Positions 1 to 42,736 of a DNA stretch of 42,736 bases are shown in pieces (the stretch's first letter is position 1; every line of letters starts with the position of its first letter). The notes under the pieces were generated by a model, which was given only the letters and a program-made list of their open reading frames with translations, ran no database searches and was not told where the DNA came from. This DNA comes from a virus, in IMG/VR virus record IMGVR_UViG_3300029267_001790, positions 1-42,736 of that record, one strand, 5' to 3'. A program made the position numbers and the translations under genes.

Positions 1-570
1 CTTAAAACGCTCAATAAGTTTTTGGCGACAAGTCAACTGATTGGCTCCAGTCATTTGCATTTGCGGTTGCTCAATAGGATTAAAGAGCACAGGCCCATCA
101 GGAGCCCCAGCTTGACGAGCCTTATCATAGATGTAATCAGAAATATAGATATGAGTATCAATTTGCGGTTCAGGTGTTTCGTCTCTGTAGCCAAAGATGT
201 TGGTTTCTACCCACTTCGCTCGCGGTGCCATATAGCGAAAGCCAGGCCATTCGGCATACCCGCTACGATGAATATGCACAATGTCAGGATCAATACTCGC
301 CAACACATCGGCTAAATTGTCCTTTTCAGGCATAAAGGGCGACTGGCGAGTGATTTTACCTGGCTGCCATTCGTATGGGATAACATGATCTTCACCAATC
401 CACTCACGAATTACATCGAGTCGCGTGTTTGCCGCATCACCTTCGCGATAAACGTAAAAGGGCTCGAAATCCTCGCTTTCAGCGAGGTACTTACAAAAGA
501 GTTGAGCCGTGCGATCAGTACCGCTATAGCCTGCGGTTTTGGCATGATGTACAACTTTAATTTTGTTCAT
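1..570 (-). CDS. GT4-like glycosyltransferase, 3' end cut by window edge
   Basis: This is the first 190 codons of a glycosyltransferase-like protein; the rest lies beyond position 1. The N-terminus begins MNKIKVVHHAKT and continues with SGTDRTAQLFCKYLAE, then PDIVHIHRSGY and an ETNIFGY segment. These match, position for position, GGTEKTCQLFAKYLDR, VVHVYQSGY and ITNVFGF in the next gene upstream, so the two are tandem paralogues. The pattern is the N-terminal Rossmann domain of GT-B fold (GT4-type) enzymes, which transfer a sugar from a nucleotide donor. The catalytic E-x7-E region would lie outside the window. The ATG at 568-570 is preceded by GAGG about 10 bases upstream. The acceptor is unknown. 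Confidence 0.75.
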   Translation of the reverse strand, partial: MNKIKVVHHAKTAGYSGTDRTAQLFCKYLAESEDFEPFYVYREGDAANTRLDVIREWIGEDHVIPYEWQPGKITRQSPFMPEKDNLADVLASIDPDIVHIHRSGYAEWPGFRYMAPRAKWVETNIFGYRDETPEPQIDTHIYISDYIYDKARQAGAPDGPVLFNPIEQPQMQMTGANQLTCRQKLIERFK

Positions 571-595
571 TTACAAATATCCTCGTAAATCTTCT

Positions 596-1549
596 CTATT
601 CGGCAGAGTTCGCATATCGTTCTGGACAATGCCAAACAACACGCCCAACGTTTTCAACTAAATTCATTTGTGCTTGAAATACCCCCATGCCCGGATTGGC
701 CGGTACGGCATGGTGCGTAATCACGGGAACGTGATGCATCATCGCTTCTTCGATACAAACGCCACAGGTCTCGCCATCCAGTCTAGCATGGAAAAACAAA
801 CCAAGCGTATTGTAAAATTTGGATAGAACGACTGGATCCGTCGTGGCCTCAATGGCCCGATACGGAATTCCCAGCCGTTCTAAGTCTTTAATCATATTCG
901 GCGGCGGTGCAAGCACCAAGAACCGAACGTCATATCCACGCTTACGGAGAATAGCCGCAGCTTCCACGTTGATTGGATCGTAAATACCATTCTCGGGACG
1001 ACCCGATCTACCAACAATAATACAGTCCTTTGGCCACCCTAGCTCGTCCCAAAAGGTTTCAAACTTAAGTGGCTGAATTTCTACCGGATTGTCAATGTAG
1101 GTAAACTTAGGACTGTGGCATTCCATTCCGCAAGCTTTACGCATAAGCCACTTGCTCATAAAAATGTGTCGATCGATTCTCGGATTGGTATCGATAAAGC
1201 CAAACACATTCGTAATCACGAAGTGCGGCACTTTGATGTGAATGCCGGGACGAGGATATTCCTCGTATCCACTCTGATATACATGTACCACATCAATCCC
1301 TTTATCGTCAATCACGGACTGTAAATCACTGGCATCTACTTGCCCCTCAGTAGCGTAAGAATCAATCTCAATCAGGTTGTCCCCGAGAATTTCTTGAAAT
1401 AGAGGGAGTCTGGGGTGGTCGCCGGTTCGCTCGTAGGCTACATACACCTCAAACTTCTCGCGATCGAGATACTTTGCGAAAAGCTGACAGGTCTTCTCCG
1501 TACCGCCCAAGGCTAGGTGACGGAGATAATGCAGAACTTTGATCTTCAT
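596..1549 (-). CDS. GT4-like glycosyltransferase, probably frameshifted at its 3' end
   Basis: The 317-residue GT-B fold glycosyltransferase has an N-terminal GGTEKTCQLFAKYL acceptor-side segment and a C-terminal DGETCGVCIEEAM segment. The latter contains the E-x7-E nucleotide-sugar motif of GT4 enzymes. The ATG at 1549 overlaps the stop of the preceding gene as ATGA. The protein ends abruptly at YANSAE followed by TAG, shorter than usual for the family. Slipping one base back at the final GAA opens a frame reading IEKIYEDICK. That frame ends in TGA at 567-569, exactly overlapping the ATG of the next gene as ATGA, the usual junction in this operon. This suggests loss of one A (GAAATA to GAATA) at about 599-600, real or a sequencing error. 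The intact gene would span 567-1549. The substrate is unknown. Confidence 0.8.
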   Translation of the reverse strand: MKIKVLHYLRHLALGGTEKTCQLFAKYLDREKFEVYVAYERTGDHPRLPLFQEILGDNLIEIDSYATEGQVDASDLQSVIDDKGIDVVHVYQSGYEEYPRPGIHIKVPHFVITNVFGFIDTNPRIDRHIFMSKWLMRKACGMECHSPKFTYIDNPVEIQPLKFETFWDELGWPKDCIIVGRSGRPENGIYDPINVEAAAILRKRGYDVRFLVLAPPPNMIKDLERLGIPYRAIEATTDPVVLSKFYNTLGLFFHARLDGETCGVCIEEAMMHHVPVITHHAVPANPGMGVFQAQMNLVENVGRVVWHCPERYANSAE

Positions 1550-1863
1550 TGCGGTTCAATGCCATTAGCTAATAGCTGTGCCTCAAGATCCCGAATTCGT
1601 TGCTTGGAAGCGTGTGCCTGATTTGCAATAACTCCCCTCGTGGGGCCGACTCTAAAAGGCGACCCCTCAAGTTCTGCAACCCTATTCATAAGACTAATCT
1701 CATGTTCTCTAAGAGTGGTGTTCTCGTCTTTAAGCTCATTATTTTTGGAAACAATCTTTAATAATGTATTCAGAGTTTCAAAATAATTCCGACGAAATCT
1801 ATCCCTGTCTTTATAAACCTTCGGGGTCAATCTATACTTAATTTTTGAAAAAAGCTCTTTCAT
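1546..1863 (-). CDS. Small coiled-coil protein in glycosyltransferase island
   Basis: This 105-residue protein has a basic N-terminus (MKELFSKIKYRLTPKVYKDR), then a heptad-like helix with Asn, Leu and Glu (about residues 25-60), then a short tail. I do not recognise a family. The frame stays open upstream to 1899, but I chose the ATG at 1863. That ATG overlaps the TGA of the glycosyltransferase remnant as ATGA, and the stop overlaps the next gene in the same way. The upstream extension would only re-read the remnant. The protein may be an oligomerising partner of the neighbouring glycosyltransferases, but that rests on position alone. Confidence 0.65.
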   Translation of the reverse strand: MKELFSKIKYRLTPKVYKDRDRFRRNYFETLNTLLKIVSKNNELKDENTTLREHEISLMNRVAELEGSPFRVGPTRGVIANQAHASKQRIRDLEAQLLANGIEPQ

Positions 1864-2018
1864 TTCCATTTCTTGCCTGCTTGCATGTGAGCCACCCATT
1901 CGTCCTGCGGTGGGCGTTGCTCGAAATCGCGAAACTCCTTCGCGTGCTTTAGGTGTCCTTCGAAATTATACCCGAAGGACTCTAATGCGGCAACACCTAT
2001 AGTCGCTTTCTTTTCAAG
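1860..2018 (-). pseudogene. Remnant 3' end of a GT2 gene, downstream of the homing endonuclease
   Basis: This is a 52-codon open stretch with no in-frame start codon before its last few codons. It is closed upstream by TAG (2019-2021) inside the endonuclease gene and ends in TGA. It contains FEGHLKHAKEF and ends HMQAGKKWK. The C-terminus of the intact GT2 gene at 2757-3623 reads FETHLKKHQEF and AMKQGKKW. By eye about 16 of 40 residues align identically with one gap. The TGA overlaps the next ATG as ATGA, the normal gene junction here, so this was once the functional end of a glycosyltransferase gene. It is probably untranslated now, unless ribosomes reinitiate after the endonuclease. Either a second tandem GT2 gene was mostly replaced by the endonuclease, or the element brought a substitute C-terminus with it. 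Confidence 0.75.
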
Positions 2019-2779
2019 CTATTTTTATTTTGAGAAAACCGAGACAATACTTCTCTTGCTTTTGCTCCATGAACACGGTACATGTAGGCATCTGAATGTT
2101 TGGTATTTTTGTATGGTAATGCCGTACTAATATTAAAATATCGATCAACAACTTCTTTTAGTTGTTTTAAAAATACCTCATTACCAACGAATGTGATTGT
2201 TAGATAGCCACGCTTGTCGTGATACGCACAACCGTCGCCATCAAAATACCCAGCAATGTAATCAATTAGTAATTCATCTTGAACGTCTGGTAATTCCAAA
2301 ACGTCAGACTTCTTGCCGGGAGGAATATTCCATACATCATCTAACGCCTTACATAAATCCACAGACTGAATTAAAAGAACAGCACGATTAAAAGTTCCAA
2401 AATTAGTTTTGCGGCCCCTTTGAATATCAATTGGACCATTGTAACGCAAATACTTTTTTAGAGAACGTAAATGATTTTGATCTTTTAAAGCAAGACCAAC
2501 ACTCAGTTGCGAGCCCACAGTAATGTGTCCATCGGCAGCAATAAAACCAGCCCAGTACGCTGCATCAGGTGTAAGTTCACCAAAGGCATCAAACCACAAA
2601 TCATACTGACGATTTGAGTTTCTTGAGTCTCCTTTTAGCCCCAACAAAAAAGCCTTCATTGAAATTGCATCATATGAACGTCCAGATAGTTTTTCAAGTA
2701 ATTCTACCCTAGAGCGGCACCTACCATAATACTTGGTCAAAACTGCAACTTCTTCGTTACTCCATTTCCTGCCACCCAT
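1997..2779 (-). CDS. LAGLIDADG homing endonuclease, free-standing
   Basis: The 260-residue protein has an N-terminal Myb/SANT-like DNA-binding segment (residues 4-50, beginning RKWSNEEVAVLTKYY). Two LAGLIDADG helices follow: AAYWAGFIAADG at about 73-84 and IDYIAGYFDGDG at about 172-183, each with the catalytic acidic residue. Such enzymes cut a long specific site in alleles lacking the element and so copy themselves by repair. I chose the ATG at 2779 over a GTG at 2785 because GGAG lies 8 bases before the ATG. The gene overlaps the 3' end of the GT2 gene by 23 bases and is followed by a remnant of a GT2 3' end. I see no splice-site residues or self-splicing intron signature, so it appears to be an insertion, not an intein or intron ORF. 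Confidence 0.92.
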   Translation of the reverse strand: MGGRKWSNEEVAVLTKYYGRCRSRVELLEKLSGRSYDAISMKAFLLGLKGDSRNSNRQYDLWFDAFGELTPDAAYWAGFIAADGHITVGSQLSVGLALKDQNHLRSLKKYLRYNGPIDIQRGRKTNFGTFNRAVLLIQSVDLCKALDDVWNIPPGKKSDVLELPDVQDELLIDYIAGYFDGDGCAYHDKRGYLTITFVGNEVFLKQLKEVVDRYFNISTALPYKNTKHSDAYMYRVHGAKAREVLSRFSQNKNSLKRKRL

Positions 2780-3623
2780 AATCACTTCTCCATTTTTTGC
2801 CTTGCTTCATAGCATCGGACCACGCGATTCTATCTGGAACTAGCGGCCAACGCTCTACAAATTCTTGGTGTTTTTTCAGGTGAGTCTCAAAGTGATGAGG
2901 AAAATACTCAGCAATAGATACAAATGTATCCCAGTTATTGAGCCACTTATTAGAATTCTCTAAAGAATCTGATCGTTGAGTATAGATTGTAATAAAGTCC
3001 TGAATTACATGACCATAATAACCAAGAGACATAAAATATAGCCATTGTGCGTAGTCATACCCAGATGTTAATACACTAGCTCTTTTTTCAAGATGATCCC
3101 AATCGAGAGAATCACGAAACTCCCGATCGTTACGCCAGAATACCTGAGGGCCAGCCCAACACTCCCGAGTCATTAGCTCGAAATCGAATTGGGGCTTGAG
3201 TCCTCGCCCCTTGAGTCGGCCAGTATCGTCAACTACAGTTAATCCACCGTATCCAAAACCGATAGGGTTAATCGGCCCCATTGGACCAGTCACAATCTTC
3301 ATGTGTTTGTGAACAGTCTCAGTCGTGTGCGGGGCATGAAAGTCATCAGTGTTGCTGTTAATGACAAACTCCCCTGTAGCAGAACGCCAAGCTCTCAACC
3401 ATGAAGCACCATATGGTTCTCGTTCTGCTACAGGAATGTAGTTAATACGCTCATCCAGAATTGCCCATTTTTGAGCAATGATGTCATCTGTTCCTGGCGA
3501 ATTAGGATTGACAATAACGATCTCGAAATTAGGATCGGTCTGACGTTCAATCAGATCGGCAAGGTGTCGATCTAAGTAGTGGCCAGAATCATAAGTCGAA
3601 ACCAGATATGAAAGTTTAATCAT
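2757..3623 (-). CDS. GT2-like glycosyltransferase, 3' end altered by endonuclease insertion
   Basis: The 288-residue protein has a GT-A fold pattern: an N-terminal KLSYLVSTYDSGHYLDRHL strand-helix, then FEIVIVNPNSPGTDD, and NSNTDDFHAPH, whose acidic pair would bind the metal and nucleotide-sugar. The start overlaps the upstream gene's stop as ATGA. The last residues, RSDYGWQEME after GKKW, are read from sequence that also forms the leader and first codons of the homing endonuclease. The remnant downstream shows that the ancestral ending was GKKWK followed by stop. The change only swaps the extreme C-terminus, so the enzyme is probably still active. Donor and acceptor are unknown. Confidence 0.82.
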   Translation of the reverse strand: MIKLSYLVSTYDSGHYLDRHLADLIERQTDPNFEIVIVNPNSPGTDDIIAQKWAILDERINYIPVAEREPYGASWLRAWRSATGEFVINSNTDDFHAPHTTETVHKHMKIVTGPMGPINPIGFGYGGLTVVDDTGRLKGRGLKPQFDFELMTRECWAGPQVFWRNDREFRDSLDWDHLEKRASVLTSGYDYAQWLYFMSLGYYGHVIQDFITIYTQRSDSLENSNKWLNNWDTFVSIAEYFPHHFETHLKKHQEFVERWPLVPDRIAWSDAMKQGKKWRSDYGWQEME

Positions 3624-4654
3624 ACTGTCATGCCATTATGGTAATGTCCCATGTTTGGCTGTGCTTGTTTTGTCATACAAAGCCAAATATTACCCCACTC
3701 CTCTCCAGCAAGAACTTTGCTGTAAAATGGATCGTCTCGCCAACTACCAACAACATTTAGCTCATGCGAACTAATCATGCTTGGTAGCGGCCTACCAGCT
3801 TTGAGAAAATAACAATCAAGCCAAGGGTTTGGGCCATCGTAAGACAAAACTGGCTCAGTTCCATCAAACCAATTCTTCACCTTTTGATCGAACTTCTCAT
3901 TTGCCTTGCCGTGAGCAACTAACTCTTTTTCGTAATACTCTTGCTTTTCTTTCATGACTTCGTTCATGCCGCGACGAGCATAGCCGTAGTGATAGATAAA
4001 AAAGTCATTCAGCATTACGCGACGACGCTGATAATGAGGCGAAAAGTACGTACAATGTCCAGCCGGATCAGTAACAACGGGGTGACTGTTATACTTCATT
4101 CCACGAACATACTTAAAGATGCGTTGATGCTGCGGCTGCCACTCGGGACCAGGAACAGCGACATGCATACAATCACCATAAAAGTGCAGGAAATTGGGGA
4201 CAAACTCACACGCATGAGGATTAAGGTCAATAGCCCTACGAAGACGACGAATATCTTCTGGACGATAAAACTCATCAGCATCGTTGATAATAAGCCAATC
4301 GCCAGGAACCGACATATCGAGGAAAGTTTGCTTCATTTCCTCTAAGTTCTTCCATGGTTTCTTGATCGAAATCACTAAGACTTTGTTATCTGGATCTTTG
4401 TTTGCTTTAAAATCAGAAATGATCTCGGCGGTCCGGTCGGTCGAATGACCATCCTCTGTCGAATTGGGGCGGTTTTCCACGGCTCCTTCGATAACGATGA
4501 TACGATCAACCTCATCGTAGATTGACCCAAGAACAGCCTCAGCAAATTCTTCCTCATTATGCATCTGGATCGCTTGCACAAGTCTCACTGGCTTGTTAAC
4601 TCGTTCCGCAATGCTTTGCATTTGGCTTTCGTAATAAATCTGTTGTTGGTTCAT
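3620..4654 (-). CDS. GT2-like glycosyltransferase
   Basis: This 344-residue GT-A fold protein begins its catalytic core at about residue 25 with RLVQAIQMHNEEEFAEAVL, a GT2-type start. EDGHSTDRTAEII follows, resembling the DGSTDxT loop, and then DWLIINDADEFY supplies the DxD metal-binding motif. A His/Arg/Tyr-rich stretch (HYQRRRVML and FFIYHYGYARRG) lies in the acceptor half. It has ATGA overlaps at both ends, so it should be translated together with its neighbours. Its role is transfer of a sugar to an unknown acceptor. No membrane segment is visible, so a cytoplasmic enzyme is likely. Confidence 0.85.
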   Translation of the reverse strand: MNQQQIYYESQMQSIAERVNKPVRLVQAIQMHNEEEFAEAVLGSIYDEVDRIIVIEGAVENRPNSTEDGHSTDRTAEIISDFKANKDPDNKVLVISIKKPWKNLEEMKQTFLDMSVPGDWLIINDADEFYRPEDIRRLRRAIDLNPHACEFVPNFLHFYGDCMHVAVPGPEWQPQHQRIFKYVRGMKYNSHPVVTDPAGHCTYFSPHYQRRRVMLNDFFIYHYGYARRGMNEVMKEKQEYYEKELVAHGKANEKFDQKVKNWFDGTEPVLSYDGPNPWLDCYFLKAGRPLPSMISSHELNVVGSWRDDPFYSKVLAGEEWGNIWLCMTKQAQPNMGHYHNGMTV

Positions 4655-5886
4655 TGTTCTAAAGTTTTCTTGTCGCCTTGGAATTGAGCTACGCCAGTTT
4701 GCTTGTAAGTATCGTGTGCCACTTCAATCTGTTCACAAATCTTCTCAGAAACGCGACGGAAATCATATCGATCTGCAACATGACGAGCGTTGGAACGACG
4801 AACAAGTACGCTCTCCCATTCCTTCTGATTCTTTTCGTCTAATTCGCCAGCATCGCTACCTTTGCGTAGAAGATGATACCTCTGCATAACCATGGCAAGC
4901 TCAGCAACAGATGGCTCGAAACACTGCTCAAGGCCAGTAAAAAGACCAGGATCAGGATGCGGCATGTCATAGAATAGGCTGGCACAACCACCATAGATCA
5001 AGGCATTGTCTTGAGAAACAAATTCCGCGAGACCAGTTTGATTGTGACTAATCACCGTGTTACCATGAGCAAGTGCGTCAAACACAGGAATGCCCCACCC
5101 CTCACAGCGACTCGAACAAACGTAAGCATCACCACGACGATGAAGACCGTGAATCTCCTCATCTGTCATCGTGTACACCAGCGGCAGAACCGGCGGCAAC
5201 TCGGCAGGAATGCGACACTTCTGCTTAACAGCATTGACGTACCCTTTAACCATTTCAAGATCATTGCCACGACCCTGCATATTAACATACGTCTTAAGAA
5301 CAAGAACAACCTCATCCTTCATGCCAGCAAAAGCAGCGTAGTAGGCACGCAGAAGTAAATCAATTCCTTTTTTATTGCTTAACTGACAAATGTTGTAAAA
5401 GACAGTTCTTCCATCAACATTGTCAATCTGGAACGGAGCATAGTCTTTCTCGTAAACGTTCTTGTCGCATGGTGGAGAAGCAACCAAGATTGGACGTTGC
5501 ACGCCAGACTTTAATAGCGTTTCCGCATTATGTCGAGAAGGAACCAAAATGAAATCAAATTCATTAGCCTTCTGTGCCCATGTTACCTGTAATCGATCGG
5601 TTTCAAAAAAGGTATAGAGTCCATTTACAATACCTGGAACCGGCTGTGCTTCAACGTTACATGTCGTCATTTGAATAGCAACATCAACGTCCATCAGGTC
5701 TTTTTCCAGGCATTCCTCCATCCACTTGGGCGTTTTGAACTCCTGGCCTTCATCTAATTGATCATACTTAAGGGCACGAGCAACAACATCAAATTTATCA
5801 TGCTCTAATAACGCTCGCATGAATTCACGCGAGGCATGAGCAAACCCACTAAAATCTTGTAGGGGTCCTGTAAACAATAACTTCAT
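4651..5886 (-). CDS. GT4-type glycosyltransferase
   Basis: This 411-residue GT-B fold protein has an N-terminal MKLLFTGPLQDFSGFAHASR and a middle segment ETDRLQVTWAQKANEFDFIL. The C-terminal donor-binding domain contains SSRCEGWGIPVFDALAHG. That is the GT4 E-x7-E site, with Asp in place of the second Glu. The following NTVISHNQTGLAEF is typical of the nucleotide-sugar pocket. The length fits a complete GT4 enzyme. It has four-base overlaps with both neighbours. The acceptor is not identifiable from sequence. Confidence 0.9.
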   Translation of the reverse strand: MKLLFTGPLQDFSGFAHASREFMRALLEHDKFDVVARALKYDQLDEGQEFKTPKWMEECLEKDLMDVDVAIQMTTCNVEAQPVPGIVNGLYTFFETDRLQVTWAQKANEFDFILVPSRHNAETLLKSGVQRPILVASPPCDKNVYEKDYAPFQIDNVDGRTVFYNICQLSNKKGIDLLLRAYYAAFAGMKDEVVLVLKTYVNMQGRGNDLEMVKGYVNAVKQKCRIPAELPPVLPLVYTMTDEEIHGLHRRGDAYVCSSRCEGWGIPVFDALAHGNTVISHNQTGLAEFVSQDNALIYGGCASLFYDMPHPDPGLFTGLEQCFEPSVAELAMVMQRYHLLRKGSDAGELDEKNQKEWESVLVRRSNARHVADRYDFRRVSEKICEQIEVAHDTYKQTGVAQFQGDKKTLEQ

Positions 5887-7679
5887 ACAAACTCCTGAGT
5901 TCTCTTCTGGATGGGTTTAATGCCAGCGACCTGTCTACGAACATGATCACGAGCCTTGCTAGCATTCGACTGTTGGTTACCAATTTGAACAAACTGACTC
6001 ATAAGTTGCTCACGAGTAGCTCCAGCCTCAAGGTGTCTAACCCATGTCTTTGCCCCCTCGGGATCAACCTGGGAGTACTTAAGAACCTCCATGTACAGCC
6101 AATCTACAAACTGTTCGTTAGTTAGACCGTCTGGCATTGGAACAGCGGCAACTTCATCATGGTCTTCAATGGGCGAATCCCAAGTTTCCGAACGATCATA
6201 TGGTTTAATGTTCTCTAGCACATAATCCCATTGCTTCCAAAGTTCATTCCAGTCGTAGTGTTCCTCTACGCACTCACGAGCTTCGACAGACATTTTCTTA
6301 AGACGTTCCTTATCAGAAAGCATTTTAAACATCTTGTCAGCAAGATCGCTTACATCTGGATGGGCACGCATGCAACTTGTTTCTGGCTCATAGTAATAAC
6401 GACCCACATCAATAGTTTCCCCACCTTTGTCCAGTGTGTAATTTTTCTCATTGATGCCCAAATCCTCAAAATGATCATAGTCAGGATAGCGTCCCTTTTC
6501 ACGCATAGCCGTGTAGTCAGTTACAAGCGTTGGTACGCCGCACGCCTTAGCTTCCTGGATCGGCATGCCGTCACCCTCACAGATTGAGCATTGAACGTAA
6601 ACATCAAAGGCGTTGTAAAGTTTAGCAAGTTCTTCGCGGTCAAAGCCCACGCTTGTATTAGGCGGCGAAGCTTCTTGTTGGCCGCAATGCGGACAAGGTA
6701 GCTTGATGCGACCATCTTGGACAGGCTTATTCCACAAATTCATAGCAAAAGTCATCGAGCTTTCGCCACAGTGATGACAGTACACAGTTTGCATAATGCT
6801 ACCACGAATGCCCTTGTAATGATGCGGCATCCAATCGTATGACTCAAGACGCATGATGTGTCGCGGGTAATCGTAAGAGTGTGCGTTATCTGGCCAAGAG
6901 GAATGAATCGCCAAAACCGCCTTGTCAGCAACTTCATTGCCCTCATAACGCTTCTTCATTAACGCAAAAGCATCAACAAGATCAGGATATAACTTACGAC
7001 TCTGGTTACGCATAACGGTACCAACAATCGGAAGACTCTTATTTAAATTCCAATGGTCTCTAATTTCATTCTTATCCATCGGCTTAAAAGTATCAAGATC
7101 AACGCCCGGCCTCATGGCCTTGGGGAAAATCTTCATGCGACGCTTGCCATTTGGCATCATCACGCTTTGGCGACGAAGAGTATGTACTCCATAATCAGAA
7201 TAAGCCAAAACCATATTTGCATTTTCATACGTAGAAATCCATTCTTCCGACTGAGGCTCCGCGTCCACGGTGGGCATTACGACCCACTTATACCAGTTAC
7301 GAAAAGCACTACGCTCTTGATACTCAAGCATCCACCAGTCACGAATATCAATCACAATATCTGGCTGAAAATCCGCTAGTACGGCGTCAAATTTGTATTC
7401 GCCAAACTGATTAGTATTTTGGCCCCTACCACGAGGATGAGCACATGGCTTTTGAAAAGCTTGGGCCTCAGCCTCATTTGTAGGCATAACCCCATAGAAT
7501 TTCCATCGCCCCCTGATAAACTCCTCAGCACGAGGGTCATCCTGACGAGCATAACAGCCAAGCTCTGCAATTTCATACTTGCCAGTCTTCACCAATCGTG
7601 GAAGAAGTTCTCTGTAGTAAGTAGAGAAACCCGTGTTCAGAAAGCTAGCCTCTCCAATAAACAAAATACGTTTTTTCAT
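5883..7679 (-). CDS. GT4-type glycosyltransferase with zinc-ribbon insert and C-terminal DUF4214-like domain
   Basis: At 598 residues this is the largest glycosyltransferase here. The N-terminal half begins RILFIGEASFLNTGFSTYYR, and the donor domain holds CEGDGMPIQEAKACGVPTLV with E368 and E376 forming E-x7-E. Between the two halves sits a CHHC (residues 301-304) and CPHC (329-332) pair, a four-cysteine zinc-ribbon pattern not standard in GT4 enzymes. Residues of about 515-565 (TNEQFVDWLYMEVLKYSQVD, then WVRHLEAGATREQL) match the DUF4214 pattern found in secreted and surface-associated proteins, some joined to glycosyltransferases. It is the first gene of the island, and its ATG overlaps the sigma-factor stop as TAATG. 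Confidence 0.9.
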   Translation of the reverse strand: MKKRILFIGEASFLNTGFSTYYRELLPRLVKTGKYEIAELGCYARQDDPRAEEFIRGRWKFYGVMPTNEAEAQAFQKPCAHPRGRGQNTNQFGEYKFDAVLADFQPDIVIDIRDWWMLEYQERSAFRNWYKWVVMPTVDAEPQSEEWISTYENANMVLAYSDYGVHTLRRQSVMMPNGKRRMKIFPKAMRPGVDLDTFKPMDKNEIRDHWNLNKSLPIVGTVMRNQSRKLYPDLVDAFALMKKRYEGNEVADKAVLAIHSSWPDNAHSYDYPRHIMRLESYDWMPHHYKGIRGSIMQTVYCHHCGESSMTFAMNLWNKPVQDGRIKLPCPHCGQQEASPPNTSVGFDREELAKLYNAFDVYVQCSICEGDGMPIQEAKACGVPTLVTDYTAMREKGRYPDYDHFEDLGINEKNYTLDKGGETIDVGRYYYEPETSCMRAHPDVSDLADKMFKMLSDKERLKKMSVEARECVEEHYDWNELWKQWDYVLENIKPYDRSETWDSPIEDHDEVAAVPMPDGLTNEQFVDWLYMEVLKYSQVDPEGAKTWVRHLEAGATREQLMSQFVQIGNQQSNASKARDHVRRQVAGIKPIQKRTQEFV

Positions 7680-8332
7680 TAAACTGCCTCCTGAATGGCA
7701 AACTGAATTCTTTCTTTAAGTGCGGCTTCGATTTCGTAGACCTTATTGACGGATACAGATAAATCACTGGCAACATCTTTTGCAGAATCAGTACCCATGA
7801 TTCTTCTATTGACAATGTGTTGCTCAATCTCGTTGTTAATCACGCTTGAAATAAGATTAGAAATGGCAATCTCGTCACCGCCAGGATCTTCCATGCGATC
7901 GTCCTCTGACGGCTGAGTGTGTCTTTTTTCATAGGCCGAGAGTAAGGCAATAACGTGAGACTCGGAAATATTGCGGCCACTACTCTCTGAAAGACGCTCG
8001 GCAATTTCTAGCGTCTTTAATCCCTGTTCATTAAACTGCCTAGCTTTTGAGGCTAATGCTGTCGTGCGAAAGTCCACCGTAAAAACCCCCAAGAAACGTG
8101 CGGCCTCATTGTAAACATCGCGGCGAATTGTGCGAGCCACAAAAGACTTAATCGACATGCCATGGCTGGGATCATAGGCTGATACAGCCCTCAACACCGC
8201 CACATTGCCTACTTGATACAAGTCATTAATGTCTAATGCACTAGAAGAGTATCTAGCCGAATGGGCAATTTTACGAACGATAGGACCATACTCTTCTAGA
8301 AGTCCATCAACGTCAAGACCCTCATACATCAT
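7679..8332 (-). CDS. Sigma-70 family RNA polymerase sigma factor
   Basis: The 217-residue protein has a clear sigma region 2 at residues 33-80 (DINDLYQVGNVAVLRAVSAY, then GMSIKSFVARTIRRDVYNEA), which binds core RNA polymerase and melts the -10 element. A linker or region 3 follows. The C-terminal helix-turn-helix-like region 4 (AKDVASDLSVSVNKVYEIEAA) would read a -35 element. An upstream extension of the frame to 8476 only re-reads the neighbouring gene. The ATG at 8332 directly follows that gene's last codons and overlaps its stop. The spacing upstream is poor in Shine-Dalgarno bases, so translation is probably coupled. It could redirect host RNA polymerase to phage promoters outside this window. 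Confidence 0.87.
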   Translation of the reverse strand: MMYEGLDVDGLLEEYGPIVRKIAHSARYSSSALDINDLYQVGNVAVLRAVSAYDPSHGMSIKSFVARTIRRDVYNEAARFLGVFTVDFRTTALASKARQFNEQGLKTLEIAERLSESSGRNISESHVIALLSAYEKRHTQPSEDDRMEDPGGDEIAISNLISSVINNEIEQHIVNRRIMGTDSAKDVASDLSVSVNKVYEIEAALKERIQFAIQEAV

Positions 8333-8540
8333 TTTTCTTTTGGCGTGACCGGACAGGCTTTCTAAACCAAATATAGGGTGCTGAAAATGGGTAAAGAGCT
8401 TCCCAGCCTTCCTGCCCCCTGGTGTTGATAATGTCCTTGATAATGCTATTAATAGCATTAACGTCAACCATGCCAAGTTCTAATTTGGCTTGATCTTGTT
8501 CGCTAAGTGGAATTTGCTCAAAGTCGTATTCGTACTTCAT
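8322..8540 (-). CDS. DUF4177-like small protein
   Basis: The 72-residue protein has the pattern MKYEYDFEQIPL, then a helix (VNAINSIIKDIINTRGQ), then EGWEALYPFSAPYIWFRKP. This is a beta-alpha-beta arrangement with the GWE signature of small DUF4177-type proteins, whose function is unknown. The ATG overlaps the DNA polymerase stop as ATGA. The 3' end overlaps the sigma-factor start by 11 bases, so it lies in the same translation-coupled chain. The basic tail RSRQKKNDV is formed in the overlap. Confidence 0.7.
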   Translation of the reverse strand: MKYEYDFEQIPLSEQDQAKLELGMVDVNAINSIIKDIINTRGQEGWEALYPFSAPYIWFRKPVRSRQKKNDV

Positions 8541-11500
8541 TTCAGTCTGGTTACATTATTGGCGATAAGAGATCCCCTGTCATCTACTTTTCCAGAAATC
8601 TTAACTACATTGCCATTCTCAAGCAGCCGCTTTGACTTTTGAAAGACTCTAGGAAAAACAACCATGTTGTCCATCATATAGGTATCATCTTTAACAGTCA
8701 GGAAGGCCATTGGCTCCTGCTTTGTTTTCGTAAGGATCTCATGCATTCTGTCAATACAGACGGCAATTTCAAACTGCATGCCCTCATAGCCATTCTTCAC
8801 AAGGTCGATACATTTATGTTGACTCTTGTAGACATCAGCTTCACTACCGCTGAGAGAAATGCCTAAGAGGTCATGCTCCCATGCAATATTTTGAGCACGG
8901 CTATCAAAAATGTCTTGTTGATCATACTCAGTTAAAATCTCTCTAAGCTTGATGCGACGACGACTATTCGGAACCTTAACACCAAACTTGTCCTTAACAG
9001 TTTCGACACGTTCCTCGTCCGCAATCGCACGCACAAAACGAACCCAATCATCTACGTCAGGGTTTTTGCTAATTAAAATTTTAACAGTCTCTCTTTCGTT
9101 TGTCGTAAGTGAGCTAAGTAGTTGATATTCAGCTAAGCAACGAACCCTATGTTCTTCGCTATCATCAAAGGCACCCCCCTTGATGAGAGCGTTCATAACA
9201 GCAGAAGTAATTTTAGTCTTGCTACTAACTACATGCCAAATGATATCACTAAAACTATCATAACTCTTAGTTACCTTGGCTAAATCATTGACGGCGGCGG
9301 CACCAACTCCCTTGAGGGCCGAGAGGCCAAATGCAATGTGATTATCATCAATAACCTCAAAAGTCTTATTTCCCAATGAGGCACGAGGAGGCACAACCTC
9401 AATCTCAAACACCTTCGCATCATACACTAGGGCACTCATTTGCTCAAACTTGTCAGGATGACTTTCCGCGTGACGAAGCTTCGCACAGAAAAATTCAACT
9501 GGATAATTTGCTTTTAAATAAGCGGTCTCATAGGCCAAAAGTGCATAACCAACACCATGAGACTTGTTGAAACCATAACCAGCAAACTTTTCAATGTAAC
9601 CCCAAATTTCATCAGCAACACGAGCCTCAATACCGCTTTCGCGACAACCATCTTCAAAAACGGTTTTCCACTCCCGCATTTCTTCCGGCTTCTTTTTGCC
9701 CATGGCCTTACGAACCTTATCGGCATCGATAAGAGACATTCCGGCAAGCTGTTTGCAAATTTCGATTACTTGTTCCTGATACAAAAGGGCGGAATAGGTC
9801 GGAGACATAATTGGCTCCAGCATTGAATGAATATAGCTGGCTTCTCCACCATGCTTAACCTTTTTGTAGTATTCATGCATTCCACTCTCCATCGGCCCAG
9901 GACGAATAATACTAATTAAATCAGAAAGCTCCTCGATATTACTAGGCTCCAGATTCTTGCTCCATGTGCGTCCTAGCTGCTTTTCAATCTGAAAGAGGCC
10001 GACAGTAAACCCCTGAGAAATCATTGCCCAGGTCTTAGGATCATCCATAGGCATGTTCTCACGCGAAACATCGATATCGTGACGTTGCTTAACAAGATCG
10101 CTGGCTACCTGAATATCATCTAACGTGGTAAGGCCAAGAATATCCAGCTTAAGCAAGCTCAAAGAATCCACGGTACCCATATCCCAACCGAAGATCATGT
10201 TGCCGTCTTTCGCACGAGTTAACGGATACCAACTATCCTCAAAAGGCTCATCAGAAATCACAACGGCTGCTGCGTGAATACCAGTAGACTTATAGCACCC
10301 CTCAAGAGATAACGCAATCTTAAACCAGGGCTTATACTGCTCGTAATACTCTTTTAGCTTAGGAACAGTATCGATAGCTTCCTGCAAGCTAATCGCTACG
10401 TGTTCGTCATTTTTGGCCGGAACCAAACTAGTGATTGCATTAGCCTCATCAAAGGGCATGTTGTAAACTCTGAATACTTCCTTAAGAATGGCCTTTGCTT
10501 GAAGACCACCAAGCGTAACAATCTGTGCAACATTAGCATTGCCGAAACGCTTTCGAATGTAGTTTAGAACTTTTTGACGTTGCGACCTCGGAATATCCGA
10601 ATCAATATCCGGCAAGCCACCGCGACCTTTGTTAAGGAACCTTTCCCAAATGAGACCATACTCAATGGGGTCGATTTCAGTAACCCCCAGGAAATAGCTA
10701 ACAAGGCTACCACCCGCACTGCCGCGTCCACGACCAACAAGGATGCCTTCATTTCTAATCCAAGACATGACATCATGAACAATGAGGAAGTAATCAGCAA
10801 ACCCCATTTCATCAATGTCGCTTAACTCTCTATCAAGCCTTTCTTGATAAGTCTCGAAATCATCACCATCCGTAGGATTGATCGCAAGTCTTTTCATGCC
10901 CTGCACGCAAAGCTCTCGAAGATAGTCCATGGGACTAGTCCCGTCTGGAGTAAACTTGTACTTGGGCAATCTACGCTTCTTAAGATCAATGTCTACATTG
11001 CAAGAATCAGCAATTTTTAGGGCGGCATCCAACTCATCCTCAGTGACATCAAGGATAACCATGTCGTCACGACTCTTGAGGTAATACTCCTCTACGGAAA
11101 AATCAGCATAAGTCGCACGACTAAACTTGTTCTGATTCATTTCCAGGAGCGTCCGATGTGCCTCAGCGTCATGCTCCTCAACATAATGAGCGTTGTTAGT
11201 CGCTACAGTACGAACCCCATACTTCTTAGAAAGATTACGAAGTCTAGAGTTAATGATTTTCTGATCTGCAAGACCATGATCCTGTACTTCAAGGAAAAAA
11301 TGATCCGTGTCATAAATTTTAAGGAAACGACGAACAAGACCGTCGGCTTTAAACAAAGCAGCAGGAGCAAAAACATCGCCCGCGTCGTCCTTCTTGTCGT
11401 AAAGATTAGACGAAATGACTCCATCGAAGCTACTGCCTGACAGACAAATAACCCCTTCTTTGTATTTTTCTAAAAGAGCAAAGTCAACACGCGGGTTGTA

Positions 11501-11842
11501 ATAGTAATACTCTTCCGAATGTGCCATGGACACTAAGCGTGAAATGTTCTTCCAGCCAGTCTCGTTTTCCGCAAGCAGAACAATATGAGTAACTTGACGC
11601 ACCTTTTGATCACGAGCCTCAAGAGCATCTTCACAAAAGAACAGATCGACCCCAAGAATAGGCTTAACGCCCGCATTGGTAGCCTCTCTGTAAAAAGAGA
11701 TCGCGTCGTATAGGTTGGAATAATCGGTCAAAGCCACCGCTGGCTGTCCCAACTCCTTGGCCCGACTGACGACATTTTTAATGTCAGCAGAACCATAAAG
11801 CATCGAGGCTTTAGACCGAACGCTTAGATTTACAAAGGTCAT
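8537..11842 (-). CDS. dnaE: DNA polymerase III alpha subunit (DnaE type, family C)
   Basis: The 1101-residue replicative polymerase has, in order, a PHP domain (about 1-280) and a palm with GRGRGSAGGSLVSYFLG and PDIDSD. D412, D414 and D567 (in KLDILG) are the expected catalytic aspartates. Helix-hairpin-helix-like FGLSALKGVG follows, and the last 90 residues form an OB-fold-like domain. The PHP metal ligands are degenerate: the usual HLHVHS start reads NLSVRS and the TDHGN site reads TDYSN, so no exonuclease activity is expected from it. QQDIF at about 975-979 sits where Escherichia coli alpha has its beta-clamp peptide, so the enzyme probably uses a sliding clamp. No clamp or epsilon subunit is encoded in the window. 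ATGA overlaps occur on both sides. Confidence 0.97.
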   Translation of the reverse strand: MTFVNLSVRSKASMLYGSADIKNVVSRAKELGQPAVALTDYSNLYDAISFYREATNAGVKPILGVDLFFCEDALEARDQKVRQVTHIVLLAENETGWKNISRLVSMAHSEEYYYYNPRVDFALLEKYKEGVICLSGSSFDGVISSNLYDKKDDAGDVFAPAALFKADGLVRRFLKIYDTDHFFLEVQDHGLADQKIINSRLRNLSKKYGVRTVATNNAHYVEEHDAEAHRTLLEMNQNKFSRATYADFSVEEYYLKSRDDMVILDVTEDELDAALKIADSCNVDIDLKKRRLPKYKFTPDGTSPMDYLRELCVQGMKRLAINPTDGDDFETYQERLDRELSDIDEMGFADYFLIVHDVMSWIRNEGILVGRGRGSAGGSLVSYFLGVTEIDPIEYGLIWERFLNKGRGGLPDIDSDIPRSQRQKVLNYIRKRFGNANVAQIVTLGGLQAKAILKEVFRVYNMPFDEANAITSLVPAKNDEHVAISLQEAIDTVPKLKEYYEQYKPWFKIALSLEGCYKSTGIHAAAVVISDEPFEDSWYPLTRAKDGNMIFGWDMGTVDSLSLLKLDILGLTTLDDIQVASDLVKQRHDIDVSRENMPMDDPKTWAMISQGFTVGLFQIEKQLGRTWSKNLEPSNIEELSDLISIIRPGPMESGMHEYYKKVKHGGEASYIHSMLEPIMSPTYSALLYQEQVIEICKQLAGMSLIDADKVRKAMGKKKPEEMREWKTVFEDGCRESGIEARVADEIWGYIEKFAGYGFNKSHGVGYALLAYETAYLKANYPVEFFCAKLRHAESHPDKFEQMSALVYDAKVFEIEVVPPRASLGNKTFEVIDDNHIAFGLSALKGVGAAAVNDLAKVTKSYDSFSDIIWHVVSSKTKITSAVMNALIKGGAFDDSEEHRVRCLAEYQLLSSLTTNERETVKILISKNPDVDDWVRFVRAIADEERVETVKDKFGVKVPNSRRRIKLREILTEYDQQDIFDSRAQNIAWEHDLLGISLSGSEADVYKSQHKCIDLVKNGYEGMQFEIAVCIDRMHEILTKTKQEPMAFLTVKDDTYMMDNMVVFPRVFQKSKRLLENGNVVKISGKVDDRGSLIANNVTRLK

Positions 11843-12495
11843 TGTTTAGGTCGCTTTTCGTAAACTTTTTTAGTGGGCTTAGTGACACGCTTACCAGGAT
11901 GCTTCTTAATGTTTCGTTCTCGCATTTTGTTAAGTCGTGCTCTGTTCGCCACCTGGGAACGAGTTTCCTTGTAATTCCCACTGCCATCGTAACTACCCTC
12001 TCGAACAGGATCGATGTTGTGCTTGTCCCATAGATCACCAACTCGCACACGAGTCTTAATTCCAGGCTCATTAGCGTAGGATAGCTCAGTATCGTCAGCA
12101 GGAATCAATTTGGCCTGACACACGTTCTCTTCCTCATCCTCATGTTGACAACAAAGAGTGCCATCGTCAAGCATCGATTCGATATCTTCGATACGCCCCT
12201 CTATGTTTGTATGCGTGTTGGGACCAGTTTTGATGCTAAGCCAGCCATGACTAAAAGCACCCACAACATTAACGTGTCCATGTTCACAGATAAAGACCTT
12301 TCCAGGGTTATAGAGAGTTTCTCCTCTCGAAATGAAAATAGGCTGGTTGCCACGCCCCTCTTCTTTGCATTTTGGGCAAACAGCCTTCATCTTCGGAATC
12401 TTTTTCTCCAAAGCATCTTCTTGGCGACGAGTCATGATCATGGTCTCTTTGTGGCCACATGTCCAACATGTAATATCAACTTCATGAGCAGCCAT
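11839..12495 (-). CDS. Zinc-finger protein of unknown function
   Basis: This is a 218-residue protein. Residues 9-45 contain CWTCGHKE and CPKCKEEG, a four-cysteine zinc ribbon. Further Cys/His pairs occur in FICEHGHV and LCCQHEDEEENVCQ, so a second metal site is possible. The C-terminal 60 residues are strongly basic (many Lys and Arg), suggesting nucleic-acid binding. I chose the ATG at 12495 over a GTG three bases upstream because AGGAGG lies about 8 bases before it. The gene overlaps its neighbours by TGATG and ATGA. Its place between the polymerase and the ClpP-like gene suggests a replication or regulatory role, which is inference only. Confidence 0.72.
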   Translation of the reverse strand: MAAHEVDITCWTCGHKETMIMTRRQEDALEKKIPKMKAVCPKCKEEGRGNQPIFISRGETLYNPGKVFICEHGHVNVVGAFSHGWLSIKTGPNTHTNIEGRIEDIESMLDDGTLCCQHEDEEENVCQAKLIPADDTELSYANEPGIKTRVRVGDLWDKHNIDPVREGSYDGSGNYKETRSQVANRARLNKMRERNIKKHPGKRVTKPTKKVYEKRPKQ

Positions 12496-13079
12496 CACTC
12501 ACCCTCCTTCTCATCCCAAATATTGTCAATTACGCCCCATTCCAGGGCTTCTTCTGCACCAAAGTATGCATCGTGTGGCTTGGCACATAGTTTCTTCCAA
12601 AAGCTTTTTGGCTTGTTGGTATACTTCGCCATAAGGTCATACCAGCGTTCCCAAAACTTTTTAACGTGTTCCAGGTGTCCATTGTGCTGATTTAAATTTT
12701 CTCCATTGCTTCCCCACCACGGAACATGTACCATAAAAGTCGTGTTTGGACCACACCAACGATTACCCTTTTCTCCACAGGCGACAAGAAGCGTAGCCGC
12801 TGACATAATCTTGCCAATACCAAAAGTATGCACTGGGGACTTAAGTGTCCTAGTAACGTCATGTACTCCCATCATGTCATAAACATCGCCACCATAAGAA
12901 GAAATTCTTAACTCAATTGGATCATGTTTTTCATTTTGTTGATCCATTAAGTACATGCCTTGAATTACATTACCGCTGCTGTGCTCGTCAATCTCACCAG
13001 TTAGGAAAATAAAACGATTCGTAATGTCTACGCCATGATCAAAATAGGCACCAACCCAGTCTTTACTAATTCTAGCCAT
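12495..13079 (-). CDS. ClpP-like serine protease (S14 family)
   Basis: The 194-residue protein has the ClpP core. RISSYGGDVYDMMGV forms the substrate strand. The catalytic triad is visible as S93 in GKIMSAATLLVACG, H118 in FMVHVP, and D170 in PHDAYFGAEEALEWGVID. ClpP-fold proteases cut peptides or capsid scaffolds. In many phages they mature the prohead, but here the gene lies among replication genes, far from any visible head gene. The ATG at 13079 was chosen because AAGGAAGG lies about 10 bases upstream. It overlaps the nuclease stop by 8 bases. No chaperone ATPase partner is encoded nearby, so it may act alone or with host ClpX or ClpA. Confidence 0.92.
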   Translation of the reverse strand: MARISKDWVGAYFDHGVDITNRFIFLTGEIDEHSSGNVIQGMYLMDQQNEKHDPIELRISSYGGDVYDMMGVHDVTRTLKSPVHTFGIGKIMSAATLLVACGEKGNRWCGPNTTFMVHVPWWGSNGENLNQHNGHLEHVKKFWERWYDLMAKYTNKPKSFWKKLCAKPHDAYFGAEEALEWGVIDNIWDEKEGE

Positions 13080-14034
13080 TGATATTAAACCTTCCTTTCC
13101 AATTAGCTTTACAAACCTCAGCATCACACAATGAACGACACTTCCATGCTGATCGCTTGTCTAGGTCTTCATTGCTTCGGACAATTCTATCAATCCACTC
13201 GGTTGACTGAATCTCCTCAATCTTCTTACGAACGTACTCTTCCGTTTCAAGATCCTCTTCTTCTGAAAACGCCACAGTAATTGGTTTTTCAGTGAAGTAA
13301 TCAAACGTCAAAAGAATATTCTTGTATTTGTATCCTTTGCCAGCTACATCATCGATAAACTCACGGCGAGCAGCAAGCGAGTACATTCTTACCTGAATAT
13401 CTTCACGGCACTCATCGTAATTCTGAGTCCAAGATCCTGTCTTGTAATCAATGACTTCAATCGTGTCTTCGTCTAGCTCGGTCACAAGGTCAATAATACC
13501 AATCATGGGAACATCCGTTCCAGGCACTTTGATATTAAATTGGTATTCACAACCAACCATTTTTCCATCAGAATCCTTAAGTGTACGCGGCCAAATCTCT
13601 TCATAACGACGCATGGTATTCTCAACCATGGAAATAGAGTTATCAAACAGATCCCTGGGGCATCCAGTAAGAGCATCAAGAGGCTCTTGCGAAATCGTAC
13701 ACTTATCTTCACCGACGTAAGGACAGGTATCGCAAAACGGTTTCTTGTCAGCAAAGTCTTTTGACTTGGCCCAAACCAGAGGAGATTCCATGGTTTCAGG
13801 ATCACCATAGCGGCCAATGGTTTCTAACGTGCCACCATACCCACGATAAAGTCTATCAACCCACTCTGAATCCTCACCATTTACATAGTATTCTAGCACA
13901 TCATGAATTAGAGATCCATGTGCAGCACCCCAATTCGATTTCAAAGCCAACTTAGTATGGTAAGTTAGCCAGTATTTGAACTTACACATATCAAAGGTTT
14001 TGATACGACTAGGCGAAATTGATTTTAACTTCAT
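13072..14034 (-). CDS. Cas4/RecB/AddB-like PD-(D/E)XK nuclease with probable Fe-S cluster
   Basis: The 320-residue protein opens SISPSRIKTFDMCKFKYW, the start typical of the PDDEXK_1 (Cas4, RecB, AddB) family. H44 (GSLIHDVLEYY), the Asp in IGIIDLV and the EVIDYKTG motif make up the metal-dependent nuclease site. Cys17 plus three cysteines near the C-terminus (CRSLCDAEVC) match the four-cysteine 4Fe-4S arrangement of Cas4 and AddB. An internal loop, CDTCPYVGEDKC with a further Cys, could hold another metal. It overlaps the primase stop as ATGA. The likely job is 5' or 3' end resection feeding RecA, or processing of replication intermediates. No CRISPR array is present. Confidence 0.9.
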   Translation of the reverse strand: MKLKSISPSRIKTFDMCKFKYWLTYHTKLALKSNWGAAHGSLIHDVLEYYVNGEDSEWVDRLYRGYGGTLETIGRYGDPETMESPLVWAKSKDFADKKPFCDTCPYVGEDKCTISQEPLDALTGCPRDLFDNSISMVENTMRRYEEIWPRTLKDSDGKMVGCEYQFNIKVPGTDVPMIGIIDLVTELDEDTIEVIDYKTGSWTQNYDECREDIQVRMYSLAARREFIDDVAGKGYKYKNILLTFDYFTEKPITVAFSEEEDLETEEYVRKKIEEIQSTEWIDRIVRSNEDLDKRSAWKCRSLCDAEVCKANWKGRFNING

Positions 14035-15095
14035 TTAATGTCCTCGAAAATTTGTTGTGCTTCTTCTACCGTCAGGTCGCCACAGTCCTTACCAAATGGC
14101 AATTTAACGACATTAATCTCGAAAAGGTCTCCAACGATACGTCTCATCTTCTCAAGAGCCTTGTCGATAGGGGCAATGTTATTCTTGTAATTCGCGGGAT
14201 CGTCTTGATCGTAAGCAACATACAAATGACGGATGCCATACTTAACCAACAGAGTTCGATGTGCTGCTGAAAAATTAGTGCTAAGAGTAGCAACCCAGTT
14301 TCGGATACCAGCCTCCTCAAGCCTCATGCCATCCAGGGGTCCTTCTACTAGAATAATCCTGCGATGGGGCTCAATCCAATTCTTTGCCTTGTGTAAATTA
14401 AACAAAATCGATCCAGTCGAAAGCTCTCCACGCTTGGGCCATCTATTGAAGTGACGCCCATGAACCCACTTGTTATAAGCAAGGCCCTTTTTCTCGAAAT
14501 AGGATTCAGAGTGAATAGTGCGGCCGGTATAGCCGACTAAATGCCCTTCGTCGTCCCTCACGGGGAAAATAACTCTATCGTGCATGAACGTGGCTGGACG
14601 ATGCCACAAGCCAACTTGATATTTTTGTAGAACCCCGGAATCAAATCCGCGATCGATAAGATAGCGAGGCTTTGGTTGCAAGAACTTAAGGTTGTCTTCG
14701 TTTAAAGGTTCGTGAACAAAGACCTGATCGCGACGAGTCTCGGGCATTGCAACGTCAGCCGCAAGATCAACATTCTCGTCGTTCATTACGCTCTCGATCC
14801 ATTTTACCGTATCTGCAAAGTTTGTACCCAGGACGCTACTGACTAAACCAAGAATATCGTTACCCCGGCTCTCTTCGCAATGGTGAGTCCAACAAACCCA
14901 CTTACCGATATCTGTACGCCAGCTAAATGCCGTAGCGTTATTGCGATCACCAGGATGCTGCTTGCAAGGACATACAGACTGAATGAGTCCGTCGCCACGA
15001 TCATAATGACTCATGCCAAGTTTATCAAAAACTTTGTGAGCGTTACGAGTGGCGTGCTTTTTTAGCTGCTCAATCTTCTTCTTCGGAATCGTCAT
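14031..15095 (-). CDS. DnaG-type DNA primase
   Basis: This 354-residue primase carries an N-terminal CHC2-like zinc site (C44, H47, C68, C73 around CPCKQHPGD and CWTHHCEESRGND). A middle segment (DRVIFPVRDDEGHLVGYTGR) is typical of DnaG catalytic cores. A TOPRIM domain follows, with E251 in LVEGPLDGM and D296 and D298 in VAYDQDD as the metal ligands. It lacks the C-terminal helicase-binding domain of full-length bacterial DnaG (usually near 580 residues). Phage primases of this size are common. The start lies inside the 3' end of the helicase gene (26-base overlap) with no clear Shine-Dalgarno, suggesting coupled translation and fixed stoichiometry with DnaB. Confidence 0.93.
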   Translation of the reverse strand: MTIPKKKIEQLKKHATRNAHKVFDKLGMSHYDRGDGLIQSVCPCKQHPGDRNNATAFSWRTDIGKWVCWTHHCEESRGNDILGLVSSVLGTNFADTVKWIESVMNDENVDLAADVAMPETRRDQVFVHEPLNEDNLKFLQPKPRYLIDRGFDSGVLQKYQVGLWHRPATFMHDRVIFPVRDDEGHLVGYTGRTIHSESYFEKKGLAYNKWVHGRHFNRWPKRGELSTGSILFNLHKAKNWIEPHRRIILVEGPLDGMRLEEAGIRNWVATLSTNFSAAHRTLLVKYGIRHLYVAYDQDDPANYKNNIAPIDKALEKMRRIVGDLFEINVVKLPFGKDCGDLTVEEAQQIFEDIK

Positions 15096-16512
15096 CGTTA
15101 TTATCTTGTCTTACAGAACCAATCTCAAGCTCTTGGAAATTACCGCAGCTAAGATCAACTTCAAAGTTAATGTATGCGTCATGAAGACCACGGCCAAAGC
15201 GAGACTTCCAAATAGAAACCTTGTGAGTTCCTACTGGGTCCTCTGCTCTTTCGCGATCAGTTTTGCGTTTGATATAGAAAACCGAGTCAACGTTTTCGCT
15301 GATTCGCTTCCCTCCCGCGACCGCACGAATGCCCTCGTCAGCCTCATTGTTGGTCTGGCCAAATGCAATCATGGGAATATTGTATTTCTGAATAAAGTCG
15401 TGCAATTGTGCCACGAACAAACCATTCTGCTGCCACTCTTGAAGTACGCCGCGACGCATTTCACTCGTCATGGCAAGCTTAATGTAGTCATAAACAATCA
15501 GGCATTGCGGCATCTTCGCTTCGCGACTTGGCTTAACATGTGTAAGCAACCAGCGTCGCATATGAGGTTCAACGTCGGGCACACTTAGACCGCTGATAGA
15601 TTGATAATAAATTGGAAGCCTTTCTACACGCTCCCACAACTTAGGATCACGCAAGCGACGACCATAGGCAAGAATCTCATTGATCTGTTGCTGATCAAGC
15701 CCCTGATCACGTAACTGGTCAGCATCCATTTTCCAAAAACCAGACTCAACGATATCTGATGGAATGCGTGCCAAAATAGATGCCATGCGAACCCATTGAG
15801 AATGCTTATCTAGCTCACTATCTAGATACAAAACAGGTAGCCCCATTAGTGCAGCCGCAACCGCAGCGTCGAGACCAAATTGACTCTTACCGCTACCAGT
15901 AGTAGCAACACCAAGATGAAGAGAACCATTGCGAATACGCCCAATACGTTCCTGTAGAATAGGGTATCCAAGATCAAGACCAATGTGACCAGGATCATCG
16001 GCAAGCTCCTCTAGGAACTCCTTAAATCCTTCTCGCATATCAACAATGGCATGCTCGCCCTTGTCGATCATGTTTACCTTGCTAATAATCTCGTTTTCAA
16101 CAGTGGAGATAACCGCACTGAGCGGATCGCTTGTTGTATCGAGATAATTGCGTAGCTCTTGGAATGACTGTCGATAAGCCCTTGCAATAGCCTGACGTTT
16201 AACTTCCAAGAAATGATTATCGATCTCATGGACCGTAATCTCTTCTGCAAAAAGTTCGTCTACCCATTCCCCATTTCGAGTAGCAGAAAGATAATTCTGA
16301 TGACCAAGCGATTTTGCTTCCGACACAATCTTCGCTTTCGTAATCTTCTGAGCTTCCTTGTCAATAATAAGAGAACGAATTGCCTCATAAGTCATTCGCG
16401 GCGTCGAATGCTCAAAATCATCTTCGTCTAAATACTCGGCAAACTCAAACAGCTTTTCTGGAAACTGAACAAGCCCGGACAAGAACACCTTTTCTGCTGC
16501 AACATTACTCAT
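15070..16512 (-). CDS. dnaB: DnaB-family replicative helicase
   Basis: The 480-residue protein has a helical N-terminal domain (1-100, beginning SNVAAEKVFLSGLV) that in DnaB contacts primase. A RecA-fold motor follows: Walker A GVATTGSGKS at 201-210, YLDSELDKHSQWVRMAS (motif H1a), the CLIVYDYIKLA Walker B strand, and AFGQTNNEADEGIRAVAGGK with the arginine-finger region after it. The very acidic tail (DNNDDDSEEED) resembles a protein-binding tail. I set the start at the ATG at 16512, which overlaps the upstream stop by 8 bases. The frame extends to 16542 but only through the neighbouring gene. It should form the hexameric fork helicase with the primase and polymerase encoded downstream. Confidence 0.95.
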   Translation of the reverse strand: MSNVAAEKVFLSGLVQFPEKLFEFAEYLDEDDFEHSTPRMTYEAIRSLIIDKEAQKITKAKIVSEAKSLGHQNYLSATRNGEWVDELFAEEITVHEIDNHFLEVKRQAIARAYRQSFQELRNYLDTTSDPLSAVISTVENEIISKVNMIDKGEHAIVDMREGFKEFLEELADDPGHIGLDLGYPILQERIGRIRNGSLHLGVATTGSGKSQFGLDAAVAAALMGLPVLYLDSELDKHSQWVRMASILARIPSDIVESGFWKMDADQLRDQGLDQQQINEILAYGRRLRDPKLWERVERLPIYYQSISGLSVPDVEPHMRRWLLTHVKPSREAKMPQCLIVYDYIKLAMTSEMRRGVLQEWQQNGLFVAQLHDFIQKYNIPMIAFGQTNNEADEGIRAVAGGKRISENVDSVFYIKRKTDRERAEDPVGTHKVSIWKSRFGRGLHDAYINFEVDLSCGNFQELEIGSVRQDNNDDDSEEED

Positions 16513-16936
16513 TTTCTTTCTCAGCTTCCCGAGCTTCAACAATCATGTCCATTAGTTCTTTATCGGTCACATTACCACGAACCTCAATCAATGTAATATC
16601 ATTTAATTCACACCAGGCACGTTTACGTTCGTCGCGTGCCTTAGATTGCTCGAAGCCCTTTTTATCCCCATGAAAAAACTTGTTGAACTTATCGTGCTGT
16701 TCTCCCTGATATTCAAAAGCAAGTTTATGATGAGGCAAGTAAAAATCTAGCCAAAGCCTTTCTTCTGGTGCAGGAAACTCCTCAAGTATCACGGCATTAA
16801 AACCATAGACGCTACGAATGACCCTACCCAAAAGGTACTGGCCGTTCGACTTAGATTCTTCTCTGGAGCGGACTGGATAATTCGCAGCATTGATCTCCAA
16901 GCGAACCTCTCTATCACTCAGCGTCTTGAACTTCAT
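16505..16936 (-). CDS. Small PD-(D/E)XK/Vsr-like endonuclease
   Basis: The 143-residue protein has LWLDFYLPHHKLAFEYQGEQ followed by HD, with D64, E75, Q77 and H81. This Asp...Glu-x-Gln spacing on adjacent strands is the restriction-like fold seen in Vsr and in phage EDxHD-type nucleases. A basic helix (SKARDERKRAWCEL) and the closing strand DITLIEVRG complete the usual fold. I chose the ATG at 16936 over a TTG one codon upstream. It lies between RecA and DnaB with short overlaps on both sides. It could act in recombination or repair, or be a small homing-type nuclease that has settled between essential genes. The sequence does not decide which. Confidence 0.72.
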   Translation of the reverse strand: MKFKTLSDREVRLEINAANYPVRSREESKSNGQYLLGRVIRSVYGFNAVILEEFPAPEERLWLDFYLPHHKLAFEYQGEQHDKFNKFFHGDKKGFEQSKARDERKRAWCELNDITLIEVRGNVTDKELMDMIVEAREAEKENE

Positions 16937-18074
16937 CAATTAGGCTATCCATAGGATCAACCGATTCTGGCGAAAATGCTTCGTTTAGCATTTCGGTAAG
17001 CTTGGCAGTAAGTGTCTCGTCCATAAGAAGACGACGAGCGGCTTGAAACTGAGACATGCAGGAAGCGACCAGTTCACCTTTTTCCTCAATAAATTCCCCA
17101 GTCTCACGATTGATCTTTGGAAGATAGACTTGCTTCCCGCCCTTGCCGCCCATCCGCAACACTCCAAAATTACAACATTGCTGGATAAGCTCCATTTCGC
17201 GGAATACACCGTTCTTAAACAATACAAGGAACGAACCCTCGTTGCCATCTGGTGCCACCTTGTTTTTAACTACCTTGTAACGAATCTCTACACCGATACG
17301 CTCGCCATCTTGATCCACAAGCATCTGTGCCTTGCCCGGCTTTTGAAGCTTAATACGTTGAGAGGCATAGAACTTCATTGCACGGCCACCAGGAGTATCG
17401 GCGGGATCACCGTACATGGTAATTTTTTCACGAATCTGATTTACAAAAACTAATGCGACCCGATTCTTTTCAGAAGCATCGATCAACTTCCGCATGGCGT
17501 CTGACATCAGTTTAGCAAGGTTACCAACCTTGTTTTCTCCAATCTCTCCAACCAAAACGGCTTCTGGCTGTGCGGCATCAATTGAATCAAGAATAGCAAC
17601 ACCCTCTGGACACATGGTGCAGAACTTACGCATAATTTCGAGCCCCTGCTCACCAGTACGAGCATTAACAATCCATAGCGGACAGTCTACTTCTTTACCA
17701 TTCTTCATCGCCTCAATGGCATCATCAAGATAAGGACGTAAACTGCGAACCGTTCTCATGAGAGACAAATTGAGGTTCTTTTCCATATTAACAAACAAAA
17801 CCTTCTTGCCCTTGCTAATTGCTTGACCAGCTACCTCTAAGGTTAATGTAGTCTTGCAAGTACCTTCGTCGCCAAACACTTCCGTAATCCTTCCTTCTGG
17901 AAAAGGAATACAGAGGTCGTAGTCTAGGTTAAATGAACCGCTCCTGTTGGGCTTAGGGTCGCCAATTTCGTGGCCCTCCATTACACGAACATCGTCACCT
18001 TCCGTTTCTTGACGGAAGAACTTGAAGTCAATGTCCGCCTTGGGTGCGGCTGTACTAGTTTTCTTTTTCGGCAC
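16914..18074 (-). CDS. recA: RecA-family recombinase
   Basis: The 386-residue protein has the RecA core: Walker A GDEGTCKTT at residues 68-76, the catalytic Glu in VLFVNMEKNLN, the Walker B strand GVAILDSIDAAQPEA, and FVNQIREKITMYGDPADTPG plus GGRAMKFYASQRI covering L2 and the DNA-binding helix. The Walker A loop has Cys73 where bacterial RecA has Gly. Phage T4 UvsX also lacks Gly there, so activity is likely kept. The start is GTG with GGGAG seven bases upstream. It overlaps the preceding gene by 20 bases. It would promote strand exchange for phage recombination and fork restart, with the neighbouring nucleases preparing ends. Confidence 0.95.
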   Translation of the reverse strand: MPKKKTSTAAPKADIDFKFFRQETEGDDVRVMEGHEIGDPKPNRSGSFNLDYDLCIPFPEGRITEVFGDEGTCKTTLTLEVAGQAISKGKKVLFVNMEKNLNLSLMRTVRSLRPYLDDAIEAMKNGKEVDCPLWIVNARTGEQGLEIMRKFCTMCPEGVAILDSIDAAQPEAVLVGEIGENKVGNLAKLMSDAMRKLIDASEKNRVALVFVNQIREKITMYGDPADTPGGRAMKFYASQRIKLQKPGKAQMLVDQDGERIGVEIRYKVVKNKVAPDGNEGSFLVLFKNGVFREMELIQQCCNFGVLRMGGKGGKQVYLPKINRETGEFIEEKGELVASCMSQFQAARRLLMDETLTAKLTEMLNEAFSPESVDPMDSLIDEVQDAE

Positions 18075-18492
18075 TTTCTAGCTCCCTTAAAAATGTAAGT
18101 AGTGTTTTTGGTTTTTCTTGTTTGTAAGCAACCTTTTCCATGCCGGAACTTGAAAGCTCTTTGCGGCGATCCAGATAAAGTCTTCTTACTTGTTCGATAT
18201 CAAGCGGCTTAAATAGTTTGCGGGCCACAACGGCCATCTTTGCAAACTCGAAAGGATTAATGTATCGAGGCTTGCAACGCCAGATGTAGAATGCAATCTG
18301 TTGTGGCGTTAAACCATACGAGTCTGTCATGAGCTTCTTGATTGCAGCAACAATCTTGCCCCACTCAGTACCATTCTCTCCACGCCAAGGAAAAATGTCA
18401 GCACGAATATCGCGATTTAGCCAAACGAACTCAGCTAAGATATTAGCATCGTCGTGCTCAATTTCGGGGGTTGTAATAGACTCGTACTTCAT
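18055..18492 (-). CDS. Unknown protein upstream of recA
   Basis: I do not recognise this 145-residue protein. It is mostly helical, with aromatic-rich patches (EFVWLNRDIRADIFPW, AFYIWRCKPRYINPFEFAKM) and a Lys/Glu-rich C-terminus. The patches could form a small DNA- or protein-binding domain. The start overlaps the preceding stop as ATGA, and the 3' end overlaps the recA start by 20 bases, so it is translated as part of the recombination operon. A mediator or accessory role to RecA is a guess from position only. Confidence 0.65.
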   Translation of the reverse strand: MKYESITTPEIEHDDANILAEFVWLNRDIRADIFPWRGENGTEWGKIVAAIKKLMTDSYGLTPQQIAFYIWRCKPRYINPFEFAKMAVVARKLFKPLDIEQVRRLYLDRRKELSSSGMEKVAYKQEKPKTLLTFLRELESAEKEN

Positions 18493-18941
18493 GCAGGATG
18501 ATCATTAACAATTACCGCAGGATCGTCCTTTTTGTATTCTCGAATTTCTTGCTTGATACTGCCATTCTGACCAACCCAAGTAATGACAATATCCTTAGCT
18601 TTCAAGTAACCAATTCCAACTTCTTGAAATTGCGTATCGCCTGGCACGCCAAGTAGAGCCTGAATCTTCTTGCTGTGCCAATAACCATTTAACTGTGGTT
18701 CGCCATTAGCATCCCTATATGGAACTAACACGACCTGTCTACCGGCAGACTCAAGACGAAGGTTCGTAACCTTGAGGTTGTGCTTTTGTACGTAATCACT
18801 CAAACGCAGCCAAGCCGAACGAACGCCGGGAGTTACGTCTTCGAACACAGTCGTACCATCAGAAAGAGAGGCAATCCAGCGACTACCTCCCTCCTTCGGG
18901 TTTGGCACATAACGATCTTTTGAACTGAATGATAGCTCCAT
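18489..18941 (-). CDS. Unknown protein, first gene of the replication operon
   Basis: This protein is not recognised. It is about 150 residues, starting MELSFSSKDRYVPNP and followed by a compact alternating strand pattern (SRWIASLSDGTTVFEDV, then SAWLRLSDYVQKHNLKV and RQVVLVPYRDANGE). The ATG at 18941 and a GTG at 18959 are both possible starts. Neither has a convincing Shine-Dalgarno. A TG-G-TATCAT extended -10-like box on the minus strand (18950-18958) would place transcription initiation very near the ATG, so a nearly leaderless message is possible. The gene directly follows the terminator of the tail module. Confidence 0.6.
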   Translation of the reverse strand: MELSFSSKDRYVPNPKEGGSRWIASLSDGTTVFEDVTPGVRSAWLRLSDYVQKHNLKVTNLRLESAGRQVVLVPYRDANGEPQLNGYWHSKKIQALLGVPGDTQFQEVGIGYLKAKDIVITWVGQNGSIKQEIREYKKDDPAVIVNDHPA

Positions 18942-18979
18942 GTAACTGCATGATACCACTTTGCAGCCACGCCGTCTAC

Positions 18980-19012
18980 AAAAAAAGCGAGGCGACTTAA
19001 AGCCGCCTCGCC
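18980..19012 (-). terminator. Rho-independent terminator closing the tail module
   Basis: On the minus strand GCGAGGCG and CGCCTCGC form an 8-bp GC-rich stem with a short loop, followed at once by seven T residues. It lies just after the last tail-module gene (stop at 19034) and before the replication operon. It is the clearest transcription boundary in the window. Confidence 0.88.
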
Positions 19013-19033
19013 ATTAACGCTATATGTTAAATC

Positions 19034-19735
19034 TTACAAGAATTCAAGCTGAATGTAGTAAGCAAAATCAATCTTGCGACCCGCTGCCGATGGCGAACCA
19101 CTGATGAGCAGAGCAAAATCATGAACGCTAGCCTCATTGCTTTGGTCGGCCAAGCCTAGTGCGGCACCACCATCCGAAATTTCACTCCAACTCGAATCAG
19201 CGGCATTACCGGCAGTGTCGGCAAGTTGAGCCGCCTGAATTGTGATATTTGAAGCAAGATCAAGAATGCTTGGAGCACCTGAACCAGCATCTAAGTTAAT
19301 TGCTCGGAATGTCGCAGATTGCGTAATCACCGCAGTTCCATTGGGTTCCGTGAAACGACACAGTAACGTGCCAGATTCAGCAGGAATTTCATCAACAGCA
19401 ATACTACCCAAAACACCGTTCGCTCCAAAGGTTCCAGACACAATGGCGTTAGTAGAATTAACAAATCTGTTGTTAATCATTGGACCAAGATCATCACCAT
19501 CTTCGTTGGTCCTATGCGTCGTTTGCTGGTATTGACCAACCACAACGGCCGAGTTAGGGGCTCCAGCACTGCCAAAGAAGCCCATGCGATTGGGGCTATC
19601 CGTAGCACCAATCTCAAAGTTAAAAATCTCTAAAAGCGGCTCAGCACGGTCAACAGTAGTGGGATCCTCCCCGCCAATGTTTCCAAGCAGTCCTAACGCT
19701 CCAGAGCATGCAAAAAATCGAATTCCTGATACCAT
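19034..19735 (-). CDS. Probable virion or tail-associated protein
   Basis: The 233-residue protein is rich in Gly, Ala, Ser and Asn and poor in Lys, and it alternates short strands (for example SGTLLCRFTEPNGTAVI). It ends KIDFAYYIQLEF, an aromatic strand reminiscent of the endings of the two paralogous proteins at 30738-31373 and 31549-32109. No catalytic motif is visible. It is the last gene before the terminator. No Shine-Dalgarno is evident. An inverted repeat (TTGCTA...TAGCAA, 19757-19773) sits 22 bases upstream. A minor structural or fibre-tip role is inferred from composition and place. Confidence 0.6.
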   Translation of the reverse strand: MVSGIRFFACSGALGLLGNIGGEDPTTVDRAEPLLEIFNFEIGATDSPNRMGFFGSAGAPNSAVVVGQYQQTTHRTNEDGDDLGPMINNRFVNSTNAIVSGTFGANGVLGSIAVDEIPAESGTLLCRFTEPNGTAVITQSATFRAINLDAGSGAPSILDLASNITIQAAQLADTAGNAADSSWSEISDGGAALGLADQSNEASVHDFALLISGSPSAAGRKIDFAYYIQLEFL

Positions 19736-19819
19736 AATGTTCGTAAGTTTGTGTCTTGCTATGCTTTAGCAACGCATCCGACAAAACGGCTATGCCATGC
19801 AATGCCAATTAATAGTACA

Positions 19820-21709
19820 CTAAGGAACATCGTAGTAATCAATGTCAATAAAGGCTGTAAATGGGAAACCAGTACCAGAGCGGGTAAGCTTAACCCAGTC
19901 TAAAACATCCCACTCTGTTACTCCTTCTTCAATTCTAAGAATGTATAATTCTTGAGTAAAGATGAAAGTCGAATTATCCTGGCCAATGAGAGCGTAAATT
20001 CCATCCCTAGCATTAGAAGCACCATTCACAGTAATGATATCGTGAATTGTAACAAAAGAAAGGCCATTCAAGAGACCGCCATCAACATTCGTTAAATCAA
20101 TTTGTTTCGCAGTACCAAAACTAACGGTGCCCGGTGAACCATCCGTCAAAGACATTGATGAAATCTGATGTCCAACATAGCTATAAAGTAAACTACCATC
20201 CGCAAAGATTCTGCCCAAACTGGTATCGTATGTGCTTACAACGCTCAAAGAATTATCGAGCTTGAAAGACCTTTGGCCACCACCAGAAGACCCACTAATA
20301 TAGAAGAAAGAACCATCAAACTCAATATCAGTAAGAGTCATCTGTTGATCAATATCCAAGGTAGTAATCACGGTAGTTGTGTTTTGTAGAGTACAAGAGC
20401 CGCGAGTCCATTCTTTAATTGTAATTCTAGTGTCTACATCGTAAGTGCTAGTTGTAGAGGTTTGTGGAAAAACTCTATAAACAGATGAACCATCTTTAGC
20501 TAAACCAAAATAATCATCCCAATCACCATTAGCAATGGCTGTCCACATGAAGTTAAAAGTGAATGGCGACACAATAGACATGCCCAACGAATCTCCATTC
20601 AGATTGCCAAAATTTGCTCTAGCTGACAGCCAAAAACAATCATCAAAGACTTCAAAGCCAGTAGCAGTCTCGGCAAAGTTATCTTCCTGGGGATATGAAT
20701 CATCAGGATGAGGATGTTGACTAATGTAACCAGATGGCACTCCCGCACCAGCAACAAGAATATTTTCATTGCTTACGCTTGCACGATACACGCCGCTTGC
20801 AATAGCTTGTGGCGAAACGTAAACAACGTCGTTAGACTCAAAAATCTCATGAGTAAAGTGTGCCGGTGGATAAATTGTATGATCGCCAAACAAAAACTTG
20901 CCAAGCAGGTGTTGTGTCTGAGGCACCAATCCGTAACCATTTACTCTAATGTAACCAGAAGCAACATGATCAGTATACAGGTTGGTAGCCGTGCCATTGT
21001 CCCTACGCGGCTCACGACCAGTGGTATTGATAACCGTGCCGTCCGTCTTATGAAATGCTGGGAAGAATGGTTCCGCAACAACATTCAGCGTTTGCAATGT
21101 ACCGACTGAATTTCTTTGTGCCGCAGCACGCAAGAATGGATAAGGATGAAACAAAACTTCGCCAAAATCAATGTCAAAGAAAATCCCCGAGCCGCCAAGC
21201 CAAAATGGATCAGCGTCTAAAATACGACCCGCACTAAAAGGTAATGCTGGACGCATGAAATTCGTTTCATCATTTGTAGGATCCTCACTCGCAGGAAGAA
21301 TATCAAAGCGTCCACTAGGGCTATTAGGAAATGCTTGCTGAATCCAATCCTTAAAATGGTCGTTAGCTTCGTAGTCCGTAATTGAAGCATAGTCAGCAAA
21401 CAAATCTTCTAACGCATCGCGAGTTTCTAAAATGTTGTCAGTGGCAATAGTGCCCGGATTAAGCAGGTTAGCAAGAGTTGAACCATCGACTTTTGGTTCG
21501 TATCCACCAGAGGGAGAATTGGATTGATTTGTATACACAAAAAAGTCATTAAGCTCATGTGCATCATTTGAATCAAACTTACGTCTTTCAGCAGTAATTA
21601 AAAACTGAGCTTGCTCAAGCATAATGCCAGAGATGCCGATCGTCTGTTCGGCAACGAACGGCACAATGTAGTCCACTTCATAAGGGAATTGTCCAGATGC
21701 AAGAGTCAT
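19820..21709 (-). CDS. Large tail-tip or tail-fibre protein
   Basis: The 629-residue protein has no recognisable enzyme motif. The N-terminal third begins FPYEVDYIVPFVAEQTIGIS with a helix, then turns into beta-rich, aromatic sequence. From about residue 380 onward short blade-like repeats appear (GSFFYISGSS, FKLDNSLSVVSTYD, FADGSLLYSYVG), suggesting a beta-propeller-like or beta-sandwich C-terminus. It is coupled to the preceding large tail protein by TAATG. It is probably a peripheral fibre or receptor-binding component. Confidence 0.65.
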   Translation of the reverse strand: MTLASGQFPYEVDYIVPFVAEQTIGISGIMLEQAQFLITAERRKFDSNDAHELNDFFVYTNQSNSPSGGYEPKVDGSTLANLLNPGTIATDNILETRDALEDLFADYASITDYEANDHFKDWIQQAFPNSPSGRFDILPASEDPTNDETNFMRPALPFSAGRILDADPFWLGGSGIFFDIDFGEVLFHPYPFLRAAAQRNSVGTLQTLNVVAEPFFPAFHKTDGTVINTTGREPRRDNGTATNLYTDHVASGYIRVNGYGLVPQTQHLLGKFLFGDHTIYPPAHFTHEIFESNDVVYVSPQAIASGVYRASVSNENILVAGAGVPSGYISQHPHPDDSYPQEDNFAETATGFEVFDDCFWLSARANFGNLNGDSLGMSIVSPFTFNFMWTAIANGDWDDYFGLAKDGSSVYRVFPQTSTTSTYDVDTRITIKEWTRGSCTLQNTTTVITTLDIDQQMTLTDIEFDGSFFYISGSSGGGQRSFKLDNSLSVVSTYDTSLGRIFADGSLLYSYVGHQISSMSLTDGSPGTVSFGTAKQIDLTNVDGGLLNGLSFVTIHDIITVNGASNARDGIYALIGQDNSTFIFTQELYILRIEEGVTEWDVLDWVKLTRSGTGFPFTAFIDIDYYDVP

Positions 21710-24700
21710 TAGAACGATCTAAAACGCTCAAAGGCTGGCTTGACAATCTCAATAAACGGTTGTGTTACAGTGGTAGATCCGCTAGGAACAATTGCCTCAG
21801 CCAAGAAACCACGATCGCCAGAAGCGGCAAATTGAGCAAAAGGTAATGGAATCACATTTACAAATGTCTCGCCCGAAGCAGAAACTACTCCATCAAAATC
21901 CAAACCAATACAAGTGACCCGTGCATTGTTCAAGCCTTGATTACTTACCGAAACAATTTCTACTGGAGTCACACCAGCACCAGCCGCACTTGTCCCGTTA
22001 ACAAAGATACCACCATCAGACGATCCAGGCGTAACCGGAGCATCGCCTTGCGATGCAAGGGTTGTCTTGTCCCCAATCGAAACACTGCCGTTAAGAACAG
22101 GCACTCCCTTAATGGCACGAGTAATACCTTCTGCCTGAGCGGTAGGATCAACAATCGTTACATCGTAAGTCGTCGGATCATCTGCATTAGTTTGTGCAAT
22201 CTCAACAATAGTACCATTTCCAAAAGGTCTTCCTTGAGTAAAATATCTTGAAACACTATTTCCGCCAGGAAGCTCAAAGTCATCTGTATGATAAATGGCT
22301 TCATCGCCAATGTTTAAGAATCCATCGATACAAATCGCACCATCAACAAAATCGGGATTAGAAGATCCTGCAAACTTCGGCGGCTTGGTGTATTCGTTTT
22401 GATCTTCACCACGATATCTTTCTTCTTCAAACTCAGTAGAAGACAAAGCAAACACATTGTTAACTTCCGTGATAGTAACTCTAACGGCCCGCTGAGAAGT
22501 ATCGAAGAAGACAGGTGGTGTAAATGGATCACCAGGAACAAGTGGATCAATAGCTGCATCCGGCAACGGATTCAAAAGATTAAGATCAGTGAAATCGATT
22601 GGATTTAGAACTCCATTTAGAATTGCACGCACACGTTCACCTAATGGAGCCTCTCTACCAAACTGAGGGAAGTAAGACTGAATTTTGTAACGAGTACCAA
22701 AGCCATCGATTCCAAACGAAATGTTAAGCTCGCTAACACCATGACTAATTTCCCCATAAAGTCCAGAAGCACCAATGCCCTGTTCAGCAAAAGAATCGTA
22801 AGACAATAAGGGCAAGCCAACTTGCGAGAAATCTGCGTAACGAGAAGAACTACGAGGAACAATTTTCCCTTGAGCACGGAAAACCGCACGATCCGTCATA
22901 ATCTGTAACGTAGTTTGATTGCCAAGTGGCGAAAATGCCCATGGCACAAACTGATCGTCTAACTGGATATCTTCATCACGCTCATAGTGAAGGTCTCCAA
23001 GAACCCATTCTGATGGATAAGACTGGCCATAACGACTACGTGCTTGAATAGGAATAGCTACCCCAGAAAGTGCATTAAATGGCTCAAGAAGCAACGCTGG
23101 GTTGATGATGTCATTAACACCAGATCCAGTTAACTTCTGATTTGTTGTTAACAGAGTGGCCAGGTTTGAAATAATATTATCATTAAACAAACCGCCAGAT
23201 GGACCAGCGATAATTGGCAATTGACACCATACAGTTCCTTCTGGGAATGCATCGAAAGAAAATAAATCCGCCGAACGTGGATCCACAACCCTCTGTCCAA
23301 CCATAGTGAGTTGAACAGGAATGTAATGGCTACCGTCACCATCTGGATTAAACGGTGGAGCATCTTCTGTCCAGTTCCCAAAGCTAGCTGGATTATCATC
23401 ACCCTGTGGACCATAGACAGTGCCAGCCGGAAGCTTCGCGTAAGCACGAACCCTAAAATCACTTGTAACAAAAGGACTAATCGGACCTAACTCACGATTG
23501 ATCTCATAATCCTCAGTAAAGACACCGCTAGTAGACAAAGTGCCTGACGCAGAAAGATCAAACCCTTGGACCTGATTTTCAACATTCGCCCAGGCAGCAT
23601 CAATAAGACGGAATAATCCAGAGCCCTCATTATAAAGAAGATCCTCTACAACATATGATCTTCCATAATGTCTGGCGGCATGATCCCGCACACGATTGTA
23701 AAATGCCAGAACCCAGTTCTGAGCTTCATCGCGGCGATTAGAGATCACACGAATGCCCGACTCTGCTGCTCCACCGGCAAGACCAGCAAGAGGCATTAGT
23801 GGATCAAATCTGCTTTGAAAGGTTGGGTCCTGTGCGGCGATCGATCCTTCGTCTGGCGGTAAACCAAAGCCAGGAGGATTGTCTGTAGACAATGCTGTCT
23901 GATAGAGCTTAAAATAACTCCACTGCTCAATGCCTGTCAATGCAAGCTGTAGTTCTTTATCACTGGGAGTGTAAACCCTATAAAAACCATCGGCGTCATA
24001 AAAGCCAATGTTAATTTTATCCCATGCTGGAGTAAATACAGCCTTATCGTCTAGGAGGGTCGTATCCAAGCCATCAATCGGACTAAGAAGATCGGAATTA
24101 ATGAATCCTTCTTGATGCCCTCCAATTACACGAAAACGTGTGGGATCTGGAACAACATCTTGACCAAAGGCTAACTGACGAGTTTCGTTAAGTCCACTGG
24201 CACTACCAAACTCAGATACCAAGTCTAGGATATCACTTTCACCAAGATCGAAAACAGCCTTTCGATTGATAAGATTTACAGACTGAGAATTCATGTTCCA
24301 ATACCAGTCATAGCCAGTATCAACTAGAACACGAGTCATGGCCTCGTCTAGATTAGACAAATTAAACTGAAAACGAATAGCCTCAATTGTCCCACCAATA
24401 TTCTTTTCAAGCTGCTCTACGGTTGGTAGGATAGCAGTTGAAACAGCACACGTACCTTCATTAAATTGTAAATCGATTGCTTGCAAAAGTTCGGCGTAGG
24501 TGCAGCCGAATTGAAGCATTCGTCTGTACTCAATAATTAGAGGGTTAGACGGATCACCGTTGATATCAGTTAAACCATTGATTTTGCGGAATGCACGAGC
24601 AACAGACACGACGCCGCTTGGCAAGTCTTCTCCAAGGTCTTCTGTATGTACTTTTACTCGACGTAATGTTCTGCGATCATCTTCAACAGTAACATTAACA

Positions 24701-25029
24701 ATCGTACCACCAATACTAGTGGTATAGTCAGCATGCACTACGGACCCACGAAAGTAGAAGTCACCGACATAAAGCTCCAAATCGCTTCCAATGTTCGGTA
24801 ACTGCCCAGACGCACCGTGAAAATCACAATCGTTGCCGCATGGGATCCACTCGGTCTGGAACGTATGTGGCGTAAGATTAAAACCAAACGTAGAATTTAC
24901 GCTTGAAAGAAAAGCACATAGTTGCGAACCAGGTTCAGAATCGTCAAATTGACCAGAAGGCCAGGCAATACCATTGAGAGGTACGCCTACGCCACTGACT
25001 ACAATTCCATCTGATACAACAATATTCAT
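21709..25029 (-). CDS. Large tail-tip/baseplate hub-like protein
   Basis: At 1106 residues this has the size and position of a central tail-tip protein. Residues of about 75-130 (LELYVGDFYFRGSVVHADY and the strand run with VEDDRRTLRRVKVHTEDLG) resemble the paired beta-barrel start of hub or Tal-type proteins. Those proteins form the ring under the tube and later carry fibre attachments. The middle is mixed and the C-terminal third is beta-rich with Gly/Ser/Asn turns. No lytic motif such as NlpC/P60 or lysozyme is visible. It lies in a TAATG-coupled pair with both neighbours. The hub assignment rests on pattern and order, not on a firm family match. Confidence 0.68.
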   Translation of the reverse strand: MNIVVSDGIVVSGVGVPLNGIAWPSGQFDDSEPGSQLCAFLSSVNSTFGFNLTPHTFQTEWIPCGNDCDFHGASGQLPNIGSDLELYVGDFYFRGSVVHADYTTSIGGTIVNVTVEDDRRTLRRVKVHTEDLGEDLPSGVVSVARAFRKINGLTDINGDPSNPLIIEYRRMLQFGCTYAELLQAIDLQFNEGTCAVSTAILPTVEQLEKNIGGTIEAIRFQFNLSNLDEAMTRVLVDTGYDWYWNMNSQSVNLINRKAVFDLGESDILDLVSEFGSASGLNETRQLAFGQDVVPDPTRFRVIGGHQEGFINSDLLSPIDGLDTTLLDDKAVFTPAWDKINIGFYDADGFYRVYTPSDKELQLALTGIEQWSYFKLYQTALSTDNPPGFGLPPDEGSIAAQDPTFQSRFDPLMPLAGLAGGAAESGIRVISNRRDEAQNWVLAFYNRVRDHAARHYGRSYVVEDLLYNEGSGLFRLIDAAWANVENQVQGFDLSASGTLSTSGVFTEDYEINRELGPISPFVTSDFRVRAYAKLPAGTVYGPQGDDNPASFGNWTEDAPPFNPDGDGSHYIPVQLTMVGQRVVDPRSADLFSFDAFPEGTVWCQLPIIAGPSGGLFNDNIISNLATLLTTNQKLTGSGVNDIINPALLLEPFNALSGVAIPIQARSRYGQSYPSEWVLGDLHYERDEDIQLDDQFVPWAFSPLGNQTTLQIMTDRAVFRAQGKIVPRSSSRYADFSQVGLPLLSYDSFAEQGIGASGLYGEISHGVSELNISFGIDGFGTRYKIQSYFPQFGREAPLGERVRAILNGVLNPIDFTDLNLLNPLPDAAIDPLVPGDPFTPPVFFDTSQRAVRVTITEVNNVFALSSTEFEEERYRGEDQNEYTKPPKFAGSSNPDFVDGAICIDGFLNIGDEAIYHTDDFELPGGNSVSRYFTQGRPFGNGTIVEIAQTNADDPTTYDVTIVDPTAQAEGITRAIKGVPVLNGSVSIGDKTTLASQGDAPVTPGSSDGGIFVNGTSAAGAGVTPVEIVSVSNQGLNNARVTCIGLDFDGVVSASGETFVNVIPLPFAQFAASGDRGFLAEAIVPSGSTTVTQPFIEIVKPAFERFRSF

Positions 25030-28000
25030 TAGGAATTATTCAGATAATCATTACCTGCCTCTAAGGAGTCTGACCAAATAACGCCACGCGAGTCTTTGAC
25101 AACCCAAATGGGCTTATATGTGCCGGGCTCTGTATACACATGCGTAGGATTGAGAGAAATAGTTGACTGACCATCATCGAAAGCAAGAAGCCTGCTTACA
25201 ATCGAAACCCCCGGAGGAATAATATCGAAAACTGTATCAAAGTCAACGGTTAATCCAGCATTTCCTGATCTTGGTACTCCAGACAAACTTACAATTACAG
25301 GATCAATACCTGAGGCAGCGTTAACGATAAGTGTGTCAGAGGCATGTAGACCATCCGAGTCAATTGCTTCGAACTTAACAGTATAAAAACCACTGCCAGC
25401 AAACCTGTGTTGGACTGGGTAGCATCCGGCACCGCTTTCAGCAACAGAAACAACTGGGGTAAAGTCACCGAAATCCCAACGAGTTTGAGTGATTGTTTTG
25501 CCCTGTGTTCCAGAAGCTTTGCCAATAAAGTATTGATTAAATGGTGGTGCCAAGCCTTCCAAGTTACTGCTTGGCGTTTGAATTTCCACTAGAGGACCAG
25601 TCTCGTCTTGGAAGATAATCAACTTAGCATCAAAGTCAGATGAAGCTGTTTTAGCAATTTCAAGCTGAGCATCAAAATCCTTAGCGGCAATAGCTTCAAC
25701 AGTAAAGCTTGCATCAAAATCAAAATTGCCTTGAAGTCCACCAATAATAAATCCACCCAAGACGCCGCTGGCTTGGTCAGACGCAAACATATGTCCACCC
25801 AAAATGCCACTAGCGAGTTGACCACCGATGATCAATCCACCAATGACACCAGAGGCAACATCTTGGCCTTGAATGTAACCAGCAATCATGCCGGAACCAA
25901 CATCAGATGCGGCCATATAGCCCCCCATGATGCCAGACATTGTATCAAGACCCTGAACAAAGCCACCAATGGTTCCGTCACCGAACACTACGCCAGAAAC
26001 ATATCCACCAATCAAGCCGCTTGCAATAGTACCAGCGGCAAGGTAACCGCCCATGATTCCCGACGCACTATCTTGTCCGCGAGAAAGACCACCAATGATA
26101 CCCGAGCCGGTGTCTTGTCCCTGCATGTATCCACCAATCGTGCCAGAAACCGCCGTACCAGTAACGCTATCAATACCATTGAAAGCAATGTATCTCACTT
26201 CTTGATCAGTTAAAGTATCAGAGAAATAGAACAAGTCGGTCATAATGGCATCAGAATCCGTGAGAGTTTCATCAAACACCCATGGAATACCATCTTGGTG
26301 GTGGAAAAGTGTTAAAAGTCTTGCCGTAGGATCAGCAGGATTCTGAATGTCTCCATCTACATAAGTTCTGTCTACCAGAGTGCCGTTTAAGTAAGCCCTA
26401 AGTTGTTTTGTAGTCGAATCATACGTAAAACAATAGTGAGCAAAAGAGTCAAATCTAGCTGGTTCAAAAGCACCATCCTTAAATTGTTCATAAGTGTTGG
26501 CAACATCGCTTACAAGACCAATTTGATACATACCAACATCATACTGGCCAGCTTGAGCAGCGTTAGAAGCACCAGCAAGGTACATATTTGACACGCCATC
26601 TTTAGATAGAACCATTCGCATGCAATCGTCATCATCCATGCCAATGATCCAGCCAAAGTTAGGATCTGTATTGGATTCATTTACCTGATCTGGAGCTACG
26701 CCATAGCAAAGAATAGCTTCAAAATCAAGTGAGCCGCCAGGATCTTCCCGCTTCGCAAGTCTGAAACCAACAGAAAATCCATCCTGAGGGGACTGAAAGC
26801 CAACACCTGATCCTACATAAAACGGAATAGGATTTAGGTTGGGTAAATTTCCAGCATAGCTTACACCACTACACTTAACACCAAGGTCTGATTGTTCCAG
26901 TGGCCCCGGAATGAATCTCAAATTATAAACTGATTCTACATTAGTGCCACCCGTAATAGCACCATCATCAAAAGCTTGTTTTGCCAGCAGAACAAGATCA
27001 TTTGCTTTTGTACTTAAATCAAGCTCGCCAGATGCACCGCCAGAAAATCTATAGTACCCCTCAAGGGCCGAATTATTAATCGAAACCTGGGTTGTAGAAA
27101 GTTGATCGATGAAGCCGGGCTTTGAAGACGAAGAACCAATGCCAGAAGCAGCAAAGTATAAAAGATCATCATTAGTGAAGCGACCCTTTAAGATTGCCAG
27201 CTCTCTTACATAATTGTCTCCTAGGCCAACGTCGGCTACAGGAGCATGAACGGAAACTGGATCTACCGCATAGCCACCAATTTGCAAAATGAAGTCATCA
27301 CTTGTTGTCTTTGGAGGAACATCAGCCCACATTCTAGACACATTTTGTGGAACCAATCTAGAATAAACAAAATCACCATTAACATATAACCTGATTTTTA
27401 AATCATCACTACTACTTAAGTCAGCAGTTTTATATGTATCATCAAAACCAACAGCTAGAAGAACTTGATTTGGAGTACCATAAATTAAGTTGCCAGAAGC
27501 CAATGGAGTAATTAAGGTAGATTCAGATCCAGTAAATACAATACTTACTCCAGAACCACCAAGGCCAGCATCAAAACCAAGAGGATCTGGATTGCTATTG
27601 ATAGTGGTTAAAAATCCACGAAACTTATCTTGCCCATCATTGAAATCATAAATGACTGAGTTAAACTCAGTTGTATCGGCATCATTGATTGATGGAGGAA
27701 TATTGCCGCTAGGTGTAACTTCAAAATAAATAAGCATGTCTTGACCATGACTAGTCTCAAGGTCAATATCTGAGTCACACATTTTATAACGAGAAATTAC
27801 ATCGCCATAAGCACTATCACTAACCCCCGCATCTCCTTTTCCAGAACGAGTACCAGCGGAACCACCCATAACAGCGTATACGCCAGAAGTCAAGCCTAAG
27901 TTTCCAAAGCTAGCAAGTTCGGGCGGCAATGATCTATTGGCGAACAGGTCAACGTTCGACCACGGATACGACACGTCACTTTCAACCCTGTTCCAAAGAA

Positions 28001-29921
28001 TGTCATTTGCAGACCAAGACAGGTTAGCAGCCATGCGTCGCCAGCTTGCACAACGATCTTCAATAATAGTATCACCAATATTAAAGTTGTCGGCTGGCCA
28101 ATACCCAACAAGTCTTGGGTCATGTGGTGTGCGTTCCAAGCTTGAGACGTTAATCCCGCTCGAAACAACAAAACGAACTTCTTCCGGCAAGAGCGGACGA
28201 GCGAACGCAAAAGCACTAAAAACAGCGGCATCCTCACCGCCCGCCTGAACAGAAAGGGTAGTGAGTGTATTGCTAACCTCACTTTGAAGTCCACCTAAAA
28301 CAACAAGTGGGAAACCACTACCAACTAATCCAACTAAATGAGAGCCAAAATCATGTGTTACTGTTCCACTTTGTGCAAGCTCTCCATCTACATAAAAAGA
28401 TACGCCACGAGTTTGGTCATCATAACACAAAACGTAAGAAGTAGAAATACGATCTCCGTATTCAAAGTTATTGGATGACAGCAGAGTGTTCTCGCTAAAA
28501 ACACCTCTATCAAAAATTTGTGCGTAGAACTTATTGTTGGTCCCATCAACATCATTAGAGGCCCCCATACGGAAGCCACATGTGGAATCTGTAGTGCTAT
28601 CCGTGTTAAATCTATCACTAACGGATCCAATGCTAAACGCTAGTCCAGCTTGAAAACCGAAATCATTATTTTGGTCTACTGAACCCTGCTGAACGTGTCC
28701 ACCAATTGTAAAACTTCTTGAGCCAACAATGGCGTCTAAAACACCGCTACTAAAAAAGATTGGCCTAGATGTCGTAGGGTTCGTTCGTGCGAATCCTACA
28801 CTTCCAAATGGGCCCGGACATAAGGCGTGCTCCGAAAATTCGCCAGCACCTTGAGAAGCAATAAGTGGTGATTTATTTAAGCTAACATCAGACAAACTAT
28901 CATTGCGAACAGTACAATAAGTCAATAAGGTCGAATCAGCAACATCCACTTCAAAACCAGAACGAAGACGACCATCTTCAATTTGGAATCCCCCTTGTCC
29001 ATGGATCTCCTCCACTTCCGCATTTGTAAGTGGACGATTAAACATGTAGACACCAGAAACCAATTTATTGAAACCAGTTGCTTGTGAAAACTCACGAATA
29101 GTCGTGGTGCCGTCTTCTGCACCGCCAAGTGACCATGCGTTATCTAGAAGATTAAGGTCATCAATCGTCATGTCCACATCTGTAGTGATACTATCACGAA
29201 GAACGCCATCTGCATAGATACGCAATTCATTACTTGTGCCATCAACATATTCGTAGACACACGTTACGTGTACCATGTGACCAGACTCAATCGGAGACTT
29301 AACGACAGCCGCATTTATACCAGTCGTAGGATTGGCCGAACGATCTGAATAAATTAAAGCATAGGCATCAAGTCTTTCATCATTTCCGAACTGACTGCCA
29401 CCACTCAATTGACCAGAAACACCAATCGTAAATGCAGAATCACGATCACCACGAGTAATTACTGAATTACCACGAGCCTGATCTACTTCTCCAGCCGCAG
29501 TAGCGTCAGAGCTATATCCAGTAAAACCATCAGTCGTCGGCAAACACCAAAATCCGACTGAAACACCGCTGCCATTAATGGGGCCAGCAATCGAGGAGGT
29601 TCTAGTATTAAAGTCAACATGCCCAAGAGTAAGAATCTTCTGAGAGTCACGCGGCCCCTCATATTCACCCTGCATTAACAATCCAAAACGAGAAAAGCCA
29701 GAACCAGCGGGGACGTACTCAGTTGTGCCTGGCCAATGGGCGGCGTGATCAGAAGACGCACCATCACTAATAAGCGAGTTAGACGAAACCACATGAAGGT
29801 CAAATGAAATCCCACTAGGATTTCCTCCATACGTCATCGAGTAATTACGAAAGAATGGAGCACCGCTAGGTTCGGTCAGCGGCCAAAAACCAATCAGATT
29901 TCCATCATTAATTAGATTCAT
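25029..29921 (-). CDS. Giant tail fibre-like protein: four LamG-like domains, 14-residue repeats, two PKD domains
   Basis: The 1630-residue protein has four successive concanavalin/LamG-like units. Each opens with a variant of L-x-G-Y/F-W (LIGFWPL, LLTYCTV, LVGYWPA, LEGYYRF) and closes with a helix (TNAEVEEIHGQGG, LPEEVRFVVSSGI, TNDDLLYFAASGIG, TDQEVRYIAFNGID). Residues 1259-1395 are about ten copies of a 14-residue Gly-rich repeat. Three DFDA-containing segments follow. Two PKD domains end the protein, including WDFGDFTPVV with GFYTVKFEAIDSDG and LLAFDDGQST with PGTYKPIWVVKD. LamG and PKD folds bind glycans or act as spacers, so adhesion to a host surface polysaccharide is the likely role. 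Its length suggests a long fibre or a side-attached adhesin. Confidence 0.85.
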   Translation of the reverse strand: MNLINDGNLIGFWPLTEPSGAPFFRNYSMTYGGNPSGISFDLHVVSSNSLISDGASSDHAAHWPGTTEYVPAGSGFSRFGLLMQGEYEGPRDSQKILTLGHVDFNTRTSSIAGPINGSGVSVGFWCLPTTDGFTGYSSDATAAGEVDQARGNSVITRGDRDSAFTIGVSGQLSGGSQFGNDERLDAYALIYSDRSANPTTGINAAVVKSPIESGHMVHVTCVYEYVDGTSNELRIYADGVLRDSITTDVDMTIDDLNLLDNAWSLGGAEDGTTTIREFSQATGFNKLVSGVYMFNRPLTNAEVEEIHGQGGFQIEDGRLRSGFEVDVADSTLLTYCTVRNDSLSDVSLNKSPLIASQGAGEFSEHALCPGPFGSVGFARTNPTTSRPIFFSSGVLDAIVGSRSFTIGGHVQQGSVDQNNDFGFQAGLAFSIGSVSDRFNTDSTTDSTCGFRMGASNDVDGTNNKFYAQIFDRGVFSENTLLSSNNFEYGDRISTSYVLCYDDQTRGVSFYVDGELAQSGTVTHDFGSHLVGLVGSGFPLVVLGGLQSEVSNTLTTLSVQAGGEDAAVFSAFAFARPLLPEEVRFVVSSGINVSSLERTPHDPRLVGYWPADNFNIGDTIIEDRCASWRRMAANLSWSANDILWNRVESDVSYPWSNVDLFANRSLPPELASFGNLGLTSGVYAVMGGSAGTRSGKGDAGVSDSAYGDVISRYKMCDSDIDLETSHGQDMLIYFEVTPSGNIPPSINDADTTEFNSVIYDFNDGQDKFRGFLTTINSNPDPLGFDAGLGGSGVSIVFTGSESTLITPLASGNLIYGTPNQVLLAVGFDDTYKTADLSSSDDLKIRLYVNGDFVYSRLVPQNVSRMWADVPPKTTSDDFILQIGGYAVDPVSVHAPVADVGLGDNYVRELAILKGRFTNDDLLYFAASGIGSSSSKPGFIDQLSTTQVSINNSALEGYYRFSGGASGELDLSTKANDLVLLAKQAFDDGAITGGTNVESVYNLRFIPGPLEQSDLGVKCSGVSYAGNLPNLNPIPFYVGSGVGFQSPQDGFSVGFRLAKREDPGGSLDFEAILCYGVAPDQVNESNTDPNFGWIIGMDDDDCMRMVLSKDGVSNMYLAGASNAAQAGQYDVGMYQIGLVSDVANTYEQFKDGAFEPARFDSFAHYCFTYDSTTKQLRAYLNGTLVDRTYVDGDIQNPADPTARLLTLFHHQDGIPWVFDETLTDSDAIMTDLFYFSDTLTDQEVRYIAFNGIDSVTGTAVSGTIGGYMQGQDTGSGIIGGLSRGQDSASGIMGGYLAAGTIASGLIGGYVSGVVFGDGTIGGFVQGLDTMSGIMGGYMAASDVGSGMIAGYIQGQDVASGVIGGLIIGGQLASGILGGHMFASDQASGVLGGFIIGGLQGNFDFDASFTVEAIAAKDFDAQLEIAKTASSDFDAKLIIFQDETGPLVEIQTPSSNLEGLAPPFNQYFIGKASGTQGKTITQTRWDFGDFTPVVSVAESGAGCYPVQHRFAGSGFYTVKFEAIDSDGLHASDTLIVNAASGIDPVIVSLSGVPRSGNAGLTVDFDTVFDIIPPGVSIVSRLLAFDDGQSTISLNPTHVYTEPGTYKPIWVVKDSRGVIWSDSLEAGNDYLNNS
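25737..26147 (-). repeat. Coding tandem repeat, about ten units of 14 codons
   Basis: Within the giant tail protein the consensus is D-x-x-S-G-x-I/L-G-G-Y/F-x-x-G-x, with units such as DTGSGIIGGLSRGQ, DVASGVIGGLIIGG and DQASGVLGGFIIGG. One unit (FGDGTIGGFVQGL) is shorter and another longer. The DNA units are diverged, so the array is old and selected at protein level. Regular SG and GG steps suggest a stacked beta-helix-like or trimeric stem linking the LamG head to the PKD tail. Confidence 0.88.
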
Positions 29922-30388
29922 AGCTCAACACTCTCGCCGGTAAAAGGCGAAACTCGATAACGTCTTAAAACATTGCCACCACCATCAACAATGTCTAAGT
30001 TAACAAATAGATAATTTGGGTTAGACAATGGCTTACGACTGACAAACCAGCCAGGACGCCTGCCCTCCATGTCTAATGGATAGTATTCTGTTAAATAGCA
30101 GTGCCTATCTGATTGCGGCCAATTTTCGGGAGACAGAATGCCAATGGTATCAAAGAATTCTTGCTCAGAATGGAAGCCACGAACTCTAGCCATAGACGAA
30201 TGAGCAAGATCACAGGCTGAGTCTAGCACGACACCCTCGAAAACCGCGACCTCATTCACCGCAGTTCCACCAAGACGAAACTCTTCGTCATCACTTTTTT
30301 CACATTCCAACTTAACGGAATCGCCAAAATGAGTCGTTAAGTGGAGCGTCGCACGATTACCTTCGTGCTCTAAAAACGCTTTAACCAT
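29918..30388 (-). CDS. Unknown tail-module protein
   Basis: I do not recognise this 156-residue protein. It looks like a beta-rich domain (HEGNRATLHLTTHFGDSVKL, then EVAVFEGVVLDSACDLA), followed by an aromatic C-terminus with GRRPGWFVSRKPL and YRVSPFTGESVEL. The frame extends to a GTG at 30439, but the ATG at 30388 has GGGAG seven bases before it, so I use that. It is coupled to the giant fibre gene by ATGA. It could be a small attachment or chaperone factor for that fibre. Confidence 0.62.
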   Translation of the reverse strand: MVKAFLEHEGNRATLHLTTHFGDSVKLECEKSDDEEFRLGGTAVNEVAVFEGVVLDSACDLAHSSMARVRGFHSEQEFFDTIGILSPENWPQSDRHCYLTEYYPLDMEGRRPGWFVSRKPLSNPNYLFVNLDIVDGGGNVLRRYRVSPFTGESVEL

Positions 30389-30441
30389 TTCCTTTCTCCC
30401 AGAACTAAGCAACACGCTACGTTCTGAGTATAAATACACTA

Positions 30442-30467
30442 AGGGGCCGTCACGAATGACGGCCCCT
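30442..30467 (-). terminator. Strong hairpin, probable partial terminator
   Basis: AGGGGCCGTC and GACGGCCCCT pair as a 10-bp stem with a six-base loop on the minus strand, followed by TTAGTGTATTT. The T content is modest, so it may attenuate or protect the 3' end of the short upstream message more than terminate fully. It separates the 61-residue gene from the fibre genes. Confidence 0.65.
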
Positions 30468-30492
30468 CAGGTTCTAGTTAGCAATTAACTAA

Positions 30493-30678
30493 TCAGGTGA
30501 GGTTGGTGAACGGATCACCAGCGGCAACACCCACGCCAAGGTTTTCGACAGCCTCAACTTCACCACCGCGAGCGGTACCAGAAACGGCACGGTCAGTATG
30601 GTAAGCCAGCTTAGTGCTGTGGCTCCAAAGAACTTGGTTAGCGTTGTTAGTGCTAGAAGCAGCGTTAAACGTAGCCAT
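30493..30678 (-). CDS. Small 61-residue tail-module protein, probably highly expressed
   Basis: The 61-residue protein begins MATFNAASSTNNANQVLW, is rich in Ala, Ser, Asn and Gly, and ends AAGDPFTNLT. It has no known motif. Three features set it apart: a perfect AAGGAGGT Shine-Dalgarno nine bases upstream, its own 5' leader with palindromes, and a strong hairpin just after the stop. None of its neighbours has this arrangement. It may be an abundant small virion protein (decoration or fibre cap), but function is not shown. Confidence 0.7.
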   Translation of the reverse strand: MATFNAASSTNNANQVLWSHSTKLAYHTDRAVSGTARGGEVEAVENLGVGVAAGDPFTNLT

Positions 30679-30686
30679 TGGAATTT

Positions 30687-30694
30687 ACCTCCTT
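30687..30694 (-). promoter_or_regulatory. Full-consensus ribosome binding site
   Basis: AAGGAGGT lies nine bases before the ATG of the 61-residue gene. Most other genes here rely on overlaps with poor sites, so this marks independent, strong initiation. Confidence 0.88.
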
Positions 30695-30697
30695 TTT

Positions 30698-30709
30698 TCG
30701 AACGTTCGA
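30698..30709. promoter_or_regulatory. 12-bp perfect palindrome in a short leader
   Basis: TCGAACGTTCGA reads identically on both strands and sits four bases upstream of the AAGGAGGT site. A second inverted repeat (GAGGC...GCCTC) directly precedes it on the transcript. It could be an operator, a mRNA hairpin controlling access to the ribosome site, or an RNA-processing site. Confidence 0.5.
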
Positions 30710-30737
30710 GAGGCGGATTGCCTCATCATGTAATACA

Positions 30738-31373
30738 CTAAAACTCTAGTAGAAAATCATTCGGCCAGAAGTTATAAACTAAACTTAAACGTAATAAACC
30801 TGATCCACAAGCACCATAAGTCCCAAAAGGAGTACCTAGAGGCAGGATAACATTTAAATAAACGAATTCAGAAGAGTTTAAGTCGTCTTGACCAGCCAAG
30901 CCCCCAGCACCGTCTTGTCGTCTGATATTTGCGTCGCTTGGAATGGTTAATGGTAGGCGAGGGGCGGACCCAGAGGGCATGCGGAAGTCGTAGAACCAAT
31001 TGGAGCCGCTTGCGGCCATTTGTACAAATCCTCTGTCAAGCCCCTGATCGGAAGACCCCTGAAATGCGGAATCGTCAGACAGATATAGTCGCATATCAGA
31101 AATGGCAACACCACTATTAGCCAAGTTAAAAGTAATAGCTACCGGCCTTGAGTCTAAATGAGACGCAAATGAATCGCCCGTTAGATCGAACTTTGTTCTG
31201 AAATCTAAAGTGCCAGAAGTTGTCGCCGGGCTCGCGGGGTCGAATGTAGAGCATCCCGAAGACACAATTCTTTTAAATGCAAACGACCCGCCTGGAATGT
31301 TTCTATTTCCAGCAGGACTAGCGATTTCATCTGTGTCCCATTCAAAGACACGAATAACGGGTAGGATACTCAT
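30738..31373 (-). CDS. Tail-module beta protein, paralogue of the 186-residue neighbour
   Basis: The 211-residue protein has no catalytic motif. Its C-terminal half (EFVYLNVILPLGTPFGTYGA, then GLLRLSLVYNF) aligns with QYVYLAIEAGVDVPVGTYGG and FRYRLLYDF of the protein at 31549-32109. Their middles also share the pattern MRLYLSDDSAF versus MRFFLSNASAF, so they are paralogues. They are probably beta-sandwich structural proteins of the tail tip or fibres. The ATG overlaps the stop of the 59-residue gene as ATGA. Confidence 0.68.
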   Translation of the reverse strand: MSILPVIRVFEWDTDEIASPAGNRNIPGGSFAFKRIVSSGCSTFDPASPATTSGTLDFRTKFDLTGDSFASHLDSRPVAITFNLANSGVAISDMRLYLSDDSAFQGSSDQGLDRGFVQMAASGSNWFYDFRMPSGSAPRLPLTIPSDANIRRQDGAGGLAGQDDLNSSEFVYLNVILPLGTPFGTYGACGSGLLRLSLVYNFWPNDFLLEF

Positions 31374-31549
31374 TCAACTACATGCTTAGAACGCAAACGC
31401 TCTTGTTCTTCTTCTGGAAGGGGCATCATTCGTCCAACAACTCGCTTAACGAAAACAACCTTGTCGCCAAGCGTCATGGCAATAACTCCACGAGGAAGCT
31501 CGTTAGCATCCTTATCTTCTACTTTGCGTAATTTAATATCTTCTGACAT
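31370..31549 (-). CDS. 59-residue protein between the two paralogues
   Basis: A short gene of 60 codons beginning MSEDIKLRKVEDKDANELP, with a strand pair (GVIAMTLGDKVVFVKRVVG) and a charged end (EEEQERLRSKHVVE). Its ATG overlaps the upstream stop as TGATG, and its TGA overlaps the next ATG as ATGA, exactly as for the long genes around it. That coupling is the main support. I do not recognise a family. Confidence 0.78.
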   Translation of the reverse strand: MSEDIKLRKVEDKDANELPRGVIAMTLGDKVVFVKRVVGRMMPLPEEEQERLRSKHVVE

Positions 31550-32109
31550 CAGCTAAAATCGTAAAGTAATCGATAACGGAATGTACCAGCACCAGCACCA
31601 CCATAAGTGCCGACAGGAACATCGACGCCAGCTTCGATAGCCAAGTAAACATATTGAGATACGTCATTATCAAGAAGTCCACTCATCCATGGCTTACCCA
31701 ATGGAAATTCAGGTTCCGTAATAGTACCAGACAAGTTCGCAAATGCAGGAACAACAGTTGGCGTGTTATCTGCGGCAGAATTCAATGATAACCCATCTTC
31801 AAAATGAAGTCTTTTGTCTTCAAGAAATCGATACGTTCCAGCAGTAAAGGCACTAGCATTGCTCAAAAAGAAACGCATGTTGAAAACACCGCTAGCATCA
31901 CCCAGGTCATCAACTCGTGCATAACAAAGTAGCGTATCAGTAATTGCACCAGAACCAGTAGTATTTAATTGACCAAAATCCAATACCTCTCCACCACCAG
32001 TGCCAATCTCACGAATGAAACCAGCGGCAGGTGACTTTACCGCCCTTTGTCCAGATGGATCAGTTGTAAGGCTTTGCTGAATCCATTCTACGCTTGGAAA
32101 GTCAGTCAT
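31549..32109 (-). CDS. Tail-module beta protein
   Basis: The 186-residue protein is composed mainly of strands with Gly/Thr/Ser turns, and it is the shorter paralogue of the 211-residue protein two genes downstream. Its N-terminus (FPSVEWIQQSLTTDPSGQRA) differs, while the second half and the GTYGGAGAGTFRYRLLYDF ending are shared. It lies in the tail-tip cluster after the distal-tail-like gene and is coupled to it by TAATG. It is likely a structural tip component. Gene duplication produced the pair. Confidence 0.68.
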   Translation of the reverse strand: MTDFPSVEWIQQSLTTDPSGQRAVKSPAAGFIREIGTGGGEVLDFGQLNTTGSGAITDTLLCYARVDDLGDASGVFNMRFFLSNASAFTAGTYRFLEDKRLHFEDGLSLNSAADNTPTVVPAFANLSGTITEPEFPLGKPWMSGLLDNDVSQYVYLAIEAGVDVPVGTYGGAGAGTFRYRLLYDFS

Positions 32110-33614
32110 TAGATTGTCCTCAGGGAAATATCCGAACCAACAGCCGGTGCGTCCGAAAGGTCGATAGTAAAAATGAAGTCAAGAGATGCAGTACAAGTTA
32201 AATCAGTTTCACTAAACTGTTGATTTAGATTTGAAATACGCAGCGTTACAAAATTAGCCTCATTAGCATGAATGTTCTTAAGTCTGTTAATTTCGTCTTG
32301 AACTGCTTCGATAGCTCTATTGGTGTCCGAGATAGGCTGGCCAGTATTCTTAGACTGTGCTTGACATTGAATACTGATAGTTCCCTCGGTTGTGGTCTTC
32401 ATGTCCTGAATGATATTTCCAAGTCTTCTGAATGGAATTGCCTGGGAAGCCTTCACCCTAACGCCTTCAACGGTACTAACGCTACATGTGCGATCAACGA
32501 TACCGCTTGGTAAGTTAGCACTTGGATCATCCGTATAGGAAACACTAAAGTCAATTGTTCCACGACACCTATTTTCTGTAATAGAATAGGATCTTGGATT
32601 AAAAATAACAAGACCACTAGAAGATCCGCCGGGCTTGTACTTGGTATAAACGCCAGAAGCATCCCACTTGAGTTGTGGCTGAATAACATTTAAGAATCCA
32701 GAAGAAGCACGATCAAATCCATTGCCACCAAGGGCCTGATCTGTCGTAATAGTTCTTCCCAATCCTTGTACTGTACCAGCAAGGGTTACGTTCGCAATTC
32801 CATTCTGATCTTCTTCAAAAGATTCGGTACGTTGCGAGAAGTAAAACGGTACTCCACTGACGATAGTAAATACTTCCGTAATAGAGTAAGTACCATTGGC
32901 AATATCGGCGGTTTCTTCCCTTTGTACAGATACTTCAAAAATGGGGCCGCCATTTGGATTTGAAGGATGCGTGATATCGAACAATCCAGACGCATTTGGC
33001 TCGACAAAGTAGGGAATTGATAGTGGCAACTTGTCGATACCAATACGAGACTGAACCGCTCTAAGAGCTTGTTCAAACTTGTCAGTTTCGCCGTCAGGCC
33101 CCTCGGCACTAATAGAGTGCGTAATCTGAACGGTGCAAGAATCTTGTTGTTCAGCAAAAGACCATTGATCGCTCAAACTAGAAGTAACACCGCTAACGCC
33201 AGAAACCGTAACAAGATCCTCTAGCTCAACAGACCAATCAAAACGTTGAACTTGAATATCGGGGGAAATGTTAAGACTTGTAACCCGTGGCTTCAAGCCA
33301 GAGCAAATGATTTCTCCTTCCGAAAGAGTTTTGTTTCCTGGGCCAGCAAGAATTACAAAGTCCTTGTCGTTTTCAGAAAAAGCATTACGCAAAGCCTCTT
33401 GCTTTGTGTACATCTGTTCATAGCTACCAGACGGCACAATAAGTGTCGTACCAGTCAAAACAATGCGATTTAAGTCAGAGACGCGAACATTATCATCGCT
33501 AAGTTGAGGCTCAACAGTCCAATCAATTAGCGGTGCGGGCACAATTTTACAGCCATTGTAATAGACTTCAACGGCTGAAAGCGGTGGGTTAGTAACTACT
33601 GATTCTACTGTCAT
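32109..33614 (-). CDS. Distal-tail (Dit)-like protein
   Basis: This 501-residue protein directly follows the tape measure gene, the usual place of the distal tail or hub adaptor. Residues of about 60-130 (YEQMYTKQEALRNAFSENDK, then FVILAGPGNKTLSEGEIICSG and VQRFDWSVELEDL) have the strand-helix-strand character of Dit-type N-terminal domains. The remainder contains further beta domains, including DTNRAIEAVQDEINRLK and a closing strand set. The start overlaps the tape measure stop as ATGA. The assignment rests on order and pattern, so a different tip protein is possible. Confidence 0.65.
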   Translation of the reverse strand: MTVESVVTNPPLSAVEVYYNGCKIVPAPLIDWTVEPQLSDDNVRVSDLNRIVLTGTTLIVPSGSYEQMYTKQEALRNAFSENDKDFVILAGPGNKTLSEGEIICSGLKPRVTSLNISPDIQVQRFDWSVELEDLVTVSGVSGVTSSLSDQWSFAEQQDSCTVQITHSISAEGPDGETDKFEQALRAVQSRIGIDKLPLSIPYFVEPNASGLFDITHPSNPNGGPIFEVSVQREETADIANGTYSITEVFTIVSGVPFYFSQRTESFEEDQNGIANVTLAGTVQGLGRTITTDQALGGNGFDRASSGFLNVIQPQLKWDASGVYTKYKPGGSSSGLVIFNPRSYSITENRCRGTIDFSVSYTDDPSANLPSGIVDRTCSVSTVEGVRVKASQAIPFRRLGNIIQDMKTTTEGTISIQCQAQSKNTGQPISDTNRAIEAVQDEINRLKNIHANEANFVTLRISNLNQQFSETDLTCTASLDFIFTIDLSDAPAVGSDISLRTI

Positions 33615-36600
33615 CGCGATTGACCAAACGAGCTAATAATGCCTCTCTCTTGCAATGAAACAAAGATCGAATCAAGCTGATCTAGTAGCTCGGTAAGCTC
33701 AGCATCGACCTGTTCCACGGCAGCCTCACGGACCGCATTAGTAATTTCCTCTGGTAGTGATTCAAGACCAGTAACAGAGATGGTGTTGTTTTGATTGCTT
33801 TGAAGCGTAATAGTAACATCGCTAGATGTACCGGCCCCAGTAGTAGCAGTTCCAGTAGTGTCAGCGGCGGTGTTTGTCTGAATAGCGAGGTTACTAGTGT
33901 TAACCTCATCAATCGTATTGTTAAGTTCACGAAGTTGTCCGATCACTTCCGTTAAAAGGCTAGAAGTTTGATTCTCCTCTCCACCAAGGTCAGAAAGAGC
34001 TTGAGTCACCGAACGAGAAATTGCGGCCACAACGGTTTCATTAATTTGCTTGATTGCAGAAATACCAGCCGAAATTGGACTCAAATTACCATCTTGAAAA
34101 TTAGGAATAAAGCCACGATTCATTGGAATGATAGCTTCACTTGTATTGGCAACAGCTAACGAAGCACCACCGGGCATCGCACGTTTTTCACGAGATGCGG
34201 CTTTAAGTAACCCAGCGGCTTCCATGGGGCTTAAGTTTCCACCAGCAAAATTAGGAATGTAACCATTTGCTGCACCAGTAATATTTACGGCAGCCTCAAG
34301 AACAGCTAGACGGGCACCAATGGCACTCGAAATACCACGAACAATATTGTCACCAACTTCACGGAATGTACTGTTTTGTTCTGCAAACAACTGAGCTTCT
34401 TTTTCAATAGCAAACAAGGTGTTCTTGTCGTCAGCAGCAACAACGGCGTTAAGTAACTCACGACGTTGTTCATTGGCCATATCAAGCACTTGCTTTTCTT
34501 CTACAACGGCGTCACGAACTTCCGCAAGCCCCTCTCGGGCTCGCTCCTCAAGAAGCTTAGAGGTTTCCAACTGAGCTTCCGCAGCTTCAACCTGTTCTTG
34601 AGCAGCAACAACTTGGCTAATCTGTAATTGAGCATCTTGCAACGCTAAGTCTTGCAGAATTTGCAATTGCTGAACCTGCTGATTTGTCAATTCTTCAATA
34701 GAAGGCAATCCAGCCTCAGGAGAGATGCCTGCACCGACTTGCCCGATTGCCTCCCTTAATTGATCTGGACTGAATCCGCCAATGTTTGCTGTGCTTGGAA
34801 GGAAAGAAAGAGCATCGAGGATCTGCTGCCTAAACTCAACTGGTAAGTTTAGTAAAGAAGAAGAAAGATCATTAATTTCGCCTTGCGACAACTGCAAGAA
34901 TGACTCAAACGATCCACCAAGCTGTTCTGCAACAAACTGTAAGCCCTGGATACCCTGACTTAGCTGCTGATTTTCCTGAGCACTTTGTCCAAACACGCCC
35001 ACGCCCGCACCGATGATACTATCGCGGGCCTGCTGTAAGAACTGTAGAGTTTCATCGGCAAGCTGTCTTTCTAGATCAATTCTCTTTTCCAGCGTAATAT
35101 TAGAATCATTAAGTACACTCACAAAAGCCTGACGAATAGAAGACAAGCCATCACTAAACGTTACAATACCACCATTTAATGAAACAATGTCATTAAACAA
35201 AAGCCTACTCTTTAACTGTGCTTCTGCGACAGCATTGTTAAACTGTAGTTGAGACTGAATTAGATTCTGATACGCATCCGCTAAGTTGGCAGTAGAATCA
35301 ATGACGTCAGACTGAGCCTGCTGTAAGTTCTCTCTTGCTCCAGCTTCTTGCTCTAACAGGTCAGCAATCTTTCCTTCTTGAAACTGCTTAAAGCCCTTTT
35401 CGATTTCGCCCAACTCGTTTTCAAAATTGCGAGACGCATCGGCAAGTTTTTCAAGTAGTTCAGCACGAGCTTTAGCGGCTTCGGCTGCCTCCTCCTCAGC
35501 CTTTTTCTCTTCTTCTAGAACTTTGATTTTTGCTTCGGTAGCAGCAACCAACGCTTCACGCTCTTTGCTTTCAATTGCAAGTTCAAGACCTAAAATCTCT
35601 GACACTAGGGAAGCTTTTTCAGCACCATCCGACAAATTAGCGAGTTCATCACGAGCATCCATCAGGCGATCACTTAGAACAGTAATCTCCGCCTGTGCGG
35701 CTGCTGCTGCCGCACCAAGTTCATTTTGTGCCTTCGTTACCGGATCTCCAAAGGCATTCTGAATCAACTCTTGAATACCAGCATCGAGATTAGACGACCC
35801 ACCCAATACGTTACTTACATCTTCCAAACCAATATTTTGAAAAGCAGATAGTACATCAGTAGTTACAGAATCACCAAACTTACGCAGTTCCGCATTGAAT
35901 TTAGTAAGAGATTCGAAAGCGTTTTGTGCAGCTTGAGACTCAGCATCAAACAGAGCTTTTGCACGAGCATTCTGTTCTTCTAATAGGTCATTACGCTTGT
36001 TTTGAATATCAAGCTCTAACTGCAATCCATCACGAAGAATTGTTTCAATTTCTTTAGCAGCCTTCTTTTGCTGAGGCGGCAATTGCTCGATAAACTCAGT
36101 AAATTCATTGATTGAGCTAGCATCTAGTTTTTTGGTTCCATCAAGGACTTTCTTAAAAAATTCAGTAGCAGAATCACCAGCAGGATCAAGACCAACAGAA
36201 AATTCGTCAAGAACATCAACTAATTTACCAAGTCGATTCGCATTTGCGAGTGACGCCTGTTGAAATGAACGTTCTGCAATAGCAAGTTCGGATTGTAAAC
36301 GCACTACAGAATCAGCAAGAGCTTCTGGACCTAATTTTGCAACATCTACTTCTAAGCGAAGAGTACGGATATTGTCGGCAAGTTCAGTAATTTCTTGAAA
36401 GTTTTTAAACTCTTTAAAATCAAGTAAACGTTTTACATTACCTGTTGCTTCAACAATTTCCCCAGTGCCAGCACCAAGAGCTAACGTTAATAATCTGAAT
36501 GCATCACCAGTTCTAAGTGTACCATCAGCAAGACCAGCATTAAGTTCATCTAATTGTTCTGTTCTCTCAGCTTGGCGAGCAAGAGTTTCAATGAAATCTT

Positions 36601-38803
36601 GATTATTTGACACTAAAGATTGAATCGTACCAATATTAGCAAATAATCCATCCCTTAATTCAGTAGCACTTACACCAAGTTTTTGAAAAGCTTCAATTTT
36701 AGTTGCTTGTTGCAGAGTTTCTGAAACCTTTGCGGCAAGCTCTTGGCCAACATCAGCGTTTTTAATATTTGCAGATAAATTAGCTAAAAACTCTTCCGCA
36801 GAAGCACCAGCAGTACCATTTTGACTTCTAAACACCTCCTCAGCACCAAAACTTCTTCCTAACGATAAGCGGGTTTCGGATAGCTCTAATTTAGATTTAA
36901 TATATTCTTCAGAAGCATCAGCTAAACCAAAAACTGATTCTTTAGCAACGCCAAAAGCTCCCGCTAAAGCCGCCGCCACTGGTCCTAAGAAAGCAAACTG
37001 AGCAGCCATTGTTGCACCAGCACCAGTAATATCGACAAAAGTACCAGCATACTCTCCCGCAACCTCACGAGTCATATTTCCTAAAGAATCAAAAACAGCA
37101 GGAAGAGTAGAAGCAGCAATTGTTAACGCCGTCATACCAACCGTGCCGCCAGTTAAAGACTTACCAAACTGTCCTAAATTAAGATCATGCTTACGCAAAG
37201 AGGCGATATTCGCCTTAACCGCTTGGCTGTTAGCTGCAAAAGCTTTGGTATTAACGTTGGTCTGTATTCCTTGTGCTTGCGAAATTGTAATATTCTGCAA
37301 TGTTTGTGCGGTCCATTTTCCAATAACGGCAGCAGAATTGGTAGTAACGGCAAATAGCTTTTTCAATGCAGGGCCAGCACCCGACTTATCGATATTAGGT
37401 TGCTGAGGACCAATGAAGCTAGGGCTTCCAGGGCGTGAACCACCACCTAAAATATTTCCAATACCACCCTTTGGAATAACACCCGCCAATTGACCTGCTT
37501 TAAACCCCCCAAGAGCAAGCAACGGAGCTAAGCTGCCACCAAGATCACCAACAGTATCGACTAGAGAAGTAAAAACCTTAAGTAGTGCGGTTGCAGACTT
37601 AAGTGCTCCAGCAAAAGTATCTTCAAAACCAGCGTCACCCAAGGATTCAGCGAGCTGTTGTCCTTGAGCAACAAGCTTGCCAAGCTGACGTTCTAGCTTT
37701 GCATCAGTAATTGCCCTCTTTTCATCGGCAGTACCAGCAGCTTGTGACGAATCGGCAGCTAATTCATTTGCACGATCAAGTGAATTAAGAACACCAATGA
37801 GCGATTCGAACTGACGAACCCCAGCAATAGCTTTAGCAGCATTCGCAGCCTGTGCTTCACTCAATTCATCAAAACGTCCTTTGAGATCATTGAGAACATC
37901 GAGAGTGGGACGAAGAGTACCATCAAGATTTTCTACACTAATACCAAGAGCTTCAACAGCATTACGTGAGTCGCCAGCAGCAAAAATACGAGTTTGCAAG
38001 GTCTTAAAAAAGGTGCCAATCTCACGACCTGACTTACGAGTTTGCTCTCTAAGAGCGGCAATCAAGCCAATAGAGTCATCGATACTTTTCGAGAATTCAG
38101 CAAGCGAGTTACCACCAGTTCTAAAAGCTTCTGCAACATCAGAAGCATTAACGGCCGCAACGTCCTCAACCTTCGCTAATTTATCTAGCACGGCAATAGA
38201 GTTTTCACCTTCACCAACGAACTGCTTAGAAGCAGCAATGAAAACCTCAACGGCCTGAGCGGAATTCAAGGTTGAAATCTGAGTAGCTAAAATTGCAGCA
38301 CGAGCTTTATCCTGAGATTCCGCAATATCAAAACCGGCCTGCTTGAAAATACGAGTTGTAGCAAGAACCTCTGTTCCAGTTACGCCAAATTCAGTAGCAG
38401 TTTGAAGGGCAGCTTCGCCAACCTGTTCCATCTGATCTTTAAGTCCCGCAATGTCAATACGGACAATATCACGCAACGCACTATCAAACTCAAACAAGAA
38501 CTTGACACTGCCTTGAATAGCCCTATTTAATGTAGCAAACGTTGGAAGAAGAATAGCAAACTGAGCAACACGATTCAAGAACAATCGAGCGGCACGTTCG
38601 TTATCGTTGAGAGTACGTTTAGTTTTCTGGAGGCTGTTATTTAAAGTACGAGCGGAAGTATTCGCAGCGTTTAAGTTACGTACAGACTTCTGTAAATTAG
38701 CAGGCATCCCAGCAGTAGCCTGACTAATTTTACGAAAAACTTGCGAGTTGATCTTGGCATCAACAAGTTTTAAAACTGCACTAAGTTGAATCTTCTTATT
38801 CAT
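33611..38803 (-). CDS. Tail tape measure protein (TP901 type)
   Basis: The 1730-residue protein has a TP901-type core near residues 110-370 (VKFLFEFDSALRDIVRID, then FGVTGTEVLATTRIFKQAGF and REIGTFFKTLQTRIFAAG). Hydrophobic stretches near 550-610 (ALTIAASTLPAVF, AFLGPVAAALAGAFGVA) are typical of segments inserted into membranes. Long coiled coils with runs of Glu, Ala and Lys follow. Near the C-terminus two copies of G-Y/F-I-P-N-F-x-x-GNLSP-x-x-A occur. At about 1.5 angstrom per residue the tail would be near 260 nm, a family rule and not a measurement. The gene lies one base after the preceding stop (TGACATG). Confidence 0.96.
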   Translation of the reverse strand: MNKKIQLSAVLKLVDAKINSQVFRKISQATAGMPANLQKSVRNLNAANTSARTLNNSLQKTKRTLNDNERAARLFLNRVAQFAILLPTFATLNRAIQGSVKFLFEFDSALRDIVRIDIAGLKDQMEQVGEAALQTATEFGVTGTEVLATTRIFKQAGFDIAESQDKARAAILATQISTLNSAQAVEVFIAASKQFVGEGENSIAVLDKLAKVEDVAAVNASDVAEAFRTGGNSLAEFSKSIDDSIGLIAALREQTRKSGREIGTFFKTLQTRIFAAGDSRNAVEALGISVENLDGTLRPTLDVLNDLKGRFDELSEAQAANAAKAIAGVRQFESLIGVLNSLDRANELAADSSQAAGTADEKRAITDAKLERQLGKLVAQGQQLAESLGDAGFEDTFAGALKSATALLKVFTSLVDTVGDLGGSLAPLLALGGFKAGQLAGVIPKGGIGNILGGGSRPGSPSFIGPQQPNIDKSGAGPALKKLFAVTTNSAAVIGKWTAQTLQNITISQAQGIQTNVNTKAFAANSQAVKANIASLRKHDLNLGQFGKSLTGGTVGMTALTIAASTLPAVFDSLGNMTREVAGEYAGTFVDITGAGATMAAQFAFLGPVAAALAGAFGVAKESVFGLADASEEYIKSKLELSETRLSLGRSFGAEEVFRSQNGTAGASAEEFLANLSANIKNADVGQELAAKVSETLQQATKIEAFQKLGVSATELRDGLFANIGTIQSLVSNNQDFIETLARQAERTEQLDELNAGLADGTLRTGDAFRLLTLALGAGTGEIVEATGNVKRLLDFKEFKNFQEITELADNIRTLRLEVDVAKLGPEALADSVVRLQSELAIAERSFQQASLANANRLGKLVDVLDEFSVGLDPAGDSATEFFKKVLDGTKKLDASSINEFTEFIEQLPPQQKKAAKEIETILRDGLQLELDIQNKRNDLLEEQNARAKALFDAESQAAQNAFESLTKFNAELRKFGDSVTTDVLSAFQNIGLEDVSNVLGGSSNLDAGIQELIQNAFGDPVTKAQNELGAAAAAAQAEITVLSDRLMDARDELANLSDGAEKASLVSEILGLELAIESKEREALVAATEAKIKVLEEEKKAEEEAAEAAKARAELLEKLADASRNFENELGEIEKGFKQFQEGKIADLLEQEAGARENLQQAQSDVIDSTANLADAYQNLIQSQLQFNNAVAEAQLKSRLLFNDIVSLNGGIVTFSDGLSSIRQAFVSVLNDSNITLEKRIDLERQLADETLQFLQQARDSIIGAGVGVFGQSAQENQQLSQGIQGLQFVAEQLGGSFESFLQLSQGEINDLSSSLLNLPVEFRQQILDALSFLPSTANIGGFSPDQLREAIGQVGAGISPEAGLPSIEELTNQQVQQLQILQDLALQDAQLQISQVVAAQEQVEAAEAQLETSKLLEERAREGLAEVRDAVVEEKQVLDMANEQRRELLNAVVAADDKNTLFAIEKEAQLFAEQNSTFREVGDNIVRGISSAIGARLAVLEAAVNITGAANGYIPNFAGGNLSPMEAAGLLKAASREKRAMPGGASLAVANTSEAIIPMNRGFIPNFQDGNLSPISAGISAIKQINETVVAAISRSVTQALSDLGGEENQTSSLLTEVIGQLRELNNTIDEVNTSNLAIQTNTAADTTGTATTGAGTSSDVTITLQSNQNNTISVTGLESLPEEITNAVREAAVEQVDAELTELLDQLDSIFVSLQERGIISSFGQSR

Positions 38804-38804
38804 G

Positions 38805-39452
38805 TCAATTTAGCTTACGTACAAGAATACGACCAGCCTCTTCGCGAATTAAACGAAGAATATTATCTTCGTTGTTTTCAAGCCACTTTCTGTCATAATC
38901 AGTTAAGGCTTCTGGAAACTGCCAGAGGCCAGTGCTACCAAAGCTATTTCTCGGTAACATCAAACCACCAAGAGGTTCATTCAAACGAATGCTTTTTTGT
39001 AGACGATCAGGAAGCCTGTCACGACTTACAAAACCAGATGCAACCTTTTCTTTATCAACAACCCACTCAAGCCAAGACTCAACCTGTAGGTTTTTTACGC
39101 CAGAATAAGGATGAGGAGTCATCATTTTAAGTTTGGTAGTATCTCCAAAGTTAAAAGAAATTTCCTGCCCCTTTCTTTTGATCTCAAAACTTTTCTTGTA
39201 CGCACTAAGCAAATCAAGAGTGTCTTCTTTATTGATACCAAGTTGACTTAACCCCTCGGGGCTTGAAATGAAACGAAAGAACTCAGTTTGAGCAATTCCT
39301 TGGATTCCTTTGCCTCCAAAAATCAATAGAGGAACAAGTTCAGACCTCATCCACTTTTCCAAGTCGATGAGCATAGACGACCAAGCACGGGCAACAGCCG
39401 TCCTGATTTCAGCGTCATTCCGCTTTAGGTTTACTTGCCACCCTTTTCCCAC
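38805..39452 (-). CDS. Unknown protein between chaperone-like gene and tape measure
   Basis: The 215-residue protein starts with a GTG (MGKGWQVNLKRND) that has only a weak site, and it overlaps the upstream gene by 38 bases. The middle contains MMTPHPYSGVKNLQVESWLEWV and the end is helical and basic (ILRLIREEAGRILVRK). No known family is recognised. The combination of poor start, long overlap and position just before the tape measure is where many phages encode the second part of a frameshifted tail-assembly chaperone. That remains a possibility, and a free-standing structural protein is equally plausible. Confidence 0.62.
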   Translation of the reverse strand: MGKGWQVNLKRNDAEIRTAVARAWSSMLIDLEKWMRSELVPLLIFGGKGIQGIAQTEFFRFISSPEGLSQLGINKEDTLDLLSAYKKSFEIKRKGQEISFNFGDTTKLKMMTPHPYSGVKNLQVESWLEWVVDKEKVASGFVSRDRLPDRLQKSIRLNEPLGGLMLPRNSFGSTGLWQFPEALTDYDRKWLENNEDNILRLIREEAGRILVRKLN

Positions 39453-40167
39453 GCTTCTTTCTCACGGTTTTCTTTTTGGTTGTAGACTCCGCTTTTTCAG
39501 CACGCTCGGAAAGAATATCAACAACTTTTTCCTCTACCTCGCGATCAAGCATTCTTTCCTCTGTCGCCTTGAGGTACTTGTATTCTGGATAATCGTCTGT
39601 TAACTCCTTGCGAGCATTGTCTAGAATTTTCGTGTACAATTCAACAACGTGCGTGTACACCGTGGCCCTCTGGTTCAAATCACGCTCACGCACGAACTCT
39701 GAATAGTTTTCCCAGTATCTTTTTCCAGTAGCCTTAACGACCGTACAGGCCGCCATGATTGCTTCGGTCTTAACAAGTTCGGCAACCCCTTCGGCAGAAT
39801 TCATATACACAGATTGCTGAACTAAGAAAAGCTCCCACATGCGACGGCGTGTGCTTGCAATCTCTCGGGCAAGCTCAGAACACTTCTCTTCGTCGCCTTC
39901 GGTCTCAGCTTGCTTCAGTTCAATCTGAAGCACGGCAATCTTGCCGACAGCCTCTTTAAGCTGTTTGTCGTCTTCTTCCGACCACATGCCGTATTCACGC
40001 ATTACTTCTCGCATCTTTTCGCGAGGAAAAATACCTTCCTTGAGAGCATTACTAAAGGCAACTCTATAGTGTCGCTCACCCTCATTTTCTACGGCAACGC
40101 TTGGAGTAACAAGCTCAAAATCAACAATGCCACCATTCCTATCAACTGCTTTAAATGTTCTTTCCAT
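39415..40167 (-). CDS. Coiled-coil protein, possible tail-assembly chaperone
   Basis: The 250-residue protein has an N-terminal beta segment (MERTFKAVDRNGGIVDFEL), then a helical core beginning YGMWSEEDDKQLKEAV and followed by REIASTRRRMWELFLVQQSV. The core resembles AGYWSQADDDVIERAEELIA and its continuation in the gene at 40735-41925, so the two are related. The tail is very basic (KKKTVRKKRGKRVASKPK). Genes between the tube and the tape measure usually encode assembly chaperones that coat the tape measure before the tube polymerises. Order plus coiled coil support that, but sequence alone does not prove it. Confidence 0.6.
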   Translation of the reverse strand: MERTFKAVDRNGGIVDFELVTPSVAVENEGERHYRVAFSNALKEGIFPREKMREVMREYGMWSEEDDKQLKEAVGKIAVLQIELKQAETEGDEEKCSELAREIASTRRRMWELFLVQQSVYMNSAEGVAELVKTEAIMAACTVVKATGKRYWENYSEFVRERDLNQRATVYTHVVELYTKILDNARKELTDDYPEYKYLKATEERMLDREVEEKVVDILSERAEKAESTTKKKTVRKKRGKRVASKPKAE

Positions 40168-40738
40168 TTCCTAGCCCTCTATAAGCGTTAACTACCTTTC
40201 TCCTCCAGTCGATGTATGACTCACGAACATCGGAATGCATCCGATATTTGTCCATAACCAATAATACACTATTTACACAATCTTCTACACCAACAATCTC
40301 TAGATGCAGGGTGGCCTCGCCGGTCCTTTCATCTACGCCGTCGAAAAGCACCCCGGCCCCCAATTCGTGTCTTAATGCCTCCATGACTCTCCTGTTGCCC
40401 TCAGAGGCAATGATGCAAAAGAATGGCTCTTTGCTCCAGCCAAAATGGACCATTTTAACAGACTGCATAAAAGTCTGAGTCATGGCCAGAGTATTATCCT
40501 CCGTCATCTTTAAGGGCCTATAATCAACATCATAGTCATGAATTTCGTCACGTTGTGCCCTAATAACATCATTAAAGGCATTACGAACATCGCCCTTGAA
40601 AATCTGTCCTTCTCGTGTGTCATCCACATCTGGGAACATATCTTCAAACTTCTGTAACACCCTAATCATTAAATGTTTAATGCGACGATCATGGCTCCTG
40701 GCCAATTGATCGCGAGAAGGGTCATTCTTCTTTCTCAT
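40151..40738 (-). CDS. Unknown tail-module protein
   Basis: This 195-residue protein is not recognised. The N-terminus is basic (MRKKNDPSRDQLARSHDRR), followed by a helical region, then a small alpha/beta part (EPFFCIIASEGNRRVMEALR, then ATLHLEIVGVEDCVNSVLLV) that resembles a compact regulatory or binding fold. It sits between the two chaperone-like genes with a 17-base overlap downstream and ATGA upstream. It may be a tail-assembly factor. Confidence 0.6.
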   Translation of the reverse strand: MRKKNDPSRDQLARSHDRRIKHLMIRVLQKFEDMFPDVDDTREGQIFKGDVRNAFNDVIRAQRDEIHDYDVDYRPLKMTEDNTLAMTQTFMQSVKMVHFGWSKEPFFCIIASEGNRRVMEALRHELGAGVLFDGVDERTGEATLHLEIVGVEDCVNSVLLVMDKYRMHSDVRESYIDWRRKVVNAYRGLGNGKNI

Positions 40739-41925
40739 TTGTTTTTACCTACTACTTTTGTCGGCATACCTAACACCGAACGAGTCTTCTTGTCATACAG
40801 ATTTTGTTCTTCTGCTAAACCTACTTCATCAACCCTTTCTTGCGTCTTGTTAATGATATGTCTGATTCCTTTAGAATTACGACCATAAACCAATTGTGAT
40901 TGTTTTTCTTTCTGTTGGGAAGTATATTCAACCCATGTGCCCCACGGACAATCTAAAGCATGTTGAACCTTTTCGCCCAGCTTTTTGTCTCGGTTTTGTT
41001 CTTTTGCACCGCAAGTACATTCTTCTGAATAATACCCATCTAGTACAGCACCACGCTCTTGATGACCGGCAGCAACATCACGCATTTTAGACTTAGTAGA
41101 TTCGTTGTCGCGAGACTTAAGCCACTCATCAAACAGTTCGTCATCTTCAATGATGCTAGCGTCAGGCGGCTCGTGAGACTCAAAAGCAAGATCATACAAT
41201 CGACTCCAGTAAATTAAAACCTTGTGATTGATACAAAAATCAGAAATCTGACGATTAAAAACTACGGGCAAGTTCTCACGACTTAAACTCCACGTTAATC
41301 GCCATTCATTAGAACGAGCAACTTTCCTTAAGTCGGTTGCCTCAATAACACCCTCTGTCATGATTTCTTTAACTAGAAAAAAGACAAACTCAGGGTGCCT
41401 TGCTTTCATTTCAACGACTTCCTCTTCGCTTGAAAAAAGATTGGACTCATTGGGGCCCATGGCGGTGCGACGAACCAAGTGCAAACATGCGATCTCATGA
41501 GCTAGATACTCGGCACTATTGCTTTTTAGCACGCCCAACTTTGTTTGCGAATGTGCCAGCTTTGCCTCTGCGTCCTTAATCTGCCAATCGATAATGTTTT
41601 GGCGAGACTTAAACTTGACATACCGCTCTTTCTCTTCTTTTAAAGAAGCGATTAGTTCTTCGGCACGCTCAATCACATCATCATCAGCTTGACTCCAATA
41701 GCCAGCCTTGCGAGCGTGCTGCATGATCTCTTCTTCGGTTGATACGCCGTCCCTTACAGCTCTATCTCGTTCGAGATCCTTAATGAAACTATAGTAGTTT
41801 CTATCTTCGCCAGTTAAGTCCTTAATAACTATAAAATCCAAGCCTTTCGGCCTTGGAATATCTGGCGGTACGATGACCCGTCGCCTATCCGAACATAGGC
41901 GGGCAATAATTTCCTGAACCTGCAT
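40735..41925 (-). CDS. Coiled-coil protein with four-cysteine motif, possible tail-assembly chaperone
   Basis: The 396-residue protein has an N-terminal beta segment (GLDFIVIKDLTGEDRNYYSF), a helical core (ARKAGYWSQADDDVIERAEE and the long coiled coil after it) shared with the protein at 39415-40167, then a second half with TWSLSRENLPVVFNRQISDF. ECTCGAKE with HALDCPWG (three Cys and a His) could bind zinc. It directly follows the tail tube gene and its hairpin. Only a weak ribosome site (TTAGG) precedes the ATG. The role in tail assembly is inferred from place and its paralogue. Confidence 0.62.
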   Translation of the reverse strand: MQVQEIIARLCSDRRRVIVPPDIPRPKGLDFIVIKDLTGEDRNYYSFIKDLERDRAVRDGVSTEEEIMQHARKAGYWSQADDDVIERAEELIASLKEEKERYVKFKSRQNIIDWQIKDAEAKLAHSQTKLGVLKSNSAEYLAHEIACLHLVRRTAMGPNESNLFSSEEEVVEMKARHPEFVFFLVKEIMTEGVIEATDLRKVARSNEWRLTWSLSRENLPVVFNRQISDFCINHKVLIYWSRLYDLAFESHEPPDASIIEDDELFDEWLKSRDNESTKSKMRDVAAGHQERGAVLDGYYSEECTCGAKEQNRDKKLGEKVQHALDCPWGTWVEYTSQQKEKQSQLVYGRNSKGIRHIINKTQERVDEVGLAEEQNLYDKKTRSVLGMPTKVVGKNK

Positions 41926-41957
41926 AAACCTAACACCAAAGGGGGTGAAATGAGACC

Positions 41958-41993
41958 GCAGGGCGGGGCTACCCCCCGATGACCCCGCCCTGC
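41958..41993 (-). terminator. Long GC-rich hairpin after the tail tube gene
   Basis: GCAGGGCGGGG and CCCCGCCCTGC pair as an 11-bp stem with a 14-base loop. Partly complementary flanks (GGCCTC and GAGACC) extend it. No T run follows on the minus strand, so partial termination, pausing or 3'-end protection of the abundant tube message is more likely than full termination. Confidence 0.65.
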
Positions 41994-42010
41994 AAGCGGC
42001 CTCAAGAGAC

Positions 42011-42736
42011 TTAGAAGATGCCTAGATCGCTACGGCGGAACGTAGGAGCACCAACGTTAAATCTACTGTTACCAGTCTCGAACACCAGGACTCGGTGGTT
42101 CGGCTGGAAGAAGTCGTGCGACACGTTGAACGTGTTGAACGAACTGTAGTTGTAAGTAACAGTCATGTTGTCACCACCGGCTTCACCACCACCAAGCTCA
42201 ACGCTCGTTAGGCGGTTAGCATCACCGAGGTCAACCTGGAAACCATCGCACGTTCTCAGAATGATCGTGTTAGATTCCGTAGTGTTATCCGGTCCACAGT
42301 CGATAGCAGAACTAGCGTCAACCAGGTCACCCTGAGCCGTGATTACCTCAATCGAAGCCGTAGCCTCAAGCGGGAAGTCAGGGACCCTCGCGAATGGACG
42401 CTTGGTGCCAAGCTCGAAAATGTCTTCACGAGCAACCGAGAACGAAACAGTGATGTTCTGGATGTGCTCAGCGATGAAGTCAGTGTTTGCATCAGCAATC
42501 GACTGGTTCGTGTCAGAAGCAGTACCGGGACCCTGCGTACCAAAACCACCATTTACAAAAGCGGCATTGATACCAGAGATAATCGGATCAACAATACCAG
42601 GAATATCCTTCGGCAGAATCGAACGACGAATATCAATCTCTTCGCGACGCTGAATACCAGAACCGACAATCAGAACGCCGAGACGATCATTACCACCAGC
42701 AAGCTCGAAAGCACCACCTTCTTCAAGAGCAGAAGT
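42011..42736 (-). CDS. Tail tube-like protein, 5' end outside the window
   Basis: The last 241 codons of a gene whose start lies beyond 42736. The segment NITVSFSVAREDIFELGTKR followed by PFARVPDFPLEATASIEVI has the look of the tail tube proteins of long-tailed phages, which build the hollow DNA conduit. QRREEIDIRRSILPKDIPGI precedes it. The end NHRVLVFETGNSRFNVGAP then leads to FRRSDLGIF and stop. Position (upstream of chaperone-like genes and the tape measure) agrees. Hexameric tube packing is family knowledge. A related structural protein cannot be excluded. Confidence 0.68.
   Translation of the reverse strand, partial: TSALEEGGAFELAGGNDRLGVLIVGSGIQRREEIDIRRSILPKDIPGIVDPIISGINAAFVNGGFGTQGPGTASDTNQSIADANTDFIAEHIQNITVSFSVAREDIFELGTKRPFARVPDFPLEATASIEVITAQGDLVDASSAIDCGPDNTTESNTIILRTCDGFQVDLGDANRLTSVELGGGEAGGDNMTVTYNYSSFNTFNVSHDFFQPNHRVLVFETGNSRFNVGAPTFRRSDLGIF

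Follow-up and report, generated by a model that had tools for sequence, protein, structure and literature searches.

A phage LAGLIDADG homing endonuclease gene that very probably brought a substitute end to a glycosyltransferase gene

A homing endonuclease gene (HEG) that lands in coding sequence usually depends on an intron or intein to spare the gene, or else occupies an intergenic site. The locus described here raises the question of how such a gene comes to lie between a glycosyltransferase gene and a diverged copy of that gene's 3' end. The stretch of DNA that was analysed (the window) is a virus record of 42.7 kb with most of its genes on the minus strand, as are all features of this locus. 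The initial annotation proposed either that the element carries a substitute C-terminus or that it entered between two tandem glycosyltransferase genes. The best explanation, which we consider very probable, is that the HEG invaded the 3' part of the gene together with a divergent in-frame substitute tail, leaving the native end stranded behind the HEG.

The glycosyltransferase gene (3623-2757) is of the GT2 type (PF00535, E=4.6e-14) and is part of a glycosyltransferase cluster, in which a GT2-like gene (4654-3620) is its upstream neighbour. Its first 230 codons (2934..3623), which hold the PF00535 match, constitute the native body on the basis of their identity to HEG-less relatives, whereas codons 231-288 with the stop (2757..2933) appear foreign to this GT2 lineage as judged by tail identity, branch length and GC3. 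The LAGLIDADG gene (1997..2779) encodes 260 aa (PF14528 LAGLIDADG_3, E=4.1e-9; phrog_4645, E=8e-27) and begins, as had been noticed at the outset, inside the last GT2 codons; the overlap measures 23 nt and the GT2 stop lies inside the HEG. Behind the HEG an open frame of 52 codons (2018-1863) is found, the homologous part of which (1991-1860, about 43 codons) is the displaced native GT2 3' end, referred to below as the remnant. Its TGA (1862-1860) overlaps the ATG (1863-1861) of the native downstream gene (1546..1863), which encodes a small coiled-coil protein, so that the claimed junction between remnant and next gene holds; a GT4 gene (1549-596) follows in the cluster. Small genes start within the GT2 3' end at the same place in the HEG-less loci L016 and L012. 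The reading frame of the remnant is that of the GT2 start both in the window and in the one other carrier, L003. Inspection of the remnant frame revealed no ATG, GTG or TTG before its last third, and translation of the remnant is therefore not expected.

The homology of the remnant to the GT2 C-terminus is far beyond chance. The estimate made by eye, about 16 of 40 residues identical, compares with a measured identity of 39% over 44 aligned residues, and the profile search that had been suggested readily detects the relationship. A profile of the first four fetched GT2 proteins scores the remnant at E=5.5e-12, and a profile from HEG-less relatives alone gives E=1e-16 for the window remnant and 7e-14 for that of L003, the next best of 1550 frames reaching E=2.7. 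The two remnants are 55% identical to each other, whereas native tails of genes with a body identity of at least 0.80 are at least 78% identical, which indicates that the remnant is decaying, and faster so in L003.

The decisive comparison is that with relatives lacking the HEG. Scans with the GT2 protein and with a four-member alignment identified relatives at 25 loci in viral contigs and at one locus in a contig of a bacterial MAG (L038, Hydrogenophaga); some of the HEG-less loci are near-copies of one another. Only L003 has the GT2 gene, the HEG and the remnant in the same order as the window. All 25 HEG-less loci contain exactly one GT2 gene of this family in the fetched stretch, and neither a remnant nor a tandem GT2 copy was observed in any of these stretches. 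A substitute C-terminus carried by the element predicts a single GT2 gene whose 3' end resembles the remnant and whose body resembles the window GT2, and this is what all 25 loci display, the body match covering 3623-2934. The two full GT2 genes predicted by an ancestral tandem pair were found in none of them. The initial annotation had also tied its reading to the absence of the same short remnant from relatives without the endonuclease, and it is absent from all 25. Together with L003, these loci strongly support the first of the two proposals.

The identities of the separate parts lead to the same view. GT2 codons 1-228 of the window are 58-69% identical to those of close HEG-less relatives (45-49% for L005 and L028). 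The 3' ends of HEG-less genes (body identity 0.58-0.69) are 54-73% identical to the window remnant, versus 0.35-0.47 to the window GT2's own tail (body identity 0.60-0.70); among pairs of HEG-less genes with body identities of 0.60-0.70, the mean tail identities are 0.62-0.70 (range 0.47-0.86). Body and remnant thus track the relatives at one level of divergence and the tail does not, so that, judged by these identities, the native gene survives as body plus remnant, and the tail now joined to the body is foreign. Tree branches for the window and L003 amount to 0.32 for the bodies (full support), 1.63 for the substitute tails and 0.15 for the remnants. In both carriers GC3 is 0.25-0.38 from about codon 171, versus mostly 0.4-0.7 in the relatives, and it is 0.60 and 0.48 in the remnants of the window and L003, respectively. 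The DNA identity between the two carriers rises near the same codon, from about 0.70 to 0.78-0.92, and drops to 0.65 in the remnant. The low GC3 suggests that the imported block may begin near GT2 codon 171 (~3113), well upstream of the protein breakpoint at about codon 231. A scan of viral contigs with the tail matched L003 only; no GT2 gene that could be the donor, with this tail and lacking a remnant, came to light in it, and the GT2 had no match in annotated phages.

The endonuclease has the two motifs WAGFIAADG and IAGYFDGDG, and the acidic residues of both are kept in the window, L003 and L005; the window HEG thus combines a LAGLIDADG fold with an acidic residue in each of two motifs. 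It is 81% identical to that of L003. Among solved structures the best profile match is PDB 2dch (E=1.5e-5), an archaeal I-Tsp061I-like LAGLIDADG enzyme. The match is confined to query positions 75-255 and leaves out the N-terminal domain of the window HEG. Neither a group I or II intron in 1500-3700 (Rfam, relaxed threshold, E up to 5) nor an intein or splicing domain in the GT2 or the HEG (Pfam) was detected. The HEG therefore lies outside any detected intron or intein, as a free-standing gene does, and its site is occupied in two alleles (window and L003) and empty in 25 among the relatives, as is characteristic of a homing gene.

The right junction and the putative target site (1965..1999) were located by alignment to the DNA of 17 HEG-less genes. 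In the window the HEG stop (1999-1997) is followed by the native sequence GCC GCA TTA GAG TCC TTC GGG TAT AAT, where most of the HEG-less genes read ...GCC ATT TCG GAG TTC TTC GGT CAT AAT or close to it; L016 has the variant TTC GGG TAT CAT. The L003 remnant reads GTT TCG GAG TTC TTC GGG TAT AAT, at most some 15 nt from the HEG stop, and the substitute tail has GAG TAT TTT CCT CAT CAC at the corresponding place. Since the junction DNA continues the native site, the boundary of the element falls in a conserved coding site some 43 codons ahead of the native stop, and this is where we infer the point of insertion or cutting to lie.

A course of events can be proposed from this arrangement. A free-standing LAGLIDADG HEG very probably entered the 3' part of a GT2 gene and brought along a substitute for the last ~58 codons, joined in frame to the native body such that a full-length enzyme is still encoded. 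The HEG start codon overlaps the new GT2 end, and what was the native 3' end now follows the HEG as a remnant, presumably untranslated, whose overlap with the next gene is still the native one. The enzyme presumably cuts HEG-less GT2 alleles around ATT TCG GAG TTC TTC GGT CAT AAT, and repair would copy the element with the GT2 body as the left homology arm and the remnant as the right arm. The carrier may be protected from its own enzyme by the insertion and the altered substitute together, as the site has lost its left half in the remnant and reads differently in the substitute. As to the origin, a foreign GT2 gene probably had the HEG directly behind its 3' end, which one-sided repair would then have carried into a diverged allele along with the HEG. 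The "cassette" may thus simply be the co-converted upstream flank of a HEG located behind a foreign GT2 gene.

Three other explanations were weighed against this one. The chimeric tail could stem from ordinary recombination with a foreign GT2 gene, unrelated to the HEG, which inserted at the junction later. The weaker synonymous identity of the substitute block than of the HEG between window and L003 leaves room for separate histories, but a replacement of this kind would remove the native end instead of leaving one behind. Moreover, both carriers have all three of tail, HEG and remnant, while none is found at this site in the 25 others, and L005 offers a likely second case with the same order; we therefore regard ordinary recombination as improbable. 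An entry of the HEG between two ancestral GT2 genes, followed by deletion of nearly all of the second copy, has a parallel in the same-family HEGs that lie between tandem paralogs in other phages (L051 and L082). It is contradicted by the fetched stretches of the 25 HEG-less relatives, none of which has a second GT2 gene of this family, and by the first gene being a chimera of native body and foreign end, which a whole paralog would not be. On these two grounds the tandem origin was rejected as very improbable.

It is also conceivable that the insert is an intron or intein, with the body and the native end rejoined in RNA or protein, and that the substitute tail serves only the unspliced product. 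The remnant is indeed in frame with the GT2 start and still open in both phages. However, the searches described above found no intron of group I or II and no intein domain, and in particular no match in Rfam to an intron core around the ORF; the insert has its end right at the HEG stop, and divergence between the two remnants is much faster than among native tails. This makes splicing the least credible of the explanations, at the edge of what we would entertain. Several observations count against the preferred reading, that of a HEG accompanied by a substitute tail: both remnants are still without stop codons over about 43 codons, the arrangement is carried by two phages only, the scan of viral contigs gave no donor gene, and the substitute block shows weaker recent sharing than the HEG.

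The hybrid enzyme is predicted to fold well. Mean pLDDT is 89.6 in the AlphaFold model of the window GT2 and 91.5 in that of L010; both models have confident tails, and the predicted fold matches that of GT-A enzymes such as SpsA and TarP. The last helix is modelled in the same place in both (residues 265-273 and 264-272), and the substitute tail shortens one helix and adds an extension in the predicted structure. On these models the substitute tail is plausibly a working replacement.

Because the flanks are saturated, raw synonymous distances were replaced by the fraction of identical synonymous codons and compared to a codon-permutation control. Between the window and L003 this fraction is 0.72 for the HEG (0.47 permuted, z=9.2), whereas the upstream flanking genes have 0.40-0.44 (0.38-0.42 permuted, z 0.7-0.9). 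The two phages have therefore shared the HEG at a later time than the flanks, which is the behaviour expected of a homing gene. For the substitute block the value is intermediate, 51 of 87 synonymous codons being identical (59%; p=0.004 versus flanks, p=0.03 versus HEG), and this weaker sharing suggests that HEG and substitute tail may not always move together. The downstream GT4 gene has been shared recently as well (z=6.4); recombination is thus patchy, and we take the codon comparison to support mobility without being conclusive. Inside this GT4 gene, a patch (731-970) has up to 91-92% DNA identity to L003 in surroundings of 65-85%, which suggests that this gene underwent a recent exchange of its own, downstream of the element.

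Substitute gene ends of this type are known from fungal mitochondria, and the window appears to be a phage example. Mobile endonuclease ORFs make gene hybrids in atp6, atp9, cox2 and nad3 of Glomus/Rhizophagus mitochondria, the ORF being of the LAGLIDADG type in all but atp9 (PMC3630166), and the same type of hybrid occurs in atp6 of Allomyces macrogynus (PMC3630166, its ref. 48, Paquin et al. 1994). The order is the same as in the window: gene body, in-frame foreign C-terminus, endonuclease ORF and stranded native C-terminus. In both systems the native remnant is nearer to the relatives than the inserted end is (0.54-0.73 versus 0.35-0.47 for the empty relatives of the window). The systems differ in that the window element sits in a GT2 gene within a phage operon and that its inserted and native tails are 39% identical at the protein level, as compared to 91% for the Glomus atp6 ends (PMC3630166). 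Furthermore, mobility was shown biochemically in mitochondria (per PMC3630166), whereas for the window element it is deduced from the sequence.

Among phages, the free-standing Seg and Mob enzymes of the T4 type resemble the window HEG in being promoter-less genes in operons, sporadic among relatives, whose start overlaps the upstream gene, by 20-24 nt in segC, mobA and mobC (PMC2988022). They are, however, GIY-YIG or HNH enzymes and mostly lie between genes, unlike the LAGLIDADG gene inside the GT2 3' part. Aeromonas phage Aeh1 mobE in nrdA and T4 mobA in gene 60 also lie within a phage coding region (PMC2988022), but those insertions leave the gene as two coding pieces, whereas in the window the displaced piece is substituted and becomes a remnant. 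The phage homing endonuclease review describes intergenic and gene-splitting HEGs, and a search of its text for "duplicat" returned no duplicated gene end (PMC2988022). For mobile elements carrying coding sequence, PMC3630166 cites a dissertation on T-even phages (its ref. 47). No phage case of a HEG with a substitute gene end was found in the open-access literature searched. A spare gene end would be a further solution for a HEG that hits coding sequence. Its occurrence in phages suggests that double-strand-break repair between diverged alleles generally gives rise to such ends as a by-product. It also opens the trick to tests in a laboratory system that is fast to work with, and it identifies one origin of chimeric phage genes that would otherwise pass for random mosaicism.

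A scan for the HEG family returned 80 loci, most of which are plain insertions. In L005 (6807-8695) a GT4 gene is followed by a related LAGLIDADG HEG, the C-terminus of which (KLERIYMELASG) looks like a native GT4 end. Its last residues, DKLERIYMELASG, match the ends of HEG-less GT4 genes (KLERIYREVV, KLESIYREVVSG), and the junction with the next gene is a GTGGATAA-type overlap similar to the one in HEG-less L004. When 1389 C-termini were scored against a GT4-end matrix, the HEG end came 7th, behind six that all resemble GT4 ends from other phages; L005's own GT4 gene scores below the HEG end. It appears that the native GT4 end was fused to the HEG's own C-terminus and that the GT4 gene carries another end, which makes L005 a likely second, shorter case of a substitute gene end. 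In L052 (3303-4720) an unrelated gene of 168 aa precedes the HEG, and the end of that gene is repeated over 16 residues (LIMIKKGWLKFDEEID / LLLIENNWLEFKDLLD) directly behind the HEG, before the ATG of the next gene; the repeat scores 41, versus a maximum of 36 in 1471 mismatched pairs. A HEG-less relative of L052 was looked for and not found. Carriage of substitute ends could therefore be recurrent in this phage HEG family, in GT2 (window and L003), GT4 (L005) and perhaps L052, with homing repeatedly swapping glycosyltransferase C-termini between phage lineages, a generalisation that we put forward tentatively and consider nearly as likely as its opposite.

Other loci of the family were set aside. 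L051 (3228-5500) and L082 (3063-5001) were rejected as remnant cases, since their HEG is flanked by two homologous genes in tandem, each of about 200 aa, the second of which extends past the end of the fetched stretch in L082; this order is the starting arrangement that a tandem origin requires. LAGLIDADG HEGs also occur at other junctions in glycosyltransferase clusters (L011:4242-4889, L012:11327-11980, L030:3636-4307 and L044:3953-4765), each overlapping the upstream gene end. They were rejected as cases of a carried gene end, being plain gene-junction insertions with no duplicated end. In L058 (2341-4921) the HEG adjoins a gene whose end looks by eye like an intein splicing domain, and the repeat score of this locus may stem from that end instead of from a cassette.

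Elsewhere in the window, a GT4 protein (5883-7679) has an additional match to DUF4214 at residues 517-565, and its cysteines form a zinc-ribbon-like cluster at about residues 327-369. The region 7679-18074 encodes a sigma-70 region 2 protein, a DnaE-like polymerase, ClpP, a PD-(D/E)XK nuclease, a primase, a DnaB-like helicase and RecA.
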